Shown in pieces: positions 1-57,372 of a stretch of DNA of 57,372 nucleotides. The stretch spans positions 1 through 57,372 of the forward strand of contig JACNKC010000085.1 in NCBI GenBank assembly GCA_014382245.1, written 5' to 3'. The position numbers were made by a program, and so were the translations under genes. The notes beneath the pieces are model-generated. The model worked only from the letters and a program-made list of their open reading frames with translations, was not told where the DNA came from and made no database searches. Each line of letters starts with the position of its first letter. Positions within the stretch are counted from its first letter, which is position 1. The stretch comes from Pseudomonadota bacterium (GTDB lineage: Bacteria > Desulfobacterota > Binatia > UBA1149).

Positions 1-690
1 GGCCTTCACGAAACCTCCCCCGTCAGCAGCCAGCGCGTCCAGTGAAGGAGTCGTGGCCAACCCGGCGCCATAAGCTCCAACGTGATCCGCTCTCAGCGTA
101 TCGGCGATGATCAGTAAAACGTTGGGGCCCGTGGCGGAACCAGTATCGGCCATGTCGTCACCGCCCTCGCCGCCAGCATAAAACGTCACAACGACTCCCA
201 GCAGCAAGGCCGCTGCAACCAGGCCGCCGCAGGTTCGCGCTGCCGTCAACGCGTCGCCCTTATACTGGACCCGGCGCTGGACGACCGCGCGCAGCAGCAA
301 AAACAACAGCAGCGCGCCGACCAGGAGCCCCAGGTGCACTGCTATACCGCTGGGACTGGCAAGCGGCAGGTTCTCGGCGAATAAATCCCTCGTGATACGG
401 AACTTCGAAACGACCAGGCCCAGTGAAGCGGCCACCAGTCCGGCGGCAACGGCCTGGGTCGATTGTTTGAGCGCCGGTAGCGGCAACACTGCGCAGAGCA
501 GTCCCCAGCCGCCACCCATGGCTGCACCCAGCAGTCCGTAGCTGCAGGCAGCAAAGAAAAACACCCAGTACTCGGCGGCACCACCACCGGCTGCGATGAC
601 CCCACCTTCGACCACCCCGACCAGGGCACCACCGGCAAAGCCACCGGCTACACCAGCAAAGATTCTTCCAAGCAAGCTGTTCAAACCCAC
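1..690 (-). CDS. Membrane-anchored sulfatase/alkaline-phosphatase superfamily protein, 3'-truncated by window edge
   Basis: The first 230 codons are visible and the gene runs off the window. The GTG start at 690 follows an AAAGGAG ribosome site. About five hydrophobic segments (residues ~8-185) precede a soluble domain that opens with [19 protein letters not shown] from residue ~190. This is the metal-binding N-terminal motif of sulfatases and of LtaS/EptA-type phosphoglycerol or phosphoethanolamine transferases. The catalytic Cys/Ser/Thr motif would lie just beyond the edge, so sulfatase and transferase cannot be told apart. It is the last visible gene of the polysaccharide operon, 55 nt after a glycosyltransferase. 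A role in decorating the exported polymer or the envelope is inference. Confidence 0.8.
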
Positions 691-745
691 GTTCTCCTTT
701 AGTTCCTTTCGTTCTTTTCCATCGGCGCCTCTAGGCCTCAACTGC

Positions 746-1867
746 CTATGCGACTTTCGCAATCAAGGCTTCGTACATGTCTTCCATCTGCCGCACCATC
801 GACTCGGCAGAAAAGCGCTGCTCGACCCGTTCACGTGCTGCGCGCCCCATCTCGGCGCCCAGCGACCGATCCTTAAAAAGCGTGCTCAAAACGTCAGCAG
901 TACCCTGCACGTCGCCATACTCCACCAGGAAACCCGATATACCATGGTCGATCATTATAGGTGCCCCGCCGACGGCGGTCGACACCACGGGCATCTGCAT
1001 GGCCATTGCTTCGAGCAATGCGTTGGACATCCCCTCTGTTTCCGAGGGAAGCAGGAACACGTCCGCCTGCGCAAAAAAAGCGGGCATATCACCCACGACG
1101 CCACAGGGCTCGATCCTGTCAGCCACGCCACGCGCACGGGCCAGCTGGGCGGCCTCACCGGCGAGCTCGCTTTCCCCCGCCACCCTGACACGCAGGCCGG
1201 GAAACTCCTTTGCCAGTACCGAGATCACGTCGAGCAGAAGCGGGTATCCCTTGCGTGGTTTGAACTGCATCACCACGGCCAGCACCGGTCCGTCGGCCTC
1301 CCGGTCTGCGGACTCCGCCGCTACCTGGAATCGACGCAGGTCTATACCGCTGGGAATCATCAACATGCGATCCGGCTTCACCCCCTCCACCCTCTCGGTG
1401 AACCCAAGCACTGCCGGTGAATTGCCCGTGACCAGGTCGGTGAACGCGTTGGACACCCTGACCGCGGCCCACTCTGACAGACCCGACGGTTCGTGCAGAC
1501 CTCGGCGACTGGTGACCACCCGCTTGACACCGGCCATGCGGGCGCAAACGGCTGCGAAAAAATTACCCCTCAGCAGGTAGCCGTGCACGAGGCCAGGGCC
1601 CAGTACCTTCAGCTCGCTCACCAGCCGACGCGCGCCTCGCCAGTCGACAACGTGACCAAGCCCACCGCTCATTCCCATTGTAGCCACCGGAACATCCAGG
1701 GCAGCAACCCGGGACAAAAGATCACCCTCGTCCCTGAGCGCGAACAGGTGAGGAGCAAAGCGCTCGCGGTCGAGCAACCTCAGAACCTGCAGCAGGTGAG
1801 TTTGCGTACCACCCGTATGCATCGAGGCGACAACGTAGGCGATTGGAACTGGACGGTGGCTGCTCAT
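746..1867 (-). CDS. GT4-type glycosyltransferase
   Basis: A 373-aa GT-B fold retaining glycosyltransferase. The N-terminal part begins [19 protein letters not shown], with the glycine-rich acceptor loop typical of GT4. The C-terminal nucleotide-sugar domain has the E-x7-E motif in [15 protein letters not shown] followed by a GG loop. I chose the ATG at 1867. The open frame continues upstream only as a shadow of the flippase gene in another frame, with no glycosyltransferase-like residues. No strong ribosome site is seen. It lies 50 nt downstream of wzx in the operon and probably adds a sugar to the undecaprenyl-linked repeat unit. Donor and acceptor are unknown. Confidence 0.85.
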
Positions 1868-1917
1868 GGGGTCAGGCGCTCGCCTGGGCGGTTTTATTCT
1901 ACCAGACGTGGGCCACG

Positions 1918-3270
1918 CTAACCGCGGCTTCGCTCCCGGAACTCGGCCAGGGCCCGACGCCAGGATGCGACGTCGCTGCGACGTAAAACCAGGACTTCCG
2001 ATAAACCCAGCCCCGATTCCCGAAGAAAGAATACCAGCAACAGTACGGCGGCCACGGTATACGACAAGGTGGTGGCCATGGCGGCACCCGCGATGCCCCG
2101 CGACGGAATGAGCAACAGGTTGAGCCCCAGGTTTCCAGCCAGGGCTATGTACGCAGCCACTATGTTGACCTGCTGCCGGTTGCGACTCGTGAAGTTTCGT
2201 GACAGCAGCACGTACAGAGACATCATGACTATACCAGCGCAGACCCACGGCAGTGGGACCGCCGCCGGCGCAAAATCGCTGCCGTACCACAAGGTGATAA
2301 ACCAACGGCCGCTCATGGCGAGCACAGCGGCCGCCAGGCTCGATATAACCAGGATCTGCCGGCAGGCCATGGCCGTCATCCGGTGGGCTTCCGCCTCGCT
2401 GCTCCCAGCGAGGCGCGGAAACATTGCCATGCCCAACGACTGCGGGATGTACATCAGGTGCTCGGCAAGGCGAGCCGCGATCGAGTAGAAAGCGACTTGC
2501 GCCGGGTTCAAAAAATACGCGACCATGTAGATGTCGGCCTTGAAATGAAAATGGGAAGCGATGATCTGCACGTGGGACTTGATGCCGTAGCGAAACATCC
2601 GGCGAAAAAGACCGGGGTCGAATCCGCGCGCGATGGGGGTCTCCTTGTTGACGGACCACAACACCCAGGCTCCCATGAGCATTCTCACCGTGACGACGAC
2701 AGCCAGGGCGCCGGGCAAGCCTGCGCCGAAGCCCACCAGCACCACGGTCATGGCCGCCAGCGTGATCAACGATTCGGCCAACAGTCTCGTGTTGTATACC
2801 TTGAAACGATCGGTCGCTTGCAAGGCGGAGTACAGGTAGCTCTCCATTAACAGCAGGGGAACCAGCGGCAGGACAACGGCGAGACTCCAGCTCGAGGCAC
2901 CCTTGAGTATGGTGCCCAGTAACTGCTCCCTGAAAACCACGATCGCAGCCACCAGCAGTAGCGAACTACTAAGCGCTAGATAGAGGACGTTGGCGACCAC
3001 CTGGCCAACGTCTTCTTTCTCGCGCCGGATAAAATACACGGTCGCCTGTGCCTGCCCGAACTTGGCCAGGGTCACCACGCTGGCGGGAAAAAGCGCAACG
3101 AGCGCGAATATGCCTCTATGCTCGGGGCCGAGCATTCGGGCAGTCACCATGCCGGTGAACATGCCCACGGCCATGGTCAGTATTCGCGTGCCGAAGGTAC
3201 CCGTAACGTCACGGGCCAGGCTTCCCTCGGTCCAGGCCCCCTCATTCTTTGTCGGCGGGGTATCAGCCAC
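1918..3270 (-). CDS. Wzx-like polysaccharide flippase (MATE/PST superfamily)
   Basis: A 450-aa protein of about 12-14 hydrophobic helices, matching the oligosaccharide flippase family that moves undecaprenyl-linked repeat units across the inner membrane. The N-terminal segment (DVTGTFGTRILTMAVGMF, then ARMLGPEHRGIFAL) is characteristic of PST/Wzx proteins. The GTG at 3270 is preferred. It has GGAG seven bases upstream and starts five bases after the stop of the HprK-like gene. A TTG at 3294 would add eight residues but has no ribosome site. Together with the Wzy-like, Wzz-like and Wza-like genes it makes this a Wzx/Wzy-dependent system. Confidence 0.88.
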   Translation of the reverse strand: MADTPPTKNEGAWTEGSLARDVTGTFGTRILTMAVGMFTGMVTARMLGPEHRGIFALVALFPASVVTLAKFGQAQATVYFIRREKEDVGQVVANVLYLALSSSLLLVAAIVVFREQLLGTILKGASSWSLAVVLPLVPLLLMESYLYSALQATDRFKVYNTRLLAESLITLAAMTVVLVGFGAGLPGALAVVVTVRMLMGAWVLWSVNKETPIARGFDPGLFRRMFRYGIKSHVQIIASHFHFKADIYMVAYFLNPAQVAFYSIAARLAEHLMYIPQSLGMAMFPRLAGSSEAEAHRMTAMACRQILVISSLAAAVLAMSGRWFITLWYGSDFAPAAVPLPWVCAGIVMMSLYVLLSRNFTSRNRQQVNIVAAYIALAGNLGLNLLLIPSRGIAGAAMATTLSYTVAAVLLLVFFLRESGLGLSEVLVLRRSDVASWRRALAEFRERSRG

Positions 3271-3274
3271 CCGG

Positions 3275-4369
3275 CTACTCCATAGCGGGGACAATCAGCC
3301 CCGTTACCAGCTCCTCCAGCTTCTCCTCAGGCCCGATCTGCAACCTGAAACACGGTACCCCTGATGCCAGCTGTTCGGCATCGGCGCGGGCTTCGGGGGC
3401 CGAGGTTTCGGCCGCGAGGTCGAGCACCTCGCCCATGATGCCGATGCGGCGCACTTCCTGGGCCATGGTATTGCCGGCGAACATGCGTTCTACGCAGGCA
3501 GACGCTTCACATCTTTCGAGTAAAGTGTGACTGCCCCGTTCGACGGAAAAAACAGCAGCCGGTTCGCAGGGGTTCATTTCGATCTCTGCAGGCACGTATC
3601 CCTCCCTTGCAAAAACCCGCCCCTCTCCAGTTGCTACCAACCTATCAGCCCCGGCCCCGGCGAGGGCCAGGCTGTGCGAATCCAGTAACACCGTCTCGGG
3701 ACAGGCGAGCACCTGCGAAGCATTGTAGAGCAGCAGGTTGTCCGACAACATCGCCGACCCGTCCACGCCGAGCATGGACACCGCCAGTGTGGACTTGCCG
3801 CAGCCGGGCATACCCGCGAGCAAGGCCGTGCCCGACGGGGTGCGCACCGCTCCCCCGTGGAGAACATGCCAGCCCTGCTGGCGACTCAACCACCACAGCA
3901 CGGGGTGGTAAAATAGATAGTAAGCCAGTGTACTGAAGCGATGCGACATCAAGGCATCAAGACGTCGCCGGTAGCGAAGCCGACGCAGCCACTCGACCCC
4001 CTTCCGGTTACCCAGGCGAAAATAATATTTACCTTCCAGCGAGGTCGGTGTGTCCGACGCGTCGATATGTAGCTTGAGGTTGGCAAAATCATCGATGCGC
4101 ATCCACCAAGCCTGGCCACCTTTCAGGTATAGATCCCGGTCTGGCTGTCGTTCCCAGTCTCCGAGGCCGAAGACCTCGCGCGGAGAACGCGGCGGTTTTC
4201 CGTCGCACCAGGTCAGGCGCGACAGCAGGTCGGGTGGTCTGGAGTCTTCTACCAGCAGTCTCTTAAAAACAGAGGATGCGTAGTCGCGGAAAAGTGCCGA
4301 GTCGCTGTAGAGGTCCAGCCGCACCCCGTGCAGCGCCAAGCGCAGTGCTTCATCTTGCTGATTCAACAT
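3275..4369 (-). CDS. HprK-related P-loop kinase-like protein
   Basis: 364 aa. Residues ~186-194 form a Walker A motif (GMPGCGKST) preceded by WHVLHGGAVRTPSGTALLAG. This is the arrangement of the C-terminal HPr kinase/phosphorylase-like domain found in polysaccharide and exosortase-associated loci (HprK-related kinases A/B). The first ~170 residues have no domain I recognise. No HPr or PTS gene is nearby, so the classical HPr-Ser kinase role is unlikely. A small-molecule or protein kinase acting within the polysaccharide pathway is possible. It sits 14 nt after a glycosyltransferase and just before wzx. Confidence 0.75.
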   Translation of the reverse strand: MLNQQDEALRLALHGVRLDLYSDSALFRDYASSVFKRLLVEDSRPPDLLSRLTWCDGKPPRSPREVFGLGDWERQPDRDLYLKGGQAWWMRIDDFANLKLHIDASDTPTSLEGKYYFRLGNRKGVEWLRRLRYRRRLDALMSHRFSTLAYYLFYHPVLWWLSRQQGWHVLHGGAVRTPSGTALLAGMPGCGKSTLAVSMLGVDGSAMLSDNLLLYNASQVLACPETVLLDSHSLALAGAGADRLVATGEGRVFAREGYVPAEIEMNPCEPAAVFSVERGSHTLLERCEASACVERMFAGNTMAQEVRRIGIMGEVLDLAAETSAPEARADAEQLASGVPCFRLQIGPEEKLEELVTGLIVPAME

Positions 4370-4383
4370 GTAACAGGCCCGGT

Positions 4384-5628
4384 TCAGGCCCGGACGCCGC
4401 TCCCCGGGCTACCATGATAGCGCTCGATCACGCCGTCATAAACAGCGCAGATGCTATCTACGTGCCGTTGCAGTGAAAAAAGTTTCGCGTTTGCGCGTCC
4501 GCCGAGGGCCAGTGACTGCGCGACCTCGCCGTTCTCGAGTATTGACACAAGGGCGTCGGCCAGTGCCGCTGGGTCGCCAGGCTCGACCAGGAGCCCATCT
4601 ACCTCCTGGTGCACGAACTCGGGTACACCCCCCGCCCTCGTGGCGACCACCGGGGTTCCGACGGCCATGGCTTCGATTATCACGCGACCAAAAGGCTCGC
4701 CGCGCACCGAGCTATGAACGACCACGTCGGCCGCGGCCATCACGTCGGGGACATCGCCGCGCGCACCGGTAAACAGAACCCTCGACGCCAGCCCGTGTTC
4801 TTCCACGAAACGCCGACAGCGCTCCGCGTAGTCGTGCCCACTCCTGTGCACTCCACCTACCAGGGCGACGGTCAAAGCAGGAATCCTTTCCTTGAGAAGA
4901 AGCAGGGCCTCGAGCACTACTATCTGCCCCTTCCACTCCTGCAGGTTGCCGACCACCACGACCAGCCTGCCGTCCTCTCCTATGCCGAACTCGTGCCTTA
5001 TTTTGCCCAAGGGTTTCTCCGGCTTGAAGCGTTCGAGATCGAGACCATCGTAGATCACGTGGTAGGCCGGGGGGCGTATTCCCTGCGACACGCAGTGGCT
5101 CTTAATGGCCTCGGTCATGCAGATCGAGGCTGCGACACCACCGGCCAGGCCGCGCTCTACGAACGAGTGCTTGTCGAAGCCCTTGCTGTGCACCACGCAG
5201 GGGATACGGCACAGCCGTGCGGCCACGATCGCATCAAGGTTGGCCCTGTAGCCGTTGCACACGTGGACGAGGTCTGGTTTTTCCGCCGAAAGCACGCGTG
5301 ACAGCCTCAAGGCAGTGGGCAGGGTTTCAAAGGCGAAGTCGCCGGCCCGGCGCACGAACTGCAGGACCGAAGCGACCGCCGAAACTGACTTGACCCGGCG
5401 GTAGCTGGGGTTTGTGTGCAAGCCGTGGTCCCGGGGCAAGCGTCGCTTGTTGAAAACGATGACGCGTACCCCCAGCTGCCGGAGTTCCTCGACGACTTCC
5501 TTGTCCTCGTAAAGGACAACCACCGGTTCGTAGCGGGAGCGGTCCAGTCCACTGATGAGATGCACCATCCCGGTCAGAGACCCACCGACCACGTGCCCGG
5601 AAGAAGCCTCGAGGAAAAGGACTTTCAT
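4384..5628 (-). CDS. GT4-type glycosyltransferase
   Basis: 414 aa, GT-B fold. The N-terminus MKVLFLEASSGHVVGGSLTG is the acceptor-binding loop. The E-x7-E motif is in GEPFGRVIIEAMAVGTPVV, followed by AGGVPE and DGLLVEPGD, all standard for GT4. The ATG overlaps the upstream SDR stop by four bases (ATGA), so translational coupling is likely. It probably acts on the cytoplasmic face during repeat-unit assembly; the sugar is not predictable. Confidence 0.87.
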   Translation of the reverse strand: MKVLFLEASSGHVVGGSLTGMVHLISGLDRSRYEPVVVLYEDKEVVEELRQLGVRVIVFNKRRLPRDHGLHTNPSYRRVKSVSAVASVLQFVRRAGDFAFETLPTALRLSRVLSAEKPDLVHVCNGYRANLDAIVAARLCRIPCVVHSKGFDKHSFVERGLAGGVAASICMTEAIKSHCVSQGIRPPAYHVIYDGLDLERFKPEKPLGKIRHEFGIGEDGRLVVVVGNLQEWKGQIVVLEALLLLKERIPALTVALVGGVHRSGHDYAERCRRFVEEHGLASRVLFTGARGDVPDVMAAADVVVHSSVRGEPFGRVIIEAMAVGTPVVATRAGGVPEFVHQEVDGLLVEPGDPAALADALVSILENGEVAQSLALGGRANAKLFSLQRHVDSICAVYDGVIERYHGSPGSGVRA

Positions 5629-6605
5629 TTTCCCGCGTCCGCCGATCGACGAAGCGCCTCGTCGGTGGCAACAGTGGCTGACCAGCCGAGGATCTCGCGG
5701 GCCCGCGTGTTCGAGTAACTTGCGTTCCTGGCAGATCTCTCAAACTGGTAGGCGGGTGTCCATTGCCGGCGCTTGAGTAGCTTGAAGAGAAACGCCACGG
5801 CTCTTATCGCGGGCAGCAGCAATGCTGGCGGCAGGTAGACCACCTTGGCCCCCGACGACTCGGCCGCTGCCAGCAAGCTGAAGTACTCTCGCTGCCTGAG
5901 CGCACTATCGTCGACAAGGTTAAACACCTGGCCGTCCACCCCGGGGGTCGTGGCCGCGAGGACCAGTGCCTCGGCGGCGTTTTCTACGTAACAGATCGGT
6001 ACCGGGTAAGATGCGCGACTGACAACCAAGCGCAGGGGCCCCAGCCGCTTGCTTACACGGCCCCTGAACAGCGGCCGGCCAGGTCCGTAAAGAACCCCCG
6101 GCCTGACAACTACAACAGGGGCACCAGACTTGAGCGCGGCCATCGCCGCGCGATCGGCATGAATTTTTGAGCGGGTATAGTGTCCCCTCAACAGCGGTTT
6201 GCGGTCATAGGCTTGTTCTTCGTCGACCTCGATTTCCGAGCGTCCCCGGCCAAGTTCAAATATGCCGAGCGAACTCACGTGCACGAAACGCCGCACACCT
6301 GCGGCCACCGAGGCTTCTATCAGCCGGTGAGTGCCCAGCACATTGCTGTTGTGAAAAACGCTCCAATCGCCGCTGGTCTGCACATGTGCGCCAGCGTGAA
6401 TCACTCCCCCACAGCCCTCCAGCGAAGCAGCGAACCCGTCAACGTTTTCAAGCTCGCCATAAACAACGGTCGCGCCCTGCCCTTCCAGTTCCGTACTGTC
6501 TGAACCGGCGCGAACCAGCGCTGTCACGTCGTGGCCGGCTCCACACAGTTGGCTGACAACGCGGGCCCCGAGAAATCCCGTCGAACCCGTAACGAAGACC
6601 TTCAC
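5625..6605 (-). CDS. Extended SDR NAD-dependent epimerase/dehydratase
   Basis: 326 aa with the Rossmann motif TGSTGFLG at residues ~7-14, HVSSLG for the active-site serine and YTRSK for the catalytic Tyr-x3-Lys. This is the UDP-hexose epimerase/dehydratase or steroid-dehydrogenase-like branch of extended SDRs. A GTG start overlaps the preceding gene (GTGA) and its stop overlaps the next start (ATGA). It probably makes or modifies a nucleotide sugar for the repeat unit. A specific reaction cannot be assigned. Confidence 0.85.
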   Translation of the reverse strand: MKVFVTGSTGFLGARVVSQLCGAGHDVTALVRAGSDSTELEGQGATVVYGELENVDGFAASLEGCGGVIHAGAHVQTSGDWSVFHNSNVLGTHRLIEASVAAGVRRFVHVSSLGIFELGRGRSEIEVDEEQAYDRKPLLRGHYTRSKIHADRAAMAALKSGAPVVVVRPGVLYGPGRPLFRGRVSKRLGPLRLVVSRASYPVPICYVENAAEALVLAATTPGVDGQVFNLVDDSALRQREYFSLLAAAESSGAKVVYLPPALLLPAIRAVAFLFKLLKRRQWTPAYQFERSARNASYSNTRAREILGWSATVATDEALRRSADAGK

Positions 6606-7648
6606 CTGCCAGCCCCGTCGCCGTCTTTGGCTATCGCCGCCCAGATCTGCTGCGTGACATCGACCACTGACCGGGCTTCATCCACGCTCACCGGCGACTC
6701 ACCGCCCTCGTCCACGGCGGAATAAAAGCGAGACAGGAGATTTCCCATACCGGGATAGAACCTGGTTTTCCCAGTCAGGAATTCGACCGTACTGCGCCCC
6801 GTCTGCGAAAACAGCTGCCAAGCCTCTTCGAGATTGGGTAGGGACTTACCAATCAGCTTTGGTACGTTGCGGACGACACGCCGGATGATGGTCATGTTGT
6901 TCAGGTTCACGTCCACGGTCATGCGGGTTCCGTAAAGCCTGAGCGTGTTGCTCTGCGGGTGGGCGTTCATCGAAATCGTCAACATCCCACTCACGTCGCC
7001 TGATTTCATCAGCACGCGCAGCTCGCGCGGACCTTTTTCATCCCTGCGATCAAAAGCCCAGGCCTGGAGTTCATCGACCGGCCCGAGGAAAGCCAGTTGC
7101 AGGTACAGCGGGTGAGGCAGCAGGTCGCCCAGGCCCCCACCCGTGAGCTGGGATAGCCAGGCTCGTTCGCTCGCATGACCGGCCTGGTAGCTCTCCACGC
7201 CCACGAGGTCACCAAGCACACCGTCTGCAACGAGCCGCCGGGCTTCGAGCATGACGGGATCAAACAGCCGATTGTGGTCAACGCAAAGCATTCGACCAGC
7301 CTTGTCGGCGGCAGCGACCATGCGGTTAACTTCTTCTACCGACAGCGCGGCGGGCTTTTCCACCACCACGTGCACACCGGCTTCCAAGGCGTTTACCGCT
7401 ATCTCGGCGTGGGTATGCGGCGGCGTCAAAACGTGGACGACGTCGAGTTCTTCCGCCGCGAGCATCGAACCCGCATCGGCGTAAGTTCTCTGCACGTCAA
7501 AACGATCGGCGAGATCATTAGCGGCACCAAGATCAGCATCAGCTATCGCGACAACGTCGGCACCGGCTTTGCGAATGTAGGGTACGTGTACGCCCGAGAT
7601 GATGCCGGCTCCTACCAAGCCGACACTGGTGCTGGACGATCGCTCCAT
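6602..7648 (-). CDS. Gfo/Idh/MocA family oxidoreductase
   Basis: 348 aa. An N-terminal Rossmann domain (VGLVGAGIISGVHVPYIRKA) is followed by the conserved EKPAAL motif carrying the family's catalytic lysine, then an alpha/beta substrate domain. In polysaccharide loci this family often oxidises the 3-position of UDP-HexNAc or UDP-HexNAcA (WbpB/WlbA type) before a DegT-family aminotransferase. One such aminotransferase lies three genes upstream. The partner N-acetyltransferase of that pathway is not in the window, so the assignment stays at family level. Confidence 0.85.
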   Translation of the reverse strand: MERSSSTSVGLVGAGIISGVHVPYIRKAGADVVAIADADLGAANDLADRFDVQRTYADAGSMLAAEELDVVHVLTPPHTHAEIAVNALEAGVHVVVEKPAALSVEEVNRMVAAADKAGRMLCVDHNRLFDPVMLEARRLVADGVLGDLVGVESYQAGHASERAWLSQLTGGGLGDLLPHPLYLQLAFLGPVDELQAWAFDRRDEKGPRELRVLMKSGDVSGMLTISMNAHPQSNTLRLYGTRMTVDVNLNNMTIIRRVVRNVPKLIGKSLPNLEEAWQLFSQTGRSTVEFLTGKTRFYPGMGNLLSRFYSAVDEGGESPVSVDEARSVVDVTQQIWAAIAKDGDGAGR

Positions 7649-7723
7649 TGAATATACCGAGTGAATTTCTGCCCAGTCAGCCGACCGTTCACCGTCGCCG
7701 AGATGGCCAACGGCAGAAACCTG

Positions 7724-8818
7724 CTATGCCGACTCGGCGATCTCCTTGCGGCCTCCGTCCTCGCCTTCGAGGTCTACGCGTTTGCCCCCGAAGCCGTACT
7801 GCCTGAGATAAACGAGGTTGGAGTAAACCGGGTCGTCGACTTCAAGAGCCCCTCCCGACAGCAAGCCCCGCAGCTGCTCGACGCCCTGTTGCACCGAGTA
7901 CTTGGGTTTGAACTTCAAGACGTACTCGATCTTGTCAAAACTGACCTTGTAACTGCGCAGGTCATCAACCGCGGCTACGTGCTCCACCGCGATGCCCAGG
8001 TCAGGGAGTGCCGCGGCTACGATGTCGGCGGTTTCGCCGACGGTGTGATTCTGGGAGTTGCCTCCGACGTTGAAGATCTCTCCCGATACTTCTTCGGACG
8101 GGGCTTCCGTGGCCGTAAGAAAAGCTCTCGCCACATCCTGCACGTGGACGTGGGGTCGCCATGCTTCGCCACCCATAACGGTCACCTTGCCACCGGAAAG
8201 CGCCCGCGTTGTCATGGTGTTGACCATCAGGTCCAGCCTCATCCTCGGCGAGGTACCAAAGACGGTGCCAAGCCTCAGCGTCACCACAGAGCAATCTTCG
8301 AGTTCGGAGTGGAGTATTCCTTCCGAAACGATTCGGCTACGGGCGTAAAACGAAATCGGGTTCAGAACCGAGCCCTCGTTGAGAACAAGTCCCTCGTTGG
8401 CCCCGTACACGCTGCACGACGAAGCGAACACAACCCGCTTGACCTCGGGGGCCAGGCTAACCACCTGGCTCAGGAGCTTGGTCGACTCCACGTTGATCGC
8501 CAGGGTCTCTTCGTGGTCCAGCTCGCAGGCACCGTCGCCGACCAGGGCCGCCAGGGCAATGACCGCACGCACCCCGCGCATACAGCGAATCAGGTCGCGG
8601 ATATTGCATATATCACCGCGAAGAACTTCCAGGCGCGGGTTCGAGTAACACTCCTTGAGCCCCATGTCACCGTAAAGAAAACAGTCAAGCACGCGAACCC
8701 TGTAGCCCTTGGCGAGCAGCATCCTTACCAGGTGACTACCCACGTAACCGGCTCCACCGGTTACCAGTACCATATCTCCGGGTTTCACCCCCCCGCCCGT
8801 TACATCGCTGTTGGTCAC
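7724..8818 (-). CDS. Extended SDR sugar epimerase/dehydratase with Lys-to-Arg active-site change
   Basis: 364 aa resembling UDP-glucose 4-epimerase/dehydratase-type SDRs. It has TGGAGYVG at 20-27, GDICN at the adenine side and the serine motif ASSCSVYG at 132-139. The catalytic tyrosine is Y158, but the motif reads YARSR, with Arg162 where the catalytic lysine is expected; the codon is clearly CGA. The GTG start overlaps the upstream gene (GTGA). It may still bind NAD(P) with altered activity. A 75-nt gap separates it from the next gene. Confidence 0.82.
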   Translation of the reverse strand: MTNSDVTGGGVKPGDMVLVTGGAGYVGSHLVRMLLAKGYRVRVLDCFLYGDMGLKECYSNPRLEVLRGDICNIRDLIRCMRGVRAVIALAALVGDGACELDHEETLAINVESTKLLSQVVSLAPEVKRVVFASSCSVYGANEGLVLNEGSVLNPISFYARSRIVSEGILHSELEDCSVVTLRLGTVFGTSPRMRLDLMVNTMTTRALSGGKVTVMGGEAWRPHVHVQDVARAFLTATEAPSEEVSGEIFNVGGNSQNHTVGETADIVAAALPDLGIAVEHVAAVDDLRSYKVSFDKIEYVLKFKPKYSVQQGVEQLRGLLSGGALEVDDPVYSNLVYLRQYGFGGKRVDLEGEDGGRKEIAESA

Positions 8819-10236
8819 GCTTGTCTCTCCCTGATCGCAGTACGTACCTCGAAAATGCCGGTGTCCATCTGTTCGAGCAGCCCGGAGAGCGCCGGCAGCA
8901 GCCGGTAAGGGATTCCTATCGCCTCGCAGGCCTCGGTAATATCGCGCACCTCGGTCGGACTGAGGTCCGCCAACGAAACCAGTACCAGCTTAACCCGGTG
9001 AGTGCTCGCGGCCATGGCCATGTCGGACGCGCCGCCAATGACCCGGATCCCGTGTATGATGCCGCCCCAGCTGTCGGGCTCGTGGTCTATGATTCCCATG
9101 GGCATATAACGTGACTCCGGATCTTCAAGCAGTGCCCGCAGTATGTTGTCCGCCCCGTGCCCGGATCCAGCAACGAGAACGTTGACCATCGGCCCGGTCC
9201 AGCCGTCACCAGCACGGCCGGCCCGGAAGGCCTGCATGAGATAACGGCTGATCGTCAACATGAAAATGACCAGCAACCAGTCTATCAGGAAAATAGCCCG
9301 CGAATGCCCGCGAAAACCCGAAAAGTAATCGGCAGCCACGATGAGCGCTGAGCCCACGCTGACCGCCTTTATGATGGCCGCGAAGTCACGACGGGAAAAC
9401 CTCTCCACCGCCCGCTGGTAGAGACCGAAGTAGACAAAAATCGGCGGCCGCAACAGCGTGATCCACAGCAGGGTAACCCCTATGTAAGGCATCGACCGAT
9501 CTTGAAGCACCCAGTCCGTCTTCAACAGGTTGGCAAATATATAGGCCAGCATCACGAGCAGCAGATCGCCCAACGCCATGTAAATACGGCTTCGATTACG
9601 GGCGAAAAAACCCACCTTCAACTGGCTCAGCGCGAGCTTGAATACCCCGACCAGCAAAAACCCGAGATCACCGGCAAGCGAAAAATTGCGCACGTAGTCA
9701 AGGTCGCGCTGCAGTTTTCCAGGCAGTAGGTGTTCGATGTAGTAGGACTCGGTATCAACCGTACCCTCGGGGTACTCGGCGGTCTCGTCACGCCCGTCCA
9801 TCTGGCTGGGCCCTATCATGCCCGGCTTCACGTCGAGCACAGCCCGCTGCTCGTTGGAATAGAAGTTTACGAAGTAGGGGTCTTCAGGACGAGGGCCGAC
9901 GAGCGACATGTCACCCACAAGGACATTGAAGAGTTGCGGCAGCTCGTCCAGCTTCGTCCAGCGCAGGACGTGTCCCACCCGGGTAACGCGGGGATCTCGC
10001 TTAACGGTCAGCCTCGCGCCGCTGCGATAAGCGCCCACGACCATCGTCCTGAACTTGAAGATCCAGAAGGGCTGCCCGCCCCTGCCACTTCGCTCCTGGC
10101 GATAAAAAACAGGGCCACGGGTATCGAGTTTTACCAACGCGGCTATCACCAGCAGCAGCGGCAACAACACCAGCAGTCCAGGCAGACAGAAGAGCAGGTC
10201 GATTAGCCGCTTTCCTATGGACGCGGCGTTCTTCAT
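8815..10236 (-). CDS. Initiating phosphoglycosyl transferase with permuted (PGT-first) domain order
   Basis: 473 aa. Residues 1-~200 are a complete monotopic phosphoglycosyl transferase: a re-entrant hydrophobic helix at 11-35, KFRTM at 61-65, the catalytic Asp-Glu pair at 97-98 in KLDELPQ, and GPRPEDP at 114-120. Residues ~219-335 add four membrane segments. Residues ~350-473 form a Rossmann-like CoA_binding_3 domain ([12 protein letters not shown]). In WbaP-type enzymes the membrane bundle and Rossmann domain come first and the PGT domain last, so the order here is reversed. It should transfer a sugar phosphate to undecaprenyl phosphate and start repeat-unit synthesis. It overlaps both neighbours by four bases. 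Confidence 0.88.
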
Positions 10237-11405
10237 GCCCGCTGCTCCCCCGCTATTCTCCTGACACTGTTGGCCACCGCGGCTACGTCATCGTCAGTCA
10301 TCTTGGGGAAGAACGGCAACGAGATCGATGTCTCGAACAGGTTCGAGGCATTCTTGAAACTGTCGCGGCTGAGACCAAGCTTTTCCTGGAACCACGGGTG
10401 GTAGTGGGCAGGAATGAAATGGACACTGGTACCTATGTTGTCGGCCTTGAGCATGTCGATGAAATCGTTCCGCGAGCAGCGCAGTTCTGCTGGCTTGAGC
10501 CTCATGATGTACAGGTGCCACGCCGACACGCCTTCGGTACAGGGCGCCGGCGTAATGATGCCCGGCAGACCTTCGAGCAGCTCGGTGTAGAGCCTCGCCA
10601 ATTCAACGCGCCTTTCCTGGAAGCCCTGCAGTCGATCGAGCTGGTGAAGGCCTATGGCCGCGTTGATGTCGGTCATGTTGTACTTGAAGCCCTGCCGCGA
10701 AACTTCGTAGTACCAGCTCCCCTCGGCCGAATAGCGTTTCCATGCGTCCCGCGAGATACCGTGAAGCCGGATCATGCGCGCCGCGTCGGCCAGTTCCTCA
10801 TCGTCGGTAGCCAGCACGCCCCCCTCCCCGGTGGTGATGTTCTTACCGGCGTAGAGGCTGTATGCCGACACCCGCCCGAGGCCACCAACCGGGGCACCCC
10901 GGTACTCGGTGCCCAGGGCGTGGGCCGCATCCTGCAACACCCAGGCACCGCAGTTCTCGGCGAGTTCGCCGATCGCGGCCATGTCGCAGGGCACACCGGC
11001 TATGTGTATGGGCAGGATGACCCGCGTGGCATCATTGCAGCTTCGAGCCACGAGCGCGGGGTTCATGTTAGGAGAATCCTCGAGGGTGTCCACGAGAACC
11101 GGCCTGGCACCAGCCTGGAGAATACTCGAGATGGTCGAGGGAAAGGTATAGGGGCTGGTAATGACTTCGTCGCCCTCTCCAAGCTCACCAGCCACCATGG
11201 CTATATGAAGAGCTGCCGTACACGAAGACACCGCGACGGCGTGGCGAACGCCAGCCACCTGCGCAAATTTTTCTTCGAAACGCACGGTCTTCGGCCCCAT
11301 GGTGAGCCACCCCGACTTCAGGGTATCCACCACCTCGGCGATCTCCTCGTCCCCGAGGTACGGGCGATGAAAAGGGAGAAAATCTTTCAGCCTGCTGTCG
11401 CTCAC
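10233..11405 (-). CDS. DegT/DnrJ/EryC1/StrS family sugar aminotransferase
   Basis: 390 aa, the usual length for PLP-dependent nucleotide-sugar aminotransferases. It shows AVAVSSCTAALHIA for phosphate binding, QDAAHALG for the PLP Asp, and the Schiff-base lysine in YAGKNITTGEGG. It would transaminate a keto-sugar nucleotide, perhaps the product of the Gfo/Idh/MocA enzyme or an SDR in the same operon. The GTG start overlaps the preceding stop by one base (TAGTG). Confidence 0.9.
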   Translation of the reverse strand: MSDSRLKDFLPFHRPYLGDEEIAEVVDTLKSGWLTMGPKTVRFEEKFAQVAGVRHAVAVSSCTAALHIAMVAGELGEGDEVITSPYTFPSTISSILQAGARPVLVDTLEDSPNMNPALVARSCNDATRVILPIHIAGVPCDMAAIGELAENCGAWVLQDAAHALGTEYRGAPVGGLGRVSAYSLYAGKNITTGEGGVLATDDEELADAARMIRLHGISRDAWKRYSAEGSWYYEVSRQGFKYNMTDINAAIGLHQLDRLQGFQERRVELARLYTELLEGLPGIITPAPCTEGVSAWHLYIMRLKPAELRCSRNDFIDMLKADNIGTSVHFIPAHYHPWFQEKLGLSRDSFKNASNLFETSISLPFFPKMTDDDVAAVANSVRRIAGEQRA

Positions 11406-12727
11406 TATCTGCTCGACTCGCCGGACCGTATATAGCTGTTGATAATCGCTCCCAGTTCAACGAGGTTTTTATTCCTGTCCCAGATATCTTCCACTTTCTT
11501 TCTCGCCGCCAAGCCGATGCGCGCGGCCAGGCCTGCGTCCCCGTGCAGGCGGGCGATGGCATCGGCCAGCCCCTCGCTGTCTCGTTGCTCAACGAGGATC
11601 CCGTCTACACCGTCGTCGATGAGTTCGGGCACGCCCGATATATCAGACCCGATAACAGGAAGGCCCGTGGCCATTGCTTCTGCCAGTACGTTGGGAATCA
11701 CGTCCTGCTTACCGTAGCGCCCGAGCACTATACTGGGAAGGGCAAAAATATCGGCAGCCCCGTAGAGCCCCGACAATCGGTCATGATCAATATATCCATG
11801 GAAGGTCACACGGGCTGAAATTCCAAGCTCTGCAGCTCTTTTTTCAAGAAAAGCTCGCTGTGGGCCGCCGCCGACCACGTCACAGCTCACGCTTATGCCG
11901 CGCTGCGCTAAAATGGCGATGGCGTCGAGCAGGTAGTGGATCCCCTTGTACTCTTCGAGGCTGCCGCAGGTCATCACCCTTAAGCCCTCGTGCTCTTCCT
12001 TCCTCGCCACACTGAAACGTTCGAGGTCCGCGCCGTGGTAATTCACGTGGATCTTGTCGGACTCGCCCCGGGCTACCATCGTCGCGAGGTATTTTGCGTT
12101 CACCCTCGCGCAGGTAACCACGAACTCAGCCGACCTGATCTTCTCGGGCAGCAGCCTGGCCACCATGTGAATGTCGTAGGCGTGGGCCGTGAAGCTATAA
12201 GGAATCCCTCTCCACCTGCGTACGAGCATGGCCACCGTGGTGGGATAGGTGGCCCAGTGCGCGTGCACGTGTTCTATGCCCTCTCTCTCAAAAAGCTCGG
12301 CGAGGTAGAAAGCGTAGGGCAACATGGCAAAAGAACGCAGCAGGTAGAGCAGGTCGTTGCTCTTCAAGAACGCGTCTGCGCGTTCTTGAATCCCCATCGT
12401 GCTGCCACCCCCATCTTCGCCGGCGACGCGCCCTGGCACTTCTTTCCAGGTCGTGAACACGTAGCCGACCAGGCCCAGCGCCTTGAAGGGTTGCGAAGTG
12501 AATGCCCGCAGGGTTGCTGCGAGCATTGCCGGCGCCAGGATTCGCGGGCAGTAAGCGGTCTCGTTAACCAACCGAAGAGCTTCGGGCTGTTGCTGGCCCT
12601 TGCTTCTTGGCTTCAGGGAAACCAGGCGCAGATCATAGCCGCGCCGCTTCAACCCGAGCACCTCACCCAGGGTAAAGGTCTGGTGTAGGACCGGAAACGC
12701 CGGAAAGAGGTAAGCCAGGCGCCGCAT
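11405..12727 (-). CDS. GT4-type glycosyltransferase, WcaL/AmsK-like
   Basis: 440 aa. The N-terminus LAYLFPAFPVLHQTFTLGEV and the HVHAHWATYPTTVAML segment are typical of the WcaL/AmsK colanic/amylovoran glycosyltransferase branch. The E-x7-E motif is modified to D-x7-E in QDVIPNVLAEAMATG. It is the first glycosyltransferase in the operon, eight bases after the polymerase gene, and is expected to act on the cytoplasmic face. Donor sugar unknown. Confidence 0.86.
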   Translation of the reverse strand: MRRLAYLFPAFPVLHQTFTLGEVLGLKRRGYDLRLVSLKPRSKGQQQPEALRLVNETAYCPRILAPAMLAATLRAFTSQPFKALGLVGYVFTTWKEVPGRVAGEDGGGSTMGIQERADAFLKSNDLLYLLRSFAMLPYAFYLAELFEREGIEHVHAHWATYPTTVAMLVRRWRGIPYSFTAHAYDIHMVARLLPEKIRSAEFVVTCARVNAKYLATMVARGESDKIHVNYHGADLERFSVARKEEHEGLRVMTCGSLEEYKGIHYLLDAIAILAQRGISVSCDVVGGGPQRAFLEKRAAELGISARVTFHGYIDHDRLSGLYGAADIFALPSIVLGRYGKQDVIPNVLAEAMATGLPVIGSDISGVPELIDDGVDGILVEQRDSEGLADAIARLHGDAGLAARIGLAARKKVEDIWDRNKNLVELGAIINSYIRSGESSR

Positions 12728-12735
12728 AGCTTCAA

Positions 12736-14280
12736 TCAGGCCGCCAAGGCAACCGTTGGCCGCCCACCGGGGACCGTTCCCGTTTCACGGTAGTACTCGT
12801 GAAGCCGGATAAGACTCAGGCACAAGCCAACGATGATGTAGAATACGATGTTCACCCACATGTCCGCGAACAGGCAGAATACCACGAAACCGATGAGCGA
12901 GGTGTGCATGGCGTCGACAGCCCACTTCATACCCACGGGAGCATAGGCGCCCTCGGCGTACTCGCGACGCAGAACCCGCAGTCTCTTAAACAGGCTGGTA
13001 AAAACGTAGAGGTACAGAATGAGAACGACCAGCCCCCCTTCAACCGTCGCCCAGAGATAAGAGTTATGTGGTGGTGCGGTCTCCCCGTATTGGTCTACGG
13101 CAGCACGCTCGGTTGAAAAATTGCCCAGGCCCACGCCGAAAACCGGGTGGCGGGGGATCATGGCCAGGGTCGATACGAGGTTCTGACCGCGTTTTTCAAA
13201 TGATCCACGGGCGATCTGCCCCTCGGCAAGAGCCTCGGGATTAGCCCGAAACTGGGTCAGCCTGGTCGCAACCCCTTCGGGCAATACCACGCCGACCAGG
13301 TTCACCTGGAAACCGAATTGCAGCAGCAGGGCCAGCGAGGCAACTGCCATGCCCACGACGCGCCTGAGGCCGAAACGTCCTTCCATCGACACAATGGCCA
13401 GAAAAAGCAGGAGATTGAGCACCCCGCTGCGCGAAGCGGTAAGGGGGATAATTATAATCGGAATCGCTACGGCCACGAGCCACATCCCCCGCCCGAACCA
13501 GTGCTTTACCTCGTTTCGGTAATACCAGGTAAGAGAGAGACAGAAAAGGGCAAAGTAGGCGAGCTTGTTCGGGTTGCGCCCGGTGTAGAGAGCTGTGCCG
13601 ACGTCGCCAAGTACCCTTACCCGACCGGTACCCCAACCGAAAGGCCCGGATTCTGCGCTGATGCTGAAGTAGGTCATAACCAGGCAGGCAACCACGGTGG
13701 CCATTACAGCTGTGATCTCCCGCGGACTGCGCACGAAAAAGAAAAGAAAAACCAGGAACAAATAGCGAGTGAGCAGTTTCAAGCGCGGATCACGCATGTC
13801 GACAAGAACCGAGTAGTCAGCGGCCCTTACGCGCAGCGCTTTCTCTACCACCACCCCCGACGCGCCCTCGCTCGGAGGCATGTAGGCAAACGACGATGCG
13901 ATAAAAATCAGTGCCGCGATCGCCAGTACGACCATGACCGGTTCCCCAAGAAGCCAACCGGGACGCTCCCTGATAATACCGATAACCAGCATACCAATGA
14001 ACACCACCCCCAACACGTTGTTAATGGTTATGTTGCCTCCGGCAATCAGGAAGTTGGGGTAGGTAAAAAGGAAGGTAACCACGTAGATGCAGATGCCCAC
14101 CACCGGGCGGCGCAGCACGAGCGAACCGGCAAGCAGCGCAGAGCCGGCACCGAGCACGACCAGTCCGCCGCCCGTCCTGAAAGCCAGGGCGGCCACCACC
14201 GCCACCACGACGGCTGCAACGTAGGCCGCGAGCTGTCCCCCGCGTACCGCGGGCATTGATTGCTGGGTTATCGTCGCCAT
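12736..14280 (-). CDS. O-antigen polymerase/ligase family (Wzy/WaaL-like) membrane protein
   Basis: 514 aa with roughly 10-12 hydrophobic helices and a large periplasmic loop. The loop includes the Wzy_C-type motif GVGLGNFS followed by PPHNSYLWATVEGG, the conserved His-Asn region of the O-antigen ligase superfamily. Its place between the copolymerase and the glycosyltransferases favours a Wzy polymerase joining repeat units in the periplasm. A ligase role cannot be excluded from sequence alone. Confidence 0.85.
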   Translation of the reverse strand: MATITQQSMPAVRGGQLAAYVAAVVVAVVAALAFRTGGGLVVLGAGSALLAGSLVLRRPVVGICIYVVTFLFTYPNFLIAGGNITINNVLGVVFIGMLVIGIIRERPGWLLGEPVMVVLAIAALIFIASSFAYMPPSEGASGVVVEKALRVRAADYSVLVDMRDPRLKLLTRYLFLVFLFFFVRSPREITAVMATVVACLVMTYFSISAESGPFGWGTGRVRVLGDVGTALYTGRNPNKLAYFALFCLSLTWYYRNEVKHWFGRGMWLVAVAIPIIIIPLTASRSGVLNLLLFLAIVSMEGRFGLRRVVGMAVASLALLLQFGFQVNLVGVVLPEGVATRLTQFRANPEALAEGQIARGSFEKRGQNLVSTLAMIPRHPVFGVGLGNFSTERAAVDQYGETAPPHNSYLWATVEGGLVVLILYLYVFTSLFKRLRVLRREYAEGAYAPVGMKWAVDAMHTSLIGFVVFCLFADMWVNIVFYIIVGLCLSLIRLHEYYRETGTVPGGRPTVALAA

Positions 14281-14299
14281 CGGGCGAGTGCCCTACCGG

Positions 14300-15025
14300 T
14301 CAGGCTACGAGCTCGGATATAGCGACGGGCATGTACTCGCGCCGCTTGTTGAGAACTGAGCCCAGAACTTCCCCACCGGCCTTGCGAACGGCTTCAATGG
14401 TCCTCGAAGCTACCGCGACGGGTGTCGAATCGGCCTCCACGACCAGGACCACTCCGTCGACCGCAGCAGCAACCGTGGCCGCGTCCGGGTACAGCGCAAA
14501 AGGGGGTACATCGATGAATACCAGGTCGGCCTGAGACGCGAGGTCTTTTACAAGGGCAGGCATGTCCGCTCTCTCGAGCAGCACAATTGCGTCGTCGCCG
14601 CCGGTGCCGGCGGTGACCAGGCGAACGCCGCTCTCCGCGGTGTCCTGTATCACCTGGTCCAGGGTCTTCTCGCCGGAGATAACATTCATTACACCTTCGG
14701 GCGAACCGGCCTGGGCCATGCGCCACAAGCAAGGAGTACGGAAGTTCATGTCGACAAGGAGAACCTTGTTATTGCCGTTGGAGGCTGCCGCCCGGGCAAG
14801 TAACCAGGCCACAGAAGATGCGCCCTCACCGTGCAGTGAACTCGAAACCACGACGGTTTTTACTTCAGCGCCGATGTTGATACTGGTCATGGCCTGCCGT
14901 AGTTCGAAATCCTCATCGGCCGTGGCCGTGGCGATCCCGGGTGCAGCGACGCTCCGCTGCCCTGTCTCGGCAGCTCCCGACCTGAGGTTCTCGGCTCTCT
15001 TCAATGCTTCATATGTTCTGCTCAT
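14300..15025 (-). CDS. CpsD/CapB-like BY-kinase family protein with degenerate P-loop
   Basis: 241 aa starting MSRTYEALKRAE, the usual opening of cytoplasmic tyrosine autokinases that pair with a Wzz/GumC copolymerase. The P-loop reads HGEGASS at 65-71: Ala69 replaces the lysine of GEGKS. The Walker A' motif reads DMN at 92-94 instead of DxD. The Walker B-like FIDVPP is kept. Only one tyrosine (in RREYMP) remains near the C-terminus, not a Tyr cluster. ATP hydrolysis and autophosphorylation may be weak or lost. It overlaps the copolymerase by four bases. Confidence 0.83.
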   Translation of the reverse strand: MSRTYEALKRAENLRSGAAETGQRSVAAPGIATATADEDFELRQAMTSINIGAEVKTVVVSSSLHGEGASSVAWLLARAAASNGNNKVLLVDMNFRTPCLWRMAQAGSPEGVMNVISGEKTLDQVIQDTAESGVRLVTAGTGGDDAIVLLERADMPALVKDLASQADLVFIDVPPFALYPDAATVAAAVDGVVLVVEADSTPVAVASRTIEAVRKAGGEVLGSVLNKRREYMPVAISELVA

Positions 15026-16491
15026 GACTTTCTTACTCCAGTTTCACTCGCACCGTTTTCACCGTACTCGTCTTCCGGCAGCTCCGCTATAACGGGAACC
15101 CCCAGGTTGTAGCGCACATCGGCGGCGCTGTTCATCACCGGGGTCAACAGCTCCATCGCTACCGCCGAACCAACGCTTATCAGCAGGGCGGCGAACAGCG
15201 ACAGCACCATGGTAACGACCTTGAAGTCGGGCACCTTCTGCAGGGGAAGCCCCGCTGCCTCGATGATGCTCACGCCCGAAATACCAGCCTTGTCCATCGC
15301 GCTCGAAACGCGCAGTTGGTCAAACTTCTGAAGAAGACCGCGGTAACTGTCCTTCTTCTCCTGCCTGTCACGGCGCATCCTCATCACTTCGTAGTGCTGC
15401 TCGTGCATCGTGGCGATGCGTACTCCGTAGCCGCCGAGTTTTTCGGCGAGAAGTGCCCTGCGCGACTCCAATGCTCCCAGCTCAGCCTGGGAATCCAACA
15501 AGGACTCTTCTATACGCCGGCGAATACTCGAAGCGCTGATTTTCTTGCGACCGACAACGGTCTTCTCCTGGAGCCCCACCTGGGCCGAGAGCGCCGCTAT
15601 CTCCCTGTCCACGTCCATGAGCAGGCGATGCTCGGGAGTGTAGAGCTGCATCAGCCGTTCTCTTTCAATCTTGAGACGCGAAAGGTTCTGGCGCAGGAAA
15701 CCAACCAGCGGGTTGGGCACCATGTCTACCTCGGAGGTACCGCTCTCGGGTACGTACTCGAGCTCTGCCTCCAGCGCTACTATCCTCGTCGCTGTCTCGG
15801 CGATCGTAGCCTCGGTCCTCCGCAGGTCTGCCTCGACCTGGGCCTGCTGGCGGATGAGCACATCTTTTTGCGTCGCCACCGCGGTGAGGCCGTGTTCCTT
15901 GTCAAAATCCTCAAGTTCCTTGTCCATGGTCCCCAGCGAGACACGGGCCATCTGGAGCTCTCGTTCAAAAAAGTCGGCGGCCCCCCCCGAACTGTGCAGC
16001 TCTATGGAGTAGTCGACATAAAGCCTGACCAGGGAGTTAACCACCAGTACCGCCTCCTCCTCGGAAGAACTGCGATACGAAACCTCGACCACGTTGGAGT
16101 CAGCCTTGCGCACTACCCTCAAGGAACCGCGCAAGTTGTCCATGGAGGGAACATCGGGGTCAGTCTCGCCATCGCCGGCCATTGCCGCGGCGAGGTCAAA
16201 GTGCAACCTGCGCAGCAGTTCACGGCTCCTGAGAACCTGCATCTCCGAGTTCACTAACGAATCGTTGGGAAGACTGGATACCTCTTCCTTGCGATCCATG
16301 GGCGAAACCTCGGGATAGACTCGGTCCTTTCCTATGAGAATTTTCGCCGACGCACTGTAAGTCGGAGCCTTGAGCAGGTTACCCAGGTTGCTCGGCACGA
16401 AGACCAGCAAAAAGAGCAGCACTACAAGGCGGCGATGTTTGAAAACGGCCCCAGTTGCCTGGCGCAGCAGATATCCGGATCTTGCTTCCAT
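15022..16491 (-). CDS. Wzz/GumC-like polysaccharide copolymerase (chain-length determinant)
   Basis: 489 aa. A membrane helix at ~20-38 is followed by the Wzz domain (APTYSASAKILIGKD), long periplasmic coiled coils, and a second helix at ~425-445 preceded by the proline-containing AAGLPLQKVPDFKV segment. There is no C-terminal kinase domain; the CpsD-like partner is the next gene. It controls chain length and couples polymerisation to export through the Wza-like channel. ATG start, 16 nt after the export lipoprotein gene. Confidence 0.9.
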   Translation of the reverse strand: MEARSGYLLRQATGAVFKHRRLVVLLFLLVFVPSNLGNLLKAPTYSASAKILIGKDRVYPEVSPMDRKEEVSSLPNDSLVNSEMQVLRSRELLRRLHFDLAAAMAGDGETDPDVPSMDNLRGSLRVVRKADSNVVEVSYRSSSEEEAVLVVNSLVRLYVDYSIELHSSGGAADFFERELQMARVSLGTMDKELEDFDKEHGLTAVATQKDVLIRQQAQVEADLRRTEATIAETATRIVALEAELEYVPESGTSEVDMVPNPLVGFLRQNLSRLKIERERLMQLYTPEHRLLMDVDREIAALSAQVGLQEKTVVGRKKISASSIRRRIEESLLDSQAELGALESRRALLAEKLGGYGVRIATMHEQHYEVMRMRRDRQEKKDSYRGLLQKFDQLRVSSAMDKAGISGVSIIEAAGLPLQKVPDFKVVTMVLSLFAALLISVGSAVAMELLTPVMNSAADVRYNLGVPVIAELPEDEYGENGASETGVRKS

Positions 16492-16507
16492 CGGTCTTCG
16501 TCCTCTC

Positions 16508-17218
16508 CTAGTTTCCTATATTGGGCAGCCGCGTGCTGGGCTCCCTGACGGGTATCAGTCCGCGAATGTACTGGTCAACCCAATTGTTGGCGTTGGCGAT
16601 CCAGGTACGGGGCACGAAGACCACGTCATTGGGTCCCAGCAGTGCATCGGCGCTGGCATCTCCGTCATCAATCATTGCTTCCAGGTCGAGCCTGTCGGCT
16701 TCGTAATTTCCTGGCCCCTTCCAGCGAACAAGCAGCACGCTGTCAGTCTTGGCCGTCCGCTTGAGCCCGCCGCGCTCGACTATGGCCCTGAAGGAAGTCA
16801 TGCCGGGCCTCAGTCGCACGTAGCCGGGATCCCCTACTTCGCCACCCACGTAGACGCGCCTGACCGCCATCTCGCGGATCACCACGCTCACGGTGGGTTC
16901 ACGGTAGGTCACCGACGCCCTGCTCAGCAGGTCTCTGCTCAAGTCCCAGGTCGTCAGGCCGGCTGCCCGGAACTCCCCGAGGGAAGGCACGCCAACGTGG
17001 CCATCACTCCTGACGGTGGCCACGGTGTCCAGCTCCGGGTGAAAAGGAAACTTGATATCGATCACGTCGCCCACCACCACGCTGTAGGGAAGCGTGCTAC
17101 CGTCGGCTGCCAGGGCCTCGGACGGAATGAATGTACTGTTTGATAGTTCCCTGGCCGCCGAGCAACCCGAAAGAGTAGCCGCCGTCACCAGGATTAAAGT
17201 TCCAATTATCGTCTTCAT
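16508..17218 (-). CDS. Wza-like polysaccharide export lipoprotein
   Basis: 236 aa. A lipoprotein signal ends in LSGC (Cys19). The polysaccharide export domain (YSVVVGDVIDIKF) is followed by SLBB-like beta-grasp segments (VYVGGEVGDPGYVRLRPG). It is shorter than E. coli Wza, as in many delta-type loci, and lacks an obvious C-terminal amphipathic helix. It should form the outer-membrane or periplasmic export channel. It is the first gene of the long export/assembly operon, directly behind a perfect sigma-54 promoter. A weak GGAAAG ribosome site precedes the ATG. Confidence 0.9.
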   Translation of the reverse strand: MKTIIGTLILVTAATLSGCSAARELSNSTFIPSEALAADGSTLPYSVVVGDVIDIKFPFHPELDTVATVRSDGHVGVPSLGEFRAAGLTTWDLSRDLLSRASVTYREPTVSVVIREMAVRRVYVGGEVGDPGYVRLRPGMTSFRAIVERGGLKRTAKTDSVLLVRWKGPGNYEADRLDLEAMIDDGDASADALLGPNDVVFVPRTWIANANNWVDQYIRGLIPVREPSTRLPNIGN

Positions 17219-17300
17219 ATTGTTCTTTCCGTTCTGTAGTCATTGCCCCGGCAGACCGCATGGAGTGGCATCCAGGGCGAGATTTCTCTGCCCAGGGGCA

Positions 17301-17315
17301 GCAAGTATAGTGCCA
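17301..17315 (-). promoter_or_regulatory. Sigma-54 (-24/-12) promoter for the polysaccharide export operon
   Basis: On the minus strand the sequence is TGGCAC-TATAC-TTGC followed by T, an exact match to the RpoN consensus with the invariant GG and GC ten bases apart. Initiation would be near 17289, leaving a leader of about 70 nt before the Wza-like start codon at 17218. An NtrC-type activator gene lies nearby at 19632-21056. Confidence 0.85.
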
Positions 17316-17321
17316 CGATAT

Positions 17322-17404
17322 CCCCCACATGCGGGGATCTTTCTTCCCCCGACCGGGGGGGGATTCCCACCCATCTGGCCGTTCGGACTCCCCGCCCGGG
17401 TGGG
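17322..17404 (-). promoter_or_regulatory. Three CCCCC-N4-GGG-type candidate activator sites
   Basis: Copies are at 17322-17336 (six-base spacer), 17346-17362 (spacer gacc) and 17390-17404 (CCCC-gccc-GGGTGGG). The first begins seven bases beyond the -24 box. The set resembles three copies upstream of the ATPase promoter. Interpretation as enhancer sites for the NtrC-type regulator is inference. Confidence 0.45.
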
Positions 17405-17523
17405 TTTTTGTGGTCCTGGATCATCATCAATAAAAACTGCCTTAGTCGTGTGCCACAGCCTCTGGCCCTACTCTGCGTCATTGCATAAACGCAAGGCTGG
17501 GCGTTTCCGCACTGCCGGGTCAC

Positions 17524-19383
17524 TCAAGCCCCGGGTATCAACGCTGGCGATTCATCGGTGGCCAGCTGGCCCGCGGGTGCGAGGCTTGCTTCGTGTACCC
17601 CCGAGTTAACAACGAGATCGGCCACGCGAAGCGCCGAGTCGCGATCGCCGAAGCCGACCGCGAACAGCCCCAGGCCGCTTCCGTCTTCCAACCTGCGAGT
17701 CTTCAAGGACACCCCTGCCTCCTGGCTGCTCACGAGGTCGCGCATACCGTCAAGGCGTTCAAAACTACCGCTCGCCACCAACAGGACCTGCCAGCCGCCG
17801 GGGTTGCCAGCGCTGACCATTGCCCGCGCGTCGTTGAAGGGCAGGAACAGGGTGCCGCCAACCACCAGCTTCCTGGGGTTACCCAGCCCAGGGTTGGCTT
17901 CAAAAATACGATCGAGTGTTGCCGGGAGTGTGTTTCCGTAAGCCGCCTCGGCGATATCCCAGATAGTGTCGCCGTTTTTGACCAGCACGTCCCTGCCCGC
18001 CGCTACACCCGCGCCCGCAGTTATGTACAAGGCCGGCTTCGCCGGACGACTGGTGTCGTAAAGTCTGGCTGCGGTTGACCTGGCGAGTATCGCCGCAAGC
18101 CGCGTGCTGGCAGAAACACCCTCGAGGAGTTTCGCGCTGGGCTGGCTGGCAAGCTCGTTAGCGGCTGCTGCAGCGCCGAGCGCCTCAGCCGCCGTCTCCC
18201 CAGCCGCCGTCTCAGCCAGCGGCCTTGCCGCAACGCTGCCGGTCAACACGGGCAGCTCCTGCGTTCCGGCCGTCGCAACGGAGGAACCCTTGTCCACTTC
18301 CTCGCCCCGGCTGATAACTTCAGCCTCCGTGGGAGAGCTCTTGTCGGCGACAAAAAGGAGCGACTCGGCCGCGGGGACTGAGTTGACTGCAAGCGACCTC
18401 TCCTGCTCGGTAGCTGCCAATGCGCTGTAGGCGGGCTTTTCTGCCGCCGGGCCAACCACGTTTGCCCAGGCGAGGCCCAGGACCAGCGAAACGGCCACGG
18501 CCGCAACCGCCACACGACGGCCCTTGTGACCCATAGCGCCGCGCATACGAACGATCGTGGCCCAGGAGCCAAGGCCGGTGGAGCCCTCCACATCGCGCAC
18601 CGCTTCGTTCATCAACCTGCACCCGACCCGCTTGCGCCCGGCGGCAAAAGCTATAAGCAGGGCGTTATCACAAACCACGTTCACCAGGCGGGGTATCCCT
18701 GCCGAGGCCATCCACACCAACCGAAGTGCCGTAGAACTGAACACGCCGAGCTCTTTGCCACCCGCGCCCCTGAGGCGCGTGGTCACGTAAGCGCCGATTT
18801 CGCCCTGGCTCAAGGGTTCCAGTCTCGCCCGCGTACCGATGCGCTGCCGCAACTGCCGCAGCGAGGGATCCCTGAGTTTTTCTTCGAGTTCGGGCTGTCC
18901 CGAAAGAACTATCTGCAGCGTTTTTTCCTTGGAAGTTTCAAGGTTGGTGAGCAACCTCAGGCCCTCGAGCACGGTATTGGGCAAGGTCTGGGCTTCGTCT
19001 ATGAGCACGACCACGTTGCGACCCTCGACCAGGGACTCAAGGAGAAAACTGTTCAACCTGTCGAGCATCCCGAGCCTGGCGCAGCCCTCGACGTCAAGAC
19101 CTAGTTCCATGCAGATATACTCGAGCAGTTCGTCAAAACTGACACCGGGGTTAAAGATGAACACCACCGTGCTCTCGCCCTGCAGCTCTTCGGCGACGCG
19201 CTTGAGCAGCGTGGTTTTACCGGTACCGGCCTCGCCCACCAGGGAGATGCAGCCCTTGCGCGCCCGTATTCCGTACAGCACCGACGCCAGTGCCTCCCGT
19301 GTAGTCGGATTGACGTAATGAAAACGCGGGTCGGGTGTCAGGTTGAAGGGGTCTTCCGACAGTCGGTAGAAATGAGCGTACAT
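17524..19383 (-). CDS. GspA/ExeA-like AAA ATPase with TM helix, LysM and SPOR-like domains
   Basis: 619 aa. The ATG at 19383 has GGAGG nine bases upstream; the frame stays open further upstream through the promoter region but is not coding there. Residues 1-~270 are an ExeA-type AAA ATPase: MYAHFYRLSEDPFNLTPDP opening, Walker A GEAGTGKTT at ~50-58, Walker B VVLIDEAQ at ~125-132, SGQPEL sensor. A helix at ~285-305 crosses the membrane. A low-complexity Ala-rich linker, a LysM domain (NGDTIWDIAEAAYG) and a C-terminal SPOR-like domain follow. The N-terminal part matches the ATPase family of exosortase/PEP-CTERM polysaccharide loci. It probably couples cytoplasmic ATP to peptidoglycan at the export site. 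Confidence 0.87.
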   Translation of the reverse strand: MYAHFYRLSEDPFNLTPDPRFHYVNPTTREALASVLYGIRARKGCISLVGEAGTGKTTLLKRVAEELQGESTVVFIFNPGVSFDELLEYICMELGLDVEGCARLGMLDRLNSFLLESLVEGRNVVVLIDEAQTLPNTVLEGLRLLTNLETSKEKTLQIVLSGQPELEEKLRDPSLRQLRQRIGTRARLEPLSQGEIGAYVTTRLRGAGGKELGVFSSTALRLVWMASAGIPRLVNVVCDNALLIAFAAGRKRVGCRLMNEAVRDVEGSTGLGSWATIVRMRGAMGHKGRRVAVAAVAVSLVLGLAWANVVGPAAEKPAYSALAATEQERSLAVNSVPAAESLLFVADKSSPTEAEVISRGEEVDKGSSVATAGTQELPVLTGSVAARPLAETAAGETAAEALGAAAAANELASQPSAKLLEGVSASTRLAAILARSTAARLYDTSRPAKPALYITAGAGVAAGRDVLVKNGDTIWDIAEAAYGNTLPATLDRIFEANPGLGNPRKLVVGGTLFLPFNDARAMVSAGNPGGWQVLLVASGSFERLDGMRDLVSSQEAGVSLKTRRLEDGSGLGLFAVGFGDRDSALRVADLVVNSGVHEASLAPAGQLATDESPALIPGA

Positions 19384-19470
19384 AGCTTGCTGCCTCCGCG
19401 ATGCTCGTTGTCCGTTCGGCGCCTGCCTGGCTCCGAGCGCGGACGGGATTTCATCGCTGTGAGCAAATGA

Positions 19471-19485
19471 GCAACCCCCGTGCCA
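19471..19485 (-). promoter_or_regulatory. Sigma-54 (-24/-12) promoter for the ATPase gene
   Basis: The minus strand reads TGGCAC-GGGGG-TTGC, an exact RpoN consensus. Initiation near 19459 gives a ~75-nt leader to the ATG at 19383, which has a good GGAGG site. Confidence 0.85.
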
Positions 19486-19487
19486 TT

Positions 19488-19609
19488 CCCCCCCTGTCGG
19501 GTAGGAGTTGCCCCCCGAGTGGGTATTCCTGAAATACCCACTGTTCAAGCGCCTTTCCGGGGTTTTTGTTGGACGGGATGCGAGACGGCCTCCCCCCCTG
19601 TGGGTGGGG
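19488..19609 (-). promoter_or_regulatory. Three CCCCC-N4-GGGTRGG-type candidate activator sites
   Basis: Copies are at 19488-19505 (spacer tgtc, GGGTAGG), 19511-19527 (spacer gagt, GGGTATT) and 19592-19609 (spacer ctgt, GGGTGGGG). The first two start 23 nt apart, as the first two copies upstream of the export operon start 24 nt apart. A GGGTTTTTGTTGG segment at ~19559-19571 parallels the one at 17402. Activator-binding function is inferred. Confidence 0.5.
19518..19542. repeat. Perfect 10-bp inverted repeat, probable operator/enhancer
   Basis: Arms AGTGGGTATT and AATACCCACT flank a five-base spacer (cctga). The dyad is about 60 bases upstream of the predicted initiation site and overlaps one CCCCC-N4-GGG element. 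Its size and symmetry fit a dimeric regulator site such as one for a Fis-domain NtrC-type activator. Confidence 0.6.
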
Positions 19610-19631
19610 CGAGCCTTGCGAAATCAAGAGA

Positions 19632-21056
19632 TCATTGCAGCGCTGCACGGCCAGCCGGGTTGTTACCCTGCCCCCGGAACTCCTCGCGACGTAAACCGTG
19701 GGATTTCATCTTGCGGTGCAACGTGGCCGCGTCGATCATCGCGTGTCCCGCGCTGACCGCTATGGCTCCTGCATTACGCGCCAGCAACGATTCCAGGTAC
19801 TCTCTTTCAGCGCGCCGGAGGTACTCCTTGAGGGGTAAGCGGAGGGCTCCGCTTGCCGCCTGCCCACCCGCACCACGGAGTTTACCCGGGGTGCTCGAGG
19901 GAATATCGATCTCCGACAAGGCTGTCCCCCTGCACTTGATGATGGCCCGCTCAACTACGTTTCTCAGTTCACGGATGTTGCCTGGCCAGTGGTAACTCAT
20001 CAGTTCACGAAGAGTTTTGTTCGAGGTGCTCTTGATGTGCCGTTCCACGGCTATCGGGTTGGATTTCAACAGGTCGGCCACCAGCAGGGGCACGTCCTCG
20101 ATCCTGTCCCTGAGTGGCGGCAGGTCAACCGGCACTACGTTTATGCGGTAGAAAAAATCTTCGCGCATTTCGCCGCGCTCAACCATCTGGTCGAGGTTGC
20201 GGTTGGTAGCCGTTATTACCCGAAGATCTACGTTCAACAGCCGGTTTCCACCGAGTTTCTCGATCTCCCTCTGCTCCAGCACTCGCAGCAGCTTGAGTTG
20301 CATGGCCAGCGAGATGCTCTCGACCTCGTCGAGAAACAAGGTGCCGCCGCTGGACAGTTCGACCTTGCCCACGCGGTCGGCCACCGCGCCTGTGAAGGCC
20401 CCCTTTTCGTAGCCCAAGAGCTCGCTCTCGAGCAGGGTTTCGGGAAAAGCCGCGCAGTTGATAGCCACGAAACGGCCTTCTTTGCGGCGGCCCTGGTAGT
20501 GGATCGCCCTGGCTATGAGTTCCTTACCCGTGCCCGATTCTCCGGATATGAGAACCGTAGCGTCGTTGTGGGCGAGAGACTCTACTGTCTCGAAAAGTTC
20601 GTGCATGACCGGGTTGCGACTGATCATGTTGGCGAACGAAAAACGTTCGCTGAGCTGACCACGCAGGTAGCTGATCTCGTCGATTAACTTGCGCTTCTCC
20701 ATGACCTTTTCGGCAGCAAGAAGTATGTCTTCGCGCTCAAAAGGCTTTGTGATGTAATCTTCGGCGCCGTGCCGCATGGCTTCGACAGCGCCCTTTATAG
20801 AGGCGTAGCCAGTGACGATAATCACCGGCATATCGGGCCAACGCTCGCCAACTTCGGTCGTGAGACTCAGGCCATCGCTGCCAGGCATCTTCAAGTCGAC
20901 CAGGGCCAATGAAAACACCGATTCTTCGAGTAATTCCAGTGCCTCGCGAGCAGTGCCCGCGCACTCCACGGTGGCGTTTCGCTCCCTGAAAAGGTCTTCC
21001 ATCTGTCGGCAGATCAAGGGATCGTCGTCTACGACCAGTATCCTCGCATTTTCCAT
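19632..21056 (-). CDS. NtrC-family sigma-54-dependent response regulator
   Basis: 474 aa. The receiver domain has Asp54 as phospho-acceptor (LVDLKMPG) and Lys104 in ITKPF. The AAA domain has GESGTGKE at ~172-179, the sigma-54 contact loop GAFTGA at 219-224 and FLDE at 241-244. The C-terminal Fis-type HTH ends the protein. No sensor kinase is encoded in the window, so it is an orphan here. It lies directly upstream of two perfect sigma-54 promoters driving the polysaccharide genes, which strongly suggests it activates them. It resembles the response regulators found in PEP-CTERM/exosortase loci. Confidence 0.93.
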   Translation of the reverse strand: MENARILVVDDDPLICRQMEDLFRERNATVECAGTAREALELLEESVFSLALVDLKMPGSDGLSLTTEVGERWPDMPVIIVTGYASIKGAVEAMRHGAEDYITKPFEREDILLAAEKVMEKRKLIDEISYLRGQLSERFSFANMISRNPVMHELFETVESLAHNDATVLISGESGTGKELIARAIHYQGRRKEGRFVAINCAAFPETLLESELLGYEKGAFTGAVADRVGKVELSSGGTLFLDEVESISLAMQLKLLRVLEQREIEKLGGNRLLNVDLRVITATNRNLDQMVERGEMREDFFYRINVVPVDLPPLRDRIEDVPLLVADLLKSNPIAVERHIKSTSNKTLRELMSYHWPGNIRELRNVVERAIIKCRGTALSEIDIPSSTPGKLRGAGGQAASGALRLPLKEYLRRAEREYLESLLARNAGAIAVSAGHAMIDAATLHRKMKSHGLRREEFRGQGNNPAGRAALQ

Positions 21057-21106
21057 TCTTTCTTACCCCGGGTTCTCGTTCAGTTGTCCGCGATGCCGCG
21101 GCCACA

Positions 21107-21128
21107 GTTGTTGCAGCTCTGCAACAAC
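21107..21128. repeat. Palindrome upstream of the NtrC-type regulator gene
   Basis: Perfect 10-bp arms GTTGTTGCAG and CTGCAACAAC around a CT spacer, 51 bases upstream of the regulator start. Related half-sites (TTGCAG, TTGCGCAA) follow at 21145-21165. On the minus strand it directly precedes TGGCCG-CGGCA-TCGC, an imperfect sigma-54-like element. An operator for autoregulation is more likely than a terminator because no T-tract follows. Confidence 0.5.
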
Positions 21129-21169
21129 GCTACGCGTTTAAGTTGCAGTTGCGCAACCGCTTTCTCGTC

Positions 21170-21559
21170 TCAGGAATCGAGGCCGATATAACTGTCAGCT
21201 TCATATCTCGCCAGTATCCGCTGACGTGTAGCCACAGATCCCAGGCCCAGGCCTTCGCAAACGTTGTTGAACGAAAAGGGCGAGTTCCAATCGTTGGTCT
21301 TGATCCAGAATTCGGCCTGCCGCGCAAGTATCTCCGGGTTCTGCCGGGGGCGTCGGAGCTCACGGCGATAGCAGGCAATGGCATCCTCGAGAATGGCGAG
21401 CATGAGCGCCTGCTCAGGCGTCCATTCGATATGCTTGTTGTACTCTTCGGGCTCGGGTCCGCCGCCGTAGTGAAAAATCTGGCCGCTGAGCCTCTCGCCG
21501 TCTATCTCTTTGCCGGCGGTGGCCACTGCTGACTGCTGGTCGTTACAAGTCGAATTCAT
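21170..21559 (-). CDS. Small conserved-type protein with HTH-like C-terminus
   Basis: 129 aa, preceded by the strong ribosome site AGGGAGGAAAGGG and an ATG at 21559, which decides the start against longer upstream frames. The mid region WTPEQALMLAILEDAIACY and the C-terminal PFSFNNVCEGLGLGS followed by RQRILARYE look like a helical, HTH-like fold seen in delta-type hypothetical proteins. No enzymatic motif is visible. It sits 113 nt upstream of the NtrC-type regulator on the same strand and may have its own sigma-54 promoter. A regulatory role is inference. Confidence 0.7.
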   Translation of the reverse strand: MNSTCNDQQSAVATAGKEIDGERLSGQIFHYGGGPEPEEYNKHIEWTPEQALMLAILEDAIACYRRELRRPRQNPEILARQAEFWIKTNDWNSPFSFNNVCEGLGLGSVATRQRILARYEADSYIGLDS

Positions 21560-21587
21560 TCCCTTTCCTCCCTGGATTGCGTATTCG

Positions 21588-21605
21588 CCTTGCAGCATTG
21601 CAAGG
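21588..21605. repeat. Inverted repeat CCTTGCA-gcat-TGCAAGG
   Basis: Seven-base arms around four bases, 29 nt upstream of the ATG at 21559. It shares the TTGCA half-site with the palindrome at 21107-21128 and overlaps the -12 region of a candidate sigma-54 promoter. Confidence 0.45.
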
Positions 21606-21614
21606 TCGCGGCCA
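21600..21614 (-). promoter_or_regulatory. Candidate sigma-54 promoter for the 129-aa gene
   Basis: The minus strand reads TGGCCG-CGACC-TTGC followed by A. The invariant GG and GC are present with correct spacing, and only the last two bases of the -24 box differ from consensus. Predicted initiation near 21588 leaves a short leader with the strong ribosome site. Confidence 0.5.
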
Positions 21615-21771
21615 GAAGGAGGTGGTAGATAAAAGTGGCTTTTTACCTGGCTAAACGAGGAGGCCGCGCGCTGCCAGCGCACGAACTTGAACGCTGGCGC
21701 AGGCTCGACGCACAGCAATGAACACGCGAAGCGGCCGCGGGCCGATCGCGCGCTGGAGAAAAGACTTGCGA

Positions 21772-23436
21772 TCAGGCGGCCAGAAGTTGCCGGCCGATGA
21801 CCTTGAGTTCGAGTATGGGCTTGACGCCCTCGAAGATGGGGAGCACCTGGGCGTCGACAACGTAGCGCGAAATCGGGTACTCCTCGGCGTAGCCCCATCC
21901 ACCGTGCAGCAACTGGGCCTCCTGGCTGACCGCAACCGCCACGTCGCAGGCTAACAGCTTGGCCATGGCCGGCACGAGCGAAGCCGACTCGTCCTTGTCG
22001 AACTCAAGGGCGGCGTGGTAAGTCAGCTGTCGCGCTCCCTGCAGCCTGGAGGACATCAGCCCGAGCTTGTATTGCGTGAGCTGAAAATCGATGATCGGTC
22101 TCGAGAACTGGCTGCGGTCGCTGGCGTAACCTGCTGCCGCCTCGAGACAGGCCTGGCCCAGTCCGGTGGCGCGACCACCGGTCTGCAGTCTTCCCGCCGC
22201 AAAGCCGTTCATCTGCAGGTAAAACCCTCGGTTGAGGCCTTTCTCCTCGCCCACCAGGTTTTCTACTGGCACGAAGTAGTCTTCAAAAGCCAGCGTGAAC
22301 GAGTGCATGCCCCTGTAACCCGGCGTGCGGTCGGCCTTGCCCGAGAGGCTGCCTCCGCCCGGCTGCTTCATTATAAACTCGTGCCCGTCGAAACGGTCTT
22401 TTTCGACCATGAACAGAGACAGGCCCTTAGCCCCGGCCGACATGTCGCTACTCGTTCGCAGCAGCACTGCCAGCACGTCGGCGCGCCCCGCAAAAGTACA
22501 CCAGGCCTTGGCTCCATTGATGAGGTAGCCCTTGCGTCCGTCCTGCTCGGCAGCTTCGGCCTTGCAAGCCACCGACGCCACGTCAGAACCAACGTCGGGT
22601 TCGGTGACCGAGATACCGACCATGACTTCGCCGCTGGCCACGCGCGCCAGCCAGGCCGCCTTCTGTTCTTCGGTTCCGCCTTGAAGCAGGGCCTTGGTGA
22701 GAATCTCGGGGCGCGTAATCAGGCTGCCAGCCGCCGCCAGCGACACCCGCGACAGCTCCTCGGTAGTCATGATCATGGCAAGGTTACCCATGCCCAGTCC
22801 GCCGTATTCTTCGGGTACCGACATGCCGAAGTAGCCCATCTCGGCCATCTTGCTAATCAAAGAATCCGGCACCAGGTCGTCTTCACGATGAATGTGCTCG
22901 GCCAGTCCCTCGACTTCCTGGTCGGCGAAAGCCCGCACCGAGTCGCGCACCATGACAGCGTCTTCGTCCGCCAACCAGCCGTTATTGATCCCCCGGGATT
23001 CGGCGACCGCCCGGCCTATGCCCCGAACTCGTTTTTCATCGGCAAACTCGCAGAGCAACGCGCGCGTGGCATCCGACCCGATGGTCTGCTCAAACAAGCC
23101 GTCGGGCAGCCCGTAATCCGGTCCGGCAAGTGCCATTTCTCCCAACAGCGAAGCCGCCACGCCTGCACTGAAAACCGCAGCCTGGTCGAGCATCACGCCG
23201 TCGGCGGCCCCCGCGTCTCCAGCCTGCCTGCTGTAGGCGGTCAGCGCCTTACAAGCCGCGAGCTCGGTTGCAACATAAGCTATGCGCTCGGTGAGCACCT
23301 GCTGATCATCGATTTTGCGCCCACCGCCGGTGGACTCCGAAGCCGAAGCTATGGCGGCGTCAACAACCGAGGATATCGTGTCGTTGAGGCCGTCTATTTC
23401 GTCGATCGAAATCGACCTGTAATCAGTATCCGTCAT
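21772..23436 (-). CDS. Long acyl-CoA dehydrogenase, (2S)-methylsuccinyl-CoA dehydrogenase-like
   Basis: 554 aa, about 150 longer than typical acyl-CoA dehydrogenases owing to an N-terminal helical extension. The core has VPEEYGGLGMG, TEPDVGSDVAS for flavin binding, GYRGMHSFTL and the catalytic glutamate in PIFEGVKP near the C-terminus. Length and the GYRGM segment resemble methylsuccinyl-CoA dehydrogenase (Mcd) of the ethylmalonyl-CoA pathway. No other gene of that pathway is in the window, so the substrate is uncertain. FAD-dependent, cytoplasmic, and apparently transcribed alone. Confidence 0.82.
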   Translation of the reverse strand: MTDTDYRSISIDEIDGLNDTISSVVDAAIASASESTGGGRKIDDQQVLTERIAYVATELAACKALTAYSRQAGDAGAADGVMLDQAAVFSAGVAASLLGEMALAGPDYGLPDGLFEQTIGSDATRALLCEFADEKRVRGIGRAVAESRGINNGWLADEDAVMVRDSVRAFADQEVEGLAEHIHREDDLVPDSLISKMAEMGYFGMSVPEEYGGLGMGNLAMIMTTEELSRVSLAAAGSLITRPEILTKALLQGGTEEQKAAWLARVASGEVMVGISVTEPDVGSDVASVACKAEAAEQDGRKGYLINGAKAWCTFAGRADVLAVLLRTSSDMSAGAKGLSLFMVEKDRFDGHEFIMKQPGGGSLSGKADRTPGYRGMHSFTLAFEDYFVPVENLVGEEKGLNRGFYLQMNGFAAGRLQTGGRATGLGQACLEAAAGYASDRSQFSRPIIDFQLTQYKLGLMSSRLQGARQLTYHAALEFDKDESASLVPAMAKLLACDVAVAVSQEAQLLHGGWGYAEEYPISRYVVDAQVLPIFEGVKPILELKVIGRQLLAA

Positions 23437-23572
23437 CTGCTTAGCTCCACTCGTCCGCTTATAAAATCCAAGAACCCGGCAACATACGGCGCAACAGTTT
23501 GGCAGTCAAAACAGGCCGAGGTCGCCCGTAGCTCGAAGCAAGTGGCGCCTTGAGCCGGCAGCGCGCAGACTG

Positions 23573-24901
23573 CTACAGGTAGCCCAGGGCCTTGAGACGC
23601 AGCCGGGTGCCTTCGTCCATCGGCAGGGGCTCGGGCGCGACCGCGTTTTTTTCGAGTTCGCCGCTCGTGCGCCCAAGGACACCACGCAGCCGTGCAGCAG
23701 TTTCTTCATGCGCGTAGCGCATGTCAGCCAGCTCGGCCGGATCGAGGCCAAGGTCGTAAAGCTCGCCGGTGACCGTGCGCCCCCCTCCCCGCTGTCGACG
23801 GGTTTCTATGAATTTGAATCCTCCGTCCACCACCGCGCGCAGCTCTATCCCCATTGGTCGTTCCAGCGTCGGCACCAGGGTTTCCATGTAGACCGGGCGC
23901 GGCTCCAGGGACTCGCCCCTGGCCAGTGGCAGCAACGAGCGGCCGTCGAGGCCAGCGGGAACCGCCAAGCCCAGCAATTCGAGCACCGAGGGCAACAAGT
24001 CAACGTGACCCACCGCCTGGGCCACCACGGCACCCGCCGGTAAGGTCCCCTCCAATGTCATCACCAGGGGAACGTGCTGGGTAGAGTCGTAGAGGTAGCG
24101 ATTGTGCAACGCCTCACCGTGGTCGCCCAGTCCTTCGCCGTGGTCAGAAGTAAAAATCACCAGGGTGCGTCCCGGCATCTTCTGCACGGCCGCCAGCAAT
24201 CGCGACAACTCGTTGTCGGCAAACGCGAGCTCGGCGTCGTAGGCGGAAGAAAACCGTCCCGCGTACTCCGCCGGCGCAGCATAGGGCCAATGCGCGTCGA
24301 AGTAGTGCACAAAGAGAAACCAACGCTCGTCGCGTTCGCCCAGCCAACCCAGCGCCCTGTCGGTCACCTCGTCACCGCCACGCTCAAAATCGACAAAGCT
24401 GTGACCAATCCAGCTGCCCGAAGAATCGGCAGAGCGGTGCCTATAGCGCGCCGTGAGAGCCGACGAGCTGAAGTCGTCGTCGTAGTGATCAAACCCCTGG
24501 TCCAGGCCAAAACGAGCCGCCAGCGGAAAAGCCCCGATGACCGCGGCGGTGTCAAAGCCATCCGCTGCCAGGATCTCGGCCAGCGTGAGCCGCTCGTCGG
24601 CGAGGCGGTACTTGCCATTGCAGCGCACCCCGTGAGACGGGGGCAACAGGCCGGTAAACATGGAGCTATGCGATGGCAGGGTCGAGGGCACGTGCGAGTA
24701 CGCCCTCTCGAAGAGAACACCCCGCTGGGCCAGCGCGGTCACGGTCGGGGTGGTCTGGCTGCGGTAACCGTAGGCCGTAAAATGGTCGGCCCGCGCAGTG
24801 TCGAACGACACGAAGAGCACATTATCCGCGAGCGGGGCTTGGGTACAGCCCACCAGCAGTGAGACAGCGAGCAGCAAAACGGCCTTTCCTGCGCTGGTCA
24901 T
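23573..24901 (-). CDS. Sulfatase/alkaline-phosphatase superfamily lipoprotein with Thr nucleophile motif
   Basis: 442 aa. A lipoprotein signal ends in LLVGC (Cys19); the ATG at 24901 is chosen because the signal peptide begins there. The N-terminal metal motif is NVLFVSFDTARADH. Where sulfatases have C/S-x-P-x-R, this protein has TLPSH at 74-78, so formylglycine formation is not expected. Thr-type members act as phospho- or phosphoglycerol-transferases or phosphatases. FTSDHGEGLGDHGE gives the second metal site. Substrate unknown; probably periplasmic face or outer membrane. Confidence 0.85.
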   Translation of the reverse strand: MTSAGKAVLLLAVSLLVGCTQAPLADNVLFVSFDTARADHFTAYGYRSQTTPTVTALAQRGVLFERAYSHVPSTLPSHSSMFTGLLPPSHGVRCNGKYRLADERLTLAEILAADGFDTAAVIGAFPLAARFGLDQGFDHYDDDFSSSALTARYRHRSADSSGSWIGHSFVDFERGGDEVTDRALGWLGERDERWFLFVHYFDAHWPYAAPAEYAGRFSSAYDAELAFADNELSRLLAAVQKMPGRTLVIFTSDHGEGLGDHGEALHNRYLYDSTQHVPLVMTLEGTLPAGAVVAQAVGHVDLLPSVLELLGLAVPAGLDGRSLLPLARGESLEPRPVYMETLVPTLERPMGIELRAVVDGGFKFIETRRQRGGGRTVTGELYDLGLDPAELADMRYAHEETAARLRGVLGRTSGELEKNAVAPEPLPMDEGTRLRLKALGYL

Positions 24902-25007
24902 CGACGCATTGTACCAGCCCCGGCCGCTGGTCGTAATGCCCCTCCCCCGCCCGCCGGAGCTGGCCCGTCTCCTTGCAGCACGAGAGATCGCATGAAAGAA
25001 AACTTCC

Positions 25008-26138
25008 ATGAGCAACGAGCGAGTCACCGTAGGATACCAGGACGGATGTCTGCATCCCTTGTGGCTGGGCAGACTGGGGCTGCGACTGGCGAGAATTTTC
25101 GGCGCAGAATCTCTCTGGCTGCCCGACCACTTCATGGGCTGGCTGCCGGGTCACGTCTGGTCCGAAGAACACACTCCCGCGGCAGCCATCGTCCAATCGA
25201 GCGACGCTTTTCTAGATCCCATACAGATCCTGGCTACCACCGCGTTGAGAATACCCGGCGTCGACCTGGGCACGGCCGTAACCGAACCTTTCAGACGCCA
25301 CCCGGTATCGCTGGCCCAGTCTTTCGCCACCCTGGATCACATATCCAAGGGGCACGCCATACTCGGCATAGGTAACGGCGAACGTGAAAACGTGGAGCCC
25401 TATGGCATGGACTTCCGCTTGCAGGTATCGCGACTCGAGGAAGCGCTCACCATCATCACAAAAATGTGGAGCAGCAAGGGCGAGCCCGTGACCTACGACG
25501 GGCGCTTCTGGCAACTCAAGGACGCGGTCTTCAACCTGCCCCTCTACAAGGACCGCCCTCCCCGCATCTGGATCGCCGCCCACGCGCCGCGGATGCTGGG
25601 CCTGGTAGGTCGCTTCGGCGACGGCTGGCTGCCTACGCTCAAGATGACCCCAGCCGAGTACAGCGAGAGCCTCGCTGCTATCAAGCGGTCCGCAGGCGAA
25701 CACGGCCGCAACATGAAGAACTTCGTCGCCTGCCAGATGGTGGTGGTAGCACTGGGCGAAAGTCGAGACGCCGTGCTCGAGATCGCCATGAAAAGCCGTG
25801 TGGCGGCGGCGCTGGTGCTCATCGCCCCGTCCACGGCCTGGGAGGAACAGGGTCTGAAGCACCCGCTCGGAGAGGGCCACAGGGGATTTTACGACATCGT
25901 ACCTTCGCGGGTAACAGAAGAAGACGTAGACCGTGCAGCGGCTACCATGACACCGGAATTGTTACTCAACTCGCTCTACGCCGGCAGTCCGGCCGAAGTG
26001 CGCGACGAACTCGCACCGCTCGTTGAAGCCGGAGCCCGCCACCTCGTGGTCAGCAACGTGGCGTCGGTTTTTACCGGGGGAGGCGCGGCTGATCTATGGA
26101 GACTGGGCAGCCTTTTCCGCAAACTACGCAGAATGTAA
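25008..26138 (+). CDS. LLM-class (luciferase-like) flavin/F420 oxidoreductase
   Basis: 376 aa TIM-barrel protein with SLWLPDHFMGW near the N-terminus, HPVSLAQSFATLDHISKGHAI, GIGNGE and LVGRFGDGWLPT. These are marks of the LLM superfamily, closest in feel to F420-dependent phthiodiolone-ketoreductase or mer-type enzymes. The coenzyme (F420 versus FMN) cannot be proven from sequence alone. The start has only a weak ribosome site. Confidence 0.85.
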   Translation: MSNERVTVGYQDGCLHPLWLGRLGLRLARIFGAESLWLPDHFMGWLPGHVWSEEHTPAAAIVQSSDAFLDPIQILATTALRIPGVDLGTAVTEPFRRHPVSLAQSFATLDHISKGHAILGIGNGERENVEPYGMDFRLQVSRLEEALTIITKMWSSKGEPVTYDGRFWQLKDAVFNLPLYKDRPPRIWIAAHAPRMLGLVGRFGDGWLPTLKMTPAEYSESLAAIKRSAGEHGRNMKNFVACQMVVVALGESRDAVLEIAMKSRVAAALVLIAPSTAWEEQGLKHPLGEGHRGFYDIVPSRVTEEDVDRAAATMTPELLLNSLYAGSPAEVRDELAPLVEAGARHLVVSNVASVFTGGGAADLWRLGSLFRKLRRM

Positions 26139-26232
26139 TGCAGCCTGCTTGAAACCTTTTGCGTTCGTGCTATCCACACCTGCATAGCGGGCTCGGCAAC
26201 TTTACTGAACCCGGCACTATTGGAGGATGACC

Positions 26233-26841
26233 ATGAAGCTCACCAGCACCGCCGCCACTATCCTGACCTCGGCTGTATTTGCCCTCAGTGCCTGCAGCAG
26301 TGACAGTCCTGCCCCGAGCGAATCGTCCGAAGCGGCCGCGGGCAGCGTCGTGGTTATCACGACCAGCCTGGGCAGCATCGAAGTTGAGCTCGACGAAGAA
26401 GCCGCTCCCGAGACGGTCAAGAACTTTCTCTCCTACGTAGAAGACGAATACTACGACGGCACGATCTTCCACAGGGTGATCAAGGGCTTCATGATACAGG
26501 GTGGTGGTTTTGACACCTCCTACCAGAAGAAGCCCACCAAGGTGGCGTTGAAAAACGAGGCCGACAACGGTTTGAAGAACGACATCGGCACCCTCGCCAT
26601 GGCGCGCACAAACGTGGTCGATTCGGCCACATCGCAGTTCTTCATCAACGCGGCCGACAACGACTTCCTCAACCATCGCTCAACCAAGGCGGCCGAATAC
26701 GGCTACGCGGTGTTCGGCAAGGTCGTAAGCGGACTCGACGTCGTAAAGGCCATCGAATCGTCGACCACGAGATCGCGCGGGCCGGGTTTTTCGAACGCCC
26801 CGGTGGAAGCGGTGGTCATTGAATCCATTCGCAAAAAGTAA
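26233..26841 (+). CDS. Cyclophilin-type peptidyl-prolyl isomerase lipoprotein
   Basis: 202 aa. The ATG at 26233 is preferred over 26227 because GGAGG then lies six bases upstream rather than touching the start codon. The lipoprotein signal ends in LSAC (Cys21) and a short Ser/Pro-rich linker follows. The cyclophilin domain has [30 protein letters not shown] and [14 protein letters not shown], the PpiA/PpiB active-site segments. It should accelerate proline isomerisation during folding of envelope proteins. Confidence 0.92.
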
Positions 26842-26919
26842 GCGCGGGCGGCACTTTCCATTAGCGCCGTCGCGTTCCTTGACGCCCACCCGCACGGGGG
26901 GTACAAGGGGCTTGTCGCC

Positions 26920-27300
26920 ATGGTAAAGCAGAGTAACCCCCTGAAAACCGCCGGCCCCTGGAAGGCGGTGCCCTTCAGGGCGGAGTTTCGACGCACCGGG
27001 CAGAACGGCCTGGCTTCGCGTTACTACCACAGCGGTGAGCTGTCACCTTACAGTATCGAAGACCTGCTCAACGCAATACGCAGCGAAGCCCGCTCTTCGT
27101 TCGAGACCCTGCAACTCACCCTCGAGCTGAGGGGAGCGGTGGGCAGACCCCAGTTCGAAGAACTCGCAAGGCGTTTCAGTTCGCTGGGGCTACCGGCAGT
27201 GCAGGTGCTCATCACCGCCCCCGGCCATGACCCGCTCAGTGTTCCGCTCGCCCCCGGCGCCATCGGCCCGGACGCGGTGCTGCCGCCACGCAAGTACTGA
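26920..27300 (+). CDS. Hypothetical protein
   Basis: 126 aa that I do not recognise. The ATG has an AGGGG about nine bases upstream, and no better gene overlaps the stretch. The sequence is soluble, basic at the start (WKAVPFRAEFRR) with a helix-rich middle (IEDLLNAIRSEARSSFETLQ) and a proline-rich end. There is no signal peptide. It lies between cyclophilin and metF on the same strand. A CCCACCC-GCAC-GGGGGG element lies just upstream at 26885-26901. Confidence 0.5.
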   Translation: MVKQSNPLKTAGPWKAVPFRAEFRRTGQNGLASRYYHSGELSPYSIEDLLNAIRSEARSSFETLQLTLELRGAVGRPQFEELARRFSSLGLPAVQVLITAPGHDPLSVPLAPGAIGPDAVLPPRKY

Positions 27301-27340
27301 CCGGCCGGCAAGTAGCGGCAGCACCCGCGAGCGCAGGCTG

Positions 27341-27369
27341 TTGACAAGCTGGCGACGGGGACACAACAT
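27341..27369 (+). promoter_or_regulatory. Possible housekeeping promoter for metF
   Basis: TTGACA (perfect -35) at 27341-27346 is followed after 17 bases by CAACAT (weak -10) at 27364-27369. Initiation near 27376 would give a ~26-nt leader to the metF ATG. Confidence 0.3.
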
Positions 27370-27401
27370 GAACACGGCGGTTGTTCCTGTCGCCCATCGC
27401 C

Positions 27402-28268
27402 ATGCATATATCTGAATACTACACCGGAGAAGAGCCGGTCTTTTCTTTCGAGTTCTTTCCCCCCGCCAACGACAAGGCCCACGCGAGCCTGCTCAAAACT
27501 ATATCCGAGTTGCACGCGCTCCAGCCGCATTTCGTATCCGTGACCTACGGCGCAGGTGGCTCCACGAGAGACCGTACGCTAGAACTGGTGTCGTGGATCA
27601 AGAATACCGTGGGCCTGGAAGCCATGGCCCACCTTACCTGCGTGGGCTCGAGCCGCGACGAGTTGCGCACGATGCTCGACCGGCTCGAAAACGCGGGAAT
27701 CGAGAACCTCATCGCCCTCAGGGGAGACCCGCCGGCCGGTGACAGCGAGTTCAAACCGGCAGCCGACGGGCTGAGCTATGCAAGCGAACTGATCGCCATG
27801 ATACGGGACGAAAACCGCCCTTTCTGTTTAGCCGCGGCGGCCTACCCCGAGGTTCACCCGGAAGCGGAGAGCCCGGAGGCCGACCTCGAACGGCTTGCCC
27901 ACAAGGTGCAGCAAGGGGCCGAGGTGCTCATCACGCAGCTGTTCTTCGACAACGACAGCTTCTTCGCTTTTCGAGACCGGGCCGTAAAGGCGGGCATAGC
28001 CGTGCCCATCGTCCCCGGTATCATGCCGGTCACGGGCGGCCTCGAGCGCATGGCGCGCTTTGGTGCCGCTATCCCCGCACGCTTGCGACGGCAGGTTGAG
28101 CTAGCCGGTGACGACACCGGCTCGATAGCGGACGCTGGCGAAGCCTGGGCGACCGAGCAGTGCGCGGCCCTGCTGGCCGAAGGCGTCCCCGGCCTGCACT
28201 TCTACACCCTCAATCGCTCGCGGGCGACGCGCAACGTGCTCGAGAAGATCAGGCCGCACTCTCCCTGA
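27402..28268 (+). CDS. metF: 5,10-methylenetetrahydrofolate reductase
   Basis: 288 aa, the normal bacterial MetF length. It has FSFEFFPP with the catalytic Glu, THFVSVTYGAGG-like HFVSVTYGAGG, the LRGDPP motif with the flavin/folate Asp, and PGIMPVT near the C-terminus. It reduces methylene-THF to methyl-THF for methionine synthesis using FAD. The ATG at 27402 fits the family's start; a TTG at 27381 is possible but less likely. The APH-like gene follows after 19 bases. Confidence 0.93.
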   Translation: MHISEYYTGEEPVFSFEFFPPANDKAHASLLKTISELHALQPHFVSVTYGAGGSTRDRTLELVSWIKNTVGLEAMAHLTCVGSSRDELRTMLDRLENAGIENLIALRGDPPAGDSEFKPAADGLSYASELIAMIRDENRPFCLAAAAYPEVHPEAESPEADLERLAHKVQQGAEVLITQLFFDNDSFFAFRDRAVKAGIAVPIVPGIMPVTGGLERMARFGAAIPARLRRQVELAGDDTGSIADAGEAWATEQCAALLAEGVPGLHFYTLNRSRATRNVLEKIRPHSP

Positions 28269-28287
28269 CTGGCCCGCCGAGCAAATC

Positions 28288-29331
28288 ATGGCCAACAGGG
28301 AACATCCCGACATCGAGTCTCTCAAGACCTACCTGGAAGCCACCGTACAGGGCTGCCAAGGCGTAGACCTGGAGCTCACGGCCCACGCCGGCGGACACTC
28401 CTGCGAAACCTGGAGCCTCCGCGCTGACTCTGAGCGCTGGATAATGCGGCGGCCGCCGCGAGGAAAACTCCAGCCCGGAGCCAGCAGCATGGCGCGCGAA
28501 TACAGGGTAATGAAAGCACTGGCCGACAGTCCGGTAGCCGTACCGCGCATGGTGGCGCTGTGCGAGGACCCTGAAGTGGCCTGTGCGCCTTTCCTGCTCA
28601 TGGAAGACGTTGACGGCGTCGTGCTACGCGACAGCTTCCCCGACGACTTTGCCGACTCGCCGCCACGCAGGGCCGCACTGGGACCCGCCACCGTAGAAAC
28701 CCTGGCGGCAATACACTCGGTAGACCTCGATGAGGCCGGCCTGGCCCGGCACGGGCGTCCCACGGGTTTCCTGCAGCGCAATCTCGAGCTCATGACCAAA
28801 CAGTGGGCCGCCGTCAGCCAGCGCGAGGTGACCGCCGTTAACCGGCTGGGAGATTACCTGCAAGGCCACGTCCCCGACTGCAACGAGGTGGCCCTGTCGC
28901 ACGGTGACTACAAGCTCGACAACATCATGTGGCGCCGCGACCAGGAAGCAACGGTGGCGGCTGTAATCGACTGGGAGGTCTCGACCATTGCCCCTCCCCT
29001 GGTCGATCTCGGCTGGCTGCGCGGTTTCTGGAGTCAGCCGGGTGACACCCGTGGCGCGATCTCGCTGGGGCTGGCGTTGACCAGCTCTGGAGGATTCTGC
29101 GACCGCGACGAGCTCGTGGAATTGTACCGCGAGACCACTGGACGGGATACCTCGGGACTTCCCTGGTTCGAAGCCTTCGCGATGTGGAAGATAGCCATCA
29201 TAATGGAGGCCAGTTACTCGAGATTTCTGCAAGGCAAGTCCAACGACCCGCTGTTCGCGTCGCTCGATGTAATAGTGCCGGCGCTTGCCGAGGCTGGACT
29301 CGAAGCACTCGCCTCTGCTGGCAAGCTGTAG
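28288..29331 (+). CDS. APH-like phosphotransferase (ACAD10/11-type kinase family)
   Basis: 347 aa. The kinase fold has the catalytic loop SHGDYKLDNIMW and the metal site VIDWEVSTIAPPLVDLGW. The PPRGKLQPGASSMAREY segment is typical of the phosphotransferases found with, or fused to, acyl-CoA dehydrogenases (human ACAD10/11). Those proteins phosphorylate 4-hydroxyacyl-CoAs so that a dehydrogenase domain can process them. It is convergent with an acyl-CoA dehydrogenase pair immediately downstream, which supports such a role but does not prove it. Confidence 0.87.
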   Translation: MANREHPDIESLKTYLEATVQGCQGVDLELTAHAGGHSCETWSLRADSERWIMRRPPRGKLQPGASSMAREYRVMKALADSPVAVPRMVALCEDPEVACAPFLLMEDVDGVVLRDSFPDDFADSPPRRAALGPATVETLAAIHSVDLDEAGLARHGRPTGFLQRNLELMTKQWAAVSQREVTAVNRLGDYLQGHVPDCNEVALSHGDYKLDNIMWRRDQEATVAAVIDWEVSTIAPPLVDLGWLRGFWSQPGDTRGAISLGLALTSSGGFCDRDELVELYRETTGRDTSGLPWFEAFAMWKIAIIMEASYSRFLQGKSNDPLFASLDVIVPALAEAGLEALASAGKL

Positions 29332-29376
29332 CAGGCCAACAGCCCCGCACCAGTCAGGGCCGAAAACAGTTGCGGC

Positions 29377-30519
29377 TCATAAACCCTGGAGGGTCGCGAA
29401 GCGATCGCGGTGCCAGGCAGCATCGCCGAAACTGAGCTCAGCCGCGCGCGCCCGTTTGAGGTAAAACCCGATGTCGTGCTCGTCGGTCATTCCCACGCCG
29501 CCGTGCATCTGCAGGCCTTCGTATGCCGCGAGCACCGCCGTACCTGACAAGCGAGCCTTGGCCGTCGAGATTTTTTCGGCTACGTCATCGGCGGCCGCAT
29601 CCACAGCTTCGCAGGCGCCCATGAGCGCTGAGCGCGACAGCTCAAGCTCAATGAAGATCAAGGCCGCACGGTGCTTCAGTGCCTGGAAGCTGCCTATCAC
29701 CACGCCGAACTGCTCGCGGGTTTTGAGGTAATCGAGCGTCATTGCAAAAACGGCTTCAGCCGAGCCCATCATCTCGGCGCACAGCCCTAGCGTGGCTCGG
29801 TCGATTATGGCCTGGAGCGGTGCCAGGCCCTCGCCTTCTGTGCCCAGCAGGGAGTCGCTGTCCAGCTCCACAGAATCGAATCGCAGCACCGCGGCGTTGC
29901 GCAGGTCCATGGTCTGCTGCCGGGTGATCTTCAGCCCTGCCGCTCCCTTGTCGACGAGGAACAAGGACACGCCATCGCGGTCGCCAGGCGCGCCCGACGT
30001 CCTCGCACTCACGACCAGTACGTCGGCCACGTGACCGTCCCAGACGAGCACTTTCTCACCTTCCAGGGTCCAACCACCGCCAGACGGCGACGCGCTCGCC
30101 TCGATGACAGCGGGGTCGTATCGCGTTTTGCGTTCCTGCCAGGCCAGCGCAACCAGCCCGGACCCATCGGCCACCGCCGGCAGCAGCCGGCTCTTCTGCT
30201 CCTCGCTGCCGGCCTCGATTATCGCCGCCGAGCCCAGCAAGGCGTTGGACAACAAGGGTTCGGGCACCAGGTTGCGGCCGAGTTCTTCGATCACGCAGCA
30301 GATCTCGGTCAGTCCGAGGCCAAGCCCTCCATACTGCTCGGGCACCAGTATGGCAGGCCAACCGAGCGCGGCCATCGACGCCCACAGCTCCCTTGAAAAG
30401 CCCAGTTCGTCGTCGCTGTCGCGAAGAGCCCTGACGCGCGACAACGGCGACTCCTTCCGGGCGAAATCGGCAGCGCTCGCCTTGAGCAGTTTCTGTTCTT
30501 CGTTGAGTACGAGGCTCAT
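29377..30519 (-). CDS. Acyl-CoA dehydrogenase-like subunit lacking the usual catalytic Glu
   Basis: 380 aa acyl-CoA dehydrogenase fold with VPEQYGGLGLG, KTREQFGVVIGSFQALKH and EGLQMHGGVGMTDE. The C-terminus ends LSFGDAAWHRDRF without the YEGT/IEGGTSEIQ-type segment that carries the catalytic base in standard enzymes. It starts 11 nt after another acyl-CoA dehydrogenase that keeps that residue. The pair fits the alpha2beta2 heteromeric dehydrogenases known from steroid side-chain degradation. Substrate unknown. Confidence 0.85.
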   Translation of the reverse strand: MSLVLNEEQKLLKASAADFARKESPLSRVRALRDSDDELGFSRELWASMAALGWPAILVPEQYGGLGLGLTEICCVIEELGRNLVPEPLLSNALLGSAAIIEAGSEEQKSRLLPAVADGSGLVALAWQERKTRYDPAVIEASASPSGGGWTLEGEKVLVWDGHVADVLVVSARTSGAPGDRDGVSLFLVDKGAAGLKITRQQTMDLRNAAVLRFDSVELDSDSLLGTEGEGLAPLQAIIDRATLGLCAEMMGSAEAVFAMTLDYLKTREQFGVVIGSFQALKHRAALIFIELELSRSALMGACEAVDAAADDVAEKISTAKARLSGTAVLAAYEGLQMHGGVGMTDEHDIGFYLKRARAAELSFGDAAWHRDRFATLQGL

Positions 30520-30530
30520 CCGGATCCTCC

Positions 30531-31736
30531 TCAGTCGGGCAGGCCAAGCACCCGCTTGGCAATAATGTTGAGCTGGATCTCGGAAGTCCCGCCTTCAATA
30601 GAGTTACCGCGCGAGCGCAACCACTCCCTGGTTATTTCCAGTTCGCCTTCTTCGAACCCCTCGCCCTCCCAGCCCAGTGCCTGCGGGCCGAGCAACGACA
30701 CCATCAGCGAGTAGCGAGCCTTGTTGAGCTCGGTCGCGTAGTACTTGAAAATCGATGTCTCTGGCCCCGGCTGTTGACCCAGCTTGGCTGCCTCACCGGT
30801 GCGCCGAATGGTGAGATCCAGGCAAGCCTTGTCCATCGTCAAGGCGACGACTGAATCCCTGCTGTGGGCATCGCCTATTCTGCCGTCTTCCCCGGGCAGG
30901 TACTCACGCGCAAGCTCCACCAACCGGTTTACCGAACCGCGCTCGCTGAACGCGCTGCTTATCATGCTGCGTTCGTGGCCCAGCAGAGCCTTGGCCATAG
31001 TCCAGCCGTTGTTGACGCCACCCACCACCTGGTCGCGTGGCACCCGCACGTTCTCGATAAAAGTCTCGCAGAACGGCGAGTATCCGCTTATCAACGGGAT
31101 GGGCCTCACGGTTATGCCGGGGTCATCCATGTCAAAAAGAATGAAGGTTATACCGCCGTGCTTGCTCTCGGTGTCCGTTCTCACGAGGCAGAACATCCAG
31201 TCGGCCAAGTCGGCGTACGAAGTCCAGACCTTCTGACCGTTGAGCACCCAGTCATCACCGTCGAGCTCGGCCCGGGTCGCAAGACTCGCGAGATCGCTGC
31301 CCGAGTTGGGTTCCGAGTAGCCCTGGCACCAGCGTATTTCGCCGCGGCATATTTCCGGGAGAAACCGCTTCTTCTGTTCCTCGGTACCGTGATCGACCAG
31401 CAACGGGCCTATCATCGTAAGGCCGAAACCGGCCAGTGGCGGCATCGCCTTGAGCCGGGCCAATTCCTGGCCCAACACGCGGCCCTCGTCCTTGTCCAGC
31501 CCACCTCCTCCGTATTCACGCGGCCAGGTGGGCGCGGTCCAGCCCTTTTCGGCCATGCGATCGAGCCAGACCCGTGCATCAGGGTTCTTGCTCCAATCGG
31601 CCTTGCGGCCGCCCCAGGCCAGCATTTCGCCTATGGTACCGTCACCGGCCTTCGGGCCTTCCCAGCGCATAGAATCGGGACAATTCTCTTCAAGCCACGC
31701 GGCGCAATCAACCCTGAACTGTTCTATGTCGGGCAT
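30531..31736 (-). CDS. Acyl-CoA dehydrogenase (catalytic-Glu subunit)
   Basis: 401 aa with PTWPREYGGGG, QGYSEPNSGSDLAS for FAD binding, NGQKVWTSYA and the C-terminal SIEGGTSEIQLNIIAKRVLG, which carries the expected catalytic glutamate. It is the first gene of a two-gene unit with the 380-aa subunit at 29377-30519. Together they probably form a heteromeric FAD enzyme oxidising a branched, cyclic or steroid-like acyl-CoA. Confidence 0.88.
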   Translation of the reverse strand: MPDIEQFRVDCAAWLEENCPDSMRWEGPKAGDGTIGEMLAWGGRKADWSKNPDARVWLDRMAEKGWTAPTWPREYGGGGLDKDEGRVLGQELARLKAMPPLAGFGLTMIGPLLVDHGTEEQKKRFLPEICRGEIRWCQGYSEPNSGSDLASLATRAELDGDDWVLNGQKVWTSYADLADWMFCLVRTDTESKHGGITFILFDMDDPGITVRPIPLISGYSPFCETFIENVRVPRDQVVGGVNNGWTMAKALLGHERSMISSAFSERGSVNRLVELAREYLPGEDGRIGDAHSRDSVVALTMDKACLDLTIRRTGEAAKLGQQPGPETSIFKYYATELNKARYSLMVSLLGPQALGWEGEGFEEGELEITREWLRSRGNSIEGGTSEIQLNIIAKRVLGLPD

Positions 31737-31910
31737 AATCTGGTCAATCTAGCCCCAGCACTCACATAACAAAAGCCCCGTGTCGGGACATTTTTACACC
31801 ATCGGGGGGGAGCAGGTATCTCGACAGCCGCCAGGAATACTGCCTCAATCGAGGGTAAGGGCGCGTTTCCACCAGCTTCTTCGACAAGACGGGCCAGGAG
31901 AATCCAACGA

Positions 31911-32591
31911 ATGACAGTACATGGTCAAGTTCAAGCCAGGCGTTCACACGCGATCTCGACGGGAGTCGTCCTAGCCCTGGCCGCGATGCTTTTTCAGGCA
32001 GCCAACGCAGATGCCTTCAACATCACCCGGGCCAAGCTTGCCGGCGGCGAAGTGCAGTTGCGCGGAACCGGTGCCCCGATCAACGCCGTTATCATCTGGG
32101 AAAATGAGCCGGTCGCCCGTGCCGATGGCCGGGGCCGTTTTTCGCTCTCAACCGACATTGTTCCCGAAAGGCGCGAGGGCAACTGCATAGCCAGGGGCAC
32201 CCTGCTTGCCGGTCACCAAAGCGGCGAGGTACTGGTAAAACTCTGCCCCGGCGACCGCGGGCGCAAGGGGCGACCCGGACCCAAGGGTGTAGCCGGTCCC
32301 TCCGGTCCCACCGGGCCGCAGGGAGTCCCGGGCAACCCGCTCGAGGCCTGCCACACCGTACACGCCAGGCGTGACGTGGGCGTATCAACAGAGCGCTCGG
32401 AAACCGTATCGGTAAGCTGCGAGACCGATGAAATGCTCACCGGTGGCGGCTGTGCATCGGCACCCGCCTTCGACTCAAGAGAAAGCTCCCACCCCGAGGG
32501 CCAGTCCTGGGTGTGCACGGTCACGGCCATGCACGGCCCCGAAGTGCTGCCCTACGGAGCACTCGAGTCCTGGGCGATATGCTGCGACTGA
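31911..32591 (+). CDS. Secreted protein with a short collagen-like Gly-X-Y domain
   Basis: 226 aa. The N-terminal signal segment (~15-33) is followed by a beta-rich domain, then ten uninterrupted Gly-X-Y triplets at 114-143 that include GRPGPKG and GPSGPTGPQG. A Cys-rich C-terminal domain with GGGCASA and a terminal AICCD ends the protein. AGGAG lies ten bases upstream of the ATG. The C-terminal domain could trimerise the collagen stalk. It is likely exported; a surface or matrix role is inference. It is monocistronic, ahead of oppositely oriented tRNA genes. Confidence 0.82.
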   Translation: MTVHGQVQARRSHAISTGVVLALAAMLFQAANADAFNITRAKLAGGEVQLRGTGAPINAVIIWENEPVARADGRGRFSLSTDIVPERREGNCIARGTLLAGHQSGEVLVKLCPGDRGRKGRPGPKGVAGPSGPTGPQGVPGNPLEACHTVHARRDVGVSTERSETVSVSCETDEMLTGGGCASAPAFDSRESSHPEGQSWVCTVTAMHGPEVLPYGALESWAICCD

Positions 32592-32648
32592 GCTGCTGGG
32601 ACCAGGCGTTCTCAAGCAACCGGGCCTCTGCAAAAAACACGGGTGCAG

Positions 32649-32681
32649 AAAAAACGGGACGGGCAATGGCTGCCCGCCCCG
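32649..32681 (-). terminator. Intrinsic terminator of the tRNA-Arg/tRNA-Glu unit
   Basis: An 11-bp stem (32655-32665 with 32671-32681, one G-U pair, five-base loop) is followed on the minus strand by six Ts. It begins seven bases after the tRNA-Glu CCA end. Confidence 0.85.
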
Positions 32682-32687
32682 CGGTAG

Positions 32688-32765
<78 letters not shown>

Positions 32766-32820
32766 TGAAACTGACTTACGCACCCCAGGCGCGCGCTTCC
32801 GGCTGTAACTGGCAGCCCGG

Positions 32821-32896
32821 TGGTGAGCCGTGCAGGACTTGAACCTGCGACCCGCTGCTTAGAAGGCAGCTGCTCTACCACCTGAGCTAACGGCCC
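32821..32896 (-). tRNA. tRNA-Arg (anticodon TCT)
   Basis: 76 nt with encoded CCA. Acceptor GGGCCGT/ACGGCTC, D-arm AGCTCAGGTGGTAGAGC, anticodon loop CTTCTAA on a GCTGC/GCAGC stem, and T-loop GGTTCAAGTCC. First gene of the two-tRNA unit. Confidence 0.95.
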
Positions 32897-32918
32897 GTCT
32901 ACCCCGGAAAGCCAGCGA

Positions 32919-32946
32919 AGACTAGCAGCGCAGTTGCGTTTTGCAA
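32919..32946 (-). promoter_or_regulatory. Possible promoter of the tRNA-Arg/tRNA-Glu unit
   Basis: Minus strand TTGCAA (32946-32941), 16 bases, TAGTCT (32924-32919), 22 bases before the tRNA-Arg 5' end. Confidence 0.35.
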
Positions 32947-32982
32947 GGCATGGCCCGCGCTCACCAGGCGACCAGGAGCAGC

Positions 32983-34071
32983 TCAGCCGTCGGCCTGCTG
33001 CAGGTAGAGCGTCTGCGTCGGGTAAGCAAATTCGATGCCCTCGCCCTCGAAGATCCTGAACAGGGCGAGATTGATCTCGTGCTGCACGTCCATGTAGTCA
33101 ACGTACTCGCGACTGAGCACGTAGTAGACCACCTCGAAGAGCAACGCTGAATCGCCGTAGCTGGCAAAATGTACCCGGTCTACGCGCGTAAGCCCCACCC
33201 CGTCGATTATTTTCCTGACCATGACCGGGATCTCTTCGAGCTTGGCGGCCGGCGTCTGGTAAGTCACCCCGAACTGGAACAAGGCCCTGCGCTCCTTGAG
33301 GCTCTTGAAGTTCTGTATCCTGCTGCCCACGAGATCTGAGTTGGCAAAAATAATCTGCTCGCCGGCGAGGCTGCGAAGCCGCGTGGTCTTGATACCTATG
33401 CGCTCCACGTTGCCCCTGATGTCGCCCACCACCACGTAGTCGCCCACCTCGAAGGGCTTGTCGAGCACGATAGACAGCGAGTTGAATATGTCGCCGAGCA
33501 CGCTCTGCGTGGCCAGGGCCACGGCGATGCCACCCACGCCGACGCCGGCCAGCAACGTGGTCACGTCTATGCCGAGGTTGTCCATGACCAGCAGGCCAAC
33601 AACCGACCACAGCGCGAGCCTGGCCACGAAGCCCACCGCACCGAAAGCCGAGCCGCGCTCGAGTTGCAGCTGCTGCCCGCCGGCGTCTTCGCCACCCACC
33701 TGTTCGCCAACCCTGAATCGCGTAACCAGCCAGTAGGCAATCAGCAGGTTTCCCCAGGTCAGCACCTGGGCCGCGACGGCCACCACCAGCAGTGCCCAGG
33801 CCGCCCGGTCGACGGCGCCGGCAAGACTGACCAGCGTTGAGCCAATATACAACGCCAGCAGCAGCAGCACCCATCCGCGCGTGGCGATCATCAGTTCGAC
33901 GGCTATGTCGTCGAGCGTTCCTGCAGTGCGCCCGGCCAGCGCCTTGAGCCTGCCGGCGAGAACGCGCTTACCCAGCAGCAAGGCCAGGAACACGACCACG
34001 GCGACCGCCGCGGCTGCCGCCCAGGCTGCCAAGCTGTTTCCCAAAACAACAGTAGACCCCCAGTCGCTCAT
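32983..34071 (-). CDS. MscS-family small-conductance mechanosensitive channel
   Basis: 362 aa. Four or so N-terminal membrane helices precede the pore helix and MscS core: TTLLAGVGVGGIAVALATQ, then FNSLSIVLDKPFEVGDYV and the beta-domain GNVERIGIKTTRLRS. The C-terminal alpha/beta vestibule domain follows. It gates on membrane tension during osmotic downshock. Longer than E. coli MscS (286 aa) because of extra N-terminal helices. Confidence 0.92.
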   Translation of the reverse strand: MSDWGSTVVLGNSLAAWAAAAAVAVVVFLALLLGKRVLAGRLKALAGRTAGTLDDIAVELMIATRGWVLLLLALYIGSTLVSLAGAVDRAAWALLVVAVAAQVLTWGNLLIAYWLVTRFRVGEQVGGEDAGGQQLQLERGSAFGAVGFVARLALWSVVGLLVMDNLGIDVTTLLAGVGVGGIAVALATQSVLGDIFNSLSIVLDKPFEVGDYVVVGDIRGNVERIGIKTTRLRSLAGEQIIFANSDLVGSRIQNFKSLKERRALFQFGVTYQTPAAKLEEIPVMVRKIIDGVGLTRVDRVHFASYGDSALLFEVVYYVLSREYVDYMDVQHEINLALFRIFEGEGIEFAYPTQTLYLQQADG

Positions 34072-34203
34072 AATCCCTCACTCGCCGTTGCCCTCCGGGG
34101 CACAACGGACAGCTCCCTTTTGACAAGGAAACCGGCCGCGCTCAACCTTGGCCCTGCTTCGTGCCGGGCAGCCTGCCCGCCACTCGCATACAGGAGCGCG
34201 ATA

Positions 34204-34611
34204 GTGAAATACTGGCTGGCCAAATCTGAACCGAAGAAATACTCCTGGGATGACTTTGTAAGCGAGGGCCGGGACTACTGGGACGGTGTGCGCAACTACC
34301 AGGCGCGCAACAACCTGTCGGCCATGAAGATCGGCGACCGGGTGCTTTTTTATCACAGCGTGACCGGCAAGGAGGTAGTCGGAATCGCCGAGGTAGTGAG
34401 AGAAGCCTACCAGGATCCCACCACCGACGACGAACGCTGGGTAGCCGTGGACATGGCGCCGGTCGAAAAACTTGCCCGCCCCGTGACCCTGGCTGATATC
34501 AAGGCTGAGCCGACGCTGGCCGATGTCGCGCTCGTGAGGCAATCGCGACTGTCGGTGGTACCCTTGCTGGCAAGCGAGTACCGAAAGATACTCTCGCTGG
34601 CAAAGCCTTGA
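34204..34611 (+). CDS. EVE domain protein
   Basis: 135 aa. The GTG at 34204 has AGGAG seven bases upstream, deciding the start. The N-terminal KYWLAKSEPKKYSWDDF and DYWDGVRNYQARNNLSAM, then GDRVLFYHS, are diagnostic of EVE (PUA-like) proteins, thought to bind modified nucleic-acid bases. Its stop overlaps the following methyltransferase start (TTGA). Confidence 0.92.
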   Translation: MKYWLAKSEPKKYSWDDFVSEGRDYWDGVRNYQARNNLSAMKIGDRVLFYHSVTGKEVVGIAEVVREAYQDPTTDDERWVAVDMAPVEKLARPVTLADIKAEPTLADVALVRQSRLSVVPLLASEYRKILSLAKP

Positions 34612-35276
34612 CCGGGCCCGGCTGGGAATCACGCTTGGCCAGGCTGGACCTCGGACCCAGTGACGACCCGGAAGCGCTCACCCTCGAACTGTACGTGGTC
34701 GACTCTCTCGACAAGCACGTCGATCGCCAGCGCTTGTTGAACGAGCGCGAGCTGCCCGACCCACCTTACTGGGCCTTGCCCTGGATCGGCGCGCGGGCAA
34801 TAGCACGTCGCCTGCTGGCAAACCCGCCGGGAGCCGGCATCGAGGTACTAGACCTCGGCTGCGGGCTCGGGCTGGCCGGCGTGGCAGCAGGGCTCTGCGA
34901 CTGCAGCGTAACTTTTGCCGACTACGCTCCCGAGTGCTTAGCTTTCGTCGAAGCCAGCGCCCGCCACCACGGGCTGAAGAACTGGCAGCTGCGCGAACTC
35001 GATTTCTGTCACGATAGACTGCCGACGAGTTACGACCTCGTGCTTGCTGCCGACGTTGTCTACGAGCCCGGGTCTTACCGGCCGCTGGCCGAGTTTCTCG
35101 ATTCCCAGACCGCACAGGACGGCACGGTACTGCTCACCGAAACGCTGCGGGCCGACGCCGGCCGGTGCCTCGACCACTTGCGCGAAATGGGCTTCGTAGG
35201 CCAGCCCAGTGCCCAGTGGGTACTGGAAGACGGCCGCCGCGAACGCACCTGGCTGCACGAGCTGCGCCGCGGCTGA
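34608..35276 (+). CDS. Class I SAM-dependent methyltransferase (METTL/ETFB-lysine methyltransferase-like)
   Basis: 222 aa. SAM motif I is VLDLGCGLGLAGVAAG; the preceding PPYWALPWIGARAIARRL and the VLAADVVYEP motif match the methyltransferase-16 group, which includes ETFB lysine methyltransferases. No internal ATG fits, so a TTG overlapping the EVE stop is the probable, translationally coupled start. The substrate is probably a protein lysine but is not established. Confidence 0.83.
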   Translation: MTGPGWESRLARLDLGPSDDPEALTLELYVVDSLDKHVDRQRLLNERELPDPPYWALPWIGARAIARRLLANPPGAGIEVLDLGCGLGLAGVAAGLCDCSVTFADYAPECLAFVEASARHHGLKNWQLRELDFCHDRLPTSYDLVLAADVVYEPGSYRPLAEFLDSQTAQDGTVLLTETLRADAGRCLDHLREMGFVGQPSAQWVLEDGRRERTWLHELRRG

Positions 35277-35286
35277 AACGCCGCGC

Positions 35287-36081
35287 TCAGTCCTCTACGG
35301 GCAATACCTGGCGTATCAAGGGGCTCAGATCCGGCCCCTTGCGCAAGCTGTGGCCACCGTCAACCGACACGACCTGCCCCGTGATCCAGGACGACTCCGC
35401 GCTGAGCAGGAAAGTGGCCAGCGAAGCTACGTCGGTGGGCTCGCCAACCCGCCGCAGGGGCATGAGCTGCAGGTACTCGTCGGTCGAAGTCTCGTCAGCG
35501 GTGATCGGCTCCACGAGCCCGGTGCGCACCAGGCCCGGCATGACGGCGTTTACCCTCACCCCGTGCTCACCGAGATCATCGGCCGCGCAGCGGGTGAGCA
35601 TGTTAACCGCCGCCTTCGACACGCAGTAGGCGGTCATCCAGGGGTGGGTGAGCTCGGCCGCGATAGAGCTCACGTTGACGATACTGCCTCCCCCGCAGGC
35701 CTTCATCGCCCGCGCTTCCCATCGCAGGGAGCTGTAGACACCCGACAGGTTGGTCTTGAGCGTGGTTTCAAAATCCTCCACCGGGCTGTTGATCACGGTA
35801 CCTGCCGCACCCTGCCCCGCAGCATTCACGGCGCCATCGAGCCCGCCCATGATTTTCACCGCTCGATCAACGGCCGCCCTGACCTGGGCGTCGTCGCCCA
35901 CGTCACAGCTGGCCCAGGCCGCCGCCGCTCCCAGCTCGGAGCAGGCCTGCTCGAGTACATCCTCACGACGGCCGGCCAGGACCACCCGGCCACCGGCCTT
36001 GACCACCGCCTCAGCGCAGCCCAGGCCAATGCCGCTGCCTCCTCCCGTGATCAGCACCCGCCGCTCTTTCATATCAGCCAT
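35287..36081 (-). CDS. Classical SDR oxidoreductase
   Basis: 264 aa with TGGGSGIG, NAAGQG, the VSSIAAE serine region and YCVSK catalytic Tyr-Lys, then PGLVRTGLVE and the C-terminal VDGGHSLRKG. A NAD(P)H-dependent dehydrogenase or ketoreductase such as FabG-like enzymes. It converges on the methyltransferase gene with a ten-base gap. Confidence 0.9.
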   Translation of the reverse strand: MADMKERRVLITGGGSGIGLGCAEAVVKAGGRVVLAGRREDVLEQACSELGAAAAWASCDVGDDAQVRAAVDRAVKIMGGLDGAVNAAGQGAAGTVINSPVEDFETTLKTNLSGVYSSLRWEARAMKACGGGSIVNVSSIAAELTHPWMTAYCVSKAAVNMLTRCAADDLGEHGVRVNAVMPGLVRTGLVEPITADETSTDEYLQLMPLRRVGEPTDVASLATFLLSAESSWITGQVVSVDGGHSLRKGPDLSPLIRQVLPVED

Positions 36082-36221
36082 GCGTCTTTATCTCCCTCCA
36101 CTGCATCTCGGCAAAACTGTCTCTCTGCGAGCCTCCGCCCGGTAGCCCCCTGTCAACGGCCCGGTGCGAGTCGCGACAACCCTCGTTTGCACCGTTGGCC
36201 CGTGCACGCAAGAAAACCACC

Positions 36222-36833
36222 ATGCAGTCCAGCGCCGCTAACTGGCCCAACAGCGACCTGTTGAACTCCTTGCTCGCGCACGACGCCGGCGACGAAGCCG
36301 AGGCGCGCGACCTCGCTGAAATAATCGAGTTCGTAAGAATCGACCCACGTCCCTTTGCCAGGAGCAGCGACGACAGTCCACCCGCCCGGCAGGGACACCT
36401 GACCGGCAGCGCCATAGTCGTTTCGGCCGACGGCGAGGAAGTCGTCCTGCTGCACCACGCGAAACTGGACCGCTGGTTGCAGCCCGGTGGGCACGGCGAG
36501 CCCGGCGAGCGCCTGGGCGAACAAGTGGCCCTGCGCGAGGCACGCGAAGAAACCGGCATCAACGGGCTCAGCCTGCATCCCGAGGCACCGCAGCCACTCG
36601 ACGTGGACGTACACGACATCCCCGCACGTGCCGGCGAAGAAGCCCATCGCCACCTCGACCTGAGGTACCTGCTCGTGGCGCCGGCCGGCGCTCGATTAAA
36701 AGCAGACCCCCGTGAATCCCTGGCCGTGGAATGGTTTGCCTGGCAGCGGCTGGGCGAGCTCGGTCTTGACCGGGGCCTGCTGCGCGCGCTTGCCAAGGCA
36801 CGACTGGCCATCATAGACGCCGCAGCAGCGTAG
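36222..36833 (+). CDS. Nudix hydrolase
   Basis: 203 aa. The Nudix box is PGGHGEPGERLGEQ followed by REAREETGI. The REAREE metal-binding core is intact, but the upstream Glu is one residue further away than in the strict Gx5Ex7REUxEExGU pattern. An ~80-residue helical N-terminal part precedes it. The ATG at 36222 is preferred to a TTG at 36195. It hydrolyses a nucleoside diphosphate-linked substrate of unknown identity. Confidence 0.88.
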   Translation: MQSSAANWPNSDLLNSLLAHDAGDEAEARDLAEIIEFVRIDPRPFARSSDDSPPARQGHLTGSAIVVSADGEEVVLLHHAKLDRWLQPGGHGEPGERLGEQVALREAREETGINGLSLHPEAPQPLDVDVHDIPARAGEEAHRHLDLRYLLVAPAGARLKADPRESLAVEWFAWQRLGELGLDRGLLRALAKARLAIIDAAAA

Positions 36834-36843
36834 ACCCGCGCCC

Positions 36844-38238
36844 TCACCGGACAGAGCCCTCCCCGCCCCGGCCTGGCAGGCCGTCACGCGCGCGGAGTTT
36901 TTCGACGAGGTCTACGTGGGCTGCCTGGCTGATGGTGTAACCGCGGGCAAACCAAGCGGCCACCAGGAGGAAGACCCCGGGACCAAGACCGGTCAGCAGG
37001 CGCACCGTCCACAAGGTATGCGCTTGCTGCTGGCGGCCGGCCTCGAGGCCGGCGAGGTCAAGCAGGCCCAGGGCGAGGAAAACCGCCAACGCGCCCGAGA
37101 GCTTGCGCAGGAAGGTGAACACCCCGTTGTAAAGTCCCTCCCGCCTCTCGCCCGTCAACAGGTCGTCCTCGTCGACAACGTCACCCACCATGGACCAGGG
37201 CAGAAACTCGGCCGCGGCAAAACCAAAAGCCAGTAAGGGCGCGTGCACGAACATTATCCACGAGGGCCAGTCGGGCTGCACGAAAATCAGTAAAGATTGC
37301 ACGAGCGCCCACCACAGCGCTGCCCAGGCGAACATCGACGCCTTGTTTCGTCGCCCGGCGATCTTGAGCACCAGGGGCACCGAGGCGACCACGGCGAGCA
37401 GAAATACCAACATGAACTGCTCAAAGCGCTCGGTCCGGCCGAGCCAGTAGGTGCAGTAGATCACCAGCATGGCCGAAACGAGGTCCATCGCGATGCGGCC
37501 CGACAGGTAGAGCCCCACCAGTCGCCTGAAATTGGAGTGTTGGCCGAGGACCCTGAAACCCTCCACCAGCCCCAGCTGGACCTTGCGGTTGCTGAACGAC
37601 GGGCGCTCAAAACTGACCCGGTAGGCGGCGAACCATGGCAGCGTGAGCACCACCCCCAGCAGCATCGCCGCGCTCGCAAAGCCCTCGCCACCGCCGCCAA
37701 AGGCCTCGGCCAGCGGACGCATGCCTACCGCGGCCATGACACCCATCATTCCGGCAGCGCTGCGGTAGCCATTGATCGAGTTGCGCTCGTGATAGTCGGT
37801 GGCCATCTCTGCCTGCAGTGCCATGTAGGGTATGACCAGCACGGTAGACGAAGTGGTCATCAGGCAGTAAGCCAGCGTGTAGTAAGCAAAACGGCCAGCC
37901 TCGGGAATCTGCCCGGGGTCGGACCACAGCAAAGCGAAGCTAAGGCCGAAAGGCAGCGCGCCGATAAGAAAGTACGGTCGACGCCGGCCTGATTTCCACC
38001 TCGTGCCGTCCGAGATGCGGCCCATGAGGGGGTCGGTAAAGGCGTCGAGTGCCCGGCCGGTAAGCGGCACCAGGCCGGCCAGCAGCGGTCGGAGTCCGGC
38101 TAGCTCGATGAGAAAATAGGAAGCGAACAGCAACGAGAGAGCGCCAAAAACCATGCTGGAGGCAAACTCGCCGGAGGCGTAGACCGCCTTGAGTCGGGCT
38201 GGCAGCTTGCCACCCTCGTATAAACCTCTCGCTGTCAA
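36844..38238 (-). CDS. GPH-family (MelB-like) MFS sugar:cation symporter
   Basis: 464 aa with about 12 membrane helices. The loop GRALDAFTDPLMGRISDGT followed by RWKSGRRRPYFLIGA is the hallmark of the glycoside-pentoside-hexuronide family. The apparent start is TTG at 38238; no ATG or GTG fits the family's N-terminus. The substrate may be a sugar, or a lipid as in animal MFSD2-type relatives. It converges on the Nudix gene. Confidence 0.87.
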   Translation of the reverse strand: MTARGLYEGGKLPARLKAVYASGEFASSMVFGALSLLFASYFLIELAGLRPLLAGLVPLTGRALDAFTDPLMGRISDGTRWKSGRRRPYFLIGALPFGLSFALLWSDPGQIPEAGRFAYYTLAYCLMTTSSTVLVIPYMALQAEMATDYHERNSINGYRSAAGMMGVMAAVGMRPLAEAFGGGGEGFASAAMLLGVVLTLPWFAAYRVSFERPSFSNRKVQLGLVEGFRVLGQHSNFRRLVGLYLSGRIAMDLVSAMLVIYCTYWLGRTERFEQFMLVFLLAVVASVPLVLKIAGRRNKASMFAWAALWWALVQSLLIFVQPDWPSWIMFVHAPLLAFGFAAAEFLPWSMVGDVVDEDDLLTGERREGLYNGVFTFLRKLSGALAVFLALGLLDLAGLEAGRQQQAHTLWTVRLLTGLGPGVFLLVAAWFARGYTISQAAHVDLVEKLRARDGLPGRGGEGSVR

Positions 38239-38388
38239 CCTCGTGGTCCCTGCTGCCGCGCGACCGTACAGCGACTGCCGACAGTGTACGCAGGCCCCGC
38301 TACAGTCAACGCCGCGCCGGGCAGATGCTTCGCTAGAGAATTTGACAAAAACCCGCCGCCGTTGAACACACCTGCTGAAGCAAGGCTC

Positions 38389-39309
38389 ATGACCGACAAC
38401 AGTTTCACCCGCGAAGACGTCGATTTTGTGTGCAGGGGGCTGCGCTGCGCCTCGTGGCTATATAGACCCGTCGCGCCGGCTACAGACGGCCCCGGCGGCC
38501 GACTTCCGCCGCTAGTCATCATGGCGCACGGCTTCGGTGCCTGGCGGGATTTCGGCCTGCCCGCATTCGCCGAGCGTTTTGCCGCGGCCGGCATGGCTGT
38601 CATGCTTTTTGACTACCGCTGTTTCGGCGACAGCGAAGGCTCTCCGAGAAACTGGGTCAGCCACCGGCGCCACCTTCAGGATTGGAAAGCAGCGGTCGCC
38701 CACGCACGCTCACTGCAGGGAGTAGACGCCGGGCGACTGGCGCTGTGGGGTTCCTCGTTCTCGGGCGGCCACGTGGTGGTCACCGCCGCCGGCAACTCCG
38801 ACGTCAGAGCTGTGGTCGCGCAGGTGCCGCTGGCCGACGGTCCCGCCGCCATGTCATCCACGCCAGTGGCCAAGGGGCTGAAGATGCTCGCCGCCGGCCT
38901 GCGCGATGCCGGCCGCATACTCAGCCGCAGGCCGGCTTACACGCTGCCCATCGTGGGTGAACCGGGCGAACTCGCCGTGATCAACGCCGAGAACTGCCGC
39001 GACGGCTACCGCGACATCGTTCCCACTGGAAGCGACTGGGACAACAGCTGCCCGGCGCGGGTCGTCTTCACCGCCATGTTCTACCGGCCAATAAAAAGCG
39101 CGCCACGCGTGGCCTGCCCCACCCTGTTGCTGGCCGCCCGTCACGACGAACTAGTGCCTTACAAATCAGTCGAACGCGAGGCCCGCGCCCTGCCCCGGGG
39201 AGAACTGGTAACGCTGGACTGCGGTCATTTTGACCCATACCTCGGCGAGACCTTCGAACGGACGGTCGTCATCGAGACAGAGTTCCTGGCCAGGCACCTG
39301 CAAGCCTGA
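38389..39309 (+). CDS. Alpha/beta hydrolase
   Basis: 306 aa. The ATG at 38389 follows an AAGG site; earlier frame is not protein-like. Oxyanion motif VIMAHGFGAW, nucleophile elbow WGSSFSGGH, acid in LLAARHDELVPY and histidine in LDCGHFDPYLG form a complete hydrolase triad. This resembles the Xaa-Pro-dipeptidyl-peptidase-like/DUF1100-type hydrolases. Substrate unknown. Confidence 0.88.
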   Translation: MTDNSFTREDVDFVCRGLRCASWLYRPVAPATDGPGGRLPPLVIMAHGFGAWRDFGLPAFAERFAAAGMAVMLFDYRCFGDSEGSPRNWVSHRRHLQDWKAAVAHARSLQGVDAGRLALWGSSFSGGHVVVTAAGNSDVRAVVAQVPLADGPAAMSSTPVAKGLKMLAAGLRDAGRILSRRPAYTLPIVGEPGELAVINAENCRDGYRDIVPTGSDWDNSCPARVVFTAMFYRPIKSAPRVACPTLLLAARHDELVPYKSVEREARALPRGELVTLDCGHFDPYLGETFERTVVIETEFLARHLQA

Positions 39310-39328
39310 CGTCCGCAGCACTGGCGTT

Positions 39329-39952
39329 TCAGGCAACGAGCCCGTGCACGCGAGCAAAAGGATCCCACTCGGGGTCACGATGCCACTCGTACTCGGTCAG
39401 CTCGGCCATCAGCTCGGCCTGTTCCTGGCCGAACTCACGGGCCACGACGGCCAGCGCCATGTCTATGCCCGCCGATACGCCCGAGGCAGTAACGATATTA
39501 CCGTCGTCAACCCAGCGGGCCTGCTTTACCCACTTTACAGACGGCGTCAACTCGGTGATCTCGTTGAACAGGGCCTTGTTGGTAGTCGCAGGCCGACCGT
39601 CGAGCAGGCCCGCGGCCGCCAGCAGCATGCTGCCGCTGCACACGGTCATGGTCACGCGCGTTTCGGCAACGCGTTTCCCAATCCAATCCAGCAAGGGCTG
39701 GTTCGAAATCTCTTCCCTGCAGCCCAGGCCACCGGGGATGAGCAGCAGGTCCAGGGGCGGACAATCATCCAGTGCGTAGTCTGCCACTGCTTCGACGCCC
39801 TGGGCTGATTTCACCGGGCCGGCAGAAAGAGCCACGGTGCACAGCTCGAGCTGCGGGCAGTTGCCGAACATTTCCAGTGGCCCGAACAGGTCGAGCAGTT
39901 CGAAAACCGGGTACAGCAGCGAACCCAGCAGCAGCTTGCGGTCATCGGCCAC
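39329..39952 (-). CDS. DJ-1/PfpI family protein (isonitrile hydratase-like)
   Basis: 207 aa, GTG start. It has LLIPGGLGCREE for the active-site Glu region, TVCSGSMLLAAAGLLDGR with the nucleophile Cys, and ATTNKA. This is the ThiJ/PfpI fold of the isonitrile hydratase or glyoxalase III-like branch. Convergent with the alpha/beta hydrolase. Confidence 0.88.
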   Translation of the reverse strand: MADDRKLLLGSLLYPVFELLDLFGPLEMFGNCPQLELCTVALSAGPVKSAQGVEAVADYALDDCPPLDLLLIPGGLGCREEISNQPLLDWIGKRVAETRVTMTVCSGSMLLAAAGLLDGRPATTNKALFNEITELTPSVKWVKQARWVDDGNIVTASGVSAGIDMALAVVAREFGQEQAELMAELTEYEWHRDPEWDPFARVHGLVA

Positions 39953-39994
39953 GCTTCGACTAATGCCTGCTACGAGCTCCCGGAAGAAGCCTGA

Positions 39995-40645
39995 TCATCC
40001 GTTCATACCCGCCGCACTGGCGGAAGGATGGAGGCTTGCAGCTGCGCTTTCGCGTTCGTTCATGCGCGAATACCAGGCCGACAGTTTTTCAAGTGACGGG
40101 TCGAGTGGCTGGCCGACGGTAGCAAAGAAATCCACGAAGCCGAACAGCAACAAGTCGGCCATCGTCAATTGATCGCCGGCAACGAACGGCTTGTCTCCCA
40201 TGAGACCCTCGAGCCACTGCAGGCCATCGACAGCGGTAGCCTTGAGGCCGTCCGCGGCTTCCGGAATACAGCGCATTCGCCCTTCAAACAGGGCCAGGCC
40301 CTCGGCAAAACGAAACCCGTTGGCCATTGGCTCGCAGATCTTCAGATCCAGCCGCCTGGTCCACATGCGCGTAGTGGCACGCTCTGCCGAGCTCTTGCCC
40401 ACCAGCGAGCCATCACCGACGGTTTCGTCCAGGTACTCGCAGATAGCCGTGATCTCGGAGATCACCGAGCCATCGTCGAGAACCAGGGCGGGAAGCTGTC
40501 CAGCGGGATTGCTATCCGTGTACGGCGCGCGCCTGTTGTCCCCGCTGAGGAGGTCTACTTCCTCGAGCACGAGCTCGTGCCCCAGCTCGAGCGCGAACAT
40601 ACGCACCACGCGGGGGTTGGGCCCCAGTGAGTTGTAGAGCTTCAT
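39995..40645 (-). CDS. Glutathione S-transferase family protein
   Basis: 216 aa. The N-terminal thioredoxin-like domain starts MKLYNSLGPNPRVVRMF and has NPAGQLPALVLDDGSVISE, the conserved cis-Pro and Glu/Ser GSH-binding region. The C-terminal helical domain contains GDQLTMADLLLFGF. Cytosolic conjugation or isomerisation using glutathione is expected. Confidence 0.9.
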   Translation of the reverse strand: MKLYNSLGPNPRVVRMFALELGHELVLEEVDLLSGDNRRAPYTDSNPAGQLPALVLDDGSVISEITAICEYLDETVGDGSLVGKSSAERATTRMWTRRLDLKICEPMANGFRFAEGLALFEGRMRCIPEAADGLKATAVDGLQWLEGLMGDKPFVAGDQLTMADLLLFGFVDFFATVGQPLDPSLEKLSAWYSRMNERESAAASLHPSASAAGMNG

Positions 40646-40660
40646 GCCTCAGCCGACAGC

Positions 40661-41164
40661 CTAGTGCCCCATCCAGGTATCGATATCAAGCAGCAGCATC
40701 ACCCAGACAGCCTCGTCACCGTTTGCGTCTATGACCTCGGCGCGAACACCGAACGGAGTAGTCGAGGAGCGGGCAGTTACACCTCCGCCCAGCAGCGAGG
40801 TGTCATCCTCCCCGAGCTGCCAGCCACCGAGGGCGTGCACCGAGAACGTATCGTTTATCTTGACAGTGGGCATTACTGCCGCGTAAATACCGTCGCCGTC
40901 GTCGCCACCACGATCCATGTAGCCACCTTCGATAGCCAGCCAGTCGAAGGATTCCTTGACGAAGAGCAGGCGCTGGCCAGTCTCGCTGTCACCGTCCCTG
41001 TTGGAATCAGCGAGCCCGTATCCGAAAGATACGTGTCCGTCTCCCTTGTACCAGTCCCCCACGGCGGCCGCGGCCGGGCCTGCCCCGGAGAGAACTGCCA
41101 CGAAAAAGCAGATCAGAGCCGCAAGAATCATTTTTCCCGTAACCGTCTTCATAACCCTTTTCAT
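40661..41164 (-). CDS. Small secreted beta-rich protein, possible outer-membrane barrel
   Basis: 167 aa. The ATG at 41164 starts a signal peptide ending in an AAAA stretch (~35), downstream of GGGAGGAG. The mature part has alternating hydrophobic/polar strands (GHVSFGYGLADSN, FDWLAIEGGYMD, FSVHALGGWQLG) like small porin-type barrels. The C-terminal residue is not aromatic. Function unknown; I do not recognise a family. Confidence 0.65.
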   Translation of the reverse strand: MKRVMKTVTGKMILAALICFFVAVLSGAGPAAAAVGDWYKGDGHVSFGYGLADSNRDGDSETGQRLLFVKESFDWLAIEGGYMDRGGDDGDGIYAAVMPTVKINDTFSVHALGGWQLGEDDTSLLGGGVTARSSTTPFGVRAEVIDANGDEAVWVMLLLDIDTWMGH

Positions 41165-41279
41165 AAACTTGCTGTCTCCTCCCTGCGGCGCGCAACGGCA
41201 CCGGTTACAGCCATATATCGCAGCACGCGAGTCCGTACAAGGCAGGCCTCGAAGAACCAGGGTTTGCATTACAGACCGT

Positions 41280-42227
41280 TTATACCGGGTCGCCGGCCCG
41301 GGAGGGCCTTTCAGCGCCGCTCGTGCGATAACCCGCCTCTCGCTTCCAGCGAAACGGCACCAGCATCTGCCCGCCGAAGTCCTGCGGAAAACGTTCCATG
41401 TCTTCGAGCCCCACTGCCGCGGGCGGCCGTTTGTCGGCTGGCAGGTAGCGCGTAGCAAAGACGATGTCCCATAGGATCAGATTTGCGCCGTAATTATGAC
41501 AGGCCTCGGCCGCCACGGCCGAGTGATGCCAGCGGTGCAGCGACGCCCCACTGAACACCCAGTCCAGCCAACCCATTTTCAGGTCTATGTTGGAGTGCTG
41601 AAAAAGCCCGTGCACCGATTCGAAGCTGTAGAACAACAGCAGGCAATCTCCGGGGACTCCCAGCAGAAGCAGCGGAGTCGTTTCGCAGACGAACACCCAC
41701 AACACCCCCAGCGGGTGATCGCGGCCGGCGTTGAGCCAGTACAATCGCGTGGGGCTGTGATGGGTGGAGTGCAGGCGCCAGAAAAACTCGTTCTCGTGGG
41801 CTAAGCGATGCCCCCAGTACTGTCCGAACTCCGCCAGCAACGCTGCCAGTACCACCTGCAGGGGCAGCGCCAGCTCTACCGGCCAGGGACCTCCGCCGCT
41901 CCCCTGCTGCGCGTCGCGCAAAGGCAACACGAGCAGCAACAGCAGCGGCAGGCCGAGCTTGAACAACTCGCGCGCCCCGTAGCTGTTGACCAGCGAATGG
42001 GCGGCGTCGGTCAGCAGGTCTGACCGACTACGGTTCCAGTCGACATCAAAGGCCAGGGTCCGCTCAAACAGCGCGATAACGCTTATGGCCAGCAACGAAA
42101 CAACGCCCAGCGTGGCCGCTTCGTTCATGCCGGCCTCCACCATGAGCCAGGCCGTCAGCAGGCAGGTGCCCAGCAGCAGCGGAAACAAAAGCCAGGAAGC
42201 GGTTTGTCTGGCACGATCCAGGCCCAT
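41280..42227 (-). CDS. Sterol desaturase/fatty-acid hydroxylase family membrane protein
   Basis: 315 aa. Several membrane helices and the three His clusters HRLAHE, HSTHH and HRWHHS, plus HNYGANL, that bind the di-iron centre. The family hydroxylates or desaturates sterols, carotenoids or lipids using O2. The start overlaps the stop of the PQQ dehydrogenase by one base (TGATG), so the two are co-translated. Confidence 0.9.
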   Translation of the reverse strand: MGLDRARQTASWLLFPLLLGTCLLTAWLMVEAGMNEAATLGVVSLLAISVIALFERTLAFDVDWNRSRSDLLTDAAHSLVNSYGARELFKLGLPLLLLLVLPLRDAQQGSGGGPWPVELALPLQVVLAALLAEFGQYWGHRLAHENEFFWRLHSTHHSPTRLYWLNAGRDHPLGVLWVFVCETTPLLLLGVPGDCLLLFYSFESVHGLFQHSNIDLKMGWLDWVFSGASLHRWHHSAVAAEACHNYGANLILWDIVFATRYLPADKRPPAAVGLEDMERFPQDFGGQMLVPFRWKREAGYRTSGAERPSRAGDPV

Positions 42228-44233
42228 CAGTCCCCCGGCCCCGCAGCGGGCAGAGCAAAGGCCAGCAGGGCGTCGCCGGGCTCAGACCAGCCGTGGCCGC
42301 CGGCGGCAATGACGACAAACTGCCTGCTCTCGGCACCCAGCCGGTAAGTGACCGGTGAAGAATTGGCAGTGTAAGGTATCCGCCTGGTCCAGACCTCGCG
42401 GCCATTTTCGACGTCGAAAGCCCGAAAAAACTTATCGGTCGTGGCTCCGATAAACACCAGGCCCCCGGCGGTCACGACCGAGCCGCCGAGATTCGGTGCC
42501 CCCAGGGGCAACCACATGGGCCACGGCGCAATATCGCGCGTGGTGCCGAGCACCGACTCCCACAGGACCTCGCCACTGACCAGGTCGACAGCGGTCATCG
42601 TACCCCAGGGCGGCGGATTGCACGGCGCCCCGGCGCTGGAAAGAAGGGGCCCACGCTTGGCCCCGTAAGGGGTGCCCTGCATGGGATAGAGCTCGTCGGG
42701 ATAGACCACGGACCCGCGGTCAAGCTTGTCGAACTTTTCGCGCTCGATGAGTTGTATCACCATGGGCGTGCGCAGCTGGTTGACGTACAGCCGTCCCCTC
42801 ACCGGGTCGATCGAAACACCGCCCCAGTTGGCACCACCAGCCGAGCCCGGCCACTGCAGGGTCGGCGTGAGCTGGGGCGGCGTGAAGACACCATCGTTGC
42901 GCAACGACGCGATTCTTTCTCGACAGTCGGCCCTGTCCCAGGGGCTGAAACCAAAGGCATCCGACGCGTCGAGCCTGCGTGCCTGCAGGGGAGCGGGATG
43001 GGTAGGAAACGGCTGCGTGGCCGAGAGCAGCTCGCCCGGCACCCCATCGGTGGCCACCGCGAGTTCTTCTACCGGGTAGAGTGGCTCGCCGGTCAGGCGG
43101 TCGAGAAGAAACAGGTGCCCCATCTTGGTCGCCTGCACCAGCCCGGGGCGCCCACCCCCGACGCCCGCAATGTCGAACAAGGTCGGCTGGGCCGGCACGT
43201 CGTAGTCCCAGACATCGTGGTGGACGGTCTGGAAATGCCAGGCCGGTTCCCCACTGTCGAGATCAAGGGCGACAACCGAGCTGCCGTAGTAATCCAACCC
43301 CCGGCGCTGGCCGCCGTAGAGGTCAGGCGAGGGGTTGCCCGTGGGCACATAAACCAAGCCGTTTTCTTCGTCGACAGACAGCGGTGCCCATACGTTGGGG
43401 CTACCCGATTGCCACCGCCCCCCGCTGTCGCCTGCCGCGCGCTGCCAGGCTGGAGGCACCGGATCCCAGGCCCAGCGCAGGCTGCCGTCACGCGCGTCGA
43501 AGGCGCGCACTACGCCCGACGGCGCGTCCACGCGTTCATTGTCAGCCACCAGGGCGCCCACGATGACCAGGTCGGCCACCGCCACGGGAGCCGAGGTCGG
43601 GTAATACTCCCACTGCTCGTGCTCCGACAGGCCCTCGCGCAGATACACCCTGCCCGTGTCGCCAAAGCCGGGACAGGGTCTGCCGGTGTCGGCGTCAAGG
43701 GCTATGAGCTCGGAGTCCCGGGTGCCGGTAAAAATACGCCGACTGCAGAGCCTCGTGCCGCCGTCCCGGCCCTCCTGACCGTCCTGCCACCATGCCACGC
43801 CGCGGCAGGTGAGCGGGTAAGGACCCTGCCCCCGCCGGAAACGCAGTTCGGGATCAAAGACCCATTTCTCAACGCCGGTTTCAGCGTCGAGTGCGATGAC
43901 CCGGTTAAACGGCGTGCAGAAATAGAGCGTACCCTCGGCCACGAGCGGCGTGACCTGGAAAGAACTGCGCGCCCACTCTCCGTTGCCGTCTGAGACATCA
44001 CCGTGCCGGTACTCCCAGGCCAACTGCAAGGAGTCCACGTTAGCCGCGGTGAGCTGGGTAAGCTGACTGTAACTAGTGCCCCCGGCATCGGCCCCGTAAT
44101 GCGGCCAATCGGCCGTCGGTCCGCTGTAGTCTATGCTTTCGCGGCCACCACAGCCCGCGGCCATTATGCAGACGCCCAGGGCACAGGCCCAGCCCGACAA
44201 GCTAGCGAAGAGAACTTTCCCTTTAGTTTTCAT
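42227..44233 (-). CDS. PQQ-dependent dehydrogenase (membrane glucose dehydrogenase-like), lipoprotein
   Basis: 668 aa. A lipoprotein signal ends in AAGC (Cys28) and replaces the five N-terminal membrane helices of E. coli-type Gcd. The eight-bladed propeller has WPHYGADAGGTSYS, HHDVWDYDVPAQPTLFDI, ATTDKFFRAFDVENGREVW and FVVIAAGGHG, all close to membrane glucose/quinate-type dehydrogenases. It oxidises a sugar or alcohol in the periplasm with PQQ. No pqq biosynthesis genes are in the window. Confidence 0.9.
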   Translation of the reverse strand: MKTKGKVLFASLSGWACALGVCIMAAGCGGRESIDYSGPTADWPHYGADAGGTSYSQLTQLTAANVDSLQLAWEYRHGDVSDGNGEWARSSFQVTPLVAEGTLYFCTPFNRVIALDAETGVEKWVFDPELRFRRGQGPYPLTCRGVAWWQDGQEGRDGGTRLCSRRIFTGTRDSELIALDADTGRPCPGFGDTGRVYLREGLSEHEQWEYYPTSAPVAVADLVIVGALVADNERVDAPSGVVRAFDARDGSLRWAWDPVPPAWQRAAGDSGGRWQSGSPNVWAPLSVDEENGLVYVPTGNPSPDLYGGQRRGLDYYGSSVVALDLDSGEPAWHFQTVHHDVWDYDVPAQPTLFDIAGVGGGRPGLVQATKMGHLFLLDRLTGEPLYPVEELAVATDGVPGELLSATQPFPTHPAPLQARRLDASDAFGFSPWDRADCRERIASLRNDGVFTPPQLTPTLQWPGSAGGANWGGVSIDPVRGRLYVNQLRTPMVIQLIEREKFDKLDRGSVVYPDELYPMQGTPYGAKRGPLLSSAGAPCNPPPWGTMTAVDLVSGEVLWESVLGTTRDIAPWPMWLPLGAPNLGGSVVTAGGLVFIGATTDKFFRAFDVENGREVWTRRIPYTANSSPVTYRLGAESRQFVVIAAGGHGWSEPGDALLAFALPAAGPGD

Positions 44234-44263
44234 GCGTTGAGCTCGTGCGAATCATGCGGAACT

Positions 44264-45136
44264 TCAGCGCGAAGGCCCGATCACGGTCTCGGCGTAGAGC
44301 TCCATGGCCCTGCGTTTTTCGTCCAGGCTGGACCGCGGCCCGAGGCTGTAGCTGAGCGGGTAACTGACCGTAGAGCTTACCCCTTTTTCTTCAAGCCTGG
44401 CCAGCAGGTCAGGCGCGGGCGGCACCGAAAGGGGCAGCACGCACTCAAAGGGCAGGTTTTCACGACCGGCCTCGCGTCTGAATTCAGCCAGGCTGTCGAG
44501 CAGTTCGAAGGCAGATTCCTCGCTGTCACCGGCGCCCATGTAGCCGTCGGCCGTGCTCGCCGCCCGCTTCAACGCCCGCTGGCTGCGACCGCCCGTGTAC
44601 ACCGGTACGCCGCCAGCGGGAGCGGCCGGAAGGCTGCGCAAAGGGGCAAAGTCAAAAAACTCTCCGTGCCACTCCAGCTCCTCGCCCGTCCACAAGCGGC
44701 GCATTATGGCGATCATCTCGTCCATGCGCCGTCCGCGACTTTTGAAATCGACGCCCAACTGCTCGAATTCCTCTTTCATCCAACCCGTACCGGCTCCCAG
44801 GGCAAAGCGCCCACCGGACAACAGCGCGAGGGTCGCGCAGGCCTTGGCCACTTCGAGCGGGTGCCGCAACGGCAGGATGTAGATCGAGCTCGATAGTTTC
44901 AGCTTGCTCGTCGCGGCGGCCACAGCACCCAGCACCGACCAGGTATCGGGAAAAGCCGTATCGGCCGGAAAAGGAGGCGTCCCGTCCTCCGAGTAAGGAT
45001 AAGGCGACGATAACTCGCTGGGATGAAAGAGGTGATCGGAGAGAAACACCCCGTCAAAGCCGATCTCCTCGGCCATGCACGCGATATCCACCAACTGATC
45101 GGGCTCGGTGAAAGAAAGCGCCTGCCAGAACTTCAC
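44264..45136 (-). CDS. LLM-class F420-dependent oxidoreductase (TIGR03619-like)
   Basis: 290 aa, GTG start. It opens MKFWQALSF and has IGFDGVFLSDHLFHP, LALLSGGRFALGAGTGWMKEEFEQLG and VPVYTGGRSQRALKRA, typical of the shorter F420-dependent LLM subfamily. With the LLM gene at 25 kb it hints at F420 use in this organism. Confidence 0.87.
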   Translation of the reverse strand: MKFWQALSFTEPDQLVDIACMAEEIGFDGVFLSDHLFHPSELSSPYPYSEDGTPPFPADTAFPDTWSVLGAVAAATSKLKLSSSIYILPLRHPLEVAKACATLALLSGGRFALGAGTGWMKEEFEQLGVDFKSRGRRMDEMIAIMRRLWTGEELEWHGEFFDFAPLRSLPAAPAGGVPVYTGGRSQRALKRAASTADGYMGAGDSEESAFELLDSLAEFRREAGRENLPFECVLPLSVPPAPDLLARLEEKGVSSTVSYPLSYSLGPRSSLDEKRRAMELYAETVIGPSR

Positions 45137-45162
45137 TGCTTCTCCCCGTTGTAAACCATTCC

Positions 45163-46032
45163 CTATCCTGGCCCGGGGGCCAGCGCCCAGCCCTGCTCGC
45201 CGCCGCGCGCCGAGCCCTCGGACTCCAACTTGCGCAGATGCGCGGCCACCGAACAGGCCGCGGCCGGGTGCAGAAACACGGGCACGTCGGTGTACACCAG
45301 TTCCACGATCGCCTCTACGGCCATGGGCTTGTCCCCGAGGCAGGCCAGCACTTGTCGCTCGCGAAGATTGCGGTGGGCTATCAACTCGCCCACCTTGCGC
45401 GCCGGATCGGTAATGGCCGGGCCGTGGGCGGGATAAATAATATCGGGTGAGATATCGAGCAGCAGGGCCAGGGAGTCGAGGTACTGCGCCATGTCGCCGT
45501 TGCCCGGTATCACCGTGGTACCGGCGCCGAGAACGTTGTCGCCGCTGAACACAGCGTTCTCTTCTTCGAGCACTAAACAGAGGTGGTCTGCTGCGTGGCC
45601 CGGCGTGGCCAGCGCCCTCAGGGTGACTCCTTCAACAGAGACACGCCCGCCATCGGCGAGATCCGTTATCTCCAGGTCGCGGTCGTATTCTGCACAGCGC
45701 GCCTTGTGAACCGGCATGTCGCCATAGCGATCGAGAACCTGGGCAACCCCACCAATGTGATCGGGGTGACCGTGGGTCAGGACCATGGCCTCCAGCTGCC
45801 TGCCCGCCAGCGCCTCGTGAAGCTTATCGGCCCAGCCCTCCACTCCCTGCCCGGTGTCAAGCAACAGCAGGCTCTCGCCGGTGCCCAGCAGGTAGGTGTT
45901 GGTGCCCGGCCCGGTGAACGGCCCCGGGTTCTGGCCAAGTATGACCTGCACTCGCGGAGACCAGCGGGCGATATCGGGCATTTCCAGGCCCATCATGCTG
46001 TCGGTTACTATCCGGCGAGGTTCCTGCTGCAT
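45163..46032 (-). CDS. Metallo-beta-lactamase-fold hydrolase (LACTB2-like)
   Basis: 289 aa. The metal motif is VLTHGHPDHIGG, with ATPGHAADH, FSGDNVLG and YPAHGP completing the site. The NPGPFTGPGTNTYLLG opening and the C-terminal winged-helix segment match LACTB2-type hydrolases. Possible roles are thioester or RNA hydrolysis. It follows the LLM gene in the same direction. Confidence 0.9.
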   Translation of the reverse strand: MQQEPRRIVTDSMMGLEMPDIARWSPRVQVILGQNPGPFTGPGTNTYLLGTGESLLLLDTGQGVEGWADKLHEALAGRQLEAMVLTHGHPDHIGGVAQVLDRYGDMPVHKARCAEYDRDLEITDLADGGRVSVEGVTLRALATPGHAADHLCLVLEEENAVFSGDNVLGAGTTVIPGNGDMAQYLDSLALLLDISPDIIYPAHGPAITDPARKVGELIAHRNLRERQVLACLGDKPMAVEAIVELVYTDVPVFLHPAAACSVAAHLRKLESEGSARGGEQGWALAPGPG

Positions 46033-46110
46033 GGCTTACTCCGCGCTCCGCACGCTTGCCCAACAATACCAACAGGCACGCGTCCGCGGCAAATCGCCTA
46101 CCCGCCTGCC

Positions 46111-47226
46111 TCAATTGCAGGCCAACGCGCCGCAGTCCATGTCGCAGGAAACAAGGCCGACACTGCACTGCGCCATGCGCAGCGCATCGGCGATGCTGCA
46201 AGTGCCATCGGGTGCAGCCGGCGGACTCACGTCGCAGTTGCCAAAAGAGGATAGCGTCGTGCAGGTCCGGAGGCCTACAGTGAACTGGGCCACCAGCATG
46301 GCGTCGATCACGTTTATGGTGCCGTCCGAGTTGACATCCCCGCAGCCATCTCCGCCAGCAGCAATTTCCAGGTAGAGGAGCACCGGCAGGTGATCCGAGG
46401 CATCAACGGTATCATTTGCCAGCAAGCCCGGCGGCAGGCTACCGGCGGCGAAGGTAAGGGTGTTGAGAACCTCGCCCCCCACCACGAAGGCGGCCAGCGC
46501 CGGCGATGGCAACAGGTAATCGACCCGGCGCGAAAGATAAGTGCCGCGAGCGGGGTCAGCGTTCAGCGTTTCGGGCCGCGAGTTGTTGACGTCCAGCGGA
46601 CTGAACAACAGGAGACCTTCGTTGAGCAAGCTCGTGACCTCGGCGTCATCATCTTCTTCGTTGAGGTCGCCAGCGTAAACCAGCAGGGCCAAGGGGTCAG
46701 CGGCCATGCTCGCGGCGACGAGTGCCGCCGACGCGAATGATTCCTGTTGCCTTATGGCGTTCACCGACGCGTCCCAATGCGCCACCCACACGAGCAGGTC
46801 TTGCCCGGGCAGGTCAATGGTGGCTTCCAGAAGAGTGCGCTTACTGACCTGGCCGTTACCAGACAGGACGTGCTCCACCGCCGACCCCGCTACGAGCGGG
46901 TATAGGCTCATCACGGCCCTTCTATTTCCGGCACCATCGGCAGACGAGTACAGCGAGTCGTAGGCAGGGTTGTCAGCCAGAAAATCATCCAGGTTGGCCA
47001 GCCCCTTCCCCTCCTGCAACAGCACGACGTCCGGCGCCAGGTAGTCGATGATGCGTTGCAGGGCCACACGGCCGCCGGAACCGGGCGCGCCCGCGCCGTT
47101 TATGTTGTAGCTGAGCAGCGACAGTGGCCAGGCCGCCGACTCGCCGGCGGGCAGCAGCAAAAACAGGGCGAGCAATGCCGCGGCTGGCACTGTAAGAAGC
47201 CGCCGATGTTTTGAGAAGCTCTCCAC
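46111..47226 (-). CDS. Secreted endonuclease/exonuclease/phosphatase-family protein with dockerin-like C-terminus
   Basis: 371 aa, GTG start, with a signal peptide (~10-30). The EEP domain shows LLSYNINGAG, VVLLQEG, GDLNEE and ASDHLPV, the expected Asn/Glu/Asp/His metal-phosphoesterase residues. After ~residue 293 there are two dockerin or EF-hand-like calcium loops: GDVNSDGTINVIDAMLV at ~296-312, and a second, degenerate CDVSPPAAPDGTCSIADAL followed by Cys-rich sequence. It probably cleaves phosphodiesters outside the cell. No cohesin partner is in view. Confidence 0.82.
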   Translation of the reverse strand: MESFSKHRRLLTVPAAALLALFLLLPAGESAAWPLSLLSYNINGAGAPGSGGRVALQRIIDYLAPDVVLLQEGKGLANLDDFLADNPAYDSLYSSADGAGNRRAVMSLYPLVAGSAVEHVLSGNGQVSKRTLLEATIDLPGQDLLVWVAHWDASVNAIRQQESFASAALVAASMAADPLALLVYAGDLNEEDDDAEVTSLLNEGLLLFSPLDVNNSRPETLNADPARGTYLSRRVDYLLPSPALAAFVVGGEVLNTLTFAAGSLPPGLLANDTVDASDHLPVLLYLEIAAGGDGCGDVNSDGTINVIDAMLVAQFTVGLRTCTTLSSFGNCDVSPPAAPDGTCSIADALRMAQCSVGLVSCDMDCGALACN

Positions 47227-47403
47227 TCGGGTAAGTTTACGTACATGTAATACACCGTGGCAAGAGAATTCGGTTCAGGAATTTTACTGTGCCCTGCGTT
47301 TTTTATGCCAAGGCGCTGAACCAAGCACCCGGCCCGCGCCCCCCTTCTGGGGGTGATGCGCGCTTTACACCGAGGGTGGCTGAAACGGCCCGGCCACCAC
47401 CGC

Positions 47404-47841
47404 TCAATTCTGCGGGCCCCGTTGCAGGCTCTCCATCAATCTCGCGGCCAGCCTGCTCAACTCGCCGCGATCGGCTGTCTTGCGATTGGCAAAATCAAAG
47501 CCTTCACCATCCGCCCGCGGAATAAGGTGCACGTGGTAGTGAAATACCGTCTGCCCGGCGGCAGCACCGTTGGCCTGGTAAACGGCGATTCCGTCAGGAT
47601 CAAGCTCCGCCTTCAGGACCGCGGCTATTCTCAGCTGAAGCGCAGCCACCTCCAGCATATCGGCCTCGCTGATCTCGAATATGTTCTCGGCGTGTGCACG
47701 GGGAACCACCAGCAGGTGGCCCCTGGACAATGGAAACAGGTCCATGAAGGCCAGTACGCGATCGTCTCGGTACACGAGGGCTGCGGGCGCGTCGCCGCGC
47801 GCAATGAGACAGAAGATGCAAGAGTCGCCGGTATTGCTCAC
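47404..47841 (-). CDS. HIT-family hydrolase
   Basis: 145 aa with a GTG start preceded by GGAG. An N-terminal CIFCLIARGD zinc-like Cys pair, then FPLSRGHLLVVPRAHAEN and the His triad HYHVHLIP. Hint/Fhit-type nucleotidyl hydrolase acting on nucleoside phosphoramidates or dinucleotides. The gap down to 47227 (177 nt) shows only a CCCCCC-TTCT-GGGGG hairpin-like element at 47339-47353. Confidence 0.92.
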   Translation of the reverse strand: MSNTGDSCIFCLIARGDAPAALVYRDDRVLAFMDLFPLSRGHLLVVPRAHAENIFEISEADMLEVAALQLRIAAVLKAELDPDGIAVYQANGAAAGQTVFHYHVHLIPRADGEGFDFANRKTADRGELSRLAARLMESLQRGPQN

Positions 47842-47900
47842 CGCTACTTCTCCACCAGGCCGCGCGCTCCATGGCGCGAAGCGTGATTATTCCTGCGCAG

Positions 47901-47976
47901 TGGTGACCCCTACGGGACTCGAACCCGTGTTTTCGGCGTGAGAGGCCGACGTCCTGGACCACTAGACGAAGGGGCC
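47901..47976 (-). tRNA. tRNA-Glu (anticodon CTC)
   Basis: 76 nt with encoded CCA. Acceptor GGCCCCT/AGGGGTC with one G-U pair, anticodon loop CTCTCAC on a TCGGC/GCCGA stem, and T-loop GGTTCGAGTCC. It lies 47-48 kb with no other RNA gene nearby. Confidence 0.95.
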
Positions 47977-47988
47977 ATACGACGCCAC

Positions 47989-48027
47989 AAAAAACGCCGG
48001 GAGCCAAACATAGTCGGCTCCCGGCGT
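47989..48027 (-). terminator. Perfect hairpin plus T-tract just upstream of tRNA-Glu(CTC)
   Basis: A 12-bp perfect stem (47994-48005 with 48016-48027) with a ten-base loop is followed on the minus strand by a run of Ts. It has the form of a strong intrinsic terminator but sits only 13 bases 5' of the tRNA and overlaps its apparent promoter, so it may act as an insulator or operator. Confidence 0.6.
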
Positions 48028-48035
48028 CCGGTCAA
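48007..48035 (-). promoter_or_regulatory. Apparent sigma-70 promoter of tRNA-Glu(CTC)
   Basis: Minus strand TTGACC (48035-48030), exactly 17 bases, TATGTT (48012-48007). The -10 box lies in the loop of the hairpin at 47989-48027. Initiation near 48000 would give a ~24-nt leader before the tRNA. Confidence 0.5.
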
Positions 48036-48266
48036 AGGTAGGTTTTTGAGTACACCCTCCCGGGCAATTGAAATGAAAAAGCGCCGTTTTTCCCCGTTGG
48101 GGGAGAGTTCGAATGGAAGAAGCTCAAACAATGCTATAAATTGCTACCACCACGCTGGGGCTGCCTCCGCCGATTTGCCGACCTGACATAAAAGTACGTC
48201 CGTGAGATAAAGGTTCCGCGCCTGCCAGCCGACCCGTCGGCGGCGCGAGGAAAGCACTAAAAAGCA

Positions 48267-50540
48267 ATGCCGGAGATAGAAAGCAGCCAGGAACTGGTGA
48301 GCCAGGTTTACCAACAGAGCAGGGCCCGGCTCGAGATTGTCAGGAACAGGCGTCCCGCGCCGCTCACCCTCGCCGATAAAATACTGCTCGGCCACCTCGA
48401 CGACCCCGCCTCGAGCGAGCTTGACCCTGGTTCGTCCTACGTTGCCCTGTGCCCCGACCGCGTGGCCATGCAGGACGCGACCGCACAAATGGCCCTCCTT
48501 CAATTCATGCAGGCGGGCCGCGACGAAACTGCCGTTCCCGCCACCGTCCACTGCGACCATCTCGTGCGTGCCCACTCTGGCGCAGACAGCGACCTGGCCA
48601 CCGCGAGGAATGAAAACAGCGAGGTATACGACTTTCTCTCGACCGCCTGCTCCAGGTACGGGCTTGGTTTCTGGGGGCCCTCTTCGGGGATAATTCACCA
48701 GGTCGTACTGGAAAATTATGCTTTTCCCGGCGGCCTGATGATCGGCACCGACTCTCACACGCCCAACGCGGGGGGCCTGGGCATGTGCGCAGTGGGCGTG
48801 GGCGGCGCCGACGCAGTAGACGTGCTGGCGGGCTTTTCCTGGGAAGTGCTTCTGCCCAGGGTCACCGGCGTGAGGCTGGTGGGAGAGTTGTCGGGTTGGA
48901 CCGCACCCAAGGACATCATACTGGCCCTGCTGGGCATGCTCAGTGTAAAAGGCGGAACCAACCGCGTCATCGAGTATTTTGGTGAGGGGACCGCGGCCAT
49001 TTCCTGCACCGGTAAGGCCACCATCTGCAACATGGGAGCTGAGCTTGGAGCCACCTGTTCGGTCTTCCCCTTTGACCAGCGCATGGCGCTGTACCTGCGG
49101 GCCACCGGCCGCTCGGCGCTGGCCGACCTCGCGGAGAAGGCCGACGACCTGCTGACCGCTGACGCCGAGGTGGCCGAGTCGCCGGAAAGATACTACGACG
49201 AGGTCTACGAGATCGACCTCTCAACGCTGGAACCACACGTGGTGGGACCGCACACGCCGGACCTCGCGCGACCGATCTCGCAACTGGCCGGGGATACTGC
49301 CCGCGAGAACTACCCCGACCGTATATCGACGGCGCTGGTGGGCAGCTGCACTAACTCCTCCTACGAAGACCTCACTCGCGCGGCCGACATCGCCCGGCAG
49401 GCCGCCGACCTGGGGCTGGTGATGAAGAGTAAGTTGTTGGTGAGTCCCGGCAGCGACACTATCTTCAAGACCATCGCCCGCGACGGGCAGATGGATGCCC
49501 TGTCTGCCGTTGGCGCCGAAGTGCTCGCCAACGCCTGTGGGCCCTGTATAGGCCAGTGGCAACGCGACGATATAGAAAAGGGGCAGGTGGACTCCATACT
49601 GACCTCCTTCAATCGAAACTTCCCCGGCCGTAACGACTCCAACCCCGATACCCTCGCCTTTATAGCCAGCCCCGAAATCGTCATGGCCCTCGGCCTCGCC
49701 GGCAGGCTGTCGTTCAACCCGATGGTCGACGAACTGGTAACCCCCGATGGTTCAACGGCGAAACTGGCCGCTCCCCTCGCGGCTCCGGAAATTCCCGAAA
49801 ACGGTTTCGTCGAAAGTCGCTCGGGCTACCAGGCACCGGTGAGTAACGGGTCGTCAACAGGGATTGAAATCGCGCCGGACAGTGAGCGCCTGGCCCTGCT
49901 CGAACCGTTTGCCGCGCCGGTGGATTCAAATTACCAGCGCATGCCGCTGCTGCTCAAGACCAGCGGAAAGACCACCACCGACCACATAAGCCCGGCCGGC
50001 CCCTGGCTGCGCTACCGTGGCCACCTTGACAGGATCAGCGACAACATGTTCACGGGAGCCACGCGAGCCGGTAGCGGCGAGCGCGGCACCACCACCAACC
50101 CCCTCGACGGCGAGCAACAGGCCGTGCCGGCTGTCGCCAGGGCCTTGCGCGCAGCGGGTAAGCACTGGGTGGTCGTGGGTGACGAAAATTACGGCGAGGG
50201 CTCAAGCCGGGAACACGCGGCCATGTCCCCCCGCCTCCTGGGCGCTGCCGCCGTGATCGTGCGCAGCTTTGCCCGCATACACGAGAGCAACCTCAAGAAA
50301 CAGGGTATCCTTCCGCTGGTATTCAATGACTCGGACGACTACGAGCTCGTGCTCGCGGACGACGAGATCTCGATAGCCGGGGCGCTCGACCTCGAAGCGG
50401 GGGTTCCCCTGCTTGCGACCCTGCACCACGCCGACGGCAGCAACGACGAGATAACGCTCAAGCACACGCTCAACCACGAACAGATCAGCTGGCTCAAGGC
50501 AGGCTCGGCGCTGAACAAGCTTCGCGACAGCGAGACCTGA
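48267..50540 (+). CDS. acn: Aconitate hydratase (mitochondrial-type)
   Basis: 757 aa, the length of the mitochondrial-type aconitase rather than AcnA (~890) or AcnB. It has IGTDSHTPNAGGLGM, the iron-sulfur ligand motifs VGSCTNSSYEDL and NACGPCIGQW, and the swivel-domain NYGEGSSREHAA. It interconverts citrate and isocitrate in the TCA cycle with a 4Fe-4S cluster. GAGGAAAG lies 13 bases upstream of the ATG. The 239-nt upstream region has no gene; a TATAAA at 48135-48140 could be a promoter element. Confidence 0.95.
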   Translation: MPEIESSQELVSQVYQQSRARLEIVRNRRPAPLTLADKILLGHLDDPASSELDPGSSYVALCPDRVAMQDATAQMALLQFMQAGRDETAVPATVHCDHLVRAHSGADSDLATARNENSEVYDFLSTACSRYGLGFWGPSSGIIHQVVLENYAFPGGLMIGTDSHTPNAGGLGMCAVGVGGADAVDVLAGFSWEVLLPRVTGVRLVGELSGWTAPKDIILALLGMLSVKGGTNRVIEYFGEGTAAISCTGKATICNMGAELGATCSVFPFDQRMALYLRATGRSALADLAEKADDLLTADAEVAESPERYYDEVYEIDLSTLEPHVVGPHTPDLARPISQLAGDTARENYPDRISTALVGSCTNSSYEDLTRAADIARQAADLGLVMKSKLLVSPGSDTIFKTIARDGQMDALSAVGAEVLANACGPCIGQWQRDDIEKGQVDSILTSFNRNFPGRNDSNPDTLAFIASPEIVMALGLAGRLSFNPMVDELVTPDGSTAKLAAPLAAPEIPENGFVESRSGYQAPVSNGSSTGIEIAPDSERLALLEPFAAPVDSNYQRMPLLLKTSGKTTTDHISPAGPWLRYRGHLDRISDNMFTGATRAGSGERGTTTNPLDGEQQAVPAVARALRAAGKHWVVVGDENYGEGSSREHAAMSPRLLGAAAVIVRSFARIHESNLKKQGILPLVFNDSDDYELVLADDEISIAGALDLEAGVPLLATLHHADGSNDEITLKHTLNHEQISWLKAGSALNKLRDSET

Positions 50541-50584
50541 GCCGTACGCGACCGGCCACGGGCCGGCTGCGTCTGGGGGCGCCG

Positions 50585-52012
50585 TCAGCCAGCGGGAGCC
50601 GCAAGCGGCAGATCACCGCTGGCCAACTCGCCAGCCACCCGCTGCAAACGGGCCAGCGTACGTTCCCGCCCGAGCACCACGCAGACCTCGTAGATACCAG
50701 GGCTCGCCTTGGAACCGGTAAGCGCCACGCGCGCGGGCTGGGCCAACTTGCCGAGCTTAACATCGAGGTCGACCAGGGCCGCGGCAAAAGCGGCCTCGAC
50801 GTTCGATTCATCCCAATCCGCCAGGAGTTCGAGCTGCTGGGCGAGAGCAGCCAGGCGAGCGAGTCCTTCCTCGTCGAGAAACCTGGCCACCGCCTTGCGA
50901 TCCCACGACAGGTCGTCGCTCAAAAAACAGTGTGCCCCCTCGGCGAGCCCTACCAATGTGACAGCTCGTTCTGCAAGTAATTCCACCACCAACTCGAGCC
51001 TCGAAGAGTCGTCAGCCTCGCCGGCTCCCAGGAAGGGGAGCACAGCCGCAGCCAGCTCTGCCGGCGGCGTAGCCTTGATATGCTGCTGGTTAACCCAACG
51101 CAGTTTCTCAAGGTCAAAGGCAGCAGCGGCTTTGCCCACCCCCTCTACGTCGAATAAGCCCGAGAGCTCTGCGCGACTGAATATCTCCTGGTCACCGTGA
51201 GACCAGCCCAGGCGGGCAAGATAATTGGCCATCGCCCCCGGCAGAATGCCCATCTCCCGGTATGCGTCCAGAGAGGTGGCCCCGTGCCGCTTGGACAAGC
51301 GCGAACGGTCGGCCCCCACGATCAACGGCAGGTGCCCGTAGCGCGGGGGCTCCTGCCCCAGGGAACGAAAAATCTGCGCCTGCCGCGGTGTGTTGGTCAG
51401 GTGATCCTCTCCTCTTAGTACGTGGGTTATACCCATGTCGAGATCGTCTACTACCACTACCAGGTGAAAGGTCGGGCTGCCGTCACTGCGCAAGAGCACG
51501 AGGTCGTCGAGTTCACTGTTGTCAAAAGTGACAGGTCCCCTGACGAGGTCGTCTATCGTCGTCTCGCCACTCTCGGGACTGGCCAGGCGCAGCACCGCGG
51601 GTCCGTCCAGTGCCGGCTCGTGGCCCGCGCCGCGACAGCTTCGGTCGTACATCGCTTTTTTGCCGGACGCCTGCGCCGCTTCGCGGGTGGCTGCGAGTTT
51701 TTCCTGCGAACACACGCACCAGTACGCGTGTCCGCCCCCGAGCAGTTCGGCGACCGCCTTGTCATACAACTCGGCCCTCTTGCTCTGGTAATACGGCCCC
51801 TCGTCGGCGACCACCCCCAGCCAGTCCAGGCCCGACATTATGGCCTGCACTGATTCGTCGCTCGACCGTTCACGGTCGGTGTCTTCTATCCTCAAAACAA
51901 AAGAGCCCCCGTGGTGGCGAGCGAAGAGATAGTTGAACAGCGCCGTGCGGGCGCCCCCTACGTGAAGGTGTCCGGTAGGACTCGGAGCGAATCGTGTTCG
52001 GACTTCGGGCAC
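50585..52012 (-). CDS. gltX: Glutamyl-tRNA synthetase
   Basis: 475 aa class I synthetase. The HIGH-type motif is FAPSPTGHLHVGG and the KMSKS-type motif is SRLSKRHGA; LRIEDTDRERS and the GEDHLTNTPRQ segment complete the active site. The GTG at 52012 (giving PEVRTRFAPSP directly after the start) fits the family best; a GTG five codons earlier at 52027 is possible. It charges tRNA-Glu; two tRNA-Glu genes lie elsewhere in the window. Convergent with acn; a CCGGCC/GGCCGG hairpin without T-tract lies between them. Confidence 0.94.
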   Translation of the reverse strand: MPEVRTRFAPSPTGHLHVGGARTALFNYLFARHHGGSFVLRIEDTDRERSSDESVQAIMSGLDWLGVVADEGPYYQSKRAELYDKAVAELLGGGHAYWCVCSQEKLAATREAAQASGKKAMYDRSCRGAGHEPALDGPAVLRLASPESGETTIDDLVRGPVTFDNSELDDLVLLRSDGSPTFHLVVVVDDLDMGITHVLRGEDHLTNTPRQAQIFRSLGQEPPRYGHLPLIVGADRSRLSKRHGATSLDAYREMGILPGAMANYLARLGWSHGDQEIFSRAELSGLFDVEGVGKAAAAFDLEKLRWVNQQHIKATPPAELAAAVLPFLGAGEADDSSRLELVVELLAERAVTLVGLAEGAHCFLSDDLSWDRKAVARFLDEEGLARLAALAQQLELLADWDESNVEAAFAAALVDLDVKLGKLAQPARVALTGSKASPGIYEVCVVLGRERTLARLQRVAGELASGDLPLAAPAG

Positions 52013-52080
52013 GCGGCAATCAAACACGCACCGTTACCGTCGTCAACGCGCCCACCCCCTTTCGAGCTACCCCCCTGGGT

Positions 52081-52116
52081 CGAAATAGCGCAGCTCACGC
52101 GGGGGGCTCTATTTCG
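52081..52116. repeat. Inverted repeat CGAAATAG/CTATTTCG
   Basis: Perfect eight-base arms 52081-52088 and 52109-52116 with a 20-base loop that can form extra AGC/GCT pairs. It is ~75 bases upstream of the sigma-54-like element, a usual enhancer distance. Confidence 0.4.
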
Positions 52117-52191
52117 TGGTGAGACCTGCTCAAAATCTCTAATGGGATCAGCTGTGGAAAAAACTACTGCTCAACGTGGAATCCTGCGCTT

Positions 52192-52206
52192 TGGCACGGC
52201 CTTCGC
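52192..52206 (+). promoter_or_regulatory. Sigma-54-like promoter upstream of prkA
   Basis: TGGCAC-GGCCT-TCGC followed by T. The -24 box is perfect, the GG/GC spacing is right and the -12 box differs from TTGC by one base. Initiation near 52218 would give a leader of ~190 nt. Confidence 0.4.
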
Positions 52207-52410
52207 TACGAAAGAGCGGCTTTTGTTTTCAAACACACGCGGTGATGCATCGCGTAATTGCAGCGGAACACCACGCGCTCAGCTGATCGCGCCTTTATGT
52301 CCTTGCCCGTAAGGGCAGAGGGGCGCATACTTTTTGGTGTAAGGCACGCTTCTACCGGGAATAGTAATCGATGATGCAGGGCTGCCATTACCACCGGGAG
52401 GTGTGATCGG

Positions 52411-54330
52411 ATGAGTGACCAGGAATTCGAACAGATCATCAAGCGAGACCGGGCGACCACGGCCCATCGTGAATGGAACGGAAGCCTCCTCGACTACCTC
52501 GAAGTCGTACGCAGCGATCCGACCATAGCCAAGCTCGCCCACTCCCGGGTCTACGACGCCGTGGTGGGAGCCGGGATCTCGGAGCACGAGCCCGGCGAGA
52601 ACGACGCGCCCGGTGGCCGACCGGAGAAAACTTACGCGTTCTTCTCCGGGGAATTCTTCGGCATCGACAACGTCGTCAGCCAGATCGTACGCTACTTTCA
52701 TTCGGCTGCTCACAAGGGAGAAGAGGCACGACAAGTCCTCTACCTCATGGGCCCCGTTGGTTCGGGCAAGACCTCGCTGGTCGAAAAACTCGAAACTACG
52801 TTGGAGACCGGGCCGCCGATGTTTGCGATCGAAGGCTGCCCCATGCACGAGGAGCCCCTGCACCTGGTCCCTAAGAACCTCAGGCGGGAGTTTGAGAAAA
52901 TGCTGGGCGTGAGCATCGAGGGCGACCTCTGCCCGGTTTGCAGCTACAGGCTCGAAGAAGAGTACGGCGGCCGTTACGAAGAGGTTCCGGTGAAAACCGT
53001 GAAATTCTCCAAGCGCGGTAGGATCGGTATCGGAGTCGTGCCACCGGTAGACCCCAACAACCAGGACACCTCGGTGCTGATCGGCAGCGAGGACATCTCA
53101 AAGCTCGATCTTTACTCGGAAGGAGACCCCAGGGTACTCGACCTCAACGGTGCCCTGAACGTGTCAAACCGCGGAATCTGTGAATTCATCGAGGTTTTCA
53201 AGAACGATACCGAGTACCTCCACGCGATGATCACCGCCACCCAGGAAAAAGTCATCCCGGCTCCCGGCCGTCACGGCATGGTCTACGTGGACACGGTTAT
53301 AGCGGCCCATTCCAACGAGGCCGAGTGGCAGCGTTTTCGCTCGGATCATACCAACGAGGCCATTCTTGACCGCATCGTGGTCATCAAGGTGCCTTACAAC
53401 CTCCAGTTGTCGCAGGAAGTAAAAATTTACCAGAAGATAATACAGAACTCGGATTTCAGGGCCCACGTGGCGCCGCATACTCTCGAACTGGTGGCCATGT
53501 TCGCGGTGTTGTCACGCCTTGAGCCCACAGCGAAGTGCGACCTTCTCACCAAGCTCAAGATCTACGACGGAGAAGAAGTCGTTGAAAAAGGGCGCACCAA
53601 GAAGATCGACATCACCGAGCTCAAGGAAGACGCCAAGCGCGAAGGCATGGATGGCATATCGACCCGCTTCAGTCTCAAGGCGCTGGACAACGCCCTCTCC
53701 GACCACGTGGAAGCCCGCTGTACTAACCCGATCACCGTGCGCGAAGCGCTCGTGAGCATGGTCAAGGAGGCCGATTTCCCGGACGACATTCGCAAGCAGT
53801 ACCTCGAGCTTCTGCAGAATACCCTCCACAAGGAATACCTGGAGCTTCTGGAGAAGGAGATCACCAAGGCCTTCGTCTACTCGTACAGCGAGCAGGCCGA
53901 ATCATTGTTCCAGAACTACCTCGACCACGCCGAGGCTTTCGTCAACAAGGCCAAGGTCCGGGACTCGAACACCTCCGAAGAGCTCGAACCCGACGAGGGC
54001 TTCATGAAATCCATCGAGGAGCAGATCGCCATCATAGGATCGGCAGCCGAGGGTTTCAGGCAAGACGTCATCTCCTACCTCTGGACCAACAGCCGACGTG
54101 GCAACACCATAAGCTATTCAAGCTACGAGCCCCTGAGACAGGCCATCGAAAAGAAACTCATGGCGTCGGTCCGTGAACTGAGCCGGATTGTCACGCGAGC
54201 CACTACCAGGGACGAAGAACAGAACGACAAGTACGACGCCATGGCGACCAACCTGATGGAAAACGGTTACTGCGAGCACTGCGTAGATACCGTCCTCAAG
54301 TACGCCGCCAATAACCTCTGGAAAGACTAG
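52411..54330 (+). CDS. prkA: PrkA-family AAA serine protein kinase
   Basis: 639 aa, the usual length of PrkA/YeaG. Walker A GPVGSGKTS at ~114-122 lies in the AAA domain, with CPMHEEPLHL and the NRGICEFIEVFKN and AHSNEAEW segments that are strongly conserved in the family, then the C-terminal PrkA kinase domain ending YCEHCVDTVLKYAANNLWKD. In enterobacteria YeaG acts with YeaH in stress and nitrogen-starvation adaptation. First gene of the prkA-yeaH-spoVR operon. Confidence 0.95.
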   Translation: MSDQEFEQIIKRDRATTAHREWNGSLLDYLEVVRSDPTIAKLAHSRVYDAVVGAGISEHEPGENDAPGGRPEKTYAFFSGEFFGIDNVVSQIVRYFHSAAHKGEEARQVLYLMGPVGSGKTSLVEKLETTLETGPPMFAIEGCPMHEEPLHLVPKNLRREFEKMLGVSIEGDLCPVCSYRLEEEYGGRYEEVPVKTVKFSKRGRIGIGVVPPVDPNNQDTSVLIGSEDISKLDLYSEGDPRVLDLNGALNVSNRGICEFIEVFKNDTEYLHAMITATQEKVIPAPGRHGMVYVDTVIAAHSNEAEWQRFRSDHTNEAILDRIVVIKVPYNLQLSQEVKIYQKIIQNSDFRAHVAPHTLELVAMFAVLSRLEPTAKCDLLTKLKIYDGEEVVEKGRTKKIDITELKEDAKREGMDGISTRFSLKALDNALSDHVEARCTNPITVREALVSMVKEADFPDDIRKQYLELLQNTLHKEYLELLEKEITKAFVYSYSEQAESLFQNYLDHAEAFVNKAKVRDSNTSEELEPDEGFMKSIEEQIAIIGSAAEGFRQDVISYLWTNSRRGNTISYSSYEPLRQAIEKKLMASVRELSRIVTRATTRDEEQNDKYDAMATNLMENGYCEHCVDTVLKYAANNLWKD

Positions 54331-54340
54331 GAGCGGTACG

Positions 54341-55507
54341 GTGGGCGCGACCTTTCGCCCCGCTTCGCGGGAGTCGTCGGACCGAAGCGCTGGTGACCGG
54401 CTGCGCCATCGCCAGAAGGTGCGCCGCTCCATCATGGACAACATCGGCGATATCGTAGCCGAGGAATCCATCATCGGCCGCTCCGGCGACCAGGTGGTCA
54501 AGGTCCCCATCCGTGGGATCAAGGAATATCAATTCATTCACGGTAAAAACCAGCCGTCCGTGGGAGAAGGAGCGGGCGATGATCTTGCCGAGGGAGACGT
54601 CATTGCCCGTAAGCCGGGCGACGCCGCAGGTAAACCGGGACAGGCGGGCGAAGAAGCCGGCGTAGACTACTACGAGACCGACATCACCCTCGACGAGCTC
54701 ATCGACATGATGTTCGAGGACCTGAACCTTCCCGACCTCGAGCGAAAGCAAATGAGCTCGATTGAGTCGTTACGCAACACCAAGCGAAAGGGCTACAGAA
54801 AAGTCGGGCTGAGGGTGAGGCTCGACCGCCGCCGCACCGTGCGCAACAAGATACGCAGGAGCCTGTCCACGAGCAGCCGAACCGATGTTGCCAACGATGA
54901 GCGCGTGCCCTTTCGCGCCGAGGATCTGTCCTACCGCCACCGGACAACCGAGATACACAAGGAGTCCAACGCCGCGGTCTTCTGCATAATGGACACCTCG
55001 GGGTCGATGGGCACCACCAAGAAGTACCTCGCCCGTAGTTTTTTCTTCATGCTCTACCAGTTCGTGGCGAGGCGTTACGAGAAAGTAGACGTGATCTTTC
55101 TTTCACACGACATCGACGCGCGCGAGGTAACCGAAGATGAGTTCTTCCACAAGGGAGAATCCGGCGGCACTTTCGTTTCGTCGGGCTACAACAAAGCGCT
55201 CGAGATCATCACCGATCGCTACCACCCGGACCTCTGGAACGTGTACGCGTTTCACTGTTCAGACGGTGATAATTTTGCCAGTGATAACCCCAGCGCGATA
55301 AAGAGCGCGCAGGAACTCTGCGATGCCTGCAACATGTTCGGCTACGGGGAGATCAAGCCCCAGCGCGCGACCGCCTACGGCAATTCCTTGATCGACATTT
55401 TCAAGGCCGTCGCCGCCCCCAATTTCCACGCGGTGTTGATCGAGGGCAAAGAAGACGTCTGGCCAGCCTTCAAGGCCTTCCTCGGGGCCGAGGAGGATTC
55501 CGCGTGA
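54341..55507 (+). CDS. yeaH: YeaH/YhbH family (DUF444) protein with VWA-like domain
   Basis: 388 aa, GTG start with AGGAG seven bases upstream. The basic N-terminus DRLRHRQKVRRSI, Gly-rich mid-region and IMDTSGSMG (MIDAS-like, ~217-224) are family hallmarks; AYGNSLIDIFK follows near the end. It is the standard partner of PrkA. The stop overlaps the spoVR start by four bases (GTGA). Confidence 0.94.
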   Translation: MGATFRPASRESSDRSAGDRLRHRQKVRRSIMDNIGDIVAEESIIGRSGDQVVKVPIRGIKEYQFIHGKNQPSVGEGAGDDLAEGDVIARKPGDAAGKPGQAGEEAGVDYYETDITLDELIDMMFEDLNLPDLERKQMSSIESLRNTKRKGYRKVGLRVRLDRRRTVRNKIRRSLSTSSRTDVANDERVPFRAEDLSYRHRTTEIHKESNAAVFCIMDTSGSMGTTKKYLARSFFFMLYQFVARRYEKVDVIFLSHDIDAREVTEDEFFHKGESGGTFVSSGYNKALEIITDRYHPDLWNVYAFHCSDGDNFASDNPSAIKSAQELCDACNMFGYGEIKPQRATAYGNSLIDIFKAVAAPNFHAVLIEGKEDVWPAFKAFLGAEEDSA

Positions 55508-56925
55508 GTCACCCCGGACTGGACGAGCTCAGGGAATGGGACGATCGCGTTGTCGGACTGGTAGACGCCTTCGGCCTGGAGTGCGCCCCCCAGGAGTTCG
55601 AGATCTGCGACCACAACGACATGCTTGGCTACATGGCCTACTCGGGCATGCCGTCTCAGTACCCCCACTGGTCTTTCGGCAAGGCCTTCGAAAAGCAAAA
55701 AACCCTTTACGACCACGGCGTATCCGGCCTCCCCTACGAGATGGTAATCAACTCAGACCCGTCGCTGGCTTATCTCATGCGAGACAACTCACTGGGCCTT
55801 AACATACTCACGATGGCCCACGTGTACGGCCACAACGATTTTTTTCGCAACAACAGCACGTTCGTAGACACCGAACCACAGTACACCCTGGCCCGCTTCA
55901 AATCGCACGCCGAGCGTATTCGTTCTTACGTGGAGGACCCGGTTGCGGGGCCGACTGCGGTCGAAGCGACGCTCGACGCAGCCCACGCGCTGGCCCTCAA
56001 CTGCCAGAGAAACATGTCATTACGCAAAACCACGAGATCTGAGCAACAGCAACGCGCGATTGATATGTCCACCCCCCCAACGGACCCGAACGCGGCGATC
56101 CACGCTCCCCTCAGCAAGGAAGATCCCGACCTGAGTCGCATACCGTTGGAGCCGGAGCCCGACCTTCTCCTGTTCATCCGTGACTACAATCCCTACCTCG
56201 CCGAGTGGCAGAAAGATATCCTCACGATCGTCCACGAGCAGGCCCACTACTTCATCCCCCAGATGGAAACCAAGATAATGAACGAAGGATGGGCCAGCTA
56301 CTGGCACTACCAGGTCATGTCTGAACTCGACTTGCCCGATGATTTGAGAATCGAATTCATGATCAATCACAACCAGGTCATCCGTCCCCACCCCGGGGGC
56401 ATCAACCCCTACCACGTGGGCTTCCGAATCTGGCAAGCCATATACGAGCGCGAGGAAGGTGCCGGGCCAATCGACCACCGCCGGCGAGACGCGGGCCACC
56501 ATGCCCTGTTCGCCGCCAGGGAAAGTGACCGCGACAGTTCGTTCCTGAGAAGGTTTCTTGATCGCGACCTGGTCAGAGACCTGGGACTGTTCGAGTTCAC
56601 CGAAAAAGGCCGGGACACGGTCGTGTCCAAGGTTGCGGACGATCAGGGTTGGGAGTCCGTACGCGACACCCTGGTCGCCTCGGTGGGCACGGGCTCACTG
56701 CCCGTCATAGAAATTACCGACGCCGACTTCCAGGGCTCGCGACACCTGCACCTGGTCCACCGCTACCAGGGACAGGAACTCGAGCTACCGCACGCGCGTG
56801 CGACGATGGAACTGCTGCGAACGCTTTGGGGGCGAGACGTGTTCCTGGACACGGTGCTCAACGAAAAACCAGCCAGGTTGCACTGCAGCGAAGATGGTTT
56901 TTCGGCCGAGAGCACCGACCGCTGA
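55504..56925 (+). CDS. spoVR: SpoVR family protein
   Basis: 473 aa. Conserved blocks FEICDHNDMLGYMAYSGMP, YPHWSFGKAFE, AHVYGHNDFF, IVHEQAHYFIPQMETKIMNE and NPYHVGFRIW are unmistakable for SpoVR. In Bacillus the protein affects spore cortex; in Gram-negatives it accompanies PrkA-YeaH as a stress module. Its biochemical role is unknown. Last gene of the operon. Confidence 0.95.
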   Translation: MSHPGLDELREWDDRVVGLVDAFGLECAPQEFEICDHNDMLGYMAYSGMPSQYPHWSFGKAFEKQKTLYDHGVSGLPYEMVINSDPSLAYLMRDNSLGLNILTMAHVYGHNDFFRNNSTFVDTEPQYTLARFKSHAERIRSYVEDPVAGPTAVEATLDAAHALALNCQRNMSLRKTTRSEQQQRAIDMSTPPTDPNAAIHAPLSKEDPDLSRIPLEPEPDLLLFIRDYNPYLAEWQKDILTIVHEQAHYFIPQMETKIMNEGWASYWHYQVMSELDLPDDLRIEFMINHNQVIRPHPGGINPYHVGFRIWQAIYEREEGAGPIDHRRRDAGHHALFAARESDRDSSFLRRFLDRDLVRDLGLFEFTEKGRDTVVSKVADDQGWESVRDTLVASVGTGSLPVIEITDADFQGSRHLHLVHRYQGQELELPHARATMELLRTLWGRDVFLDTVLNEKPARLHCSEDGFSAESTDR

Positions 56926-56943
56926 ACACCACCCGCTTCCGGT

Positions 56944-57219
56944 TCAGCCCTCAGCATCGACGACCGCGCGCCCGACCAGCGCAGGCAGGTCAACACCGGG
57001 AGGCAAAGTCCCCATGCCCAGGTGGGCGCAGGACAGGCGCGTAGCCACAAAGGCTTCGACGAGCGGCGCCGGCGAATACCTTGCAAGCAACGATGCCTGC
57101 AGGGCGGTCGCCATTTTTTCGACCAGCAGGCGGGCCTGGGAGGGGTCTTCGCGTGCCGCCTTGAGAGCGGCGGAACGAGGGTCATCCGCAACCTCCCGTT
57201 CGGTTTCCTTCTCCCCCCC
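56944..57219 (-). pseudogene. AidB-like acyl-CoA dehydrogenase, C-terminal part only
   Basis: Reading upward from the stop at 56944, the frame gives a C-terminus with ARLLVEKMATALQASLLAR, YSPAPLVEAFVATRL and LGMGTLPPGVD, closely resembling the end of AidB/isovaleryl-CoA-dehydrogenase-like proteins. The frame stops at a TAG (57220-57222) where the sequence becomes C-rich, so about 92 codons are readable. This is more likely a complete gene cut by a poor contig end than a true pseudogene. Confidence 0.6.
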
Positions 57220-57372
57220 CTATCTTACCCCCTCCGCGAATGCTTCGGAAGCACCCCCCTCCCTCCGTGCCCCCCCCACCACCCCCGGGTGGACCACCGC
57301 TTCCGACCCCTCCCCCGCTTCCCTCCCCCCGTCGCCCCTGACACACTCCCCCTGTCCCACCTCCCCCCCCTC
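57205..57372. other. C-rich low-complexity contig end
   Basis: The last ~165 bases are dominated by C homopolymers broken by short words, with almost no G runs, unlike the rest of the window. No gene, repeat unit or symmetric element explains it. Sequencing or assembly noise at a contig end is the simplest reading. Confidence 0.6.

Follow-up and report, generated by a model that had tools for sequence, protein, structure and literature searches.

Control of polysaccharide-related genes by sigma-54 and NtrC-type activators is already established (PMC1569441, PMC9850573, PMC10162802, PMC3162934). Sigma-54 control by PrsK/PrsR has been predicted for PEP-CTERM genes (Haft et al. 2006, PMC1569441), and pepA has been reported to be RpoN-dependent (PMC9850573). 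The activator SypG, which acts on the syp locus of Vibrio fischeri, receives its signal through a relay that runs from RscS to the HPt domain of SypF and then to SypG (PMC10162802, PMC3610818), and according to a general survey of sigma-54, the transport and synthesis of exopolysaccharides recur among its targets (Francke et al. 2011, PMC3162934). Concerning phosphorelays, the histidine phosphotransferase ChpT is known to be unable to autophosphorylate (PMC3433190).

The locus described here lies on a contig of 57,372 bp (hereafter the window, contig C92) from a 2.94-Mb draft genome (G000) that is 95% complete. This genome was compared with its relatives in a set of 13 genomes of the same order, which fall into four families: f1 (the genus of the window, with congeners G011 and G012), f2 (G001-G007), f3 (G008 and G009), and f4 (G010). 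One congener, whose ATPase is 89% identical to that of the window, is labelled UBP10 bacterium UBA1149; UBP10 is the candidate phylum Binatota.

An XrtA-like polysaccharide locus with two sigma-54 elements

The main features of the locus are the following:

19632..21056, minus strand: NtrC-family response regulator of 474 aa, with a receiver, an AAA+ sigma-54 interaction domain holding GAFTGA, and a putative Fis-type C-terminus
19471-19485, minus strand: sigma-54 -24/-12 element TGGCACGGGGGTTGC, promoter of the ATPase gene
17524..19383, minus strand: XrtA/PEP-CTERM-type ATPase (AAA_22) of 619 aa with a C-terminal LysM (TIGR03015, 250.7 bits against a cut-off of 324.5; PF13401, PF01476)
17301-17315, minus strand: sigma-54 -24/-12 element TGGCACTATACTTGC, promoter of the wza-like gene and the polysaccharide operon
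16508..17218, minus strand: wza-like polysaccharide export lipoprotein of 236 aa, with Poly_export, SLBB, and the lipobox LSGC (signal sequence read directly)
15022..16491, minus strand: polysaccharide chain-length determinant of the Wzz type (TIGR03007)
14300..15025, minus strand: tyrosine autokinase of the CpsD/EpsG type (TIGR01007, TIGR03018)
12736..14280, minus strand: O-antigen ligase/polymerase family protein (Wzy_C, PF04932)
746..12727, minus strand: rest of the tightly packed operon, with glycosyltransferases, an aminotransferase, a sugar transferase, epimerases, an HprK-like protein, and a Wzx-like flippase

Every gene listed between positions 21056 and 746 is encoded on the minus strand, and the order of the core, promoter-proximal genes is kept in 13/13 genomes. 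The run that follows the wza promoter extends for ~16.5 kb (17218 to 746), which is shorter than the ~20-kb operon proposed in the first-pass annotation. That annotation had also named the two promoter-proximal products: its Wza-like lipoprotein is borne out by the domains and the lipobox, while its GspA/ExeA-like ATPase has to be renamed, as the closest family is the XrtA-associated ATPase TIGR03015, here with a LysM domain. The mechanically called reading frame of this ATPase starts with a TTG at 19548, upstream of the promoter, and an MYA start at 19383 is common to all relatives. The nearest families of the locus proteins are those of XrtA/PEP-CTERM systems (TIGR03015, TIGR03027, TIGR03007, and TIGR03018), all with scores below the NCBIfam cut-offs, and no exosortase (PF09721) was found in the 95% complete draft genome, so that the locus is XrtA-like but without an exosortase. 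As a separate observation, the sugar phosphotransferase encoded at 8815-10236 (minus strand) holds Bac_transf at residues 9-199 and CoA_binding_3 at residues 270-448, a domain order reversed with respect to WcaJ/WbaP, and its residues 1 to ~456 are colinear in most relatives.

The two elements are the only exact matches to TGGCAC-N5-TTGC in the window, where shuffling predicts 0.18 over the whole length. Both are found on the minus strand and, as had been claimed, at sensible distances from a start codon, with 83 nt from the C of the -12 box to the ATG of the wza-like gene (17218) and 88 nt to that of the ATPase gene (19383). Both show GG at -24 and GC at -12 within the consensus, and both are intergenic and precede a gene. 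Across the genome, exact sites number 27 versus 11 for a backwards control pattern. With 11 control matches on both strands of 2.94 Mb, ~0.001 sites would be expected on the coding strand within the two intergenic stretches (~550 nt), where two are observed. According to a simple codon-based gene caller, 25/27 of the exact sites are intergenic, against a noncoding share of 9.5% in sampled DNA (binomial P ~8e-24), indicating that exact matches in this genome are mostly real promoters. The genome carries one rpoN gene, and the reading of both elements as sigma-54 promoters is well supported.

Other exact sites in the same genome precede a paralogous gene for an XrtA-type ATPase on contig C27 (L010, L011), lie near a further ATPase paralog on contig C52 (L018), and precede two genes on contig C31 (L013, L014) whose products start like Flp-type pilins. 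From these examples, sigma-54 control in this small genome seems biased towards surface functions.

The first-pass annotation had proposed a comparison of both promoter regions across relatives, and its outcome is mixed: the sites recur in the congeners and the ATPase site also in f3, but f2 has neither. In both G011 and G012, the ATPase site is placed at the same 88 nt, and the wza site has the TGGCAT form TGGCATTATATTTGC at an identical distance. These congeners are close to the genome of the window (fourfold sites of the ATPase gene are 82% identical three ways), so that conservation within the genus is by itself weak evidence. Both f3 genomes have an exact ATPase site, at 67 nt in G009 and 90 nt in G008, within surrounding sequence that is otherwise diverged or unrelated, and in f4 a TGGCAT-N5-TTGC is found ~284 nt before wza, with an upstream CCCCCGAGAGGGGGG dyad. 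Members of f2 lack the sigma-54 element at both the wza and the ATPase promoters, and this family has lost the sigma-54 sites at the locus. Five of its genomes (loci L178, L179, L180, L181, and L183) have in common, upstream of the ATPase gene, a TTGGGW-N17-GATAA sequence after TG, which resembles an extended -10 promoter of the sigma-70 type; judging from these sequences, the class of promoter has apparently changed at an orthologous locus between f2 and the other families. The rpoN gene was found in 12/13 genomes of the order. The exception is the f4 genome, an 87% complete draft in which it was not found despite the dyad and the -24/-12-like site before wza; this absence is possibly an assembly gap.

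Candidate dyads and the adjacent regulator

Both promoters hold GC-rich dyads upstream of the -24 box, listed here without strand:

19492..19501: dyad CCC-N4-GGG adjoining the -24 box of the ATPase promoter, candidate activator site
19514..19523: second dyad of the ATPase promoter, 22 bp upstream of the first
19519..19541: inverted repeat GTGGGTATT-N5-AATACCCAC, which overlaps the second ATPase dyad and is largely kept by the congeners in the alignment
19595..19604: distal dyad of the CCCACAGGGG type, ATPase promoter
17324..17335: dyad CCC-N6-GGG adjoining the -24 box of the wza promoter
17348..17357: second dyad CCC-N4-GGG of the wza promoter, ~23 bp upstream of the first
17390..17404: distal overlapping dyads CCCACCCGGGCGGGG, wza promoter

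These dyads are nearer to the promoter than classic enhancers. The motif is G+C-rich and loosely defined, with spacers from N4 to N8. A pair of dyads at the same spacing (22-23 bp) is present in both promoters and in 0.14% of random 60-mers from this genome, a figure that is descriptive since the motif was chosen after inspecting these very promoters. Only two more of the 27 exact sites are rich in such dyads. The one on contig C98 precedes the gene for a secreted protein with a beta-helix, read by eye from the sequence; G011 has the exact site and the dyads before this gene, and G012 and G008 have the dyads with two-mismatch sites. The other, on contig C125, precedes the gene for a 101-aa regulator of the LuxR/GerE type, whose dyads and site are kept in f1 and f3. 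When the combination of dyads and site was searched as a pattern in the 13 genomes, each f1 genome gave 4-5 matches versus 0-1 for a control pattern, and elsewhere there were 1-2 in f3, one in f4, and two in all f2 genomes together. This search added the gene for a secreted protein of ~205 aa (contig C124), whose match is kept in all three f1 genomes. A few of these matches are probably due to chance, and C98:37773 (L225) in the genome of the window may be one of them. The genes for the ATPase, the beta-helix protein, the LuxR-type protein, and the 205-aa protein, together with the wza operon, are therefore proposed as a small candidate regulon. The idea of one switched operon has to be widened accordingly, because the dyads of the two promoters are common to about three others.

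The regulator encoded next to these promoters is intact (19632-21056), and the earlier observation of a GAFTGA-containing response regulator immediately upstream holds not only in the window: the gene adjoins the locus, in synteny, in 13/13 genomes of the order. It matches Response_reg and Sigma54_activat in Pfam, and GAFTGA and the residues of the receiver, including the phospho-acceptor Asp, are conserved across the aligned relatives. At the C-terminus NCBIfam profiles align and a stretch resembling a recognition helix (TLHRKMK) is conserved, and Pfam HTH_8 gave no match at E 0.001. In f1 neither a sigma-54 promoter nor dyads were seen by eye upstream of the regulator gene itself. Upstream of it, on the minus strand (21170-21559), there is a small conserved protein without Pfam or NCBIfam match, present in nearly all genomes of the order. 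Its true start is probably ~21559, since the 242-aa mechanical reading frame overlaps an acyl-CoA dehydrogenase gene and homology begins at about residue 144 in many relatives. In a broader set of loci bearing the ATPase, 48/80 have a sigma-54 activator inside the fetched flank.

The regulator is a likely activator of the two promoters. The first-pass annotation had already assigned it this role, for which its integrity and its adjacency in 13/13 genomes speak; the role could also belong to one of about eight other sigma-54 activators of the genome or be shared with a co-regulator that binds the dyads. This leads to a first alternative, in which the promoters depend on sigma-54 but the dyads are read by another protein, either a different activator or the 101-aa LuxR/GerE-type protein, with the adjacent regulator acting on other targets or on just some members of the set. 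Such an arrangement would fit the presence of dyads and site in the LuxR-type gene's own promoter in f1 and f3, the number of other activators in the genome, and the position of the dyads, which hug the -24 box as those of a co-regulator or a repressor might. It would also fit the situation in f2, where the regulator is kept (~70% identity, a near-identical recognition helix, and GAFTGA) at a locus whose promoters have neither sigma-54 sites nor dyads, which means that the link between regulator and dyads is not order-wide. Against it, in all f1 and f3 genomes the gene that directly precedes the dyad-rich promoters is that of the regulator, and adjacency of an activator and its target, when conserved, usually signals regulation. 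We regard this alternative as unlikely, though worth keeping in mind.

A second alternative, that the locus is a standard PrsK/PrsR system for PEP-CTERM proteins and exosortase whose kinase has moved away, draws on the XrtA-type proteins and on a full-length PrsK-like match on contig C46. It is very improbable, because the 95% complete genome yielded no exosortase, and the regulator scores 364 bits against the PrsR model (TIGR02915), whose cut-off is 502.6, where it is outscored by three more regulators from the same genome. PrsK/PrsR membership was rejected on these cut-offs, the lack of exosortase, and the lack of a tandem kinase (PrsK, TIGR02916, has no match on the contig of the window). 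The C46 kinase (142 versus a cut-off of 300) was dropped as a specific partner, since it is encoded two genes away from an NtrC-type regulator of its own. In f3, G009 has a regulator well above the PrsR cut-off (C177:22935-24260, 701 bits) besides the ortholog of the window's regulator, showing that these are two distinct families within one genome.

The last alternative, that both elements are chance matches and that transcription starts at ordinary sigma-70 type promoters, as seems to be so in f2, whose orthologs share TTGGGW-N17-GATAA and lack the sigma-54 site, is highly improbable: although chance matches do exist (11 control matches per genome), it was dismissed on the intergenic bias (25/27), the pair of sites in two adjacent intergenic stretches where ~0.001 were expected from the control, and the identical distances and paired dyads of relatives.

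A kinase-like neighbour in the relatives

The regulator had been described as an orphan whose kinase is encoded elsewhere. With seven histidine kinases of the same genome as queries, which readily matched each other, no kinase match was obtained in the window or in the 12 relative loci. These ordinary kinases, however, missed in the relatives a degenerate, relay-like protein that came to light when the DNA preceding the regulator gene was read. This histidine-kinase-like protein of ~200 aa is encoded directly upstream of the regulator in 10/10 genomes outside f1 (two detected by profile only and one with a weaker score). It conserves the H-box histidine in the motif E-[VI]-[SA]-H-[DE]-x-x-N-x-F-H, and its C-terminus is kinase-like but without the N, G1, and G2 boxes for ATP binding. 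Searches with its profile reach kinases whose structures are known, ZraS (E 3.5e-8) among them, and an AlphaFold model made with three sequences is of low confidence (mean pLDDT 46). By analogy with ChpT, a role in a relay is plausible. In the window and both congeners the protein is missing at the locus, where the gap between the upstream gene and the regulator is only ~115 bp. Among the broader ATPase-bearing loci, the immediate arrangement and the relay protein were each seen in this order only. The orphan state is specific to the genus of the window, the other relatives having a kinase-like neighbour, and the earlier proposal of a kinase encoded elsewhere is thus only part of the story: it agrees with the window, where none was found, and overlooks the protein without ATP-binding motifs that adjoins the regulator in ten relatives.

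The model that we favour, and to which we give a good measure of confidence, is that the adjacent regulator drives both sigma-54 promoters and the candidate regulon. In this XrtA-type exopolysaccharide locus, the ATPase gene and the 16.5-kb wza-led operon would have one sigma-54 promoter each. Once phosphorylated, the NtrC-family regulator would bind the CCC-N4-GGG dyads that adjoin the two -24 boxes on their upstream side, and its AAA+ GAFTGA ring would open the complex of sigma-54 polymerase; it would probably also switch on the genes for the secreted beta-helix protein, the small LuxR-type protein, and the secreted 205-aa protein. The phosphoryl donor would be encoded away from the locus. 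Elsewhere in the order, the putative kinase-dead, DHp-type relay protein is encoded directly upstream of the regulator, and the genus of the window would have lost it there.

A wider scenario for the whole order can be put forward as a tentative and rather doubtful proposal. It holds that a small kinase-dead DHp protein, encoded beside the regulator, is the last step of a phosphorelay to a sigma-54 activator of surface polysaccharide; that the genus of the window has done away with this step, its activator now either being served by another donor or working without phosphorylation; that one sister family kept both proteins and replaced the sigma-54 promoters with ordinary ones; and that the activator reads tandem CCC-N4-GGG dyads beside the -24 box and not a distant enhancer.

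Comparison with known systems

What this case adds is another bacterial group, a control site that the promoters probably share, and an unusual evolutionary course in which a partner protein was lost. It offers a concrete, testable sigma-54 regulon for a surface polysaccharide, made up of promoters, at least five target units, and candidates for both the activator and its binding site. In the papers searched, no study of such regulation in this uncultured lineage came up. It also provides a natural comparison for the evolution of two-component switches, as a single order contains the regulator with and without its relay partner and the locus with and without sigma-54 promoters.

Like ChpT and Spo0B, the relay-like protein of the relatives appears from its sequence to combine an H-box and a DHp-like helical part with a kinase C-terminal domain devoid of ATP-binding motifs; unlike them, it is nearest in sequence to ZraS-type kinases, and it is absent from the window. 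As with SypG and syp, a sigma-54 activator accompanies a polysaccharide locus whose promoters are of the sigma-54 type. A further resemblance may lie in the relay, which in the case of SypG is started by a separate kinase and to which the arrangement in the relatives may be analogous. The polysaccharide machinery differs from that of syp, and so does the partner, which for SypG is the HPt domain of a hybrid kinase and in the relatives a small kinase-dead DHp-type protein, absent at the f1 locus. Compared with the survey of Francke et al. (2011, PMC3162934), the present case comes from an uncultured lineage, with a sister genome labelled UBP10.

With PrsK/PrsR, the locus shares an NtrC-type response regulator tied to exopolysaccharide loci, proteins of XrtA-type loci, and a similar layout of the sites, which in that system consists of a -24/-12 element ~70 nt before the starts and a separate upstream activator motif. 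It differs in that the regulator is below the PrsR cut-off, a tandem PrsK is absent, and an exosortase was not found; in having as targets the very genes for export and synthesis of the polysaccharide; and in the position of the nearest dyads, which here abut the -24 box, whereas the activator motif of PrsK/PrsR systems is ~63 nt away.
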